Assembly: GCF_022458985.1 (NCBI RefSeq)
Contig: NC_061779.1
Coordinates: 12,941,001 to 13,005,000, forward strand
DNA length: 64,000 nucleotides
Direction: 5' to 3'
DNA from: Mugil cephalus
Lineage: Eukaryota > Chordata > Actinopteri > Mugiliformes > Mugilidae
A program made the position numbers and the translations under genes. The notes beneath the pieces were generated by a model. The model did no database searches. It saw only the letters and a list, made by a program, of their open reading frames with translations, and was not told the origin of the DNA. Shown here piece by piece: positions 1-64,000 of the stretch. Numbering within the stretch: position 1 is the first letter of the stretch; every line of letters starts with the position of its first letter.

Positions 1-3000
1 CCATGTGTGTAATAACCCGGCCATGACTACCGCCTTCTGTGTTAAAGCACATGGCTTCAGCTGACAAACTGAGCCTGGGCTGTCATCAGGCGTGCACACC
101 AACTGTCCTGTGAACTGTTTGTGTCTTCTTCTTTTAAAAAAAAAAAGTGGCAACAGGTCAGCTCATCTCGAAAACATACAACACTTCTTTTTCATGCTGG
201 TTCTCTGTCAAACTTTAACGAGAAGTTAAGCAAAACAGGGCAGAAGGCGACTGGAGCTGTTCGCTGGGTGGAGGCTGAATAGCAGCCTGGCAAACATAAG
301 GTACATAAGGTCGTAAGGTGAGGTGGTTTGACTCTGGGATGTGTTCTTGCGAAGAGAAAAGCGACAAAAGCAGGTGGCACGAATGAGCATGGCTAGGTGC
401 ACAGTTTTCTAGAGCGTCTGTGCGGGTGAGTTGGGAGGGGAAAGTTCTCGCACATGTGTTAGTCATTTGGAGGGGAGTTTGCGAAACCATTTACATCTGT
501 TTTCTGATCTTTGAACCCCCTCCTTCCCTCTTCTCTCTCTCTCTACTTGCTGTCTTATGCTTCCCGTAAGGGCTGACGCTGTCACTGTGTGTGTGCGCGC
601 ATCAGATTGTACGTACGCGTGTGGTGGGTGTTATAACGGAAATGCTGCGTGCTCCATTATTATTGCACTCGGAGGAATTTAAATATGTGAATGAAATGTC
701 TGAGTTTCCATTTTGCGATGCGAGTGTCCATTAGTGGTTCTGGTGAATTTCTCAGAGGTATCATTACAGGGTTCGGAGTTTGTGTCAAAGAGTCGAACTG
801 ACCTCAAAGAAAATCAAGGTATCTGGGTCAGGAATAGCTGCGTGTCCAGGAGGGGTAGAGCAGGCGGCTGCATGTGTGTTGACATTATTATCTCCCACAG
901 CCCGGCTCGTCTGTCTGTGGGCACAAAATCTTCATTACTCAGCAGAATGCACTGAACCTTAAGACCCGCACCGCGCCAGACGCACTGTTACTGTGTGTGT
1001 GTCTAAGCTCCTAGTTCTTAACTGACATTTTGTACACTGGTAGCGAAAGGCCACCTTGAAGCGAATGTTTTTAGGCCTTTTCCCTGCTAATCAGCCTTAA
1101 ACAAAGGCGTCCTTTCACCTTTACCAAACACATCCCCACTCTGTCCAGGTTTTAAGTGGCGTTTCTTTTTCTCTATTTTCTTATTATAAGGAATTAGGAT
1201 CCTACTGATTATTGTCTTAAGCTCAGGGGCACACTACTCAACTCTCACAGATTTTGGAAAGAGTGCACACTAACAGACTGGCTTCAGCAGATTTTTGTAT
1301 TCCGACTTAAAGACTTGAGGTCACACACTCAACAACCGCCCCTGATGAGGGATCACGGACTACATGGTTTGTCAGACCAACTAAAGCCAACTGAACGCAT
1401 CAAACCCTGCACGGTATGCTCTGCAACCAACCCTATAATAGGCTCTTGTGCCACCACTCCATCAATCTCTCCTCCATTTCAGTGGCCCAGATTCACTTTG
1501 TCGTCACTCTTGCAGTTCGCCATTGTTGTTTTGATATTCCCGCTACTTCCCGTCATCTTCTGATGCTATTTCCTGCTTTCCACCTCTCTATTTGTCCGTT
1601 GGCTGTTGGCAACACGTGTTTGCAGTCTGGTTGGTAATCAGCTCACACTACCCGATGGGTCCAAATTTGGCAACCGAGGTCGGGTCTGGTCCCCATCAGC
1701 TACCCATGCTAGTGCAGACTGTGACTACAAACTAAATTGAGGCCCAACAAGGTGTTGTAACAATATTGTTTCAATCACTCCCTGAATCGAAATATAGGCG
1801 TGAAAGAGTCCTTAAATTTTCACAAATACAATACTTTTAAGTGCAGTTGCCCATAAGTATTGTTTCAGCAAGGAACACGATTTCACGTTTTTTTCTGAAA
1901 ATTAATGATTTAAATCAGTCATTTTGATTGGGTAGTTAGAAACTTCATCTGTAACTAAACCGAGTCAGGAGACTTTATGATATATATATATATAGATATA
2001 TGTTTAATATATTTAGTACTTAAACACCTGATATCAAGCTGCTACTGGAGGTGGCTTCCAAACAAAATTTTGTGGTAACGTGTGTGCAGTGACATTAAAG
2101 TTCTCGAATTTAAACTAAGTTCAACTCAATATTCATGTGGTATCATATTAATGTGAAAAAAAAACTGGCAAAGCGAAACCGATCGACTCCTTCTAACCAC
2201 ATTTTCTCAGATTTAATAAGTAGTTTGGTTTACTTGAAAATGAACGTCATTCCTTACTCTCATTATGTAGAAACCAGTTCTGTAGAAATAAAATCAAGAC
2301 GTGTGTCATTTAATTCCCCAGGCTAGCAGCTGAGCGACAAGAACTACACAACCCCAATAGTTTACAACAGAAAAGCCGCGTCCCGCTAAACAGGCGTGAC
2401 GCTCAAGCGAAACTGTGGATTAAACACCAAACTACTGATTACGGTGATTTATAACAGTTCAGTACAACATGACTTTTTCTGCTAACCACATCTTACTGAA
2501 AAAGCAGACATGCATGACATTTGTTTTCTGTTCTTGTTTTCTTTGTTTGTAGACAGCTGTTGTGCATCTTGATCTGCTTTACCAATGCTGGAGAGATTGG
2601 GTGAATTGCTGCCCCCTCCATACGGGGTGAATGACATATTATGATGCAATTCAAATACCAGTGATGAAATCACTGCATCCTGCGACAGGACAAAGTATGT
2701 GTTTACATTGCACTGTGGTTTTGTTGCCATGGTTTAAGGACTGTGCCACTATTCACGTAGTCGATCAGGTGCCCTGATAGAGAGTTGATGCTGGAGGGGG
2801 GAGCTTGATAATTAAACAATTTATACGAAAGTCAGACATGCAGAGGCTTGTTCGGGAAAAAAACAAAAACAGGACTTGCTATCGTTATACTTATGAAAGA
2901 AAGGTAAGGTGCCTTGCAGAGACTAAAGTGTAGACGTGTGCACACACACGTGCGCAGAGACTCCCATTGATTTTCCTGCTGTTATCCTCAAGCTTCAATC

Positions 3001-5039
3001 ACAATAAAGCTCCATTACTGTGCTGACCACTTTGCATGGCCTCGGAGAATGGATGGCACACATGCACACACGCCGACTCTAAATGCTTTCCTCCTTGTGG
3101 CTTGTTAGACTGAAGTATAGAGAGATTGGGAGACTCGGCTGCAAGTATTGGATTAAGCCAGCATCAAGATATATGTCTCTGTCTTATTATGAGGACAAAC
3201 AGAAATATCCACTCACAAAAGGCTCTGCTTTCTTTTACAACCAGACCAACTGAGCTTTTGTGCTATATTGTCTTTGAAAAACTTTCATCAGACAATGACA
3301 TGACTTGATTGCCGTCTGTCCTAACTAAAAATAGGCATCACATATATATGATGCATTTTGTGTCTTGTCAAGTACAACGCGTAGAACCAGAGGGAACAAA
3401 GGCTCTTTATTTGACCTGTTTTTGGACACCTGCTCACCTCGCTATCTGCGCCTGTGTGTGCGTGCACGGTCAGCTAACACCCCTGTGTGTCTGTCTGGCT
3501 AACTGAGGCTTGTCTGGTTGCTCAAGGTAACAGTTGTTATTGGGGTTTTCTCTCCTGGCATGTAAACAAAGGAGAACCTCCCTAGTGCTCCCTGGTGTAC
3601 CCTGCAGCCAATGAGATTCGAGATCCCAGCTGGGCTCAGCCAGTCGACGGCGAGGAGGGGCGTGCCCATCCACCGTAAGGGGGAAAACGGCAGTAAGGCA
3701 CAAAGCTGCGAATCTGGAACAGACAGCAGAACCATAACAAAGACTCTTCCTTTATGACTAAATGCCACTTCACACTGCCCAAGCCAGATTAAATAGACTG
3801 TGCCTTTTTTTTATTATATGGCTTTACCACCATTAAAGGGACAGATATTGCATTTGAAGCGGTGATGTGTGTGTGAGGAATGTGGAGTAGGTGGCCACAT
3901 GTTTACATCTCAGTAAGGAGGAGTTGCATGCATATGTCCTGTGAATAATTTGTCCTCTCTGGGTGTGTCCGTGTAGCATAAATGTCTGGATCCTGTGCAT
4001 ATGTCGCCCTTCACTTCTGCCTCAGTCCACCTGTTCTCATCAGGTCTATACTTATACGTACAGACCATGTGTCGGGGTCAGCTGTGAAAGTGCATAGGCC
4101 AGCCTTTTGTATTTGACTGACAGGTGTGACCCCCCCCCCAAACTGTACCCCCCTCACCAATTATTCAGGCCATGTGTTCCGAATTCGTCAGCGTTTTAAC
4201 CTTTGAAAGAAAAGTGCCCATAGGGTACACCCAAATGTTTCTCACTCCGACGTGTCAGTGTTCGAAGTTAGGTCTCTGTGTGTCAGTACACGCTGTTGTG
4301 CGCCCGAAGCAATAATCACTGTGCAGTTTCATCACATTCCCACGGCGTGACTCAAAGTGGTGCCTTTGCCTTTTCAATCCATCCCATTCATTCTATAATC
4401 TGCCTCACCCCCGGCGCTCATTCAGAGCGGCAACAGGACTGTGCACGACCCGCCGCGCGAAACGACCTCAGCCAGTGCTTAGCACAAACTGTCAGACCAG
4501 GCGTGTTTCAGTTCAGGGGGAAAGATTCTCAGCTTCTCTGGTCATTTTAACGACGGCTGCTGTGGGAGGAGACAACAGCCGATGACTCTGAATGTTGCTG
4601 TCAGCTCTTAAAAGGTAGCAACAGAAGCAGTCGAGCTCTCGCTTCAATCAGAAGAGATCAAATGCAACTATTGTGGTTATCGAGGAGCTGAAAACAAGGG
4701 GGGATGGGTGCTTATGAATTAGACCATAAGATCACAAGAGATGGCCTTTACTAAATTAATGAGTGTGATGGTGATTTCAGTTTTTAAAAGGAACCACAAG
4801 AACTTGTATTGTGTATAGGATGGGTATGAGAAGTAAAGCCTCTTCTGTTTTTGCCTCTTATCTAAAACGATAACAAAAGACTTTGTGTTAAAGGGTAGTT
4901 TAAACTTCCATTTATCAGTTCGTCATCGGCTGTTAGCGTTTTATCTCTGATTCCTAAAGAGCTTAGTTCCCTGACCCCTGTACATCTATTAGTTAGGCAA
5001 GCTGACGGTGATGAAAAAATGTTGTCAACTTGATTTCTG

Positions 5040-5350
5040 AGAAAAGAAGAGGAAGAACTTCATTGTCATTGCACGCAAGTTACAAAACAAAACAAAAAAA
5101 ATGTTTGGCAACAATCTCCAGTGGCAGGTTGGTGTCAGCTGTCTAAGGTGATAGTGTATTAAATATAAATGTATGTAATATATAAAAAACAATGTCTGAA
5201 ACAATAGGAGTGGGTTAATGCTCCTTCAGCAGCCTTTTAACAGCCACGGGGAAAAAGCTGCGCTGAGTCTGTGCTGAGGGGAGGCTGCTGATCAGGGAGT
5301 GTCCTGGGTGAGGGGGGGTCCCTACGGATCTTTAGAGTGGAAGCTCCTGC
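5040..5350. repeat. Degenerate interspersed repeat (fish family, copy 1)
   Basis: The sequence starts with a 'cattgtcattgcac' type motif followed by 'aagttac' and an A-rich run. It then has a segment describing a 'cagcagccttttaacagcc...aaaaagctg' arrangement. A related arrangement occurs at 58,497-58,670 ('ttattgtcattttgacatg' followed by 'gaaaactgttcctcag'). Shared order of motifs between two unrelated intergenic positions supports an interspersed repeat. I cannot name the family without a repeat library. Confidence 0.55.
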
Positions 5351-5679
5351 TACATCTCTGAGGGAGGGAAATTGTTGCTAACATGACTTGTTCAGTGGGT
5401 AAACTGACAGCAGGCTAACCAGATGTTGTAATAATGGATTGTACACCGTGTAGTTGATGTTTCATTTAGTTTAGGTAGCAATACCACTAGCAGCCACTCG
5501 ACCACTTGATTGATCAATTCAGCGTATTTTTGTGTATGAGAAAAACATCCCTGCACACAGTTGGATAGTCCTACAACCAATCACAACCGTTTTGTTTAAA
5601 AAATTTAACTTGTCGTCGCTGTTACTCCTCTCTGCATCACTGTTTTCCACATAAAGCACACCCAAATGATTGGATTCGT

Positions 5680-5830
5680 GAACGGGTTGACTCTAAATTG
5701 ATCCTAGGTGAGTGTGTGCGTGAATGATTGTTTGTCAATGTGTTAGCCAGTATAGGCTCCAGCAACCCCCGCGACCCTAGTGAGGATAAACATTAGTAGG
5801 AGATGAGATGAGATGGATGGACGGATCTTT
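5680..5830 (+). repeat. 3' remnant of a fish SINE/LINE-type retroposon
   Basis: Contains the familiar fish retroposon segments 'ctaaattgatcctaggtgag', 'aggctccagcaaccc' with 'gcgaccctagtgaggataa', and ends in a (GATGG)n-like simple tail. The middle of the element appears deleted relative to full copies I know from other fish genomes. Family assignment is from memory and was not checked against a library. Confidence 0.6.
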
Positions 5831-7090
5831 GCCAGAGCATAATCGGTTGTGTCTGACTATGGGCCTTACATGCGATGTCGGTGTTCATTTGCATGCAGAG
5901 CGTGAAACTGTGGCATAACCCAGATCTGATATTAATGCCCAGTCTGAACGGGCCCTGTGAGAGCAATCTGGGCAAGTTGCAACCACACTGGAACATGGCC
6001 CCATCACCCAACGTAGAAACTGCCCAGGTTTAAGACACATTATTGTGAAGTCTCAATGAAATGCAATGCAAACACCTAATTTTAAAAAAAGTTAATCTAT
6101 TAACTGGATGATTATTCAGTCCAGGTTCAGGAGAAAAAGTAGTTGGATTGAAAGTGGGGGTGAGGACAAATTAAAAATATTTTTAGTGTAAGTGTTAGTT
6201 ATCCTGAGAGATGAAAGTCTCTCAAACCACCTCGATTGAACTCAAAACAGCGAGTGTAAGCGTCAGTACGACACTAATGTTGCTTCAGTGTTTAAAACGT
6301 CCACAGACACGTCCTGCGCGGCTTATGCCGCTGTCACATGATCCACATTATCCTTTCCTAGCGTGGGCGTTTCTGCTTGTTTGCGCATCTGCGCTTTATG
6401 AACCCTAAAACCCCGATTGTAAATTCCCATACCCCTGCATCTCCCCAGTGACATCATTGTATTGTGGGAGCAGGGCGAGTCATTTCGGGGGCCAGTACAT
6501 GATGAGGCTCACAGAATTCCCCAGTCTCTCTTCTCTTTTGCTCCAGACCCCCACTCCATGGCAGGAAACACAAAACAGATTTAACCCCCAAACTCCCGGG
6601 CATACTTTTGAGGAACAATTTTTTCTCTGTCTTTTCTTTAAGGCATCTCATATTTCGGTCCTGTATGAATGTTAGAGTGTTACCTGTACATTTGAGATCC
6701 TTAGTCTAAGCTAAAACTATATATTTGTAACAACAGCAAGAAGGGAACACATCACATTGCCAGAAGGTGAGTTGTTTTTAGGTAGATATGGTGACCCTTC
6801 CACTATATGATTTATATGTTATCCTGAGGCAGGCTTTTAAATGCGCATGTGTACACTTGTGTGCCTAAAATCTTATTGGCGCTACACTCAACGATTCTCC
6901 TTCACTTTTGCTGCCATTTTCTCACACCCACACTGCCGCTCTCCCTCCCCCATCGTCCCTCAACTGTCCGTTAAAAGCCCATCTATCTCTGTGTTTTAAT
7001 TAGGGCCTCCCCTGTTTATGGCTGAATGGCCGCTTCATTAACAGGAAGGCAAGGAGATGCCCGGATCTGCCAGGCTTGTAACACACAACC

Positions 7091-7101
7091 GGGGGGGGGG
7101 G

Positions 7102-7163
<62 letters not shown>
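7091..7163 (+). repeat. G-run plus (TG)n microsatellite
   Basis: Twelve G residues at 7,091-7,102 are followed by about 29 TG dinucleotides at 7,105-7,163. Open frames drawn through it are repeat artefacts. Confidence 0.97.
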
Positions 7164-7164
<1 letters not shown>

Positions 7165-7636
7165 AGGGAGAAAGAGCGAGACAGAAAGAGAGAAAGAATG
7201 GGGTGTGGGGTTTGCTTTAGGGGTATTGATGACGCAATTTCCCTTGAGGGGTGGACCTCCCATCTGTGAGTGGAATAGACAGGATCTGGCCAAAAAGAAA
7301 GAGAGACTCTATGTGGGACAAGGAAGAGGATATGAAATCACACATTTGTTCTGATCATTATCATGTGTTACTGATCTCCTTAACGCACGTCTGCATATGT
7401 ACCTCACCAGAAAATTGTGGAAGATAAAGGCGTCTTTTTGTTCCCAAAATGACAACTAATAACATTTAATCAACTCCATTCTTGAGAAAACACAGTTGAA
7501 ATCGTTGTTCATTTCTTCTGTTCCACTTTAAAAAATACATTTATATCAATGAGCAGTCTTTTGGCTCTGCTCTTTGTGGATGCCAAAATCACCCGATCAA
7601 TCCTTTTTTGTTTTTTTTTCTAATCCTGACCCCCAG

Positions 7637-7789
7637 TGTACCTTTGTGTTTGACACTGTGGAAAACAAATCCTGGCTCACGGATGATGGAGTGGGTGTGG
7701 TCAGCCATGTGTTCGCGGCCAATGACGGCTGGTTGAGTGCCCGGCCCCACCCTGTGCAGATCCGTGGACGGTTTGCGCCTGCATCCTAG
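7637..7789 (+). CDS. Possible terminal coding exon of an unidentified gene
   Basis: A pyrimidine-rich stretch ending in 'cccccag' at 7,636 is followed by 50 sense codons and a TAG stop at 7,787-7,789. The peptide begins CTFVFDTVENKSW and ends in PVQIRGRFAPAS. Codon use is GC-rich at third positions, unlike the surrounding AT-rich DNA, which looks like real coding sequence. I do not recognise the protein and find no companion exon upstream inside the window, so the rest of the gene would lie beyond position 1 or in exons I missed. No clear AATAAA was seen in the following 700 bases. Treat it as a candidate only. Confidence 0.35.
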   Translation, partial: CTFVFDTVENKSWLTDDGVGVVSHVFAANDGWLSARPHPVQIRGRFAPAS

Positions 7790-10650
7790 AGGAGCTCCGT
7801 GGGGTCAGATGGTGAAGCAGGCCACCAGCTGCTCTCACTGCCTTCGTTTTCTCAGAATTACTATCTGACTCATTACGGGCTAAACAGCCATGTCATTATA
7901 CACTGTTTGGTTCTCTTTGTCTCTCCATGTCGTTTATACTCAGTCTGTCAGTCTTGGATGTTAACATAAGTATATCCACCTATTATTCTTTCTTGTCCAT
8001 GTCAGTAACAATCCATCATTGATAGTTTGTCTTTCTTAGAGACGGTATTCTTTCTCTGGCCAATTTAGGTTATCTTTCTCCATCACTAATCAGTCGTCCA
8101 TCTGTGCTGTTCCCTTTTGGGTTAAATCAGAAACGTTTTTTTTTTTCCGTGCAAATGTTACAAAAAAAAAAGTATCAGCATACTTTTGTAGCACAAAGAT
8201 TTAAAGTGCTGGAAACTACGAGCAGAAAGAAGCTATAAAGTCGTGCAGCTTCAGAGTTGTGAGATGGTTTCCTGTGTCGACACTACACGTGACATCTCTC
8301 ACACTAAATATAGTCCTTGGATCTATTGTTGCTGATACTGACGTTCTTAGTCATGTTTTAAGTTCTTTATTTTTTTGAGGCCTTTATTTTAGTCGTTTAA
8401 AGTCCTGTCATCGCTAATTGCAATAATTTATGTCCTCTGCAAAGTGTTGCGTCACCGCACCAAGTGTGTGATGGCAGATCTCCATGGCGACACAGAGAAG
8501 ATTGACAAACAGTGCGTATAATGAATGCAATTCTGTGCGCAATGTGTTGGCCCATAGAGCAGAGCTGACCACGATGATGCAATCGCTTGGCACGGTGCAG
8601 CCCCTCAGTGCTCCCGGGATCAGTCATTCTATCAGCTCGAAAGCAACGTGCCAATGTGGGGTACGCCTTTACACTCAGGCACTAGCGCAAACATGTTGAT
8701 TGAATTACATCATTTTGTTATATACCAAAAAATGTATCTAACAGATGTAACCCTCTACGCTACTTTTGTGTCTCTTTTCTCCTCACGTAATCTGATGTTT
8801 CCTGTTGTCAGATGGTTTAAAAAATTCGGCATTTTGGCTTGTGCAAGATCACAGTCAAGCACAGGTCCTGAGGATGACGGAGAGATGTGAACGGAGAGCA
8901 GCAGCAGTCCTCGACTTATTCTCCTTTCCTTCTGACCCAGTTTTTCTCCCTTTGTTTCCACTCTTATTTTCCCCCAACTTTCTTCTCATTTCTTAGTCCC
9001 CGAGTCCTTGGACATTTTGAAACATCTTGAGAGAGTGGTCATTTGGCGGTTCATTATTTGTGGTTGTCCTCTCAGCAGTGGGGTTGTGTTTCCAAAACCA
9101 ATAAACAAACTCTTTTAATGAGATTCCTGGAACAGCAGTTAAGTGTTGGCCTAAAAAAAAAAAAAAAATGTACTGTTATCCAGATGCTGACTTGCTATAC
9201 ATATGTTCTAACATGTAAATGGATGTGCAGTGGTAGCAAGACACCTGCAGTAGACTTTTAGGAAATCTTTTATCTGTCCGAAACTGGAGTGTGTTAAATT
9301 GTTTATCTATATTACACTTGAGGTGTCGGCCCTCAGCTGATAGTTAAACACAGTATCTATGTAGCTCCCAAGTAAAACCAGACGGCACATCTAATAAAAC
9401 ACATAAAGCTACCAGTGATAAGGCTGGTCTTTAAGCAGTCTTCCAATTTGAGGTTGCAGGCCCCTTTTGAACTCCCTATGCTACTTCCCCTCTCCCCCTG
9501 GGCACAGGAAGTAGGAGCAGATGTGTTAAGCTAACGGACACTTTGACAACACTGCCAGTCTGTACGTTCCTCTACCCCTTTTACCCGGAAGTAACAGAAA
9601 CAACCTTTGATGTATGCAGCACATGTGGGCTCGCTGGCAGCTACTGGTTGCAACCGCAAGCTGCTCGCCACTCTCTGACATCTCACATTTAGAAAAACTA
9701 CAGACACGACCTGACTGTGTCACAAAATGTACAGTGACTACCAGGTCCCTTGCAACATCCTAGTCAGACACCAGTTCTTTGACCTTTAAAATGTTATATT
9801 TACCGAAATGATTTAGTTCATCCATTGTATACACAGATACTAAGATTTCTGAAGGCCTCCTCAGTTGGTAAACACATTTTATTTTAAAAGGTGAAAAGCC
9901 TGAGAGAACCCACAACCGCAAAGGCATCAGCATCGGGCTAGAGGAGAAAAGCATCAGTTCCATCTGTCAACATAGTCTGTTGTTTTCATTAAGTATATGT
10001 ATTAAGTGGCATTTCTTTCTCTTTGTTCTGCACCCTTTGTTGGCACACCGTGTTTATCTTCTTTGTTATGTAACTGACATGGTTTCCTTTCTGGGCTGCT
10101 AAATTGGCGACCTCTAGCGGTGAACACATGTCATTACACCGACCCTTTGAAGGAACACAATGTTTTGGAACTGAGGACACACTCCCTCCCCCTTCTTTGT
10201 TTCTAGCACGTGCAGTGCAACACATCTGTAGCTGGACTGATTGTGATTGGCTCGTTCCAGATCAAAAACATTTCTTTTTGTTTTCAGTCCTTATCGGTTT
10301 GCCCTTATCGGCCTCAGACAGAAGAGACCTGTAACCAAGCAACGCCTTGAAATCCCAGGCATGGGCAGCATCACTGTTGAGTCATTCCTCAGAGTGTGGG
10401 AACAGAATGGCGCATGATTTTCTCAGCTAATGTAAACAGCTTATTTAGCGGCGGACTATTCGACCACTTTACTGTGTTTTTTAAAACGTACTTTGTGTGT
10501 CACTTAAGTTTCCCTTTGTGTGTTGTCAATACTAAATTACAAATACAATGAGATTAACAAATTAACAAATATTTTGTTCTTGCTACAGGGGAAAATAGTT
10601 ATAAACAGCAGGAGATGTGCTTTGAGTGGGAGAGAGTAGGTGATGGAGGG
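7790..10650. other. Intergenic region upstream of fam107b
   Basis: No gene supported on either strand. It has A/T homopolymers (for example 8,161-8,171 and 9,153-9,168) and otherwise unique-looking sequence. Regulatory content for fam107b is possible but nothing specific stands out. Confidence 0.6.
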
Positions 10651-10731
10651 AGAACAGAGAGAGAGAGAGGGAGGGAGGGAGGAAGGGAGAGAGGGAGGGA
10701 GGGAGAGCTGTATGAGAGCGTAGCTATAAAA
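10651..10731 (+). promoter_or_regulatory. fam107b promoter: GA-rich tract and TATA box
   Basis: A polypurine (GA/GGGA) tract at 10,651-10,708 is followed by TATAAAA at 10,725-10,731. That predicts a start site near 10,755-10,760. The downstream leader runs to an ATG at 10,886 and a consensus donor (GTGAGT) at 10,929. The spacing from TATA to leader to ATG to donor fits a focused, probably tissue-restricted promoter. The promoter call is inference; the motifs are seen directly. Confidence 0.65.
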
Positions 10732-10885
10732 CAGATGACTCTGAACACCAACCAGCTCAGTCGCGGACAGCTGTGCGGGACAAAGTGTCTCTCCTACGCG
10801 AGGCTCTGCAGCTCACTGATAAACAGGACAGCGTGCTTTAATAGCTTCTCTTTTTGAAAATCTGTCGTGACTCAGAGTAGCAGCG

Positions 10886-13800
10886 ATGGCGACAATGTTC
10901 AGATACCCCGTCTTTCCTCATCTCAAGGGTGAGTTAATCCAAGTTGTGCGATCTTATACAAGTAGATGAAAGCCGAGTACTAAACCGTTGTATGGCTCAC
11001 AGCTTTTAGGAACTTGTTATGATGCATTTGGGGGTTTAATTTCGTGATTGATCATTTAATCACTCTTTGTTTGAAGTACACAATGTGAACCAACAATTCA
11101 GATCAAATTAGGAATACTGTACACAGCAGTAGTTGCCATATACAGTAATTAACTGTGGTGTTATATGTGCAAAAATGCAGTAAATCACAGCCATTTCTCA
11201 GTTTTTTTTTTGGGGGGGGGGTGTTCACATGTGTGTTATGTTCATGTAAATGGAAAGTGATGCAACATAGATATTTCTAGATCAAACTTGTGGAAACGTC
11301 TTAGATAACAGCAGATTGACGAATGAGGTTTTTTCGTGCCTTAGCAGTTTAGGGAGTATTTCACTAACTATCTGTAATCTGGCAAATATATTAAAGTGCG
11401 TCTCTGTGCTGTCCCGTTCTTTTTTATGATCTGACGTGAGGATGAGATGTTCCTCATCGCTCACTCTGGAACGATTATGTAATTCCGCTGCCGAGTCCCA
11501 TCATCACTATAGAGACCATTCAAAAACTCTGTGCTCATGCCAGAGGATCAGGCAGATGCTCATACCAGAGGTTTAATTTCAGAGAATAAAAAAAAATTAA
11601 TAAAACCTTTCCAACACACTGTCACCACAGGGACAAATACTTTGTGTTCTGACCTAGTTGTGGTTTTAGTTTTAATTCTCCCTTTCCCTCCTCCCCTGTT
11701 GATTCAGATCCGTGTGATCCCGGTCTATCGCTGTCACCAGGGAGGAGTGTCATGGCGGAACCGGACTATCTGGACGGAGACTGTGAGGAGCTCATCAAGC
11801 CCAAGAAGCTGATCAACCCGGTCAAGACCTCGCGTAACCATCAGGACTTGCACCGAGAGTTGCTCATGAACCAGAAGAGGTCAGGAGTGGCAGAAACACC
11901 TACACCTTCAGTCCCTCTCGATTACTCCTCTTTTATGATCTTCTTATCACGCAGTAGTTCCGGGGATACTCCTTAATTTACAGCCTGAAGTTTTTATTGC
12001 GGTCTGTGGCGCATGAATAAACCAGATCGACGCAAGGAAAGATCACAAACTTACAATTGGGTTGATAAGGAAGCCACAGACGAATTTATTTAAGTGCCGC
12101 ATACGAATGCAGTTTATTATTTTACGGTGGTTAATCTCCCTTGGTGTCCAACAACATCTTCGCCATGTTTATTTAAGCCAACAGCATCAGGTTTTTCCCC
12201 TACTCAGAACAAGTTAGACACAGGAAAAACTGCACAGACGCTGTCCAGACCCTGGCTAATTCAGTTTCATCTGTATTGATGAGTTAATCCGGGCAACACT
12301 GCTGCTTTCATCTAACTGGTCCTGTATTGGTACAGAATGTACTGATGCTTCTGCCGTGTGTCGGCGTGACTGACTCCTCTCGTCCATTTAACCTCCAGCA
12401 GCAGCAGCGGTATTATATAAAGCCCAGGATATGAAACATTCATAGGAGCTCTTATATAAAAACCTTGAGTGCATTAGCTTGTCAATAATGGGTTTATGTA
12501 AAGGTCATACGTACAGTATGCGCTGCACAGGGTGAGACTGGCCTGGGCACTGACACTGGATCATACATCAGAGGATTTAATGCAGCCCTAAGTGGGTGCG
12601 AGCATCCATGATTGTGTGTCCCTGTGAGGACTAAATGTTTGTATTTTCTCTCACCACACTGTGCCAGCAGCTTTGTGCCCCAACTATAAATAGACGAGTA
12701 AACACACATGCTGTTGACAGCTGTTACACCACAGCAGCGCTGCTCTGTGGTCAGTGAGTGATGCGCTTTTGTATTGATGAAGCCAGCAGTACTAAAGCCG
12801 GGAACAAATTGAAGGAAAAATATTAATAAATAATAGGATTTTCCAGTCTCATGTGCTGCAGAATATTGTTTCTGGTCGTCTAGACAAAGGTAGCGGGATT
12901 CGGAGGGGGATCAGCCTGTTTTGATTGGGCTTTTTAACGTGCGCGGACATACAGAAAGCTTGTCTGCGGTGGATTAGTCACAGTGATGATTGTGGGGAGG
13001 GGTTGGTGGGCGGTTGGGTGGATGGCTGTGTTGGTAGAAGGGGGGAAAAAAAATATGTGTTATGTAATCAAGATTACAAAACTAGCTGAGGGCCTTTCTC
13101 TGCCTCTGCTACCTCAGCAGCAGCGACCCTTCCTACACACATACAGTACGTGGGCGCACATGCAGAGGAATTCCAGAAATTCGGCCGCCAAGGCCACGAG
13201 GCATTCGATCAGACGGCGGTATGGATGTGTGGTGATTTTTAGAGCCCACATTCCTCCCCGTCTGCTGGATGGCATGCACTTACGCGCGTGTTTGGGGAGG
13301 GTCTGCGATCGTGTAAACATCGCCCACTCTGAGAGATGAGAGGAGTCAGCATCTTTATAGCCCGTCTTATTGCCATCAGCGACCTTGACCTTGTCCCGCC
13401 TTTGTGCCCCGAGGTGCTTAAAAACAGCCCGAGCCCATTCCCGCGTTTAACTCTTTGTCCGCTTCGGCTCGCTAAGTGCTTTCACAAGACCCTCGCTGAC
13501 ACGAAAGCGGGTCGTTTAACTGCCGCAGTGACTCCAGTTAACGTAATGCCTCGTTTAAATCAACTCCCACTGCATCTGGGAACATCGTGAGCTTGGTTAT
13601 GTAATCTCCGGGACTTAATAATGCATTCAATTAAGGCGTTGTTGTTGCCAAGTTCAAGTCAGGTAGGCTGTGTTTGCTTTGAGGAACCTGTGCACAGTGA
13701 GACTGTCACTGCAAAGACAAATCGGAGGGAAACTAATCTGGATCATAAAATGAATGAAGGGCGCGGAGACTGAGTTTTTGAGCGAGCTTCTATCCTTAAA

Positions 13801-14926
13801 CTGCTCTTTTTTTCTACTTATGTGACCATAATCCTTTGTGGGCTTTGCACTTCATAGGTTTTTGTCTTTTATAGCTGACTCCAACCCCTCTCTGTTTGCA
13901 TCAGACTTAAGTACTTCTCTACCCAAGGCAGAGGCTCATCCGCAACCCCCAGTTTTAAGGAGTTTGGAGCATTACATAACATTTTTACTCCTCCGCTCAC
14001 AGATTTTACTAAGACGTCTCTATCTTCTCTTTGAGTTTGGCCGCACAAAACTAGGCGGTTATGTAACAAAAGCCACTTATTTCCAAGAGCAATTCAAAGC
14101 GAGGGATGTATTCGCCAATAGTTCTAGGTTGATATTTGAGCATTGAGGGCAAGTATTGAATACAAGGAAAAAAGGGCCCGTGGTTTCAACTGAATTTTCC
14201 AAAATCAGTTCTAGTGCAGGAGGTCATCACGAAGCAGCAATCTCTGACTGGCTGAAAATCAAGACCTTCCTTGAACAAAATTGACATGTTTAATCCAGAC
14301 CTACTTAGAACAGATCTGCACGTCATAGTCGAATGAGGTCACAGTCATCATCTGTTATGCATGCGAATGTGCGCCAGCCTCTGAGTGGCGCTCCGAGGAT
14401 GTTGTTCATCCGGTTTTATTCTAGTAACATGCTGTTTCTGTGATTGATTCTGCACAGGGGTCTGGCTCCTCAGAACAAACCCGAACTCCAGAAGGTTCTT
14501 GAGAAGAGAAAGAGGGAGCAAGTTCTCAAGGCTCAGAAGGAGGAGCAGGAGGCACACCAGAAGAGGAGCGACCTGGAGATCGAGCTCATGAAAAGGCAAC
14601 AGAAACTAGAGCAGGTGAATTACTCGTATAAGTCAAGTGTCACATTAGACATGCACATTTTTAATGTAGTTCACCTTTCACTGTAGAACACACATTCCTC
14701 CCATTCTGACAGATGACATGCAATTAAGTGTTATCTGAATTACTATAACCCATTCGTGTGGACATTATTATATAATATATATTTTACAATGACTTCATTC
14801 CTGCAGCTGGAACTGGAGCAGCAGAAAAATGAGGAAGAACAGGAGAACACCCCCGAGTTTGTGAAGATGAAGAGCAACCTGCGCAGGACCAAGCAGGAGG
14901 CGGACGAGGAGGAACGTACCACCTAA
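10886..14926 (+). CDS. fam107b: FAM107B (DRR1 family actin-associated protein)
   Basis: Four coding exons: 10,886-10,928, 11,708-11,879, 14,458-14,614 and 14,807-14,926, together 163 aa. Exon 1 adds 29 residues in frame (starting MATMFRYP) before the internal start MAEPDYLDG at 11,752, which alone gives 134 aa, close to the mammalian FAM107B length of about 131. Family hallmarks are the [20 protein letters not shown] block, [19 protein letters not shown], and a long charged coiled coil ([21 protein letters not shown]) ending in [14 protein letters not shown]. The family (DRR1/TU3A and HITS) binds F-actin and acts in stress response and cell growth. Paralogue FAM107A is less likely because the blocks match FAM107B better. 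The donor of exon 2 (GTCAGG) is weak but required by the frame. Confidence 0.92.
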
Positions 14927-15750
14927 AAACCAGCAGGGGTGTCTGGGTCTGGTTGACTGTGCGTGTCTTTGGAGAGCACGGAGGCGTCAGGAGTGTGTGT
15001 ACAAAAGAGAGAGTGTGTTGTGTCTGTGGCGCACGGTGGTGACCTGACCGTGCTCCAACATGAACTTCCTGGCTTTCCCAACCTACCTGTTCCTTCCTGC
15101 AGTGAGGAGAGAGACTTTACAGACTAAAGACCCCCCTCTGTCTGCCTGCAACAGACCGCCAGTACTCACACCCATCCAGCAGCACACAGCACCCCCGCAG
15201 GAGGGACCTAACATGGACATGTTACACGCTTTTCAGTGAGGGCGGGCACGCTTTCCAATAAGCTGTGATGGAGAAACAACCAAACAGGAGTTTTCATCCC
15301 CTCTGTTCACACTTTTTTCTCCACAGCAAGCTGTCATTTCTATTTACTGTTATCGATGTTGTCATTGTCGTTTTATTTTTTTTTTTTTTTTTTTGTTTGT
15401 TCTCATCTTCAGAATCAAAAGGAAAGTGGACACTGGATATGGACTCTCGAAGCTGTGTAATATAAAAGCCAAACACTTGTGCTTTTGTTATTTATGTTTG
15501 TAGCTTTTAGCCCAGGTGTAGGGGTGGACACTTTTAGTCATTCTGTATTTTAGTTTGTCCTACAGCATAGTTCCTGAAACCAGAACAAAGGGAGTGTGTG
15601 GTTGTGCGAGACACTCAAGTTTGCTTCATAATTATATATATTTTTTTGAATTCTAAACATGCCATTTCCTCAGCTAATGCAACGTTCAGCAATAGATGAA
15701 CTCCCAGGCATGAGAGTGACTTTTCTTTATATATTCTGTTGTTTTGTATG

Positions 15751-15756
15751 AATAAA
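15751..15756 (+). terminator. fam107b: fam107b polyadenylation signal
   Basis: AATAAA lies 825 nt after the stop codon, in an AT-rich 3' UTR. It is the first clear hexamer after the stop; another AATAAA-like site follows near 16,019. Confidence 0.65.
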
Positions 15757-15759
15757 AGT

Positions 15760-17030
15760 GTTACTAAATAAATAATTTAAGTTTTCGTTAGGTTGGTCAA
15801 TAAGAATAAGGCCTGGGGTGTGTGATCGGTCTTTGTGTGCTTTTCTGAACAAAGGCTTTGGCAGAATCCAGGAAGTAAAACTACAAAGGTACACGTGTAC
15901 TACACTTGTCATTAATGATTCTATTGACTGGTAGTCCTACGAATATCGGCATAGCTACTGAAACAACTCGGACATGCAACATGGAACTTTATCCCCGCAG
16001 TATTTTCTGTCTAATTGCAATAAAGCCCTAGAATTGGATAACAACAGAAATCAGTTCATCTGAAATGAGTGTTAACTGCAAAACAAGTAAATTTGTATGT
16101 GTAGTGTGCACCCTCACCTGGTTTGTGGATCTCTGAGATATTATGGAAAGAACATAACATAATCCTGTGTTCCTATCCAGAATCTTCTGTTAAATAAATC
16201 CAATTTTAATTTTAACCCTTCCACTTTATTTTATTCATTTATTATTTTATGTTTGACATGTTTGCTGTGTTAGTCATATAACAATATTTATAATAGCGGG
16301 GCAGTTTGCCTATTGAGCCATCGCTGTAATAAGCTCAGTTTATGTACTTTGGAACTGATGTTGATTTTACTCAGACTGTAACACAAGCCTAGATATTAAG
16401 TATAGTTAGATGGGGTCAGTAGGTTTCCAGTGATATATTTACATATCAGGAAAGTAGCACAAATTGTGTTATATAGTATGTGCACTATATACAGCAATCG
16501 GTCATTTGATTCATTTCAGAGTGGCAACTTATATTTCAGTGTAGTATATTTAATGTTTGGTACATATTGCATTTAATTTTAATTAAATTTTTTAAATAAT
16601 TTTCATTGTTTGCCATCGTGCAAGCTTTATGGTAGCAAGACGAAGAGCTTAAAACAGCGACAACAGAGCAGCAGACTAATATCCGTTTTGGTAAATAAAA
16701 CAGAATAACAAACACTGGCAGAAAGCTGGCAAATATGTGACCATTTCACAGGTATTAAAGGGTTTAGGAACTGTGCTAAACTTATTCAGATTATAGCTTT
16801 TACCAAACTCAAAACAGAAATCAACATAAATGTAACGATGTAGTTTCAGCTAGATTTGATACTTTCCCCATTTTTTCCACTCTGGTTTCTACAAATCTAA
16901 AAATCCAAATAATTATTTTACGTGTGATATAATCACAATCCTCAATCAATAATCTTCACCGGTGGGGGGCAGTGCAGCGCCGCTAATAACACCAGCGAAG
17001 AAGAATTCCACCTTCTCATCAGTAAGCGAC
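15760..17030. other. Intergenic spacer between fam107b and gcsh
   Basis: AT-rich spacer with no gene seen. The last 80 bases become GC-rich ('ggtggggggcagtgcagcgccgc' region near 16,962-16,984), which fits a TATA-less housekeeping promoter for gcsh. Confidence 0.6.
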
Positions 17031-17034
17031 TAAG

Positions 17035-18776
17035 ATGGCTGCCTCTAGACTCTTCCGCTCCCTGTCTTCCAACTTTTCTACAGTTTTGCCTTTACTTGCC
17101 CGCTCGACGCCGCCTTCCCCGCTGCAGTTGGCATCTAAACCCTATCTCAGAAGGACACTAGCCTCTTCCAGCCGATTATTAGCAGGTACTGCGCCGTGGA
17201 TGTCGTTTAGGGGGGCGTGTGAGCTGACATTTTTGGTAGCGAGATGGTAACATTAGCTAGAGAGAAGGACGCGATAGCAGACTCTGCTGCTCGTCCTTCT
17301 GGTTCTTCCTTTGTTGTGCTCGTTAAGGATCACAAATTCATCTATATGATCTCGCTCTGTTGTGCTATCTTGCAGCACTTAAATTCACAGACAAGCACGA
17401 ATGGATTCGAGTGGAGGACGCAGGAATTGGAACTGTCGGTATCAGCAATTATGCACAAGTAAGTTCACTCCCGTGGCTCGCAAATATTTGTGGCACATAA
17501 ACACACACGCACGCGCACACACTGAACGTGCGAGTTATTTCCTACCTTTGACCTTGCTTTCGGGCACCCGCAGGAGGCTCTGGGAGATGTAGTTTACTGT
17601 GGACTGCCAGAGGTGGGGACACAGCTGGCTCAGCAAGGTATGAAGTTCAATGCACACTTGATTATTAATGTGAAGACGTCTGAAGAAAACTCTGCTTGTT
17701 CAGACTTTATACCAGGAAATACTAATAATCTAATTTAAATAGAATTATGAAATTCTGTGTAATCTTATCCTTGTTTAGTCAGATGATCTTTACTTGCTAA
17801 TCGTGTGATTTGTGTATAGGTATTTCATTAGTCAGTTTTGTTAATGCATCAAAAATTTCTTAAAAAATTAGTATTACTTGAATAGGTTTTTTATAACAGC
17901 TCGTATGGACTCGTTTTTTAACAATGCATGCATCAGCTATAAAGCAGTTTATATACTTGATAATGTTATGTTTACCTCTTGCTAAGTATAATGATGAGAA
18001 ATACGTTGTTAATATCTGACATCTGTATAGCCGCAGAATGAGTTTTGAGCCTGAAGTGTTAAGGATAAGCGAGACTTTATTTCTGACATCTGTTGCCGCA
18101 GATGAGTTTGGAGCTCTGGAAAGTGTAAAGGCCGCAAGCGAGCTTTATTCTCCTTTGACTGGAGAAGTTGTAGAGGTCAATACACTATTGACAGACAACC
18201 CCAGTCTGGTCAACAAATCATGTTATAAAGATGGTAAGCACTCCCATCAAATACATCGTCTAGTGTGTGGAGAAGCCAAGCAAAAATGTACTTTGTGTTG
18301 ATGTGGAGAGCTTGAACAGGTGCAGCTTGTTACTAAAATACTGTTAATATTATCTTTGGAACAGGTTGTTCTCGCGAAAAGGAATCTGTTAAGTTTGAGG
18401 AGTCATGAAAAATATCTGTATGCTTTTCCAAATAAATGCTCTCCTTGAACTTTTTCCCAAAAACAAACTGATTGCAAACTTGAAACATGCTGATTAAAAA
18501 AAGTAACTCACTGGAGGGTACCATGTTTGGACAGTAGATGGCAGTAATGTCACATAAGTCTGACTAAACCTATAGCTGTAGTATAAATTCATTGAATTAT
18601 ATTTCCCACCATTTTGATTATTTTGTTTGTGACAAAAAAAAATCCTTAGAGCACATTCTGTATCTTTCCAACAAATTCATACCAGACTTTTAGCTATTTC
18701 TCACAGACAGCAATAGCTTAATTTAACAGGCAAATATAAAAATCCACTTAAAAAATTACAAAAAGGGTAAGTTGGG

Positions 18777-18807
<31 letters not shown>

Positions 18808-19426
18808 GGCAAGCACTCTTCTTGCCCCAGTTGTTCATTGCATGAATATCGTCTGCTATCATTACAAGATAATTAACTGTGAGCACTAAGATGGAACAAG
18901 CATATCGTTCACCTTTCATAACACAAGCAGCTCCGGCGTCTACCAGAAAAGCCTCCAATACTGGAGTGTGAAAGCTTAGCAGTCATGCATAATTTCAATA
19001 AATGATGTGTGTTAAATAAAGTGTATTCAACAATATCTTAATACAGAAAGTGTAAATTATAGTTCAGATAGTTGGTGGGGTCATTTTACCTGGAAAATGG
19101 CCATCGCCCCATACTTCTGTCTTTTATTTTTCCAGACTGACTCATGATGTTGAGATTAAAGCTCTATGGGGTTCATACCATTTGTTGCAGCATTTGTTGT
19201 TCTTAGTAGTGCTGAATGTGATTCATAGTGACCTAAAACCTTTGCACAGAAGTTGATTTTACTTGTAATAAATGGGCTAAACTATCCTTGTCTGGCATTT
19301 TAACAATATTTTAATCTATTTACAACAGGTTGGTTGATGAAGATGACTATTGCCAACCCAGCTGAGCTTGACGCGCTAATGGATGAAACGGCATACGAGA
19401 GATACATCCGCTCCATTGAGGACTAA
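17035..19426 (+). CDS. gcsh: Glycine cleavage system H protein, mitochondrial
   Basis: Five exons: 17,035-17,185, 17,376-17,458, 17,574-17,637, 18,102-18,233 and 19,329-19,426; 175 aa, matching the usual vertebrate length of about 173. The first 45-50 residues are rich in Arg, Ser and Leu without acidic residues, typical of a mitochondrial presequence. The mature part begins near [15 protein letters not shown]. The lipoyl attachment loop is [15 protein letters not shown], with Lys109 as the modified residue by family alignment. The protein shuttles the aminomethyl group between the P, T and L proteins in the matrix. The C-terminus ([19 protein letters not shown]) is intact. All junctions are GT-AG and in frame. 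Intron 4 carries a 27-base T run (18,777-18,803). The protein looks complete and functional. Confidence 0.97.
18777..18803 (+). repeat. Poly(T) run of 27 in gcsh intron 4
   Basis: Uninterrupted T27 on the plus strand. It may be the poly(A) tail of a minus-strand retroposed fragment, but no body of an element is recognisable next to it. Confidence 0.9.
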
Positions 19427-19834
19427 CCTAATACTTCTGTGTTATGCTCCCTCTCCCTTTTCAAACACTGCTGACAGGGAGACGCACTAGACTTGCCAGT
19501 CAATTACAACGCAGTGTTTAGCATCCACCAGTGGAGCTCTGTAGCTCCAGATCGCCGACCTGACAGTGTTGTAGAGCTGTGAACTTTAGGCATCCTTTAT
19601 CTACAGTCACAGACTGACTTTAGCAGACCTGCCAGTCTGCCTTGACTAAACACCCAGTTTTCAGTTTGTGCAGCCTCAAGCAGATGATACTGAGGCTCCC
19701 AGTCGATAGAATAGTTTCCAAGCATTTCAATCAAAGTTTAATTCCTTTCTAGGACACTGTTAGACTTAAAGCACTTTGGTCTGCACTGCATGTGTGACAG
19801 TTAAACTGTGGACATGGGACCTGTATGTTGAAAA

Positions 19835-19840
19835 AATAAA
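19835..19840 (+). terminator. gcsh: gcsh polyadenylation signal
   Basis: AATAAA 408 nt after the gcsh stop codon, followed by a T-rich stretch (19,860-19,868). It is the last hexamer before the convergent gene. Confidence 0.75.
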
Positions 19841-19871
19841 CATTTCCTTACACGTCCTTTCTTTTTTGTCA

Positions 19872-19877
19872 TTTATT
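19872..19877 (-). terminator. Polyadenylation signal of the cryptochrome-like gene
   Basis: TTTATT on the plus strand reads AATAAA on the minus strand, 256 nt after the stop codon of the convergent gene. It lies only about 35 bases from the gcsh signal, so the two 3' ends nearly touch or overlap. Confidence 0.6.
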
Positions 19878-20132
19878 TATATGCTTTTTCTTTAATGACA
19901 CCTTGTGTAACATCATTTAAATAACCCCTAACTGGAAAACCTAAACCAAAGGTCAGTACAAAAGGCTGAAAAAATTCCTTAGTGTCTTAACTTACGTTGT
20001 ACATTCATTATTAAAAAATAAGCATTTTTTGCAATTTTCTTGCATACTTTTGTTCACGCTATAAATTTAGAGAAATTATCTCTCTGTCCAAGTCTTTCAG
20101 TTCACAGTAAATAAGATGTCCTTGCATCATCT

Positions 20133-23100
20133 TTACCCTATTACGTTTCTTGACCTCTGGGTAGAGTTTAGGGAACTGACGGCACCACCAGGCACTATCG
20201 AGTATCTGTCCTTGGTTGTTGGAGTTCGTCTGGCCCTGCCCCTGCCCTGAGACGAAGGAGTAGTGGGGAGCCCCTCCATTTTGCGATAATTACTCTCCAA
20301 CCTCTCCTTTCTTTGCGCTCCCTCATAGAGTACACTGGCAGTAAAGTCCCTCTCATTGAGAAAGGCGATGGTCTCGTCCCTCTTGCGGCTCACATACCCT
20401 TTTAGAACAGCGTTGTAGGGGTTTGATGCCGCGTCTGCGTCCGGATCTTCCAGCTGGTGTTTGAATTCCATGCGGGTGATAACAGGCAAGAGGAACTGCT
20501 TCCCTTCCTCCACCACAGCGCCATCCCTGTGCGATAACCCCAGAGCCTCTGAGACCAGGCGCGGGGGCAAAGGCACCATGTCACAGCCTGAGCGCTTGTC
20601 CACATAATGTTGAAACTCTTGACGTACCAAAGCCACATCTTGCAGAGACTGATTCCTCTGCTTCTCTAGGTCTGTAACTATTCTCTCAGGATACGTCTGG
20701 CCCAACACCACACCTAAAAAGTGAGGACAGAAGAAACAGTGTTTTAAGGTAAGGAAGTCTATGTTGTATGTAGAATGACTGAAAAACGGATAACCTTGTG
20801 ATAGATTGCTGACCTGCTCGCCGCAGCATTGACGCAGGACATTTCCAAGGTTTGTGAACGAGGTCCTCAGGCAGATCTTTAAGTTCAGGACACCATTTCC
20901 TGACATAGTCGCCGTTGGGGTCACAGGTCATTGCTGCATCAACGGGATGCATGACAAAGTTCCAGTGATCCAAGCCACACATGCCCCCATTCTGCCACAT
21001 CATAGCATCTATGGCAACATCTGCATCCACCAGGGTGTCCTAAACACAGGTAAGTGTTGGTCAGAGGGCAGTACTTTTGTGATGTCTATGTGACGGGAGT
21101 GATGCCTATCCAGCTACACATCTCACCTGGAACCAGCGATATCCCTCTTGCCAAGGCAGATGGAGATAGGCTATGAGGAAAGATGCAACCACGTGTCTCA
21201 TGTAGTTGTTCATCCAGCCTGTCAGCCACAGCTGCCTCATGGCCGCGTCCACCAGAGGGTAGCCCGTTTTACCTCGCTGCCATGCCTTGAGGTGTCCACG
21301 GTCGTTGCTCCACCGCAAAGCCTGTAAATACAAGTGGTCAATCAATATCACAAATTTTCACTGCAAACAACTGAAGTGCTGAATTCTATAATGTATATGA
21401 ATGTGCAAACAGCATGTTTGCTTCTAAATTCAACCTTATATGGAGGTCTGAGGGATTCCCAGGGGAGGTCGGGGAAGAGCGTTAGCTGCCAGTAAGCCAA
21501 ATCTCTCCACGCGAGCTTGCGCTGAAACTTTGGGGATCGGCACCGTGCTCCTTTTGCATCCCACAACAGCCATCGTGGACTGAGCTGACCAAAGTGAATG
21601 TATGGAGACAGGCAGCTGGTGTTTGGAGCATCTGCCCTGCCTGATTCTTTTTCATACCTATACACGCCTGCAAAAAGTGGAAGCAATTGTACGGTGCTGT
21701 TCAGTGCTACAGTTCTTAACATTCCTCCAAATGCAGTTCACAGTGTTCGTTCGAGATGTCTCACCATCATGAAGAAAGGCCTCTAAGTGGGCATGTGCTC
21801 CTTCTTCGCTAAAATCCCAGGACTTTCTGATGTTGGCTGCCCAGTCAATCTGAAAAATATTGAGGATGCCATGTTAAACTAGTCTTAACTGTATTTGTTT
21901 AGAAGACATTGTTATAATGTTCTCACTAACCACTGTGCCATCCTTCCTGCGGGGCATGCGCGCCAGGCCTAGCGTGTCCAAAGGGACACCCTGTGGCCAG
22001 TGGGCAGGTGTGGGGAGAGACCCTGGAGGGTCCAAGGGAACCCCTATTGCCGACCCCGGGTTCTGTCTGCAGCAGCTCATGAAGTGAGACACTGAACCTA
22101 TTCCTGCAACACAGAAGAAAAAAAAATAGGCTTTATTGCAATTTAGCCTGCTTTGCAAGACAAACTTTAAACACAAATACTTTAGCAAGTTTAGCGGCAA
22201 ATTCACTTAATTGTGACTAACCTCGGAGGCCCACACCCTCTGTGGTGACAGAGTAAGGGTCTCTGAGACAGTAAGAGTGGAACATCCTGCATTCAACACC
22301 ATTTTTCTGCAGAGCTGCAACCACCATATCATCCCTCTCCTTCAGCCAGGGCTCGTACAAGGCATTGGCAAGCACTGTTCTTGCCCCAGTCTCCTTTATA
22401 AGCTCCTTAAGTGTTTGCAGTGAAGATCCAACCTCACTGCCCTCTCCATTTGCTTTGAGAAAAACAAGATGGCTGCCAATACGCTCTAGGGATAGAGCAA
22501 AGCAAGACAAGGCCTGATGGAACCAGTATTTACCTGTTAAAAAGGGAGGACACGATAAGACATAAGTTGGGACACGTGCATAATAATTATCTTTACCTGA
22601 ATGGAAGAACTTTATGGATTTCATTAATCACTGATTTGTTGGGCAACTTACAAGCTCCACCCATTGCCACGGTAATTCCTGGTCCCTCCTCTTCTTCAGG
22701 GCTCCAGATGAAGACAGGGATAACAGGTGCACCCACCTCCAGTGATCCCAAGAGTGCAGGGTTATCACACAGCCGCAAATCCCTCCTGAACCACAGCAAT
22801 ACCGGCGGAGGGGCTGATGGAGAACCAGGCAAACCTACAAGCTGTTTACCTTTTCGCCGCTGCCGTCTATTCTTAGATCGTTTTGATTTCTCTGACTGAT
22901 TCACATCTCCCTCACCCATGCTCAGGTTACTGTTTCCTGCTGCATCTTGCTCCCAAAATGAGGCAGGCTGTCCGGAGACACACACGGTCTGACCTGTCCC
23001 AGGGGTCTGCTTATTATTTCTGTCAAGATGTGCACTCTTCTGAAGCTCCATTTCTTGGAGAGGTGAACTTTCCTTGCCCCAGGGTCCACTTTGAACCAAA

Positions 23101-25075
23101 TGCGTATTTTTTCTCCTGTCAAGTACATCTGCTTCCTGGCTGCTTCGATGAGACTCGGATGCTGAATCCAGCTGAATGGAGCTGCTCTTATTGGCTCTGT
23201 TTCCAGGCTGCAGGAGTTGGGACTCTTGGCTGGGCATTGACAGCTGTCGATCTTTCATTTCCAGAAGAGAGAGAGCCAAAGCAAGTTCCAGTTCATCATC
23301 TTCCATCTAGAATTTAATTAAGACAACTCGTTATGATCATTACATTTAAAACCAACATTTAGTTGTTCAACAAAGTTAAAATGGCAGGAATTATACAATA
23401 GCTACATAACTGTGAGTTAGTGGTTAGAGCACCAGCTTTGGGACCATAAGGTCACTGGTTCATTCCCTTCTATGTTCATGACTGAAGTTAATTGTGCAAG
23501 CATCTAAAATACCTCCTACTACTCCCCAGACTCTATGCATTTGCAGAGATCAAATTTATTATATCTGTGCAAAATCTGGGTTGCTATTGGAGAAAGCAAT
23601 ACACTAACCGTTTTCTATGTTATTTGACTAAGTTTAATGTCGTTCATGTTTTTTGTAGAGACCTAAATGTTTCCACTTATTCAAGCTGAGAAGCTCAAAT
23701 GAGAGGTTGTGTGCAGTCAGATGTCAATTTACCAAACACATTATTGGGAACAGCATACCAACAATGGGAAGGGCCACGCAGTTGAATCAACAGCTTTTTA
23801 ACGCAATGTAACACTGCCACCCGATTGGCTAGTTTTATTGGAAATAAAAGTGCCTGTTGAGTTTATACTCGAATTTTTTTTTAATACCAGGCTAGTGCTG
23901 CTGATAATTGTATGAATATATGGGATTAGTTTATGCGCATAGTTTAGTAAATACTTTATTAAGTACTTCCTGTCATTGTTAGTAAAACTCTGCATTAACC
24001 TGTGCAGAAGGATAATCAGCGAGAGTATGACAGGTGTGAGTAGCAATGACATAACTCAACATCAGCGCCATTTTGCATTAGCTAATCGGTATTTTTTATT
24101 TATTTTCGTAAACAATAATATCACTATTATTCTCTCATGTTTCAGAGCTAAGTTGTCAAATGTTATCTTTGTCATATGTGAAACAAAAAAAAATGTAAGT
24201 GACAGTTGTAAATATCAAAATAAAACAATGGCAATTGGTAACTTACTAGCTAGTAACGTTACTAGTTACGTCAGGTGTTTTGCTAATTGGTTACCCACAA
24301 GAACTTCACTCACACATTTAATTTTGGGTTTATTTATCTCCGCTAATAGTAATAGCCAGCAGGTTAACTTTTTTAAAAAACTGTAATTATAAAAACGCAT
24401 ATTTATTTTTGTTTGTTTATATATTTATTTATTTATTTTTAGCGGGGCTAATGTGAAGTGTTTTTGAAGTTAATGTATTAGTATATCAATGTCATGAAGA
24501 TCAAATTTTTTTAAAACAAACACGATTTTCAGGACAAAACTTGAGTGCGCATTTGTAGAAGGCGTGGTTACGGCACTGCTATTTCACCTAGCAACAAAAA
24601 ATACTAATTCCTGATTGGCTGATAAATCGTTTGCCCAAGCAGAGCAGTCTAACTTCGCTTCATCTAATCACAGATAACTAAACTCATCTCTTTTATATAC
24701 AGGCTATGTTACAAATGTGCGACAAGTTTTATCACTTCTCAGTATGAGAAATGTCATGTGTGCATATTGAGTTGCATGTGTCAGAATTGAGAGCCCTTTA
24801 ATAATTAACCACAACAATTAACTGAGGTGTACACTTGTATCAATAAAGATCTCACTGACCTTGGAGAAATATTCCTTGTAGATGGAGGTGAGGATGCAGT
24901 GCAGCTGGCTGTTGGCTGTGGACAGAGGCCGGATGAGGGACGGGAACTGTGAGCGGGTCTCCTGGTGCCCCATTATGGACACACACATCGCAAAGAACCC
25001 CTCTGGATCCTCTCGACCCACCAGCACGTCCTTTAACATCTCTGTCACCACGGAATGAGCAGCGGATGGAGGCAT
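20133..25075 (-). CDS. UIM-containing plant-like cryptochrome/photolyase
   Basis: Nine exons on the minus strand: 24,860-25,075, 22,652-23,306, 22,222-22,533, 21,931-22,103, 21,765-21,849, 21,435-21,667, 21,127-21,321, 20,814-21,039 and 20,133-20,713. All junctions are GT-AG and the 891-codon frame is open. Residues 1-72 are an unrecognised domain. Residues 74-88 (EDDELELALALSLLE) fit the ubiquitin-interacting motif. A low-complexity linker ends in a basic cluster, KSKRSKNRRQRRKGK (about 211-225). The photolyase homology region starts near 240 (PPVLLWFRRDLRLCDNPAL). The FAD region shows SCLSPYIHFGQLSPR, GKTGYPLVDAAMRQL and NNYMRHVVASFL. Trp-triad positions are present in HLKAW, LPWQEG and DAMMW. 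The residue facing flavin N5 is Asp (codon 21,007-21,009), as in plant cryptochromes. It is not the vertebrate Cry1/2, 6-4 photolyase or Cry-DASH type. It is probably a flavin blue-light receptor or divergent photolyase in the nucleus. Confidence 0.88.
23405..23470 (+). repeat. tRNA-derived SINE fragment in cryptochrome intron 1
   Basis: An A-box-like element (TTAGTGGTTAGAGCA, about 23,418-23,432) and a B-box-like element (GGTTCATTCCC, 23,457-23,467) sit at tRNA-like spacing. There is no acceptor stem or full cloverleaf, so it is a tRNA-related SINE head and not a tRNA gene. Confidence 0.6.
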
Positions 25076-28000
25076 CTTCAAACGCAAGGTGACGATAAAG
25101 TATCGGCTCTGATGCTGTTACAGTTTTAATCCCACAAACTGACCCACCGAGCTGAACGTACGCCCATAGATAGTTACCAAACAACAGCTGATTTTTAGTT
25201 ACACAAGCCACGTGTTTGGCGTTTTGTAACCAGCAACGCTAAAGAGCTGTAATGGTTAAATATCACCAGTAGGGGGTGGACAAGCCCAATAAATAAGCCC
25301 AGTGAAAACCAAACCATCGGCTGTTTATTCACAACATGTGATTAACACATGGGAATCCTTGTTTACATTTCATTAATCTGACATAAGGGTATAGGGATAT
25401 AGACTAAGAAATCCTATAGGAATGCCAAGTCTTTTTTTTATTATTGATTTCAGCTTCTCTGTGTCTATTTCAGATCACGTCCCTACCAAATCATACCTGT
25501 CAATGTTTCATGACCAAGGTCCCCACAAGCTTCATAACAAACAAATTCGTTTAGGTCAATTTACACTGAAATATATAAAAGAAACTTTTATAAATATTTG
25601 AGGTGTGACATCTGCTTCAGAATAATAATTTTATAAGTTTACTAAGCCTCCTTGACAGGAATGTGGTCCCTTTTCAAGTGCACACTGTGATGAGAGACTG
25701 AAAAACAAAGCCAAGAGACAGACAGTGTACCCAGCAGTGGCTGTTTAATCATGGTCTGTATTCATGCTGTTGAAGGGTTGCTAAGTAATTGATTTTTTTT
25801 AATGAGACCATGGATAAGCTTTTGAATTTACGCAGCAGGGGACGATGATTTGTGACACTTGTGGACCAAACTATAAAATGCCTTGTATAGTTGTCAAGCT
25901 TCACTTGTAATAATGTTTTACAGGAATTACTTACCAGTATTTTGTTGATGCTAAAATATTCTTGAGTATTCACCAGAAATGTTACCCAAGGCTTCACACA
26001 CAAGGACAAAGCATGTCAGTTATTACTATCGGACTATTATGTGAAAAGTAGTCAGAGGGTATGATGGCGAGATGTGTTAAGAGCTGTGGTATGTGAAGAG
26101 AGCAAGACAGAAAGAGAGAGAGAAAGAGATTGAGAGAGAGAGGGAATCAATAGTGTTTAGACAGAGAAGTGGAGTCTAAGTGTGTGATCAATAGAGAGCA
26201 GAGAGGAGAGATTAGCTGCTTTTCTCTCTCAAACTAACACTGACAAATTGGTGAATTGGTGTATCGGCCCTTGGGCTAAACGGATTGACCTGCTGTTTCC
26301 ATGTTCCACCGTGTACTGTCAATAAAGATCTGTGTTCATTGTGGCTCTCAATGAAGAGAGCGAACGAAGCACCAGAGGGGAGAAAAGGGGAAAGGAAGGA
26401 AGGAAGGAAAATGGAGAAGCCAAAAGGTAGAGAAGCAAAGTGCAGCTCAGGTGCCTGTGTACCCTTGGTACTCACAAAATCTCCACACCTCTGTCTCATT
26501 AACACGTACGCGCACTCACATGTGCATCCCCGTGCACACCGTTATAAAACCATAATAACGTCTCCAAGAAAATTAATGGAAAGACAGATTAAAAACTAAG
26601 TGAGGAGAAACGGGCCACTGGTGTAGCTATTTGCAACTCATAAATCATTCTGACACACCCACGCGCATGTAGACACATGCATAGACCTACACACACATAC
26701 ACACACACACGCATACTGTAATTAACCACAGGCTATTTACTCTCTCCTGCTGTAAATTAGACATGCAGACACAGTTATTACATTAGGGGGATCTGCCATG
26801 CAGAATGCTAACAGGAGGAGGAGGGGACACTCGTACACACAACAACTGGCTCATACAAACATAAACACACACACACACACACATGTACACAAGAAAGGGG
26901 GTATGGAAGAATCATAGACTGACGGGAGTGAAAATGAAGCTGCAGCACAGAGAATAGGGGCCCCCAGCTCTTTGTTCCCTGCTGCATTTCATTATCTGAA
27001 ACGCCAGCCAACACACACGACACACACAACGCACCTCCCCCTTCCCTAAAGCTGTCTGCCTCCACTCCATGCACAGAGAACGAAAAAGAGAGGAAAATAG
27101 AGATACTGCGTCAGTACCATTCATTGGCATCTGGACCAGGGCATGACAAACATGGCCGCGTGGTCATCCTTTTCAGATCCACCAGTTCAGACGCTGCGAG
27201 AGGTGACCGGTTTCCTTCAACCTTGGCTGGCAGAAAGCCCTACTCCATAAATTCTATTTCAAGCGGAACAATAGGAGATGAGGACTTGATTAAAACAAGT
27301 ATTGATACTCTGTCTTGAGTAGCTTGTCTCCATTTAGTTCATTTGAAGTAGTTTTTTTCTGGCAGTCTTTCTGTTAGTGTTTGTGTGTGTGTGTGTGTGT
27401 GTCCTCTGGTTCCCCCTGCCTCTCTCACCCCTCTCTGTCCCTCTGTTTTCCCACGGTGATCGATAGCTCATTACAGTCATTGACTGCGGCTCATCAGCAC
27501 CTGTTAAGGTCTGGAGAGACAGAAAAGGTGCATGTGCGTCTGGTGGAGTGTGTGTTGTGATGCAAGCCCACCGATAAGTATAAAGATCGGACTCGAATGA
27601 GTCAGGGGTGAAGTTTGATGTTTGAAAGGGAACATTCTGATTCACATCCATTGTTGAGGGTGTGTAGTTTGTCGCTGCTTTATGGTCTGTGGTCTTGGGG
27701 AACATCTTATTATGCAACTCACGTGGGTACCATGGTTTGTTGCTATGGTGATTGCCAAGGGAGCCCGAGTATTATAGGTGTTTATCCTAGACAGGAGCAA
27801 GGCTACTCACTGTCTATCAGGACACGGTTCAATTTAACACAACGTTTGGACCACACGTTAAGATCAACACAGTCGCAGAGGGACAAAGGGAGAACACAGA
27901 ATGCGACACGAACAAGTGTGGATTTGATTTAGCAGATTATTCAGTATTCATATTCCTGACAGAAAGACCTTGTTCAAACACTCAGCTGTTGGTTTAATGC

Positions 28001-28979
28001 GTCACTGCGGGGTTTGTTTTTGGAGAGGACAGGCTGAGCCGAAAGAAGCAAACAGAGAAAAAGAGGGGAGCCTTTGAGAGACAACAGACCATGGTTAAAG
28101 GCAGGGAGAAATGTGTAAGAAAAAAGGAAAAAAAAAAATATATAAAAGAGACTATAGCTAGACCTCAAGAAATCCCCCAGGAATTGGTTCACAGGATGTG
28201 GTCTAAGAAAAGGGGAAAATTGGCATAAGAGCGTGAGGTTTTAAGTAAAAAGGGGATATAAATAGGGTGAATACAATGGAGGACTGAATAGAGAACACGT
28301 CTCTCAGTCCATGCATAAATTACACACATCATTTACATATTCATTATGTTTTGTGTTCTAATGAGAGTATTTGCTTAATAGCTCCACCACCACTGGCAGC
28401 TTTTGTTTGACAAGAGAGAATTTAAAGATAAGAAAAAAAAGAAAAAACAAAGGAGCAAGGGTCATCTCAGCTGTGTTGGCGAGGTCAATGGTATACAATC
28501 AATTTTACTTATAATCGTATCAATCATATTGCTGGATTGTGCTTGCGCGAACAAGCACAACCTTTTGAGTGTGAATTGAAGCACACATAATGGGGGTTGG
28601 TAAAAGTTAATTAAAACAACATAGGCGTTCTCAAAACTCTGGATTTCCTTCGTCCCTCTCCCGTCTCGGCGGAATAAGTAACTGCTGCTGTAATTACCTA
28701 CAGGGCAGTCACAGCGGGGATTCCTTCAGGTGTCAAAGAAGTGACAAAACAGAGACCGGCGATTTGACGTGTGCCTTTAAGAGATGAAAACTTTTCTGTG
28801 CGTCATTTAAAGTAATGTTTGGAATATAGGCAAATGCAGTGCAACGTTAAAACTGAGGGGGTAAACGATTCCGAAAGTGAATGAACGAAATAAGGGGAAG
28901 AGAGAGGGATGGAAATATAGAGACAGGGGGAAGGGCAACAGAGGGATGAGCTACAAATGAGAACGATGGCGGTGGCAGG

Positions 28980-29727
28980 TTGGCACAGTGCCATCCAGTC
29001 AGGACTTGAGCGGGGGCGGGCATGGGCATGGGCGAAGGGGCGACGAGAATAAGACTGAAAGAGGAAGGGAAACAGACCTCCATACTGATACTATGGTGCC
29101 ACCCTGGCACAGGCGTGAGGAGACTGGGCAGAGAAAAGGAGGATATGACAAATTTCATAGGATAGCGGAGGATAGAAGTAAGTGAGATGCCAGCAGACAC
29201 AGGATGACTCAGATGTATATGGATGAAGGAAGAGTAGAGGAATGAGAAAAATGGATCTAAAACTGTAAGGCGTAACTCCACGATGAGCATCGGCCATACA
29301 AAGAAGAAATGGCGCCGGAAAAGCCTACACATTTTCCGACTTTTCTTTCTTTCTGTGCCACCCGCGGCGTGCCATCCAGCGGGCAGCTTGCCAGTTTGTA
29401 CTCGTGGCATACCCGAAGCTATCAATGCGAAAACCGTCAAAGACAAGGGGACTCACCTTTGAGGATTTGCTATCAATTACCGTTTGTTTGCTTGGACAAA
29501 GCCAAGAAGAGGTGCCCAGGCAACGGTTGCCAGCGATTCTGTGATGGCATCTTTTCAGGGGCGGCAAGGGCAAAGGGAGGAAGATGGCATTCTGCCAAGG
29601 CAACATAATACACACATTTGTAAACAGAAACCTCCATACGGTGAGCAGAACATTTCGGATGCCGCAAATGTTTTCGGCGATGGCATCCCCTCAAGGGAGA
29701 GGCAGAACAGTGATGGCACCATGCCAA
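28980..29727. promoter_or_regulatory. Cluster of three NFI-type palindromes
   Basis: The pattern TGGC-N5-GCCA occurs at 28,981-28,993 (preceded by T, giving TTGGC), 29,585-29,598 (with GCCAA) and 29,714-29,727 (with GCCAA). NFI proteins bind TTGGC-N5-GCCAA as dimers. About one such match is expected by chance in the whole window, so three in 750 bases is suggestive. Two of them belong to a diverged tandem duplication. Confidence 0.4.
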
Positions 29728-30239
29728 ACGCAAACTGCGAGGCACTTAACAGGCAAAAGCTGCACAAAAACACCGTAAATGCAGACAACAAATTGTAGCA
29801 AAAGGTTACAACTGGAGCCACCAGTGCCGCTGTGGCAGCAGTGTGGGACTATTTCCTCGATGCCAACTCTGCTCAGTGCCAACTGCTGCACTGAAAGGAT
29901 GCCGCTGCCCATTGCAAAGAACTGAGACGAGGGATTGTACCATTCCACTATGGAGAGGAAGAGTATGCGGAAGATGAGGAATAATGAGCAAAATGAAAAA
30001 AAGGATGCCGAAGAAGAAAAAATGGGGAATTTTGTGCTTAACGAAGAACAGAGGGAGTGGGTGGACAAGGATGATGAAGAGCCTCTTTCCTACACTTGCA
30101 CACCTGGGATGTTCTTAAAGGGATATCCCCTCAGAATGCAGAGTGTGTTAAAGGGAGGGATGTGTTGGCATCATCTCCAGGGTGTCAAGCTGTGTTTCAC
30201 TATTGCCAGTCAGGGAGGGTGCTGCCGTCGTCAGGGGCG

Positions 30240-31490
30240 GGCAACTGTCTGGGCATCTCATCTGTGGCTAATTAACAGCCACACACTAATTCTAACAGCC
30301 GATCATAATTAGCGATTTAATCGCTCGTCAACGCTTTTCTCCCCCCCTAAATCGTGCCTCCTATTTGGACACGTGCGGATAAGCTAAGGAACGCTGGATC
30401 CCCCCCGCCCCTCCTCCTCGTCCTTCTTTCCTTCATCCTTGGCTCCAGACTCCAGTGGGATCTTAATTAAGCCTGGGCTTCATTATGCAAATGGAGTACA
30501 ATAAACGACAGCAGAGGTGGAGCTGGATACAGACTAAAACGGAACGGTGGGAGGGGAGCGCTGGAAGTGGAAAATGAAGATGAGATGTGGAAGGTTACTA
30601 ATATCTTCTATATGATGTTCCTGCATTACAATACTTGTTTATTGCTGTAACATGTACTGTATGTTTCCAGTGTGCAGCTATTACATGCGGGGTGAGAACC
30701 AACAGTTCGCACTTTGATGCTCCATCTCCGCCGCTACTGGGAAAACTTCTCTGAAATAACACTGGATATGCAGAATGTCGTCTCTCACAAAGAAAATTCA
30801 TAAGGGAATGGTGACAATGAACCCCTTAATATCACCAGTTGGCTGTTGTCGTGGATACGAAGAAAGATGGCAGAGATAGGGAGAGAGAAAAGAGGGGGAC
30901 AGAAACACTGACAGTGGCAGCAGCATGGCAGCTAATGTCATCTCAGTTTAATCATCGCATGGGATCATGGGGTTCATGAAAATTCATTTGCATATCATTA
31001 AATGGAGAGAGGTTATTTGGCGCGGGCAGCCAAAATGGGATTGGATGAGGGGAGGGGAAAAAAAGGAAAATGGAGGGACTCGTTATTAAACAGCAATGTT
31101 TTATAGTCCGCCAGCCAATTCATTTAATTTGGGCGTAATTAAAATGTGTCAGACTCAATCAATCATTCCAACAGGGATACTATCAATGTCTTAGTCTGAA
31201 AAAAAGACTAATCAGTGGATATGCGGTTTGACATTTTCCAATAACAGTCTGAGCAGTCGACTTTGAGCCTGACAGAACAACTCTTTTTTTTTTTCCATGG
31301 TATTCCGTAGGAGTAGATCAAAACATCCAGTGTAACTTCTGTGTTTTGTGTCAAGACATTTCTGACAGGTGGTGATGCCACCCTGTGTTCGTCAGTAAGA
31401 GGGTAGCCCACTCTGTCTTCTTGACCTTAGCAGTAAGCTGTCTGTGGTGTGTATGTGTGTGCATGCCTGTGTGCATTTCACATTTGCATA
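30240..31490. promoter_or_regulatory. Candidate conserved non-coding (enhancer-like) region
   Basis: Dense TAATTA-type homeodomain cores plus three octamer motifs: ATGCAAAT at 30,485-30,492, and its complement at 30,986-30,993 and 31,482-31,489. There is a clear mix of GC-rich and AT-rich blocks without repeats. Octamers are POU-factor sites. Enhancer function is inferred from motif density and from the location downstream of a developmental regulator. Confidence 0.4.
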
Positions 31491-33795
31491 AGTGATGTAA
31501 TTAGACCGCCTTTTCACATGCAGATCAGTTTGACAACATGGCAATCATTGTAACACACATGCAGCCGTACACACACATATACACAGACGTACACACAACA
31601 CACGCTTACTGCCGTGACCACCCCCATATCATGGGGAGTCTGTTGTCTGTGAGCAGAGAGTGTAAAGATTAACATAATCCAGCTAATAAGTGTGAGTAAT
31701 ATTCACACAGTGACGCGTGGCAAAGACACTGTCCTGCTGATGCGTATTTGTATCTCATTATAGATGTAAAGCACTGTGGACGCCAGTAGGGTAGGAGGGT
31801 GGAGGGCATTGTGAAGAGGGGATGGTGAGGGGTCACAAAGTGTGGGCCCAAATAAAGAGGCACCCAAGAATAACAATAAACGGTAGTATTTTCCCCAAGT
31901 TATCATATCCACCCTTTGTGAGAGCTACCGGAATAATACAAAGACAGATTACACAGGGTGCCTCATAACTGGGATGCTGAAGATTTGTAAAGGAACTCTT
32001 TCTAATGTCTGCACAAAATCGGAGAGACAATTCCGCTGCCTTTTCTCCTTGTTTACAGTGCTAAATAGGCGCAGAGAGTCCGTTTTTTTTGACGCAGAAT
32101 GTAGGAATTATAAATAGAGTGTATTTTCGCTTGCAGGCTAGCTCTGCCACATGATTGATTAGGATGGTGTGACGACCATTAAAAAGTCATTTAAAAGATG
32201 GATAGGGACCACATTTCCAAATAAAAACCACTTTATACCTGATGAAGTGCTGAACAAACTCTCCTTCAAAGACATTTACTGATTACTCTCAGGGTGTGAG
32301 TGAGTGTAATGTGGGAAGCACCCATGAACTGTGTGGAGCTCAGCATGGAAGTACCACTGTAGAAGGCTCCAAAGCAGCTTGTGGTGCAGCTCAGATTTTC
32401 AAAACAAAAATGTGTTGTTGTTTTTTTACATTAAAAGAAGCAGTCTGCTAATAATTTGGCTGCAGGCATATTCTCTGCGAGACAAATACATGTGACAAAC
32501 AGGGACATGCACGCACGCAATGATTGAAATATATCTGATAGCACGGCGTGGCTTCAGCTGAAGCCTTATCCTAAGAAGCAGAGGTGTGTCTACATGTGCG
32601 AATATATTTCAGCTCTGTCTCTTTAACTCATGGCTCCACCACAGCACTATGCTTTGGGATTCATGCATAAACATGAGCTGGCCTTTCAGCTCTCTCCTCA
32701 CATAACCAATCTAAATCTAAATGAGCCCCCACTACAGATACACCAGCAGGCAATGACATTACACCCCCTCCCCAGCCCAAGCCCAACCCCCTACTCTACC
32801 CTACTACCCCCAGCGACACATATACACCAGCAGGCAATAATTTCACGCCATCCCTCAAAGCCCCCCCTCCCGTCTCTACCTACTCTGCACACACACACAC
32901 ACACTCGTACCCCCTTTTTTTTGCCGCATCCCCACCAGCTGCACAGTACTCATTTGATTAAGAGGGGGAGGACAGGGAGAAGGAGAAATGGTGGGGGATC
33001 ACTTTATCAGGATGACTTTCTAAGATGGCTATCATCTGCTACGAAGCCATCTCAAGCCCTCTTCTCTGTTCACTTTGCTATTGTTTTTCCTGTGTGTCTC
33101 CTCCATGCATCCCCAATCACAGCAATTTCACGGTTGCATTTTGCGTTGTCGCATTTCCGCGCGAGGGTTAAACGAACGGCTTGCCGGTAGACGACAAGAA
33201 GCGAGTGCTTGACTCGTATACAACTCCGAACAAGCAGCACATCCTCACCGTCGTTTAAGTTTTTTCTTCTCTGGCAAGCTTTCTCATCAACCACTGGAAA
33301 GTTTCACATAAGCGAGAACAAAATAATAAAAAGCTTTCCTACCAACATAAGCTGTGGTCTTTGAAATGTTGCATATGGAAATCTGTGTGTCCTAAATGTG
33401 CTGTAGTGTGCAATTTTCCTCCCCACTCGCCCAGAGTCGTAAAACACATTATCATCATCAGCAGCAGCAGGAGCAGCAGTGTAATTCATCCGAGGTCGTT
33501 AATATTCATCATATCATTTAGTCACAAAGGAAACTCATCTGGCTGAATGTCACAGATGTAATTAATGAAGTGACCCCAGAGGTCATGGCTCCATTCACCA
33601 AACGCCTTCTGTGTTACACACACACGGTTGAACATCAAAAGCCTTCAAGCCAGACACACACTGCCACCGAACATACAACCTGAAATATGAGGCACGTATA
33701 CAACAGGCAGACACCCGCACATACCATAACATTCACAAAATGGCTTCTCTCTGTCGGACCAAAGGGATGAGACCAGAGCGTGCACCAAAGCAGAC

Positions 33796-36723
33796 TTTAT
33801 TAAGCTCAGTGGAGTAAGGGCAAGGGAAGGGAGAGAAACACACACCAGCAGGGGAAAACTGGGGTAGGGAGAGTATAGAGACACACTAAACCACTGGAGC
33901 AGGACATAAGGACAGGTGCACATCACAGGTATCTTTTTGGTCATCACTATGGCAACAACATATCCAGAAAAAAATGAAAAGGAATCGTTTTACCTACAGT
34001 AAGGATAACAGAGTCTCTTCACCATAGAGGACTCTAATATGTACATCTTACAGTCACTAAGATCAAGAGAATACGAGAGAAATTAAATTTGAAATCATCA
34101 GTATACAAAAAACTGCCTTTGTGGTATTTGGAATGCACATTTCTGTACAGAAGAAAGCTCATTGGTATTGTCGTAAACATTGGTTAGTTTAAGAACAAAA
34201 CACGACAGAGTTAGTCAGTCCACATCCTTTGGAAAAGTTGGCTGTGATGTCAGTCTGAGTTCAGCAAAGCTGTTTGAGCTGGACTAATGGCCTAGAGACA
34301 TCGCAACACAGAAAGACACCATGCCAATGGAAGGTTTTGGGGCTGAACTCCTTCAAATAACTATGCAGTATCTCCACAAGCATTGAGAAGTTAATGCCCC
34401 ATGAGGGTTTTTTGAAACTGAAGGCTTGGGAAAAAAAAAAGATTTTTGATATCACAAAAGCCATTCCTATCTTATGAGTTGGGGTAAATAATCAGATACT
34501 GGAAAACAAACTTGATGGAATTGAGCCCCACATATCCATTTTGTTTTGAACAGAGTAACAGAGGAGCAGTTTATCAACAGCATCACAGGTATCATTACAG
34601 TTTGTAGTCATTAAAGCCTAGTGGTAAAGCGATCAGAGCATGCATCTTTCTACAGTATCGTTAGAAACTACAGTACATTAGCAGCAAACTGGACATCCTT
34701 AAGGGCTGAAGTTCAACACTATGGTATAAAAGAAAAATAAACTGGAACATTTCTCAAGAGAAGTAAAACTCTTCAACCGCTATATTACAGACTGCCATGG
34801 CTCTAGTTTGGGGTTTTGGTTACAGTCTCCAGTGTGCTTATGAGAGGCAGAAAACAGTAGCTTAGATACAGGGACTCCTTCCTTCTTTAAAAACAGCAAT
34901 ACATCGTCAAGTAAACAGTAGCGCTTATTTTTGTAGGTCATATGGTTAAAGTATTATCACGTCTTTGGATTTTTGTCTTAAAGCATTAATTATTGTTTAG
35001 CTATTATTGTTATATTATCATTATTACAGATAGAATAAGGACTGGTTGCAAATGAACAGAGGAAAAAGGTAGAGAGAAAAGTGGAAGGTAGGGAGGAAGA
35101 AGGAGGGAAAATAAATTAAGTGTACAAAAATAACATCAATAACATCCGAAGTTTTTTTTTTTTTTCAACTTTGCGCAGTAGCTCCCGTTCTGTAAGTGGA
35201 AAGGAGAGCTATGTCTCAAACATCCAATGAAGTCTCGAGTCAACCATACAAAAGCTAAATACTGTACATTTACCCCTCACACTATTAAACACTTTAGTTT
35301 TAATAAGTTTTTTTTTGTAACAATCTATTACTCAGAGGTGAAAAGCTCATATCTTTGAAATACAGAGATGTTTGTGTAGATATCTATCAATACTTACTCC
35401 ACGGTTAAACCAGGCCTCTTCTGTTTTAAAAACAGAAAAGTACAGTATTTAGATCACATTTGAAGCGGAGCCATGTTGAGCTGTTGACCTGAGCATAGAA
35501 AGCTTTACATTAATCACATAACATTGGTAAGCCATTGGTATATTCAAATAGAACGGAAAGGCAGTAGTCACCTTGCCTGAACATATCAAAGCTGTCATAA
35601 TCTTTTCATTATCATGACACTATTATATCGAAGCAAGACAGTTTATCTCAATCCATAAGATTTATATTAAGAAACTATTACTAAACACACACAATGTAAA
35701 TTTGAGTTTGGTTAAAGTTTTCATATACAGTATAATGGTTGAGTGCTATAAAAAAATAGTTTGCCCCATTCAGGACAAACTGGCCTTTGCGTTCTGTGCT
35801 ATTTGGGCTGTTATCCACTAAAGGAACATAGAAGGAGTACATGTACAACAGAAGACTTATCATTGGCTTTTGAAGGGTGGAACTGCAGTCAAGCACCGTG
35901 TCAGTCTATTGGTACTCGGCTTACCTAAAGTATGCCAGTTGCAGATCTCACCCCATCACCATACAGACGTCAGCTCTGCAGTTTGTTATTGAAAACAAAC
36001 ATGTTCAAACTAAATCCACAGACATGTAAAATTTTGGTTATGAGCTTTGGAATCTGAGTCAGTCTTTACAAAAGCTCTATGCAAATATCCCTGTGTATTT
36101 CAAGGACATTGTTCTGTTGTTTTTTCTTCTTCTTCTTCTTCTTCCACTGTCAACGGCTTTGTTTTGCTTCAAGTTTATTTTTTGGAGCTCTCTATTTACA
36201 CTAAAATCTCTTTGACAATTTCTTTTCCAGCCTTGTATAGGCTGGCACTACATGCTACACAGCTAGTCATCTAGCACTGTCTGGTGGAGGGCCCACTGTG
36301 AGTCTGTCATGCAGACTGAGAGGTAGACTGCAGGTCTAGCTGGGCAGTGAGGTCACATACTTGGAGAATGCTCTTTGGCCTCTGTGGCATCTGGTTGCTT
36401 TTTTTTTTTTATCAAGGTGGTGTTTGGTTGTAGTAAGGTGTCTGACAGACTAGGGAGAGGAGCTCTTTTCAAGATAAGACAACCCAGGAGAGAGTTTGGG
36501 AACAATATGAAAAGAGGAAAAAGCTGTGGTGGAGAGGACTTGGTTTGGGCTCTCTGCTATTATCATTTGAGAGAGTTTCTCTTTGGGCCAGTGCGGCTCT
36601 GCATCTTTGGGCTGTTCAGGTTACAGGTTTGGCAGCAAGTGGACAGGGTATATATTTCAAGGTTGACAGCAGTTGCAGGAGGGATTTTGGTGAGAACATA
36701 GTCGAAGGAAGCAGCCTGCCTCT
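33796..36723 (-). other. zfhx2: Probable 3' UTR of the zfhx gene
   Basis: The stretch after the stop codon (36,724-36,726) is moderately AT-rich with no other gene signals. A minus-strand AATAAA (plus-strand TTTATT, 33,796-33,801) could end a transcript with a UTR of about 2.9 kb. An earlier AATAAA-containing site near 36,173-36,179 could give a short form. Long 3' UTRs are usual for neuronal transcription factors. The exact end cannot be fixed from sequence alone. Confidence 0.45.
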
Positions 36724-39700
36724 CTATGCTCTGTCTCTCTCCCCTGCCCCTGCTGACAGCTCAGCCTGCTCCCTCTCAGCAGTGTCAGAGCTCAGGCTCC
36801 TGGCCCTCTTCTCCTTAGCTCTTGCATTCTGGAACCACACCTGCAAAAAACGTTGACAAGAATAAATATGTATCGCAATCTATTAACACTGGTTTGACTG
36901 TTTGTGTCATTGATGCAGACTTTTCTGTTGCATTGTTTAATATAAAACAATTACCTGCACCACACGGTGAGGCAGTCCTAGCTCTTGGCCCAGTGTCTCA
37001 CACTCGTGACGGTTGGGTGTGCGGTGGCTCCTGTAGAAGTCTTTGAGCTGGAGTACCTGGAAGTGGCTCATCTGTGTCCTCTGGCGCTGCTGCTGGTGGT
37101 GGTGGTGTTGCTGCAGAGACTGTGTCTCACCCCAGTCTGAGCTGGGACCCCCAGATCCTTCAGGACTCAGACATCCTTGGTCAGGCATACTGGAACTTTC
37201 CTCACATGGGTAGTCCTCATCATCTTCCTCGTAGTCGTCCTCCTCCTCTGGGTTGTTTAGATTAGTGCTTGTAGGCAAAGAAGTCAGAGGTGGCTTCATA
37301 GTTAACTCTTTGTTACTGAAGACACAGCCAAGATTTGGGATATGGTGGGAAGAGATAGATGGGCCTGGTCTGTCCGTGACAGATGGCATAGACATCCCAG
37401 TCTGCCCATTGGATCCATTACTCATTGATAAATTGTAGCCTGCCCTTTCAGCTTCTGCCCAGTGGCGTGACCTCATGTGGGCATCCAGGGCACTCTTTAC
37501 TTTGAAGAGAGCCCTGCAGAATGGGCAGCGCAGATGGTTAAAACCTAAGCTGAAACTGGATCCTGGCCCCATTGACCGGAACTGTCCTTTTCTCTCTCTT
37601 GCTCGTGTATTCTGAAACCAGACCTGTAAGAGAAAGCCATGTGTTTCACAATTCAGCTAAATCAACAATTCATTATTTTCGTTGTATTATCTATACATTA
37701 CCTGAACGACACGTCTTGTTAGGCCCACATCTCGCGCGATACTTTCAAGAACTCCTCTGGTAGGGTTAGAATCCAAGCTGTAGCGCTGATACAACACTTC
37801 AAGCTGTTCTGGAGTGATGGTTGTTCTCTGACGTTTATCCCTTCTGTGTTCCTCCTCAGCGTCTCTACAGCTCCTTTGGCCCTCAAAACTGGTCTCTGAT
37901 ATGTGCTTTGTACTCTGCTTTAACTGTGTCAGGGAATTGTTAAGGTTGTTGCTTGAGTGATCAGAGAGTGTGTTCTTCATTTGTAGGCTGTTTAAGTGTG
38001 AAATCAGAGAGTGTGTGGGATTAGGGTGGATCTGGGACATAGCGCCTGACAGCATTTGGCTGGCCATTAAGGTGTGGTTGGGATGTAGCATCATGTAAGG
38101 CATGGTTCGGTCTGTGAAGCCAGAGTGGAGGAGCTGCACCTGGGACTGAGCAGCCAGGAGATGCCTGGTCTGATGTTCTTGCCATAGCTGGAATGATGGC
38201 AGGGATGCTGGGCAGAGGCTGCACTGGAACTGAGCCTGAGTTTGGAGCTGGGATTGTGGTTGTGTTTCGGTGGACAGGCAAGCTGTGGCATCAGGCAGCT
38301 GAGTGTGGCTTGTTTCTGACTCGGGAGCAGGAGGGTGGTTGGTTGATGCATCACCAGACTTTTCAAGGGCTTGATCAGAAAGAGGACTGTGTGTACGCTC
38401 CTGCTCTGAATGAGACACAGACAACATGGCGGGTAATTGGTTTTGAGAAGAAGAGGCAGCGAGAGGCTGGGGTCTTTCTGGAGCAATTTGTGGCGGAATC
38501 ATGGCCTCAGGTTTCAGACAAGACCCCGATTTCATGGTCAGAACAGACTCTTTATGGTGGATGTCTGCATCCGAAATTCCACTTTGAGTATTAACAGGAG
38601 CTTGGCTGTCGTTGGCCTGTGAAGAGGTTGTTTTATCTTCTTGTTTCCTTGTAGCAGGTTCTCCATTGGTGGTTAGAGGCTCACTTTCTGTACAATGAGT
38701 GGAAGAATCAAGGCCAGGGGAGTCAGGGTGGGTATAATACTCATAAGTCAGATCCATGGAGTTTTCATTCTGAGAGTCACCTTGTCCTTCATCCTCACCG
38801 CTGTTATCATGATTATCATCATCATTCTTGTAGTGGCCATTTCTGTGTTTGCGTATCTTATCAAGCTGGTTCTTCCCCTCCAATCCATCATCTGTCCCGC
38901 GGTCTTGGTTTTTACGTGCTCTCTGCCTAGCATTTTGGAACCATACAACGATGACTCTGTTAGGGAGAGACAGCAGAGCAGATAGCCTGTCATATTCCTC
39001 CTCTCTGGGGTAAGGAGTGGCCTCAAACACCCCCTGCAAAGTCTCAAGCTGTTGCTCTGTGAAGCGGGTTCTAGAAGAGCGTTTGCCCCTGTGGGACTCT
39101 CCTCTATACTGGTCCATTGTCTGGGGCTGTGGAGAGGTGTTAGTCGGAAGTCCTGGGGACAGTGAACACGGTGAAAGTGTAAGAGGCTGATTTTGCACTA
39201 CTTCCTCTCTGGACTCCTCCAGGGCTGTGGTAGGGGGGTTATTAAAATTGTAAGGGGAATCCTTGTCTCGCTGGCGCTCTTTAAATAAGGTGTTGCGGAA
39301 CCAGTGCTTGATGACTTTGTGAGGCAGACCAGAAAGAGCAGACATTTTGTTCATCTCTTCATCGCTGGGGAGACTGCTGATATCAAAGTGTTTTCTTAGA
39401 ACAGACAGTTGCTCTTCAGATATTCGGGTTCGGGTTCTCTTACTCTGCTGTTGTTCAAGTATTGAGGGGCTCTCTTGGCTTTGCTGTCCTGTCTGGATGG
39501 GGCTAGGTTGGGATGGTTGACCCAGCAATGCAGGATTGAGCTGTGGAGGTTGACCTAACAAGGCTGGGCTGAGCTGAGGTTGCTGGGCAAGCAGAGCCGT
39601 ATTAAGCTGTGGCTGTTGCCCTAGCAAAGCTGGGTTAAGTTGAGACTGGTACAGTTTTGCCAGCTCAGGATTCACACTTGAGTCTAACCAAGACTGGGGT

Positions 39701-42700
39701 TGGAGGGACATAGACTGCATTACAACTGGAGGGAGGAGAGGCAGCTCCATGGGGAAAGGAATTGGTGGTAATGGAAGCTTTGGTAAGGGCAGTGACGGTA
39801 TAGGAAGCTGAGGCAACGGTAGAGGGAGCATTGGTATTTTAGGTAAGGGAAGAGGTATGGGGGATATGGTTTCAGAAGTAGCTGTAGAAGATGTGCTCGG
39901 GATGGGGACCTCTTGTTTTGGAAAGTCTTGAGGTTGAGAGGGAGAAGGAGGAGAAGGAGGAGCAGGGATAGTGGGCGTTAGGTCTGTAGTTGTAGCTGTA
40001 GTTTTAGCCTTGGGATCTGAAACCAGTGGTAAAGGGGGAGCTTCAAGGGTTTCCACTTCAGACTTAACTGGTTCCATTCCTGCATCTGATTCTGAGCACG
40101 TTGCCAGAGCTGGAGTTGCAGCTTGGGTGCAAACAGCTGAATTCTCTGCAGATTTAGACTGAGCGAGTGGGTACATTTGGTCATACTGCAGCCTGTATTC
40201 TCTGGAAAACCTCTCCAGTGCAGCAGTGGGGAACACCATGCTATGGATGTATTCCTGGTGGCTTTTTAAAATCAAGGCATCTGAAAAAAACTTGCCACAG
40301 TCTCTACACTTCTCTCCCTTTTCACAGCACTTTTTCCCATTGTTTGCCAATTCTTTGTCTTTGTGTTGGTTGTTCTCTGGTGGGAAGCTATCATTCACTC
40401 CATTAACTTTTACTCCTTTGTTATCCTTGGTAATGTCTTCCATATTTCTGTTATGTAATTTATTAAACTCATCTTTTTCCTCCTCTTCTGCCTTGTTCAT
40501 GTCAGAGAAATCTTGCTTATTTAGTATTATTTGAGTTGCTATTTGCTGCTGGTGCCTGTGTCTACTTTGTATATACTGCAGTGCCAACTCATAGCCATAA
40601 CTCTGCAACAGTGTTCTAAGAGGTTCACCGTTTGCAGCAGCATATGGCACTCTAGGAGGAGGACACTGTGGTCCAAGAAGGTTAAATGAAGAAGATGCCC
40701 CTTCCTCCTTCTGACTCTCATTCTTAACATTAGGAACATGCATTTTGCCTTTTTCTTCTCCAAGACTAGAAGTGCTGTGTTCTCTTCCCATTTGGTTGAT
40801 GGAGGGCCCACCACAAACTGTATCAACCTTGGCTTCACAACACAAATCTTTTGGGTGGTTGACCGACAAATTTGAACTTTGTTTCTGGGTTTGTTTCTCA
40901 CTTGCTTGAGGCTCCCTTTCAGCCTCTGCCTTAACCTGATCTTTCGGGATGGAGTTGGTCAATACTAAGTGACTAAGTTCTGGGCTCTTAACATTTAATT
41001 CTGTGTTAAGATTCATGTCTCCTGACAAGTAAAAGGGCAGAAGAAGTTGCTGCTGCAGAGAAAACAAATTGTCCGGTGCCAAGGAGAAGTGTTGTTTAAG
41101 GAGATTCTCTGGTAAAGAAAGATGCTGCATCGTTTGAGACTGGAGCAAAGCTGTGTGCTGTTGTAACTGAGCTTGAACTTGTGCCTGTGCTATCTGCTGC
41201 TGTTGTATTAGCATTAGCTGGTTCCTTGATGCTAGAAGCTCTGCCACTCTCTTTTTAGCATGCTGGCTGTCTATTGTGTTCGAGACGGTTGGTTGGGCCT
41301 CAGTTAGCAAGCCTGGCTTCTTTGTGAGAGACAAACTCTTGGATTTCTCGTCTCTGGTGTTAGTAGTCTGCGTAGCAGCGGTGGGGGCTGACACTGGAAC
41401 AGTTGCAGTAGATGCTGGGGTCTGTTGAGCTGGGTTTTGAGCAGCACGAGCTCTAGTTTGATGAAGGACAGAGCGAAGATGTATGTCCAATGTGGAGCTC
41501 TGACTGTAGCCCACACCACACAATCGGCAGCGGTAGGGTCTAGGATCTGGACCACGGGGAGCCTCTGAAGAAGCAACACTTGTGCCAGAGTCCTGCATGG
41601 CTCGTCTGGCCCGGTGGAGATGGGACACAGAGTTATAGTGGACTAGAAGAATCGTTTTTTGTGTAAAAGACTCAGAACATATGGTGCATTTATAGGGTCG
41701 GGATGGATCCAGATAACGGTCTAATGAGGGGTTAGAGCTCTTTTTGACAAGAGAGCTCAAACTAGGTTCTGAATCTATCTCCTCAAGTGGCTTTTTATCT
41801 GGTTTTGTCAAATCCTCCTCACCTCCATCATCTTCGGAGACCACATCCTTCTCTTTAATTTTAATTTCTTCATTTTTTTCTTCCTTTCCCTCAATGCCCA
41901 ATGCTTCATCGTTAATCTCATCATCATCATCATCATCATCACCCTCTCCTGCTTCTTGACCCACTTGAGGGGACAGACTAAAATCTTGCTGAACTGAATT
42001 TGTATTCTGCTCCATGTATTGCACAGTATGAGGTGGCAAGAGTGTATTCAATCCCTGTGTGTTGTCCAGCTGTGAGTGTGTGTTCTGCATGTGTCTCTGC
42101 AGGGCCTCCTGACTGCGGCATTGTCTAGAACAGAGGGGGCACTCTGTCGCCGCCCTCATGGCATGGTACTGCCAGTGCAGCTGGAGCTTCTCCTGAGTGG
42201 GAAACGCCAAGCTGCACCTGCTGCAACGGAACCGGTAACCATGACGATCTGAGAGGGGAGGCGGTTCGCTGGGAGGGGAGGTGGGTGGTGAAGAGGGGGG
42301 GATCTGAGTCGGGGACTGAGGAGCTAGTCTGCCATTGGAAGGGTGAGTGGTGTTGTCTTCTAGGGGTGGGGTGAGAAGAGCTGTGACATCTTTGGGTGCG
42401 GCGACGTCTTCCTCAGTGTTCTCCACTGAAATGCCTGTAAAATGCACAAAAACATCACTGTGAATTAGTTCTTTCACAGGTTTTTGATTTTAACAAATGG
42501 AGCACGACATAGATTGTTATTATTGCTTCTTCAGTTATTATCTAAATACCAACCTTTATTTTTCGGTGAATCGGTCAGGGCACCGTTCCCATTTTTATTC
42601 TTCGTATTTTTTTTCTGAATATCATCTGTGTCCAAGTCTGTCTGTAGTTCCGTCTCCAGCTGAGGCTGCAGTTGTTCCACGGATGGTGCGACCTAGAGGA

Positions 42701-45700
42701 AAAGAAATTATGTTCTGTCAGTTCTTGCTAGTTAATGTTCTTTTACCAATTCAGAGTAAAAGAAATATGATATTGCCTTGTTTTCTTAATCCAACATTAT
42801 GAATAAAACATGTTTAATTGTACAGTATAATAGCAAGCAAATATCAAGCAAACAGAGCGCCTGCACTCCCTGTACTAATATCATAAAACATTAAAGTGTG
42901 TCGTTCCATCTTGCACCTGCCTACACAGCAGTATAGGCAGCAAGGCACATCAATTTGTTAATAAGTATACATGGTTGAGATATGTGGGTCTGCCCTTCAG
43001 TTCCTGCGACGCCCTCCAACATGCCCCAAGGGTTTAATAAAACTTTACTGAGCTGAATAATGAATTTATTTAAAATCATTCTTCATACAGAAAACCTCCA
43101 TCCCTACAGCTTCGAGCAATGAGAGCAAATACTATATGTAGGGGAAGAGCTAGCCACCCCAAGGAAAGGACAGACAGCCAAAAATGAGATTTACATGACA
43201 AGAGTTTTTTCTACGTAACGGCTTCATAAGAGCCAAAGAGAAGAACAACCACACACACACACACTGCAGAGAAAACTGAAGGTCAGGCTTAATCTAGAGA
43301 GCGTAATTGGAAAGCAAGGTACATAATGGCCATCATCACCTCAGTCTGAATTAATGAACCTCAATTACTATCAGAGAGAGTGAGGGGGGTGAGGAGGGAG
43401 GATGGGGGTGGTGGTGGGGGGGCAAGGGGTGTAGAATATGAAAAAAGAAAGAGGGAGAGGGAGGGAGGAAGTATGGGGCAATGAACAAAAAAAACTGCTT
43501 TGGAGAAAGACAGTGAGTAAGGGAGGGGTAACGCATAAGAAATTGAGAGAGAGCTTGGGAGAGACAGAAAGGGAGGGGCAGAGACAGAAATTGCAGAATA
43601 GGAATGATGGGAGTAGCTAGAGGGGGGAGGGAGGGACAGCAGAGGGGAAAAAGGGTGAAAAGCAAGTGGAAGGAAAGAGAGCTAGAGACAAAGGCCACTT
43701 AGCATACAGGCCAGGGAGATGGAGGATGGTGATGTGGATAGATGACCGTTCATTGTTAGTTGGAGAGACACAGTAAAAAGCATGGGGGCCCCTTTTTAGC
43801 TTGACTGCACTTCTGGTAATAGAGGGCTACTTAAACATGCATTATAGAAAGACTGGCTTTTCCCTCACTCACTAAGTCAAACCCTCTCTCTTCCACTCTA
43901 AAAGACGCACATACACATACACACAGCTGCATCAAAGATGATAGCGGGGAGCTACTTAAACATGCATTAAAAAAATCGCTGCCTTTCTCTCTGGTGCCTT
44001 CTTAATGGAATTGTCTCCCTACATTTCACTCTTCCCCCATCCCCCTTCGCTTTGGCTTTCTTATTTTCTTTTGCTGCCAGACGAACGCAAATACAACAAA
44101 TTCGCAGTTGCATACACTTACTGTGCTGATGAGCTTGTCTACACAGTCCTGCGCCACACTGTGAACATGCGTGAGATGCTGTCGAAGGTGTACGTATGAG
44201 AGTTTAACCTGGCACAAAGGGCATTGGACAGTCTTGGGAAATAAGGAGAAGAGAGGAGAAAATGTTATTTATGTGCAGATTAAAAAAGTGTGCATGGGTC
44301 TCCTTGGGAAGGAAACGCTATGTCTAATCAAGAACTGTATTTGTGTATATTGATACAGCTGATATTCATGTACTTAAATTATTCAAATGTGTGTCAACTG
44401 CTCACCTGCTGGTTCTCATTTTGCTGGTGTGTTCGGGGGCGTTTGGCTGAGATGGAGCTTTCCATTTCCCCGCATCCAGAAGATGGACGCTTAACTGAGG
44501 GTACCGACTCCCTCTTCTCTCGTTCCTCCCCCTTTGTCTCTTCTTCAAGTAAAAATAAATATGAACACGTGAATGTATTTACATTTACTATTAAATGTAT
44601 GATCATTTTCTATACAAGGTGCCATACCAGTCTCATTCGAATTCTTCTTTGTCCCCAAGTTACATGTGTCTTTGGTTGTGTCCAAAGGACCAGTGCTGGT
44701 CTCACTGGAAGCTTCCATATCGTCACCGAGCTCTTCTGGGAGGGGACAAGACAAGTAATTATGTTATGCAAACACAGTGCTTCTCGCAATATGCTCTCAC
44801 AAACTATCGAGCTAATTGTAGTTTATATTACTCTGTAACTAACATGCTTCAAAATGACCAATGTCTTTTGAGCACACTTCATTCGTCTTGCTTGCCCCCA
44901 TACACTATTGATTAAGTATTGATTTTACATTAGATTCTCCTCAGAGGTGGAGTAGAGGTTATATGGACTTACAACACATCAGTTCACCTTAATAAGTCTT
45001 AATCTGCACAAGAACAAATCACAGGATGGATGTAATTTACAAATAAAGTGTAGACTTACTCATTTTAGGTGCACACACTGTATAAACCAATAAATGCTGC
45101 GTTTATAACGGCGACTAGCGTCCACCTCCTCCTCTTTGTCTGGGGGATTTGTATTGGTTCATTGATTAGCAGGTGCTAGTTAGATGTTGTCAGGGGTGAT
45201 TGGGGATATAACAAGGATGTGTATCGACTAATCACTTTGCTTGATCAATATCGCAGCAACAGCCATTACTCATTTTCTCAGTCTTTTCATCTTAATCCCT
45301 CGTCTGCTCGCTAATGCCTGCAACCACACCGCACCATGAAATCAAATACACCCCCACAGTTCATATTCTCACCTGTGACACAATCACGGCTTTTCCTGAT
45401 GGTAAAAATGGCGGCCAACTCCTCTCCGCCCATTGGCTGCAGCTGTAGTAGCCCTTCCCTCTGCTGATGGGTTGGGGTTTGGCTGTGTTTCAGTACTTGG
45501 AGTTTAGAAGAGGAGGAGTGGTTGCATAGAAGACAATGGAACAGCCACGAACCTCCATCAACCTCACCATCATACTGTTGCAGGAACTAAAAATAATGAG
45601 GAAGAAGAAAAAAAAGCATAACATATACGGTTGGAAAACAGTTTCTAAGTCTTAAATTACATATTTAATAAGTATATTTTTGTGCTGCTTGCAGGTGTGA

Positions 45701-48067
45701 AGACACAGGCCTTTTGGGGCTACCTGCGTGTTTTTTTTTTTTTTTTTTTAATACTTACTCTGTAAACCCGGACGCTTGCCTCATGGTGTGAACTGAGGGA
45801 ATGCCCCCGTAGCTTCTCCAAACTGCTGGTCACGTAGTCACACAGGTTGCACCTCAGCTGGACGGGGTTGCCCTTAGCAACGAGAGCAGCCCCTTCCTGA
45901 CCCCTGTCTCCGCCCTCCTGCAGGTGAGCAGCAAGCTGGTACCGGGTGCGGTGTCTGTCAGTCTGGCAGTGCAAGGAGAAGTTAGCCCTCAGCGGGGTGG
46001 TGTAGCCGCACAGTCTGCAGTGGCAACCACCTGTGACTAGGGAGCACCACTCAGACTGGGGCAAGGAGCGGGGAGCATTCAGGTGCTGTTCCACAGACTC
46101 TAAGCTGTCGGATGAAAAGCAGGAGCAAACAAGGCACTGGAACACGCCCTGGGACAGGGGTCCAGTGGGGGACAGAGATGGGGCCGGAGGTGGGGATGGT
46201 GAGGGGGACGGAGAAGGAGTCAGCGCAGACCCGAGAGTGACTGGTTGTTCTGCAACTTGTTGACTGGTCAGTCTCATGTTCAAGGAGAGCTCAGCACCTA
46301 AAACAGAAAGAAACCATGGAACAGAATTAACATATTTTCAAACTTTCATGTTTCATTACAGCAATGCACGACAGGTGTCGCGCGCTCTTACTCACCTGCA
46401 CTTTGTAGGTGTTTAAACTGCGGGGCAAGACTCCTGCAGTGAGACAGGTAGTAACCCCTCTGGAGCCGCAGCATGTTGTGTGTGTGTTTCTCGCTGGTTG
46501 TGTGTATGCGCAGGTTGCGGGCAATGCTGGTCTCATAGTCGCACACGTCACACCGCCACCGCTTACCGTGTGAGTGCGAGTGTGTGGGCGGCGTGAGCTT
46601 GGCGGACTGCGTTGTAGGCGTGGGAATAGAAACTGGGACCTTGGTGTACGGCTGCTCATCCACTGCATGACCGTTGGAGGAGCTGCCGTTGTTGGTAATG
46701 GGAGAGGTGTGCATGTGGCCATTTGGATGCCCACCATTTTGAACATTGTTAAGGTGTTTGTCGGACTGCATGTGTATGCTGAGATTGCCTTTCGATGAGG
46801 TAGCATAGTCACACACCTCACAGCGGTAGGGCTTGTACCCGCAGGCGTAGGTTTCACCTCGGGCTAGGCGAGGATGAGGTTTTCCCGAACTGCAGTATCC
46901 ACATACTCCCCGTGTTGCGCCACCACACACACACTTTCCCCCAGAGGTGCCACACACACACTGGCTTCCCGTCTCTGGATGTTTCTCCTTCATGTGGACT
47001 TGCAGTGTATGCTGAGACTTATAATGCCAGTTACACTTTGGGCATTTCAGGGTCTTGCAGGAATTGCGTGAGTGCATTATGGTCATGTGACTAGTCAGTG
47101 AATTAGGAGAGAGGTCTTGGTTGAGGTTTTTAAGGACAGCTTCTTTCTGTTCATCTTCTTTGTCTCTCTCATCATCCACCTCCATGTCTAGCTGGTTGTC
47201 ATTTGGTTCTGGAGCTTTGGCACCATCTCCATTGGAAATGGAAGAATGAGGAACCCCTGCCGGCCCATCATCATCAGCAGGTGTACTGGCAGGTTCCGTA
47301 CCTGCCAGCGGAAAAGCCAGAGAAGACTGCTGGGATCTAAAGCTCTGAGAAAACCCAGAAATCCAGCCCTGATCTCCCTTAATGTCTTTTACCTCTGTCT
47401 CGCTCAGCAGGGCAGAAGAAGAGGACGGACAATTGAAGTGCTTTGGAGAGATGGGGAAAAAGGGGGAGGGCTTTGGAGACTGGGAAGAAGTGGGGGAGGG
47501 CTTTGGAGAGGCGGCTATTTTGCTGTCGAGTGTGCCACTGGCTTTTGCAGTGCTGGAAGAAGAGCTGTGCTGGCTCTGTTGAGGTAATAAAGAACATTTG
47601 GATTTGGTTTGGCTTTGGTTTGAGATGGCCTCCTCCTCTTCCTTCTCCTCCTCTCCGCCTCTGCTGATGAGGGCTGCTGGGAGGCCCCCTGCAACTGATG
47701 CCTCTCCCACACCTACATGAAGCTCCCCTTCTTCCTTCCTTTGCCCTGACAAATAGCCCTCCCCAAAGTCTTCCTTCATCCCCTGCTTTTGACGCGCTCC
47801 ATTCTCCTGCGAGTGTAGGCCTCCTTCTTTTTGCTCACTACCCCGGGTCTCTTCTCTAGCCTGGGACCCCTCTGCACCCTCCTCCTCACGCTGAGGCAGG
47901 GTCATGGGCTCTTTGGCAGGGGCCATGGCTGAGGTATGAGAGGATGACCCCTGCTCAGGAATGACCGCCAGGGTCAGGAGAGGAAGAGATAAAGCCTGGG
48001 GACTGAGGTCAGCATCTCGCTCCTCTCCTCCCCCTCCATCCCCTCCTCCTCCCTCACCGCTGTCCAT
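36724..48067 (-). CDS. zfhx2: Zinc-finger homeobox protein (ZFHX family, probably ZFHX2)
   Basis: Ten coding exons (minus strand): 46,396-48,067, 45,759-46,297, 45,373-45,586, 44,628-44,735, 44,406-44,542, 44,122-44,232, 42,554-42,692, 37,702-42,434, 36,955-37,623, 36,724-36,840; 2,812 aa. About 14-15 C2H2 fingers: three near residues 341-528, others in exons 2, 3 and 6, six in the giant exon 8, one after homeodomain 3 ([10 protein letters not shown]). Four homeodomains lie near 1,972-2,032, 2,090-2,150, 2,505-2,564 and 2,731-2,790; all keep the WFQN/WFRN recognition helix. These proteins are large nuclear transcription factors of neuronal differentiation. The lead-in to finger 1 ([20 protein letters not shown]) looks closest to ZFHX2, but human ZFHX2 has only three homeodomains, so a diverged zfhx3-like duplicate remains possible. 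The frame stops 26 residues after the last homeodomain helix. The start is the first ATG after an in-frame TAA. Confidence 0.88.
39505..39645 (-). repeat. zfhx2: Coding minisatellite in zfhx exon 8
   Basis: Four imperfect copies of a roughly 11-13 residue unit ([11 protein letters not shown] and variants) lie just before homeodomain 1. They follow a proline/leucine run of PLP repeats (about 39,740-39,870). The mammalian relatives have a single LNP-type LLQQQ stretch at this place, from memory. Confidence 0.75.
41922..41942 (-). repeat. zfhx2: Trinucleotide repeat coding an aspartate run
   Basis: A (TCA)n repeat on the plus strand codes seven Asp residues within an acidic stretch ([13 protein letters not shown]) of the zfhx protein. 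Confidence 0.9.
43376..43690. repeat. Polypurine/polypyrimidine tract in a zfhx intron
   Basis: Roughly 300 bases of nearly pure A/G on the plus strand, with (GGGA), (GAGAG) and G-run segments, lie inside the intron between zfhx exons 6 and 7. On the transcribed RNA it would be a long pyrimidine tract. Confidence 0.85.
43822..43970. repeat. Short direct duplication in a zfhx intron
   Basis: The 19-base sequence GCTACTTAAACATGCATTA occurs at 43,826-43,844 and again at 43,951-43,969, with similar purine-rich flanks upstream of each copy. Confidence 0.85.
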
Positions 48068-49210
48068 ACCAGAGGCTACAGCTGCCACGCATTACTGCCC
48101 CACCTGTGTTTTTCAGATACAGAGAAAGAGAAGGGGAGAGCAGGACAGACAGAGACAGCAGAAAAGTGAAGTAAAAAAAAAAGAAAAGAAGAGGAGAATA
48201 TTAAACACATGACTCATGTAAACAATATTGCATAATGGTAGAGGCATTGATTAGAGTCCCTGGATAGCATCTGTTCAATACAGCTTTCATAGTGCGCAAT
48301 CCAGAGTCTGGTTACCCAGGGGTTAGCGTTAGCCCTTAATGGGAAAATCAATAGCATGAGAGCTAAACTAGGTAGAGGAATGCGGGTAAAGGCTACGCAG
48401 GAGGTCTATAATATTCCTCAGGGAATAGGATTAAATAAAGAACTGAATGCTTCAGACCTAAAGGGCTTCCACTAAATTGCCACACTCAGACAAAAGCAGA
48501 TAAAAGAACACTTTTTAAAGCCAGTGTATCAGTCTCTACATCTTTTTGCTGCGCATTCGTACAGACATATTATGAAGCACCAGGATCCCTGTTTAGCACG
48601 AGCCATTTTGTGCTGGGGGAACACAAGGGGTGAACACAATACAATATAATCAACACATTTACACCACACAAAATACTTATGTGAAGCTTTTACATTTTTT
48701 TTTTTTTTTTAGAATTTAGACAAGTGTAAATTAAAATGTGTTATGATTTTAAAGCATTGTGTGTTATTGCATTGAGGTGTATTTTATTTTTTGAAACTCC
48801 ACGTTCGATGTGTGTAATATTATGTCCACCTCTGTTGACTACAAACATACTAACCTACATAACCACAAACATAACATTTCCCATTAAAATATAATTAAAT
48901 AAAAATAATCATTATCATTTGTTGTAACATGAAGCTTTATTTGTGCATTTGTAGTCCACAATAATGTTTTATTTAAAAAAAAAAAATGAAATTTATATAA
49001 ATATTCAGTTTATAACTACTTTAAAAATGTGCACATTTCAACTGAAGCTAACGCATGAGTATGTCAATTTATCATGCGTGAAATATACCTGAAAATGTCC
49101 AAAATAGCAACTAGGTTTCACAAAGATTCTGAATCGCATAAGCACAATCATGCAGAGATTGGTGGCTGACTGACAGACGAATGCCATTTGAGACAGATAC
49201 ATCTCTTTTA

Positions 49211-49230
49211 GTGTGTGTGTGTGTGTGTGT
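49211..49230 (+). repeat. (GT)n microsatellite
   Basis: Ten GT units followed by (CTGT)n variants. Confidence 0.95.
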
Positions 49231-49760
49231 CTGTCTGTCTGTGTGTCTCACAATCTCATTACTGACCTTTTTTAATCAAGGAGAGACCTTAATCTACCCT
49301 TTCACCTTCTCCTTCAACCAACCAACCCCCTCCTCCTCCTTAAAACACCCCTTCTCTCCCTGTCTCCAGTAGCTACCCCTTCCCCCTCTCTGCAGCTTTA
49401 AGATATATGGCTCATATCGGCACTCTGATAGTGCTTTAATGTACTGTGTTTATGTCACAGGCCACAGACCCTTGCCCACTGCAGCTGTCCACTGTCCTGC
49501 CAGAGAGTGCTGAGGGGCCGAGCCGGGCTGCCAGCAGCTGAGAACAGTCTCTAATCTGATAAAGATTTTCATTTACACTGCAATCAATAACCTGGGTCTA
49601 TCGGCAATGTAACTATTTATACAAGCATTCCTGGCTCTCTATCGATCACAAGTGCGGGAAACCATCATTTAACAATGTGTGGGTGTGCGTGCATCTATGT
49701 GTGTTAATGTGTGTATACATCCTGTTGTGCAACTGATTCTGATGATGTCAATTAAGCACA

Positions 49761-49761
<1 letters not shown>

Positions 49762-49810
<49 letters not shown>
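49762..49810 (+). repeat. (CA)n microsatellite
   Basis: About 24 CA units in the predicted first intron of the zfhx gene. Confidence 0.97.
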
Positions 49811-49813
<3 letters not shown>

Positions 49814-52800
49814 CACCTGAAACTGAACATGAACAGACACAGGACACATGTTCTACAAGAATACTAAGATATGAATGCACATGAAATATCTGTTAGTAGT
49901 GATTCATATTCCAGATGTTGCAGCATAGATTTATGTCCGACTAAAAGTATATTCCCTGAATTCCTTGGCTGGGGCGTGTGTGCGTGTGTGTGTTGAGAAG
50001 AGAGAGACAAGAGAGACAGGGGTGTGAGAGGAAGAGAGAAACACAGCCAGAGAAGAAGAGTTGTGTGTCTATAGTTAGTTAAAATGCCTCTTGTTTGCCT
50101 TTACAGGACCAGGACGAATACAGATGGATATTTATTTATTTTTTCGCGTGAAGACACTATGACCGCATGCAACCTCAAGGTAATTGCACTAAACTGTATT
50201 TTGCACTATCCTGGGGGAAAATATAGCGAAGCTGTGAGAATGTCGGCTTGAATAGTTCACTCCCCGTCTCCGTGTTGTCAAGCCACTGACCAACCATCAG
50301 CTTCCATACTTCAGCCTTTGTTTACAGTGTATCCCACCGCACCGTGCCGCTCTGTGATCCAGACAAACCGAGAGGGATCGCGTTCAGTAACTAGTAACAG
50401 GTGACTCGGTGCACGGGCAAACCAACAAACCCTTGATTTGGTATGAAATACAGGCTGCACAGACCATACACCCCCTCCTCCCCACCGCCAGGATCGCTTC
50501 CTTGCAGCTATTATCGTAAACAAATGACAACACTTACATCTCTGCAGCGACTCTGGTACAAAGCTCCGTACGCTGAATGTGTAGTAGTCCAGAAAACAAT
50601 CGTATAGAGAGCCCACTCATTCCTTATGAATGATCCTCTGCGTTTTTACGGAGCCAGGAGGGGAAAAAACGGGGAGAGGGAGAGAGAGCAGCGGGGTCCA
50701 AGTTGTTACCAAACAACAGTGTAATTAAAGCTACATATAGGCTGTAGTAAACAGAAGATGGGGGACGGAGGGGTTTGTGCGAGCTCCAGAGGTAGAATGA
50801 GTTCTGATCACTGTGGGAGGAAAAACACTTGGCTCTTTATTCCTGCTAATTAGTTTCCTTCAAAAAATGGCTGAGATTACGCCCAGTGCGCATGTGCGTA
50901 ATTGCGCAGACACCGCTAATTAGCCCGTTTGGATCAATAGGATTCCGCGAGAGAGAGAGGGGAGAGAGAGGGAGGGAGGACTGACAGAGGGAGGGGGAGA
51001 GGCTACCGGGGACGCAAAGGAAAGAAGACCAGCGGAAAATATTAAAAAGTATTATGAAATGCAGCAGAGACTGTAGAATTTTATTCTCAAATGTGACGTT
51101 GTAGACGAAACGCCCAAAGGTCCATTTTAAATAAACACACATTTTTTTTGTCTAGAATAGCACATTTAAAGAGTAAACAGCATCGAAAAAAATGTAGAGT
51201 TATGCCATAATACATTTTAAAAATCTGCAAAAGTACAAAAATGTTGAAATAGAGTCAGTATTAACAAAATAGACACATTTAATGTCATTTAAAAGAACAC
51301 GCGATGCCAGAAAACCTTCCTCAAAACGGGACTCTGGCACCGTGATTCACTGTAGAGGACGACAAACACACTACAAGGCCCTTGAGGACTGTTTTAGGAA
51401 TATCATATTGACATCTGATTTCACATAGGCTTCGCCAAAACACGCTCAAATGTAATAGAATTAAATCGCAGTAATTCAATTGAATTTCCGAGTGATGTCT
51501 GCGTTGCGTTGAAAAACTTGAAACGTATGAAAACAAAACTATAGGCCATGGTGACAGCTAAAAAAAGAAAAAAAAAGAAAGAAGAAGAATTAAAGCCATC
51601 ATAGAAAAATGTCGTGCACATATGCTTGAATAGATGAATGAATGAATGAATGAATTCCACCATTTTCCTTTTCTTTTTAGATTGAGCAGGTTATAGGCAA
51701 GGCTGCGGGTCTGGCTTTAGTAAGCGGATTCTCTAGTAAAAAAGAAATCGTCTGTGACATAAAAAAATATACGTGTATTTCTTCGAATTTCTGTGAAATG
51801 TCCATTTCTGTGTTTGTCATCACGGAAGACCTTTAGTGCTTTTTTCTGTTCCGGCCATGCCATATCCTCGCTACTCAGTTCTATTGTTATGATAATACTA
51901 TTGTGAATTTCACGCTGGATGTGCAATCTGTCGATCGTCCATATTTTAGAAGGCAAAAAATGCATTAATTGTAAGATCAAATATCATCTTTTTTCTTCTT
52001 CTTCTTTTAACTTTATTGGGCTTAGATAGTCACAGTTGATCTCGTCCTTATTTCACAAATAAATACAATTTTCGAAATGCAAAAAAAGGTTGCAGTGTCG
52101 TTGCAAAACGTCTCTATAAGCAATAAATTTTTAGGCGTTGTAATATTCTAATATGGAGGTTAAAAAGGCTGTAGCACTGCAGCGAGGTTACTTACAGCTC
52201 ACTGTTCGTGAAACTACTGCACTACAAGGCCGTATCCGAGTAGGACATAAATATGAATACGTTTCTTTGTGTTGTTTTTGAGTGCATTGGCATTTTAGTT
52301 TTAATTTCCGTGGGTTTGGTTTGATTGCTTTGTCGAATTTTGGCGGCTATGTAATCCACAGAATTTACTCATTGGGCCAATTAGATATTATTTTACCATA
52401 CAAAAACATTTAAACTGATGGTCTGGCTCAGGTCACTATCAGAGATTGCAGGTTATCAAAAACGCAAATCAGGTCCTGTTGCGTTTTCTTTGGATTCGGG
52501 GATACATGGACTCTCTGTTAAGTGGGAGACAGTCTGTCATTTTATGAACAAAGACAACGGCTATGAAAGGACGGTGATATAATTTTAACGTTAGTCATTG
52601 TCTGTTTGTGAGTGTGTGGATGCATGTCTGCATGTGTGTGTGTCTATGTGTGTGGGTGTGTGTGGGGGGAGTGGGGGTGTGTGGGGGGTATCTGTCTTTG
52701 TTTATAGGTTTAAATAAATAAATATTTATATATTGAGTTTAAATCAATATGGGGAATGTTCCTTGCCATACTTAAATACTGTAAGCTATGTTAAAATGTA

Positions 52801-55661
52801 AATAGTTATTTTCAATCTTTTATGCATGTCAAAAAAACAAACTAGTAAGATAAAAAAAAAACATTTTCAAAAATGAACTTATTGTGCTTAAGTAGTCTGT
52901 TTGAATCTCACAGTAGTACAATGCTTTTGGAAGAGGTTTCTTGCTGTTTGCATGGCTTATTCATGTAAATTTCCAATTGTATTGGAATTTGTTATTGCAT
53001 TTTTTTCAATTTTATTTAATTTTCCTTTATTTTTTGCCCTTTTTGAAACCATAAGAAATGCATAAGAACATATTTTATGTCCTTGTTGTCACATAATAAT
53101 AGATACATAAACGCAGAACGCTCTTAAAAGCAATTCACACATAATGTAGTTTTTAATAAAACAGAATAGAATCCTCCAACTTGTTTAAACATACACCTTC
53201 ACACAGTTGTGCTCACATACTGTGAGTTCATTTCGTGGAGATAAGTATAGACTTGCAATATTTCCCCAATATTAAAGCTCATGCAAATGCACATTTACAA
53301 ATTACTCACGCTCTCTCTCTGTCTCTCTCACACACACACACACACACACACTCAAACGTGCCCGGGCCTTACTGTAAAACACTCTTTCCATGCCCTCCGG
53401 TGTATGCCAGGGATTTGTTGTTTTCACCGTAATATATAGTTAGCCCTTCCACCAATTTACCCTGTCAGTGCTAATGGGGCAATTAACCACTGCAATACCC
53501 CCCAGGCTGAAGGAGAGCCAAAAGCTCCCCAACTCCAAACTTGTCTTTATGACATTTATATGACAAAATGTGGGGGAAGCTGGGGACCCATCTGACACCT
53601 TGGAGGGTCCTTAATGTCACTCCCTCCCTTGCCCCCGCCCCTTTCTGCCCCGGGGTACGGCTCTGAGCAGGAAGGTGTAATACATCACGTACAGGAGAGT
53701 CTCGGGCTTCGTCCCGGAACAAGAAAAACTTTGCACCGCTTCCCAAAGCTTCTGTGGGACAACTCTGATTTACACACTGTGTCCTGTTGTGCGTGGTCGT
53801 AAATGTAAACACACACAAACACACTTCCAGCTAACATACTCCAACTTGACCTCTCCCTTCATTTGTGCCTTTTTGGTGTCTGTAAGTCCCTTTGTCTGTG
53901 CTCACATTCCCCCTGTCCTTCTTACATCCCCAAGGAGGCAATAACCTCCCTAGCAAGTGCTTCCCCTTGAGCCGTTGTCATAGTAACTTGTGGGCTGGTC
54001 GACATGACAACCCCACCATGGTCCAGAGATAGATGATAGGCCAGAAATGGGGAGGGAGAAGGCACGAGGGGGATTTTCACCCCCTTTAATTTGGTTTGCC
54101 TGATTTTCATTCAAAATATTTTTTTTTTCTGTCTCTCTGAGGGTGAAGTGCAGCCGGCGTCAGCCTACTTTCCATTTATACAGGTATTTACAGGCTGCGA
54201 ACACTGTCGGCATCTGAGCCGCCACGCAAAACAGTTACCTGCCTAGCTTTATGTCACCTGGACGGACACTGTTCAAATAACGTTTCCCAACCTTGTTCTA
54301 TATTTTAATTAATAATACTAGAAACTCAGAAAATGCCATTTTTCTTTTTTGTGTCCCTAAAACAGATACACAGCTGACTATTTTCAGCCAAGGTAAATAA
54401 TACCAAAAACCTACGTGTTTTCACACTTCACTTCACACGGCCATTTTTACGGCACTAGATCCAATGTCTGATATTTACCAAATTCAGTAGGAGCAATTGC
54501 ACATATTTGAATGCCTCCTACAATCACTTAAAACTCGTTCTGTGATTGTCCCCACACCAGCTGACGTGCTGACATTGCCAGACCATGAATAAATCAGGTT
54601 CAGTATTAACGCCCTTCACCCCACCAGTTTGTCAAACATCGAGTCTGGGGATTCACAACTCATTATGAAACGAAATTTTAAAAATTAAAATTTCCAGAAA
54701 TATTCTCTGAGTAGGGCAGCTGTTATAAGAAGCAGGGCACAGACGTTGATGTTTGACCGTATACATTTTCTCAATTACAGTCCACTTTTCCTATTTATTA
54801 GAGCTGTCCTGTTTTTATTAGAGGTGAGTAGGGTGGTCGATCTGTAAGAAGAAACATCCTCTCCAGACATCCTCAATCCCAGCCAGCTCACGGGACGCTG
54901 CCCCTCATCTGACCCTGATCTATGACCCCTGGGCACAGGGTTGCTAGCAAAAAGAGATATTTCCTCCAAGGATCAATAAGTATCACCATTAATCAGGACT
55001 AATAAATAATATTATATTTCGGATACATCAAATGTTTGCCATTTATCAAATATAATAATTTCACTGGCTAACTGAAAACAGTATAAATTAAGCCAAGCAT
55101 TTTGAAGATAAAAATATAAAAACAAAATCGATACAGCTGAATGATAAGCTAAACGAGTTTCCATCAATAATCCCTGTGGCTTCCCGATTCTATTGGTTCC
55201 TGTAATCCTTCTTCACTGCATTGATTTGAAGATTTTTTTTAAAAAAAATATATACAAATTGTTTATGTAGAGTATATATATCCACTAGATTTCACATTTT
55301 ATTTATCATCTTAATGATAGAAATTCATTTGTAATGACAAATGGTGAGGTACATGTTTGTATCTAATTAAAAGATTTGCTCAGGTTTGCCTCAGTTAAGC
55401 CATGTAAAAGAAATCTGTAATTCACATCTGTACAACAACACCAGTCCCATCGAAGCAAAACTGAAAAGCTTCTACCTCAGGTGTTGCCACATTTGATCGT
55501 ATCACAAACCTACAGTGTCGGGTGTGTTCTCAGTATCTTCCCTTTGTACTCCCCTGTGTTTCTCACCGGGCCTCCTGTTTGTGTGAATGTTTCTTTTCTT
55601 TTTCTTTTTTTTTCAGTATTTGACATGTGTGCTTCTTTTCATTTTTTTGCAGAGTCTGCCT

Positions 55662-55725
55662 TTGACAGATGAATTTCCCTTGGGGGATCAATAAAGTGCA
55701 TCATCTTATCTCATCTCATCACCAC
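55662..55725 (+). repeat. 3' tail of a fish non-LTR retroposon
   Basis: The motif 'gaatttcccttgggggatcaa' followed by TAAAGT and a (TCATC/TCTCA)n simple tail is the typical 3' end of several fish LINE families. The 5' part is not recognisable. Confidence 0.65.
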
Positions 55726-55838
55726 GGCCTTGGCCTCCTAGAGCAGGACATTAATAACGTTAATGTTACATGTAGATGAGCATGCTTACAGGTAGCATAT
55801 ATTTAGATTTAGCCATACTCAACCACTTAAGACAGATA

Positions 55839-55840
<2 letters not shown>

Positions 55841-55934
<94 letters not shown>
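55841..55934 (+). repeat. (AGAT)n tetranucleotide microsatellite
   Basis: About 23 uninterrupted AGAT units. Confidence 0.98.
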
Positions 55935-56130
55935 CTTATTTATAAATTTATTTCGTTTCCAGTGCATATTTAATGGATCCGCTAAAAAACATGCCTTCAA
56001 ACTGAGCAACAGCGCCCTTCAGTGGATGAACGTATAACTGAAAATAGCCATACAGCAAAATAAATAAATAAACCGAAGGTCTCTTCTCGGACACCGTACA
56101 TTCGCGGAAGTTGTACTAGTTTAGTGAGAC

Positions 56131-57351
56131 ATGGCGGGTGTCTCTGAGTAATTGTACAGAAAAATATTTCTCAGTTGACAAGGTGTTCTTGTCTCATTGC
56201 AGGAGTTTGAAGATGGACGATGAATGGGAAGAGGAGGTAACTTTTATGTAATGTCGTCATTGTGCTATTTTAATTGTAGCGGCGTTTGCCTCATGTAGCC
56301 GATTTATTGACAGGTGGGTTCACAGAGATTTAAGAAATAAACGACTGAGTTAGCATTGCGGCATTAGTTTAATCTTTTCATGTTGGAGTCGGACAAACTT
56401 AAAAAAACGACATTCATTGTTCACGTTTACTATGTAAAAAGTATTATTCATTTTAATCCTTGTCGTGTGTTTAGGAGCAGCTTGTTGTGGTGGAGGTCTC
56501 TGGTATAATCAACAGTGAGTCCCTGTCTCGGAGCACTTGCAAGATTTTGGTGAGTGTTGGACACGTTCAAAAATAGGGGATATTAATATAAACACAGCAA
56601 TTCTCTGAGGGCAGCTTGACAGACCTTTTTTTTTTTTTTTTCTCATTTGGATTGAAGGATGTTGACAGTGAGAGGCCCATGATGCAAATTGGACAGTATG
56701 TGTTTGCAGGGGAATATGAAGGTAAGAATACATCTTTAACTTAAAAGCATTAATTTTTAATTAGTGATATTTTACCTAATGTTGGTACATGACTTACTGG
56801 CTATTATAAATGGTACAATATAAAATTAGAAGCACATTTTTAATGTATCATCTTCAAATATAAAACATATTTTGTAATTTGTTTTTGCCTCTCTTCAAAG
56901 ACACTTTGGGAACTTGTGTGCTGTTCGAGGAGACACAACGAAAGGGTAAGTTTGTGCTCCTTTCAGTGTTTATAGATATATATCTGTTATTTGTGTTTCC
57001 TGAGCTTCCTTTTCCCAAATGTCTCCAGGAAAAGCCAACAGTGGTACAGACTTGAAATACATGTGCCACACTGCGAAGAAACTGAAAATGCAGCGAATCT
57101 TTCTCACTGACAAGAAAGAGGGAGAAACAAGTGCAGGTCAGTTAAGTTTGTACTACTACAGCGTTTTAGTGCACAGGTGCTCAAAACTACAATGTTTAAA
57201 ACTATAATATGTTTTCCTTGCAGAGAGTGAAGTTGTTGGAGAAGAAAGAAACACATCCTGTGAGCTCATTGAAGAAGAAAACGATAACCAGCAGACAGAA
57301 GAAGAAATGGGCCACAGCAACACAGATTTGGAAGACTCTGCAGTAGGCTGA
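56131..57351 (+). CDS. gtf3c6: General transcription factor IIIC subunit 6
   Basis: Seven exons: 56,131-56,147, 56,203-56,236, 56,475-56,549, 56,658-56,721, 56,901-56,945, 57,029-57,136 and 57,224-57,351, giving 156 aa. The first exon supplies only five codons plus two bases (MAGVS) and joins in frame to an acidic stretch (DDEWEEEEQ); an internal ATG at 56,213 would give a slightly shorter form. The conserved core is QLVVVEVSGIINSE, then MQIGQYVFAGEYEDTLGTCVLFEE, then MCHTAKKLKMQRIFLTDKKEGE. This small subunit (TFIIIC35) belongs to the tau-A part of TFIIIC, which recruits RNA polymerase III to tRNA genes in the nucleus. The acidic tail is shorter than in mammals (human protein about 213 aa). 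An ETS-like CGGAAG near 56,105 suggests a housekeeping promoter. Confidence 0.93.
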
Positions 57352-57494
57352 AATATGGAGTCTTTGTTATATTACTAACTCCCCAGATGACGAGTCTTCG
57401 ATTTCCTGCACTTGTGTGACTGTCAAGGACGCTCAGAAACAGACAGTTCAAAAACAGTAGGATTAATGTTTACAAAAAGAGGTTGCACTTTTAC

Positions 57495-57500
57495 AATAAA
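57495..57500 (+). terminator. gtf3c6: gtf3c6 polyadenylation signal
   Basis: AATAAA 144 nt after the stop codon; a short 3' UTR is usual for this kind of gene. Confidence 0.75.
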
Positions 57501-57509
57501 AAACATTCT

Positions 57510-58790
57510 GTGAAGTGCTGGACTAAACCGAAGTGTATTACGAAAAAAATTAAAATGGTTGCACATCTCAAATTGTAAAACACACGTTAAAATCCTCAAC
57601 CATTTCACTTTGGTTGACATCAAACAAAGTGCCTCCTTAGAGCTCAATGCTTTGAGGAAGGTCTGGTGACTTTTTTCTTCTTTTTTTTTTTTTTACATCA
57701 AATCTCAGAAAACAGAAGGCTGTTGAACATTTTGCCATTTGAGGATTGCTACAGTTGGATTTATATGCAGCAGTAATAAGGATAAGTGTCTGTTTCACTT
57801 TTAGCTTTGTACCATGCCAATTCTTTTCCAGACATGTTTCAGAATCAATATATTAAATATTTAGCACAAACGTAGTTAAATTACACTTTGAGCAAAAACT
57901 GCAATTTATGAATATGTAAATCCCTTCCTTTCATATTCACGTTGGTGGGCAGTTGATATGAAGTGGGATCCCTCAGCTTAGCAGGAGTCCTATCATTTTG
58001 TTTCTCCTGATCTGTTTCTGTTTCTGGTGATCATGACATACATCCTCCAGCAGAGGGAGGAAGATGTACGTAAAGCAGACCAGACATTGCATTAATAACA
58101 TTCTTCCTGTGAAATCTGTTCACAACTGTCCCTCTTAAAGTACAGGCTGGGTTTTTTTAGCGATTCCATTTGTGAACATATTTGGAGGTCGTCTTTGTTG
58201 CATTTGTCAACATTTCTTTGGTAATGTCAACAAACAATTAGGTGCAAAGTCCTCTTCACTTCAAATAAGTGAAAAGTGTATGTCCCTTGGCTTTTAATTA
58301 AATTAAAAAAAAGACCCCAATATTTCTGATTTATTTGATTATGAGTTATGAAATAGTTTGATTAGTGTTTCATTGCTGTCAAAGATATATGCTTTCATGG
58401 AGTTGATCTTATCTTGTTTTTTTATTTATTAATACATTTCATTTTGTGGATTTTGTATTTCACTTCAAAGGTCTGTCAACCAGGTTTTCTTTAAGAATTC
58501 AAATCAAATCAAGCTTTATTGTCATTTTGACATGCATACAAGTGTAATTCAGACAGCATGAAATTGCGGTTTTCTCAGGGATCTGTGCAGACTGCAAAAA
58601 TAGGTTCTTCTCTCGAATCAGCGGTTCAGCAGACTAGCAGCTTGTGGTAGAAAACTGTTCCTCAGTCAGTTCTGTATGTATATTTCGTTACTAAACAGCG
58701 GCATTTATTTGTGCTCGTCTTTTTTCATTAAAAACACTTTATTAAATATACAGGTCCGAAGCTGCTTACTTGTCCCTTTAAGTGTAGTGT
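57510..58790. other. Intergenic spacer between gtf3c6 and calumenin
   Basis: AT-rich, no gene seen. Includes one interspersed repeat copy at 58,497-58,670. Confidence 0.6.
58497..58670. repeat. Degenerate interspersed repeat (fish family, copy 2)
   Basis: Begins 'caaatcaagctttattgtcat', continues with 'catgcatacaagtgtaa' and 'atgaaattgcggtt', and ends with 'gtagaaaactgttcctcagtc'. The order of motifs parallels 5,040-5,350. The family is unnamed here. Confidence 0.55.
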
Positions 58791-58827
58791 CAGATTTATG
58801 AATGAACTAAGTTTTGTTGACTTTGAG

Positions 58828-59013
58828 GACGTGGCGGTTCTCGGCCAATCCAATCAACGGTGCTCCCTTGAAGTGGACCAATCAGATGGCGACATCGCAC
58901 TCGGCTTCTCGGAGCCTGATTGGTCGGTTGCCGTTTTAGCACAGGAAGCGTATGGGTGTGTTTCCGAGGGGAGGGGCTAATAGCTGCTGCGACGAACTTC
59001 CCTCAAGACACCG
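58828..59013 (+). promoter_or_regulatory. calu: Calumenin promoter and first non-coding exon
   Basis: Four CCAAT-type boxes (58,845-58,849, 58,850-58,854, 58,878-58,882 and inverted ATTGG at 58,919-58,923) lie just before a GC-rich leader. The leader ends at a consensus donor (exon end 59,013, GTGAGT). A GGACGTGG at 58,827-58,834 resembles the XBP1/ATF6-type UPR core. The region lacks a TATA box. The first intron runs to an acceptor near 60,157 or 60,175. Confidence 0.6.
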
Positions 59014-60176
59014 GTGAGTTCTCTCTGCCAGTTTTTGCTTCGAAATATAAAACCCGGTTAAAATGCGTTTCGTTTTAGGCAGTTGTTCTGAAAGTCCTCA
59101 TTTTAGTGACTGTAATTATGTGTCTGTACCTTTACTGGACGAGTCAGGGAGTGAAGCTAGCAGCCTATGCTGGGTTAGCCTGGCTGGTGCTACCTTCTTT
59201 TGGATAGTAACGGTTGCTAATAAGAAATAACGGTACCAAACTGTAGCTACCGGCCAAAAAACAAGCGTATGATGTGGGTAAAGGTGTGTCGTTTTTAAAC
59301 AATTAATAATACTGACAAACGTGTTTCAGCAATAGGACAGTGAAAACAGGCTATTCTTCTAATAAGGAAACATATCGATATTATTTCAGTCTCAACCCGT
59401 CTACTAATCTATTAGCGCTGGTTAAGTCTTTGCCGTATTTTAAGATATGTGAGTGAATATTTGTCTTTAAAAAAAAAACTCCTGACAGCAATTTACTGTG
59501 CCACGTTCATACGTATATTCAGCTTCTAATTAAATAAATATAACGTTACAGCAAGCTTAAACCTACGCAAGCTAATAGAACCGGACACTAACACCATACA
59601 CGTATGAGCGTTGTAAGTTTTTTTTTCGTGTTGTTTCAAATGACTTAAAAGGTAATTTCATATATATATATTTGTGGCAAAGTTGAACTGTGTGGTTTCT
59701 TACTCAGAGGGGCATGTTTAGACTGGTCTTATTGGGTTTAATCCTTCCATAAAACAATACAATCCGTGACAGAACACTCTCATTAACCACTAATCAGCTA
59801 TTCTCTAAAACATTAAAAATTAAGCTTGATCTTTATAATACATAATTCAACAGTTTCTGAATTGTTTTGTGTGAACGGCTGTGATGAGATACTGAAAATT
59901 GTTGAGCTGGTGGTAATATAATGTAAGGGTTGTCAACGATTGCACCACCTGGAAATTACCAGCCACAGCTGGATTCTTTTGCCAGCACAGTGAATCATAC
60001 ATCTCTTGGATTTACAGAGTTGAGTAACCCTAAGTCAAAAGTAGTCATCAGTACTGACAGAAACTATAAACTAACAAACGTGGTGTAGAAATGGAACAAA
60101 TTACCCCGTCCTGGACAATGACCGCTTCTGTACCTTTTTTTTCCTCCCCACCTCTAGTTTAGATCGTGTTTGCAGG

Positions 60177-62219
60177 ATGGAGCTGAGGCCTCTCATCATG
60201 TGCTTTGCCCTCTGTGTGGTTTACGCCACCAGCAAACCCACAGAGAAGAAGGAACGCGTTCACCACGATGAACCTCTCAGCAACCGAGAGCACGACGATG
60301 CAGAGAACTTTGACTATGACCATGAGGCCTTTCTGGGACAAGAAGAGGCGAAGACCTTTGACCAGCTCACGCCCGAGGAGAGCAAGGAGAGGCTCGGGTA
60401 AGACCGCACCACTTCCTCTTCTGTTAACTGGAGTACTTGGGTTATGTAAAAACTCTTTTGTTAAATCAGTTTTAGTAGGCCCCATGTACTGTAGATTCTC
60501 TGCTATTCCAATGACACAGATTCACTTCACCGAAGCAGCAGCAAAGATTGTCTGAGGTGAAAAAATCTAAGTTTCGTATAATCTTTTTTTTTTTTAAATC
60601 ATGCCTCACTTCATTTATTTTATTTATTTCTTTGTCATACCTTATCTGCTGTTGTACAGTTTTGTTTTATGCACCGCTCTTCGCCCTCCTAATTGCCCTT
60701 TGGAGAAAAATAAAGTTTTTTCTGATTCTGATTCTGATCTCTCTGCAGCATGTTGGTTGAACGTATAGATGAAGATAAAGATGGATATGTGACTGCCGAG
60801 GAGATGAAAAGGTGGATCAAGCATGCACAGAAGAGGTGGATCTACGATGATGTGGATAGGCAGTGGAAGAGTCACGACCTTAACGAGGATAACGTGGTGT
60901 CTTGGGAGGAGTACAGGAATGCCACATATGGATACATTCTTGGTGCGGCGGCAGAAAATATTCATTACATATACTATTTTATTTTTTCCTCACTTTTCTA
61001 GACTGAAATTGTGACCTCTGACTTGCAGACGACCCTGACCCCGAAGATGGCTTCAGCTACAGGCAGATGATGGCTCGCGATGAGAGGAGATTCAAAATGG
61101 CAGACCAGGACCATGACATGAAAGCCAACAAGGAGGAGTTCACAGCTTTCCTCCACCCTGAGGAGTATGACCACATGAAGGACATTGTAGTGCTGGTGAG
61201 TGACTCTCACACCGTTGTTAAATGATGACACCAACACTGAATATTTGTCATCCCTTCTCACAGTTCTGCATTCTGTTTTATTTCCACAGGAAACTATGGA
61301 AGACATTGACAAGAATGGAGATGGTTTAATTGACCTGGATGAGTACATAGGTGAGTTCTTACAGCAGCTGTAGTTTACACCTTACGATTTACGGTTGTAT
61401 TGGGGGCGGCTCAATACGGTTTAGAGAATGCAAGGTTATGTAAAGGACCACTTCAGAAGCGTTTATGTAGTGTGCTTAGTTGTTTAACCTGCCACTGCAA
61501 ATACTGTATGTGAGAATTTGTATAGGGATGTAACAGCGGTGATGTATAAGTACTCAGTCCCTCATGCCGTCTGTTCCTTACTTTTTTGTTTCATAGGTGA
61601 CATGTACAACCAGGATGGAGACGCCACAGAACCTGAGTGGGTGAAGACGGAGAGGGAGCAGTTTACTGAATTCAGAGACAAAAACAAAGATGGCAAAATG
61701 GACAAGGAGGAGACGAGGGACTGGATCCTGCCTAGCGACTATGACCATGCTGATGCAGAGGCCAAGCATCTGGTCTATGAGTCAGATGTAGACAAAGTAC
61801 GTACCGTAAAAGATTTTAAATTTAATCAGAATTATGTGTTTCAAATGCGTTTTACTTTGTGCCTCTTTCATTGAGCATTGGTGGAGGTGGATGTGCATGA
61901 TTGTGAATGATGAGGATAAAACTGTAAAAATGTCTGTAGGCCTCCAAATTAATGAATCAAGATGAGAAACGATGCAAACGCCCAGTGACACAAGTGCAAA
62001 AATATGAAATATGCACAAACACTGACATTTATCCTATTGTTCATTAATAGTCAAGTAAGTTTTTATACATTGACATAGTACAGGGCTGATTGCGTGTTTA
62101 TCTCCCTCTGTCAGGATGGCCGACTGACCAAGGCAGAAATCGTGGATAAGTATGACTTGTTCGTGGGCAGCCAGGCGACTGACTTCGGGGAGGCTCTGAC
62201 TCGACACGACGAGTTCTAA
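60177..62219 (+). CDS. calu: Calumenin (CREC family Ca2+-binding ER protein)
   Basis: Six coding exons: 60,177-60,397, 60,749-60,942, 61,029-61,195, 61,290-61,350, 61,597-61,796 and 62,115-62,219; 315 aa, the same length as human calumenin. An N-terminal signal peptide ([19 protein letters not shown]) is followed by [30 protein letters not shown], and the protein ends in the ER retention signal HDEF. Six EF-hand loops can be read: [60 protein letters not shown] and [12 protein letters not shown]. The central Gly of the second and third loops is replaced. Calumenin binds Ca2+ in the secretory pathway and modulates SERCA2, ryanodine receptor and vitamin K gamma-carboxylation. The donor of the exon ending at 60,942 (GTGCGG) is weak but forced by the frame. 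Teleosts often keep two copies (calua, calub); I cannot say which this is. Confidence 0.96.
60580..60745 (+). repeat. Retroposon 3' tail inside calumenin intron
   Basis: A T-rich segment, then 'cctaattgccctttgg', AATAAAG, and a (TTCTGA)n simple tail at about 60,718-60,740. It resembles the 3' end of the retroposon at 55,662-55,725. The simple tail ends about 8 bases before the splice acceptor of the next exon. Confidence 0.6.
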
Positions 62220-63526
62220 CACCAAACTGCCTCCAAAGACTGTGCGCTCATCTTCTGTACCACCCAGCTCCTTCGACTGTAGAAGTGAGCGGTCTAGACA
62301 AGATGAGCTCGCCTAATTCAACGCCACGGACAATAATTTATTTGATTTCTTGAATGTGTCCTATTGTTAACACATTCAAAGTAACGTGTACAAGCTTGGC
62401 CAGTGTGTCCTCACATCCACTTGCACCTCAGTTTGGGATATATATATCGCCATCCTTTGCTCTGCTTCCACACACTAAACTTTTCTTGCCCACATCAGGC
62501 AAAGGACAAACAGTGTTAGCCTATTTTGATTTGTAATGTTGATTTTATGAATTAGCCATATGTTGTTACAAACCCTTTTACAGAACAACAAAGTTTAAGC
62601 TTTCACGACAGAATAGCTTGTCGCACCATTACGTTTTGCAATGCACTGGACTGTTGAGCATAAAAGTTATTAGTGCCCATCTTAATTTGTACAAATCTTT
62701 TGTAATTGCACCTAAACTGAAAATGCTACTTGCTCCCTCGTTTGTTGTTTTTCATTTATTGATTGTAATTAGGTTATACTGGAGTATAAGGTGTTTGGAA
62801 CAAGCATTCAATTAAATATCAAATTCCAGTGACAATGAAGACTAATTTGGCCTTGTGCAATACAGTATCATTAGTGGGACCACAATGTGTTTGATATACG
62901 GGTCCTCAGAACATCCATGTCGCCACAAACTGTGCGTCCTTCAGATGCAGCTTGTGTTGTGCATTAGTTGAAGGAATCAAGTTGAATTTAGGGACTGATG
63001 GGTTCTTTGTCCTCGAAGCTGCCTCCTTTCTTCTTTCTTATCACCTCAGTAGTGTGTGCGTGTGTGTGCGCGTGTGCATGTGATTCTGTGTGTACATATA
63101 TTATCTATATTCTCAACGACTGACTTCCTCTTTGTTTGCTGTTTAGTGTGTATTTTTTTGATTGTTATATTTTGTGTTTTGTTTGATTCAACCGAATTAT
63201 TAACTCATTTGTGTGCCAAGCAAAAGGTTTTCGTCCTATCCTGAGGAAGATGTTTGGAGCAGGGGGGGAGTGCTTCTACCTCCTTTGAACATACCCCTTT
63301 CCAAGTTTGTTTGTAACGCTTGTGTTATCACTACAACCATTTATAACCACTGTTAATAATTTTTATGGTATAGTATGATGTATATGACAATGTTTTTTAC
63401 AGGCTCACCGCAGCGACAAGCCTTTCACTAGTGACTTTACTGTAAATAAGTCGTTGGTCTGCAAACTGAGCACTCTAACAATCAGGTCCAGTTTTTGTGG
63501 TTGAGAACAACGTCTCAGTAAAAACA

Positions 63527-63532
63527 AATAAA
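63527..63532 (+). terminator. calu: calumenin polyadenylation signal
   Basis: AATAAA 1,308 nt after the stop codon with a T-rich downstream element (63,549-63,560). It implies a 3' UTR of about 1.3 kb, similar to the long calumenin UTRs of other vertebrates. Confidence 0.65.
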
Positions 63533-63559
63533 ATTGGAGCTTTTAGTCTTCTTTTTTTT

Positions 63560-64000
63560 CTTTGGACTTATTGTGGTCAGGTCTCCTTCGTGAGACAATG
63601 GAAAGGAACTCCTCTGTTTCCTGGTTTCCTTCAGACTGTTGACCCAGTGCCCTCAGTGTACATTTAATTTGAAATGAATGCAGATGTTAAGTTTTGCCCA
63701 TCACTGATCCATATCGAGATAGAGGAACCATGTTTATATAATTTTTTTTTTGTCATTGTGTGATGAGGTGATCCATCACCATGCTTTTGGCCGCATTCAT
63801 TTTCCCCATCAGCCCTGAACAGTCACACGATTCGTGCCACTGAGGAGCACCACCATAGCATGATGCTGGCATCACTGAGTTTCACCAGAGAGACGCTATC
63901 AGGCATGTGATGAGTGATAACATGTGTTTTTACTAGACATGGAGCTTGATTTAACCTCACAAAACCTTTTTTTTTTTTTTACTTGTGCTCTCGGCGTATT
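63560..64000. other. Downstream intergenic sequence
   Basis: Nothing recognisable as a gene; includes T-runs at 63,741-63,750 and 63,968-63,980. Confidence 0.6.

What the first reader, a model, noticed from the sequence alone, without database searches (positions are those of the whole stretch)
22652..25075. Ubiquitin-interacting motif fused to a cryptochrome/photolyase in a fish
Exon 2 opens with residues 74-88, EDDELELALALSLLE, which match the UIM pattern (acidic x4, hydrophobic, x2, Ala, x3, Ser, x2, acidic) at every defining position. A 72-residue N-terminal exon of unknown fold precedes it. A 130-residue low-complexity linker and a strongly basic cluster (about 211-225) lead to the photolyase domain near residue 240. 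Known vertebrate Cry1/2, 6-4 photolyase and Cry-DASH proteins start almost directly with the photolyase domain. A light- or flavin-sensing domain tied to ubiquitin binding suggests coupling of photoreception or DNA damage sensing to ubiquitin signalling. That coupling is inference.
Basis: partly seen in the sequence, partly recalled or inferred. Interest (0 to 1): 0.8.

Follow-up and report, generated by a model that had tools for sequence, protein, structure and literature searches.

The report
Fish CRY6 cryptochrome with ubiquitin-binding helix
The gene is the fish version of CRY6, an already described plant-type cryptochrome of fishes and frogs whose extra front end carries a ubiquitin-binding helix, so the fusion is real but was reported before, and what the protein does in the animal is still unknown.

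Summary
A nine-exon minus-strand gene (25075-20133; all eight introns GT-AG) encodes 891 residues: a 72-residue first exon, a UIM-type helix at 74-89, a disordered linker, a basic cluster at 212-226 and a photolyase-homology domain from 241.

It is already known. The protein has all three PCRY-like motifs of Deppisch 2022. Okano 2023 (PMC11520951) describes this architecture in Xenopus CRY6: an N-terminal extension with a four-helix fold, overlapping UIM/IUIM helix and NLS/NoLS. They report the UIMs conserved in Takifugu and zebrafish CRY6, and pull-down of K48 polyubiquitin by the frog peptide. Frog and window helices share LELAxALSLxE.

FAD-site residues align with those of plant cryptochrome, so photoreception is plausible.

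The parts
24860..25075 (-). Exon 1, residues 1-72; predicted four-helix domain (helices 5-18, 24-35, 37-54, 56-70); corresponds in position to the tetrahelical domain of the CRY6 N-terminal extension
   Evidence: searches (exon; AlphaFold2, single sequence, best model pLDDT 83.2, other four 53.3-62.0), PMC11520951
23256..23303 (-). Ubiquitin-interacting helix, residues 74-89 (EDDELELALALSLLEM)
   Evidence: frog orthologue peptide binds polyubiquitin (PMC11520951)
22652..23306 (-). Exon 2, residues 73-290 and the first base of codon 291: UIM helix, low-confidence (probably disordered) linker, basic cluster, start of the photolyase domain
22845..22889 (-). Basic cluster, residues 212-226 (KSKRSKNRRQRRKGK), counterpart of the CRY6 NLS/NoLS (frog residues 212-221)
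   Evidence: Sequence; PMC11520951
20133..22533 (-). Exons 3-9: rest of the photolyase-homology region (Pfam DNA_photolyase 241-389, FAD_binding_7 528-724) and C-terminal extension to residue 891
   Evidence: motifs VGLR 391, WRDLAY 534, MWQNGG 637
25199..25214 (-). Candidate light-responsive promoter element: E-box CACGTG followed after 2 nt by the D-box-like TTGTGTAA, about 124 bp upstream of the start codon
   Evidence: compared with the zebrafish per2 module (PMC2759001) and the cry1a D-box (PMC3516543). The pattern was chosen after seeing the sequence

Best explanation
The gene is a fish orthologue of cryptochrome 6 (CRY6, also called PCRY-like or pCRY), a plant-type cryptochrome of aquatic animals. 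Its N-terminal extension contains a small four-helix domain, a UIM-type helix that binds ubiquitin chains, a disordered linker and a basic NLS/NoLS-like patch. The photolyase-homology region most likely binds FAD and works as a blue-light receptor of the plant-cryptochrome type. The most likely way it works is as an adaptor: light-driven change in the flavin domain alters access or localisation of the ubiquitin-binding extension and so acts on ubiquitinated proteins. Shown here: gene model, domain order, family motifs, and FAD-site residues by alignment. Shown in print for the frog orthologue: polyubiquitin binding by the helix, and nucleolar targeting by a repeated copy of the basic patch. 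Inferred: FAD binding, light response, and any coupling of the two (I give the light-coupling step alone about 0.35; the confidence below is for identity and the ubiquitin-binding helix).
For: All three PCRY-like motifs are present: VGLR at 391, WRDLAY at 534, MWQNGG at 637. Deppisch 2022 found MWQNxG in 100 of 103 PCRY-like sequences and in none of the other 2144. NCBIfam's best model is plant cryptochrome, 280.8 bits, below its cut-off of 603.85. Pfam gives FAD_binding_7 at 3.8e-68. Residues aligned to AtCRY1 D396, W324, W377 and W400 are D634, W562, W615 and W638 (roles recalled). Domain order and spacing match XtCRY6: tetrahelical fold, UIM helix core at about 84-97, NLS/NoLS at 212-221, PHR alignment from Asp244. 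The XtCRY6 helix and the window helix share LELAxALSLxE. TrCry6, described as closer to plant CRYs than to other animal CRYs, is induced by blue light in Fugu eye cells, LL/DD ratio 4.17 (PMC5394683, passages).
Against: The closest solved structure by score is annotated as a DNA photolyase (4u63, 297.8 bits), ahead of AtCRY1 (243.3 bits), so some photolyase function is not excluded. The Pfam UIM score is below the curated cut-off. The local alignment score against the XtCRY6 peptide (41) was exceeded by at least one of 500 shuffles (mean 24.5, sd 3.6, maximum 44), so the short peptide alone proves little; the collinear architecture carries the argument. No orthologue sequence was available to build a tree. 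[quoted passage not shown]
Confidence: 0.93

Rival explanations
1. The photolyase domain is mainly a DNA-repair enzyme, and the UIM brings it to ubiquitinated proteins at damaged chromatin.
For: The best PDB match is a DNA photolyase, 4u63. In Fugu cells Cry6 falls in the same light-responsive group as CPD-Phr, [6-4]Phr, CRY-DASH, XPC, HELLS and Neil1 (PMC5394683, passages). An NLS-like basic patch is present.
Against: The residues at 4u63 chain positions N399, E301 and W405, which I take from recall to be repair-site residues, are D634, D536 and N640 here. The Asp is shared with plant cryptochrome. GFP-XtCRY6 was cytoplasmic in HEK293 cells.
Confidence: 0.12
2. The UIM resemblance in this fish is not functional, or the mature protein starts at Met73 or elsewhere, so that the extension differs from the model.
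For: The Pfam score is below cut-off. Exon 2 begins with an ATG (Met73) that could serve as a start in a transcript lacking exon 1. No RNA data.
Against: The strict pattern was met in 0 of 10000 and 0 of 20000 shuffles. The core is conserved with the frog peptide that binds polyubiquitin. A Met73 start would still keep the UIM. The frog cDNA was cloned with primers in the untranslated regions, and its protein has the extension.
Confidence: 0.06
3. The exon-1 domain is a harmonin homology domain (alpha-alpha hub), not a KaiA/RbsU-like fold, and could dock an amphipathic helix, perhaps the adjacent UIM itself.
Confidence: 0.12

Closest known systems
Xenopus tropicalis CRY6 (XtCRY6; Okano et al. 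2023, PMC11520951, parts 1-4 of 5 read)
   Same: N-terminal extension of about 200 residues with four-helix fold, UIM-type helix with LELAxALSLxE core, basic NLS/NoLS near residue 212, plant-type photolyase-homology region
   Different: Different species. The residue after SL in the helix is L here and Q in frog, and the acidic run is longer here. Ubiquitin binding was shown only for the frog peptide
Takifugu rubripes CRY6 (TrCRY6; PMC5394683, passages only) and zebrafish CRY6 (as cited in PMC11520951)
   Same: Fish members of the same family. UIM1, UIM2 and IUIM reported as conserved (PMC11520951). TrCry6 is blue-light induced
   Different: Sequences not held here, so no residue-level comparison was made
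PCRY-like subfamily (Deppisch et al. 2022, PMC9498864, passages and one section), including oyster CgPCRY (PMC5224872, passages) and diatom CryP
   Same: All three PCRY-like motifs. CgPCRY is also reported to have an extended N-terminal region
   Different: Whether molluscan or algal members carry a UIM was not found in the passages seen
Plant cryptochromes CRY1/CRY2
   Same: Best NCBIfam model (TIGR02766); Asp at the recalled flavin N5 position and Trp triad aligned
   Different: The matched structures align only from residue 233-242 on, so the extension has no counterpart there; score far below the plant-family cut-off
Hrs / Eps15 double-sided UIM and Rabex-5 inverted UIM
   Same: Helix type, as compared by Okano 2023
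   Different: Other proteins (endocytic adaptors, Rabex-5), not flavoproteins; no likeness outside the helix claimed

Membership tests
CRY6 / PCRY-like cryptochrome | Photolyase-homology region (DNA_photolyase plus FAD_binding_7) | tested here: met
   Pfam 103.4 and 229.3 bits against cut-offs 26.6 and 27
CRY6 / PCRY-like cryptochrome | Subfamily motifs pl1 VGLR, pl2 WRDLAY, pl3 MWQNxG | tested here: met
   Found at 391, 534 and 637, three of three; motif definitions from PMC9498864
CRY6 / PCRY-like cryptochrome | N-terminal extension of about 200 residues with four-helix fold | tested here: met
   240 residues before the Pfam domain; four helices predicted for exon 1 (single-sequence model)
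CRY6 / PCRY-like cryptochrome | DI-UIM helix with ubiquitin-binding core | tested here: met
   LELAxALSLxE shared with XtCRY6 peptide; binding itself not tested here
CRY6 / PCRY-like cryptochrome | NLS/NoLS-like basic patch before the PHR | tested here: met
   KSKRSKNRRQRRKGK at 212-226, by eye
CRY6 / PCRY-like cryptochrome | Grouping with CRY6 in a phylogeny | not tested
   No animal CRY6 sequences at hand; scans of viral and prokaryote contigs found no relatives
UIM (PF02809 / PF23625) | Score above Pfam gathering cut-off | tested here: not met
   8.3 and 10.7 bits in the full protein, 13.4 and 16.3 for a 30-aa piece, cut-off 21
UIM (PF02809 / PF23625) | Acidic run, hydrophobic, Ala, Ser, acidic pattern in a helix | tested here: met
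UIM (PF02809 / PF23625) | Binds ubiquitin | not testable with these tools
   Shown only for the frog orthologue in print
Harmonin homology domain | Sequence match to HHD profile | tested here: not met
   -2.9 bits, below most shuffles; four of four left-out HHDs recovered; hhalign 0.1%
Harmonin homology domain | Five-helix HHD fold | tested here: inconclusive
KaiA/RbsU domain | Right-handed four-helix superhelix of that type | tested here: inconclusive
   No KaiA/RbsU chain was compared (one search aligned 16 chains); no Pfam match for exon 1 up to E 10
CPD photolyase | Repair-site residues (4u63 chain positions N399, E301, W405; roles recalled) | tested here: not met
   D634, D536 and N640 at the aligned positions

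The most novel reading that the evidence does not exclude
The N-terminal domain of CRY6 is a harmonin-homology/alpha-alpha-hub-like module that holds the adjacent UIM helix in cis, and blue-light excitation of the flavin domain releases it, which would make CRY6 a light-gated ubiquitin receptor.
Probability: 0.06. Interest if true: 0.75.

Novelty: already known. Interest (0 to 1): 0.22.

Why it matters
The fusion is real and, with the published frog, Takifugu and zebrafish proteins, conserved from fishes to frogs. The question it raises (does an animal flavoprotein gate ubiquitin signalling with light?) is a fair one, but it is already posed in print. This case adds a complete gene model from a fish, an independent match of the architecture, the FAD-site residues, and two leads to check: a promoter element and an alternative fold for the N-terminal domain.

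Tried and rejected
UIM as chance: rejected for the strict pattern (0 of 10000 and 0 of 20000 shuffles), though the bare core is common by chance.

Exon 1 against Pfam: no family up to E 10. Residues 1-93 against PDB sequences: only two chains of a TSC1 N-terminal domain at E 0.9 and 1.6, not credible.

Harmonin homology domain: raised by the VIA-align match, then tested by sequence with negative result. Kept as a lead only. KaiA and RbsU chains are absent from the VIA list, which says nothing since only 16 chains were aligned.

Related loci: viral contigs with the full protein, 2 pattern stretches and no relative; genome contigs (prokaryotes) with the PHR part, 7 stretches and no relative. These collections are not of fish genomes, so the absence says nothing on CRY6.

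Promoter: TTAYGTAA without mismatch gives 11 sites in the window, none within 10 kb of the gene start. The E-box/D-box pair at 25199-25214 matches only when a D-box variant is allowed. E-box plus TTRYRTAA within 20 nt is expected 0.06 times per window and found twice, but I wrote the pattern after seeing the sequence. With one mismatch to TTATGTAA on either strand within 20 nt after an E-box, three placements at two E-boxes were found; mean 0.45, largest 2, in 60 simulated windows. CACGTG alone is not enriched (11 found, 8.41 expected), nor is TTGTGTAAC (2 found, 0.86 expected). The sigma-70 scan is not meaningful in a fish.

Literature searches for UIM or ubiquitin with cryptochrome/CRY6/PCRY-like. 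Harmonin homology domain with cryptochrome: no paper.

Full report
Observation. On the minus strand, exon 1 (25075-24860) and exon 2 (23306-22652) join in phase 0. With seven further exons (22533-22222, 22103-21931, 21849-21765, 21667-21435, 21321-21127, 21039-20814, 20713-20133) they give 891 residues with no internal stop, and all eight introns begin GT and end AG (one search had exon 3 one base short, corrected). Residues 74-88 read EDDELELALALSLLE. The strict UIM pattern appears in 0 of 10000 shuffles of the protein and 0 of 20000 shuffles of residues 1-240. The bare core appears in most shuffles of the whole protein (7438 of 10000), so the acidic positions carry the significance. Pfam lists UIM_2 and UIM on this stretch but below the curated cut-off. 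Exon 2 alone is predicted as one confident helix at residues 74-95 followed by mostly low-confidence sequence.

What it is. The domain from residue 241 is a photolyase/cryptochrome. Against solved structures it scores best with the DNA photolyase 4u63 (297.8 bits) and then with plant cryptochromes (243 bits and lower). NCBIfam ranks plant cryptochrome first, below its cut-off. Deppisch 2022 (PMC9498864; [quoted passage not shown] The window protein has all three, at 391, 534 and 637.

The same architecture is in print. Okano 2023 (PMC11520951; parts 1-4 of 5 read, and passages) calls this family CRY6. They report that XtCRY6 has a long N-terminal extension found in no other CRY group, with a tetrahelical domain they liken to KaiA/RbsU, an overlapping double-sided and inverted UIM ('DI-UIM'), and an NLS/NoLS at 212-221. 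They state that the UIMs are conserved in Takifugu and zebrafish CRY6. They show that the frog peptide pulls down K48 polyubiquitin better than a shuffled one. The window protein matches in order, spacing and core residues: LELAIALSLQE in frog, LELALALSLLE here; the basic patch is at 212-226. An oyster member also has an extended N-terminus (PMC5224872, passages). TrCry6 is a blue-light-induced gene in Fugu eye cells (PMC5394683, passages).

How it most likely works. Residues aligned with the flavin N5 partner and Trp triad of AtCRY1 (roles recalled) are D634, W562, W615 and W638, while three residues that I recall as repair-site residues in photolyases differ from those of 4u63 (chain positions N399, E301 and W405 against D634, D536 and N640). 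This fits a plant-type photoreceptor better than a repair enzyme. The ubiquitin-binding step is supported by the frog experiment and by conservation. The step from light to ubiquitin binding is inference. Okano 2023 lists chromophore binding and photosensitivity as untested; in the frog, mRNA was highest in gonads without a significant ZT0/ZT11 difference, and full-length GFP fusion stayed in the cytoplasm. A 2023 mollusc paper calls the function of PCRY-like largely unknown (PMC10733189, passages).

Promoter. An E-box CACGTG at 25209-25214 is followed by TTGTGTAA on the minus strand, about 124 bp upstream of the start codon. Zebrafish per2 has a light-responsive module of E-box and D-box (PMC2759001, passages), and the cry1a D-box is a variant, GTTGTATAAC (PMC3516543, passages). 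The match is post hoc and untested.

Verdict. Novelty: already known. Interest is low except for the open question of light gating.

Noticed in passing
18020-19420, + strand: Exons of the glycine cleavage H protein gene (GCSH; e.g. [43 protein letters not shown] and a last exon read by eye), tail to tail with cry6. Recognised by eye, not by a search.
   Followed up: no
11653-14686, + strand: Exons resembling FAM107 ([10 protein letters not shown] ... [52 protein letters not shown]). Recognised by eye.
   Followed up: no
10066-14066: Seven of the window's 11 exact TTATGTAA (D-box core) sites fall in this 4 kb around the FAM107-like gene; 3.35 are expected in the whole 64 kb. Only the site at 13060 overlaps a reported direct repeat, a two-copy family at 73%.
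   Followed up: partly
36937-48091, - strand: Long open frames with C2H2 zinc fingers and homeodomains (239, 1600 and 567 aa), a ZFHX-type gene. Recognised by eye.
   Followed up: no
60075-61874, + strand: Exons resembling calumenin/reticulocalbin (EF-hand protein). Recognised by eye.
   Followed up: no
27710-27725, - strand: Second E-box plus D-box-like pair, CACGTGAGTTGCATAA, 2.6 kb upstream of cry6; its first part resembles the zebrafish per2 module cacgtgagttgtatga printed in PMC2759001.
   Followed up: partly
23306: Exon 2 begins with an ATG (Met73), so a transcript lacking exon 1 would still encode the UIM-cryptochrome without the four-helix domain.
   Followed up: no
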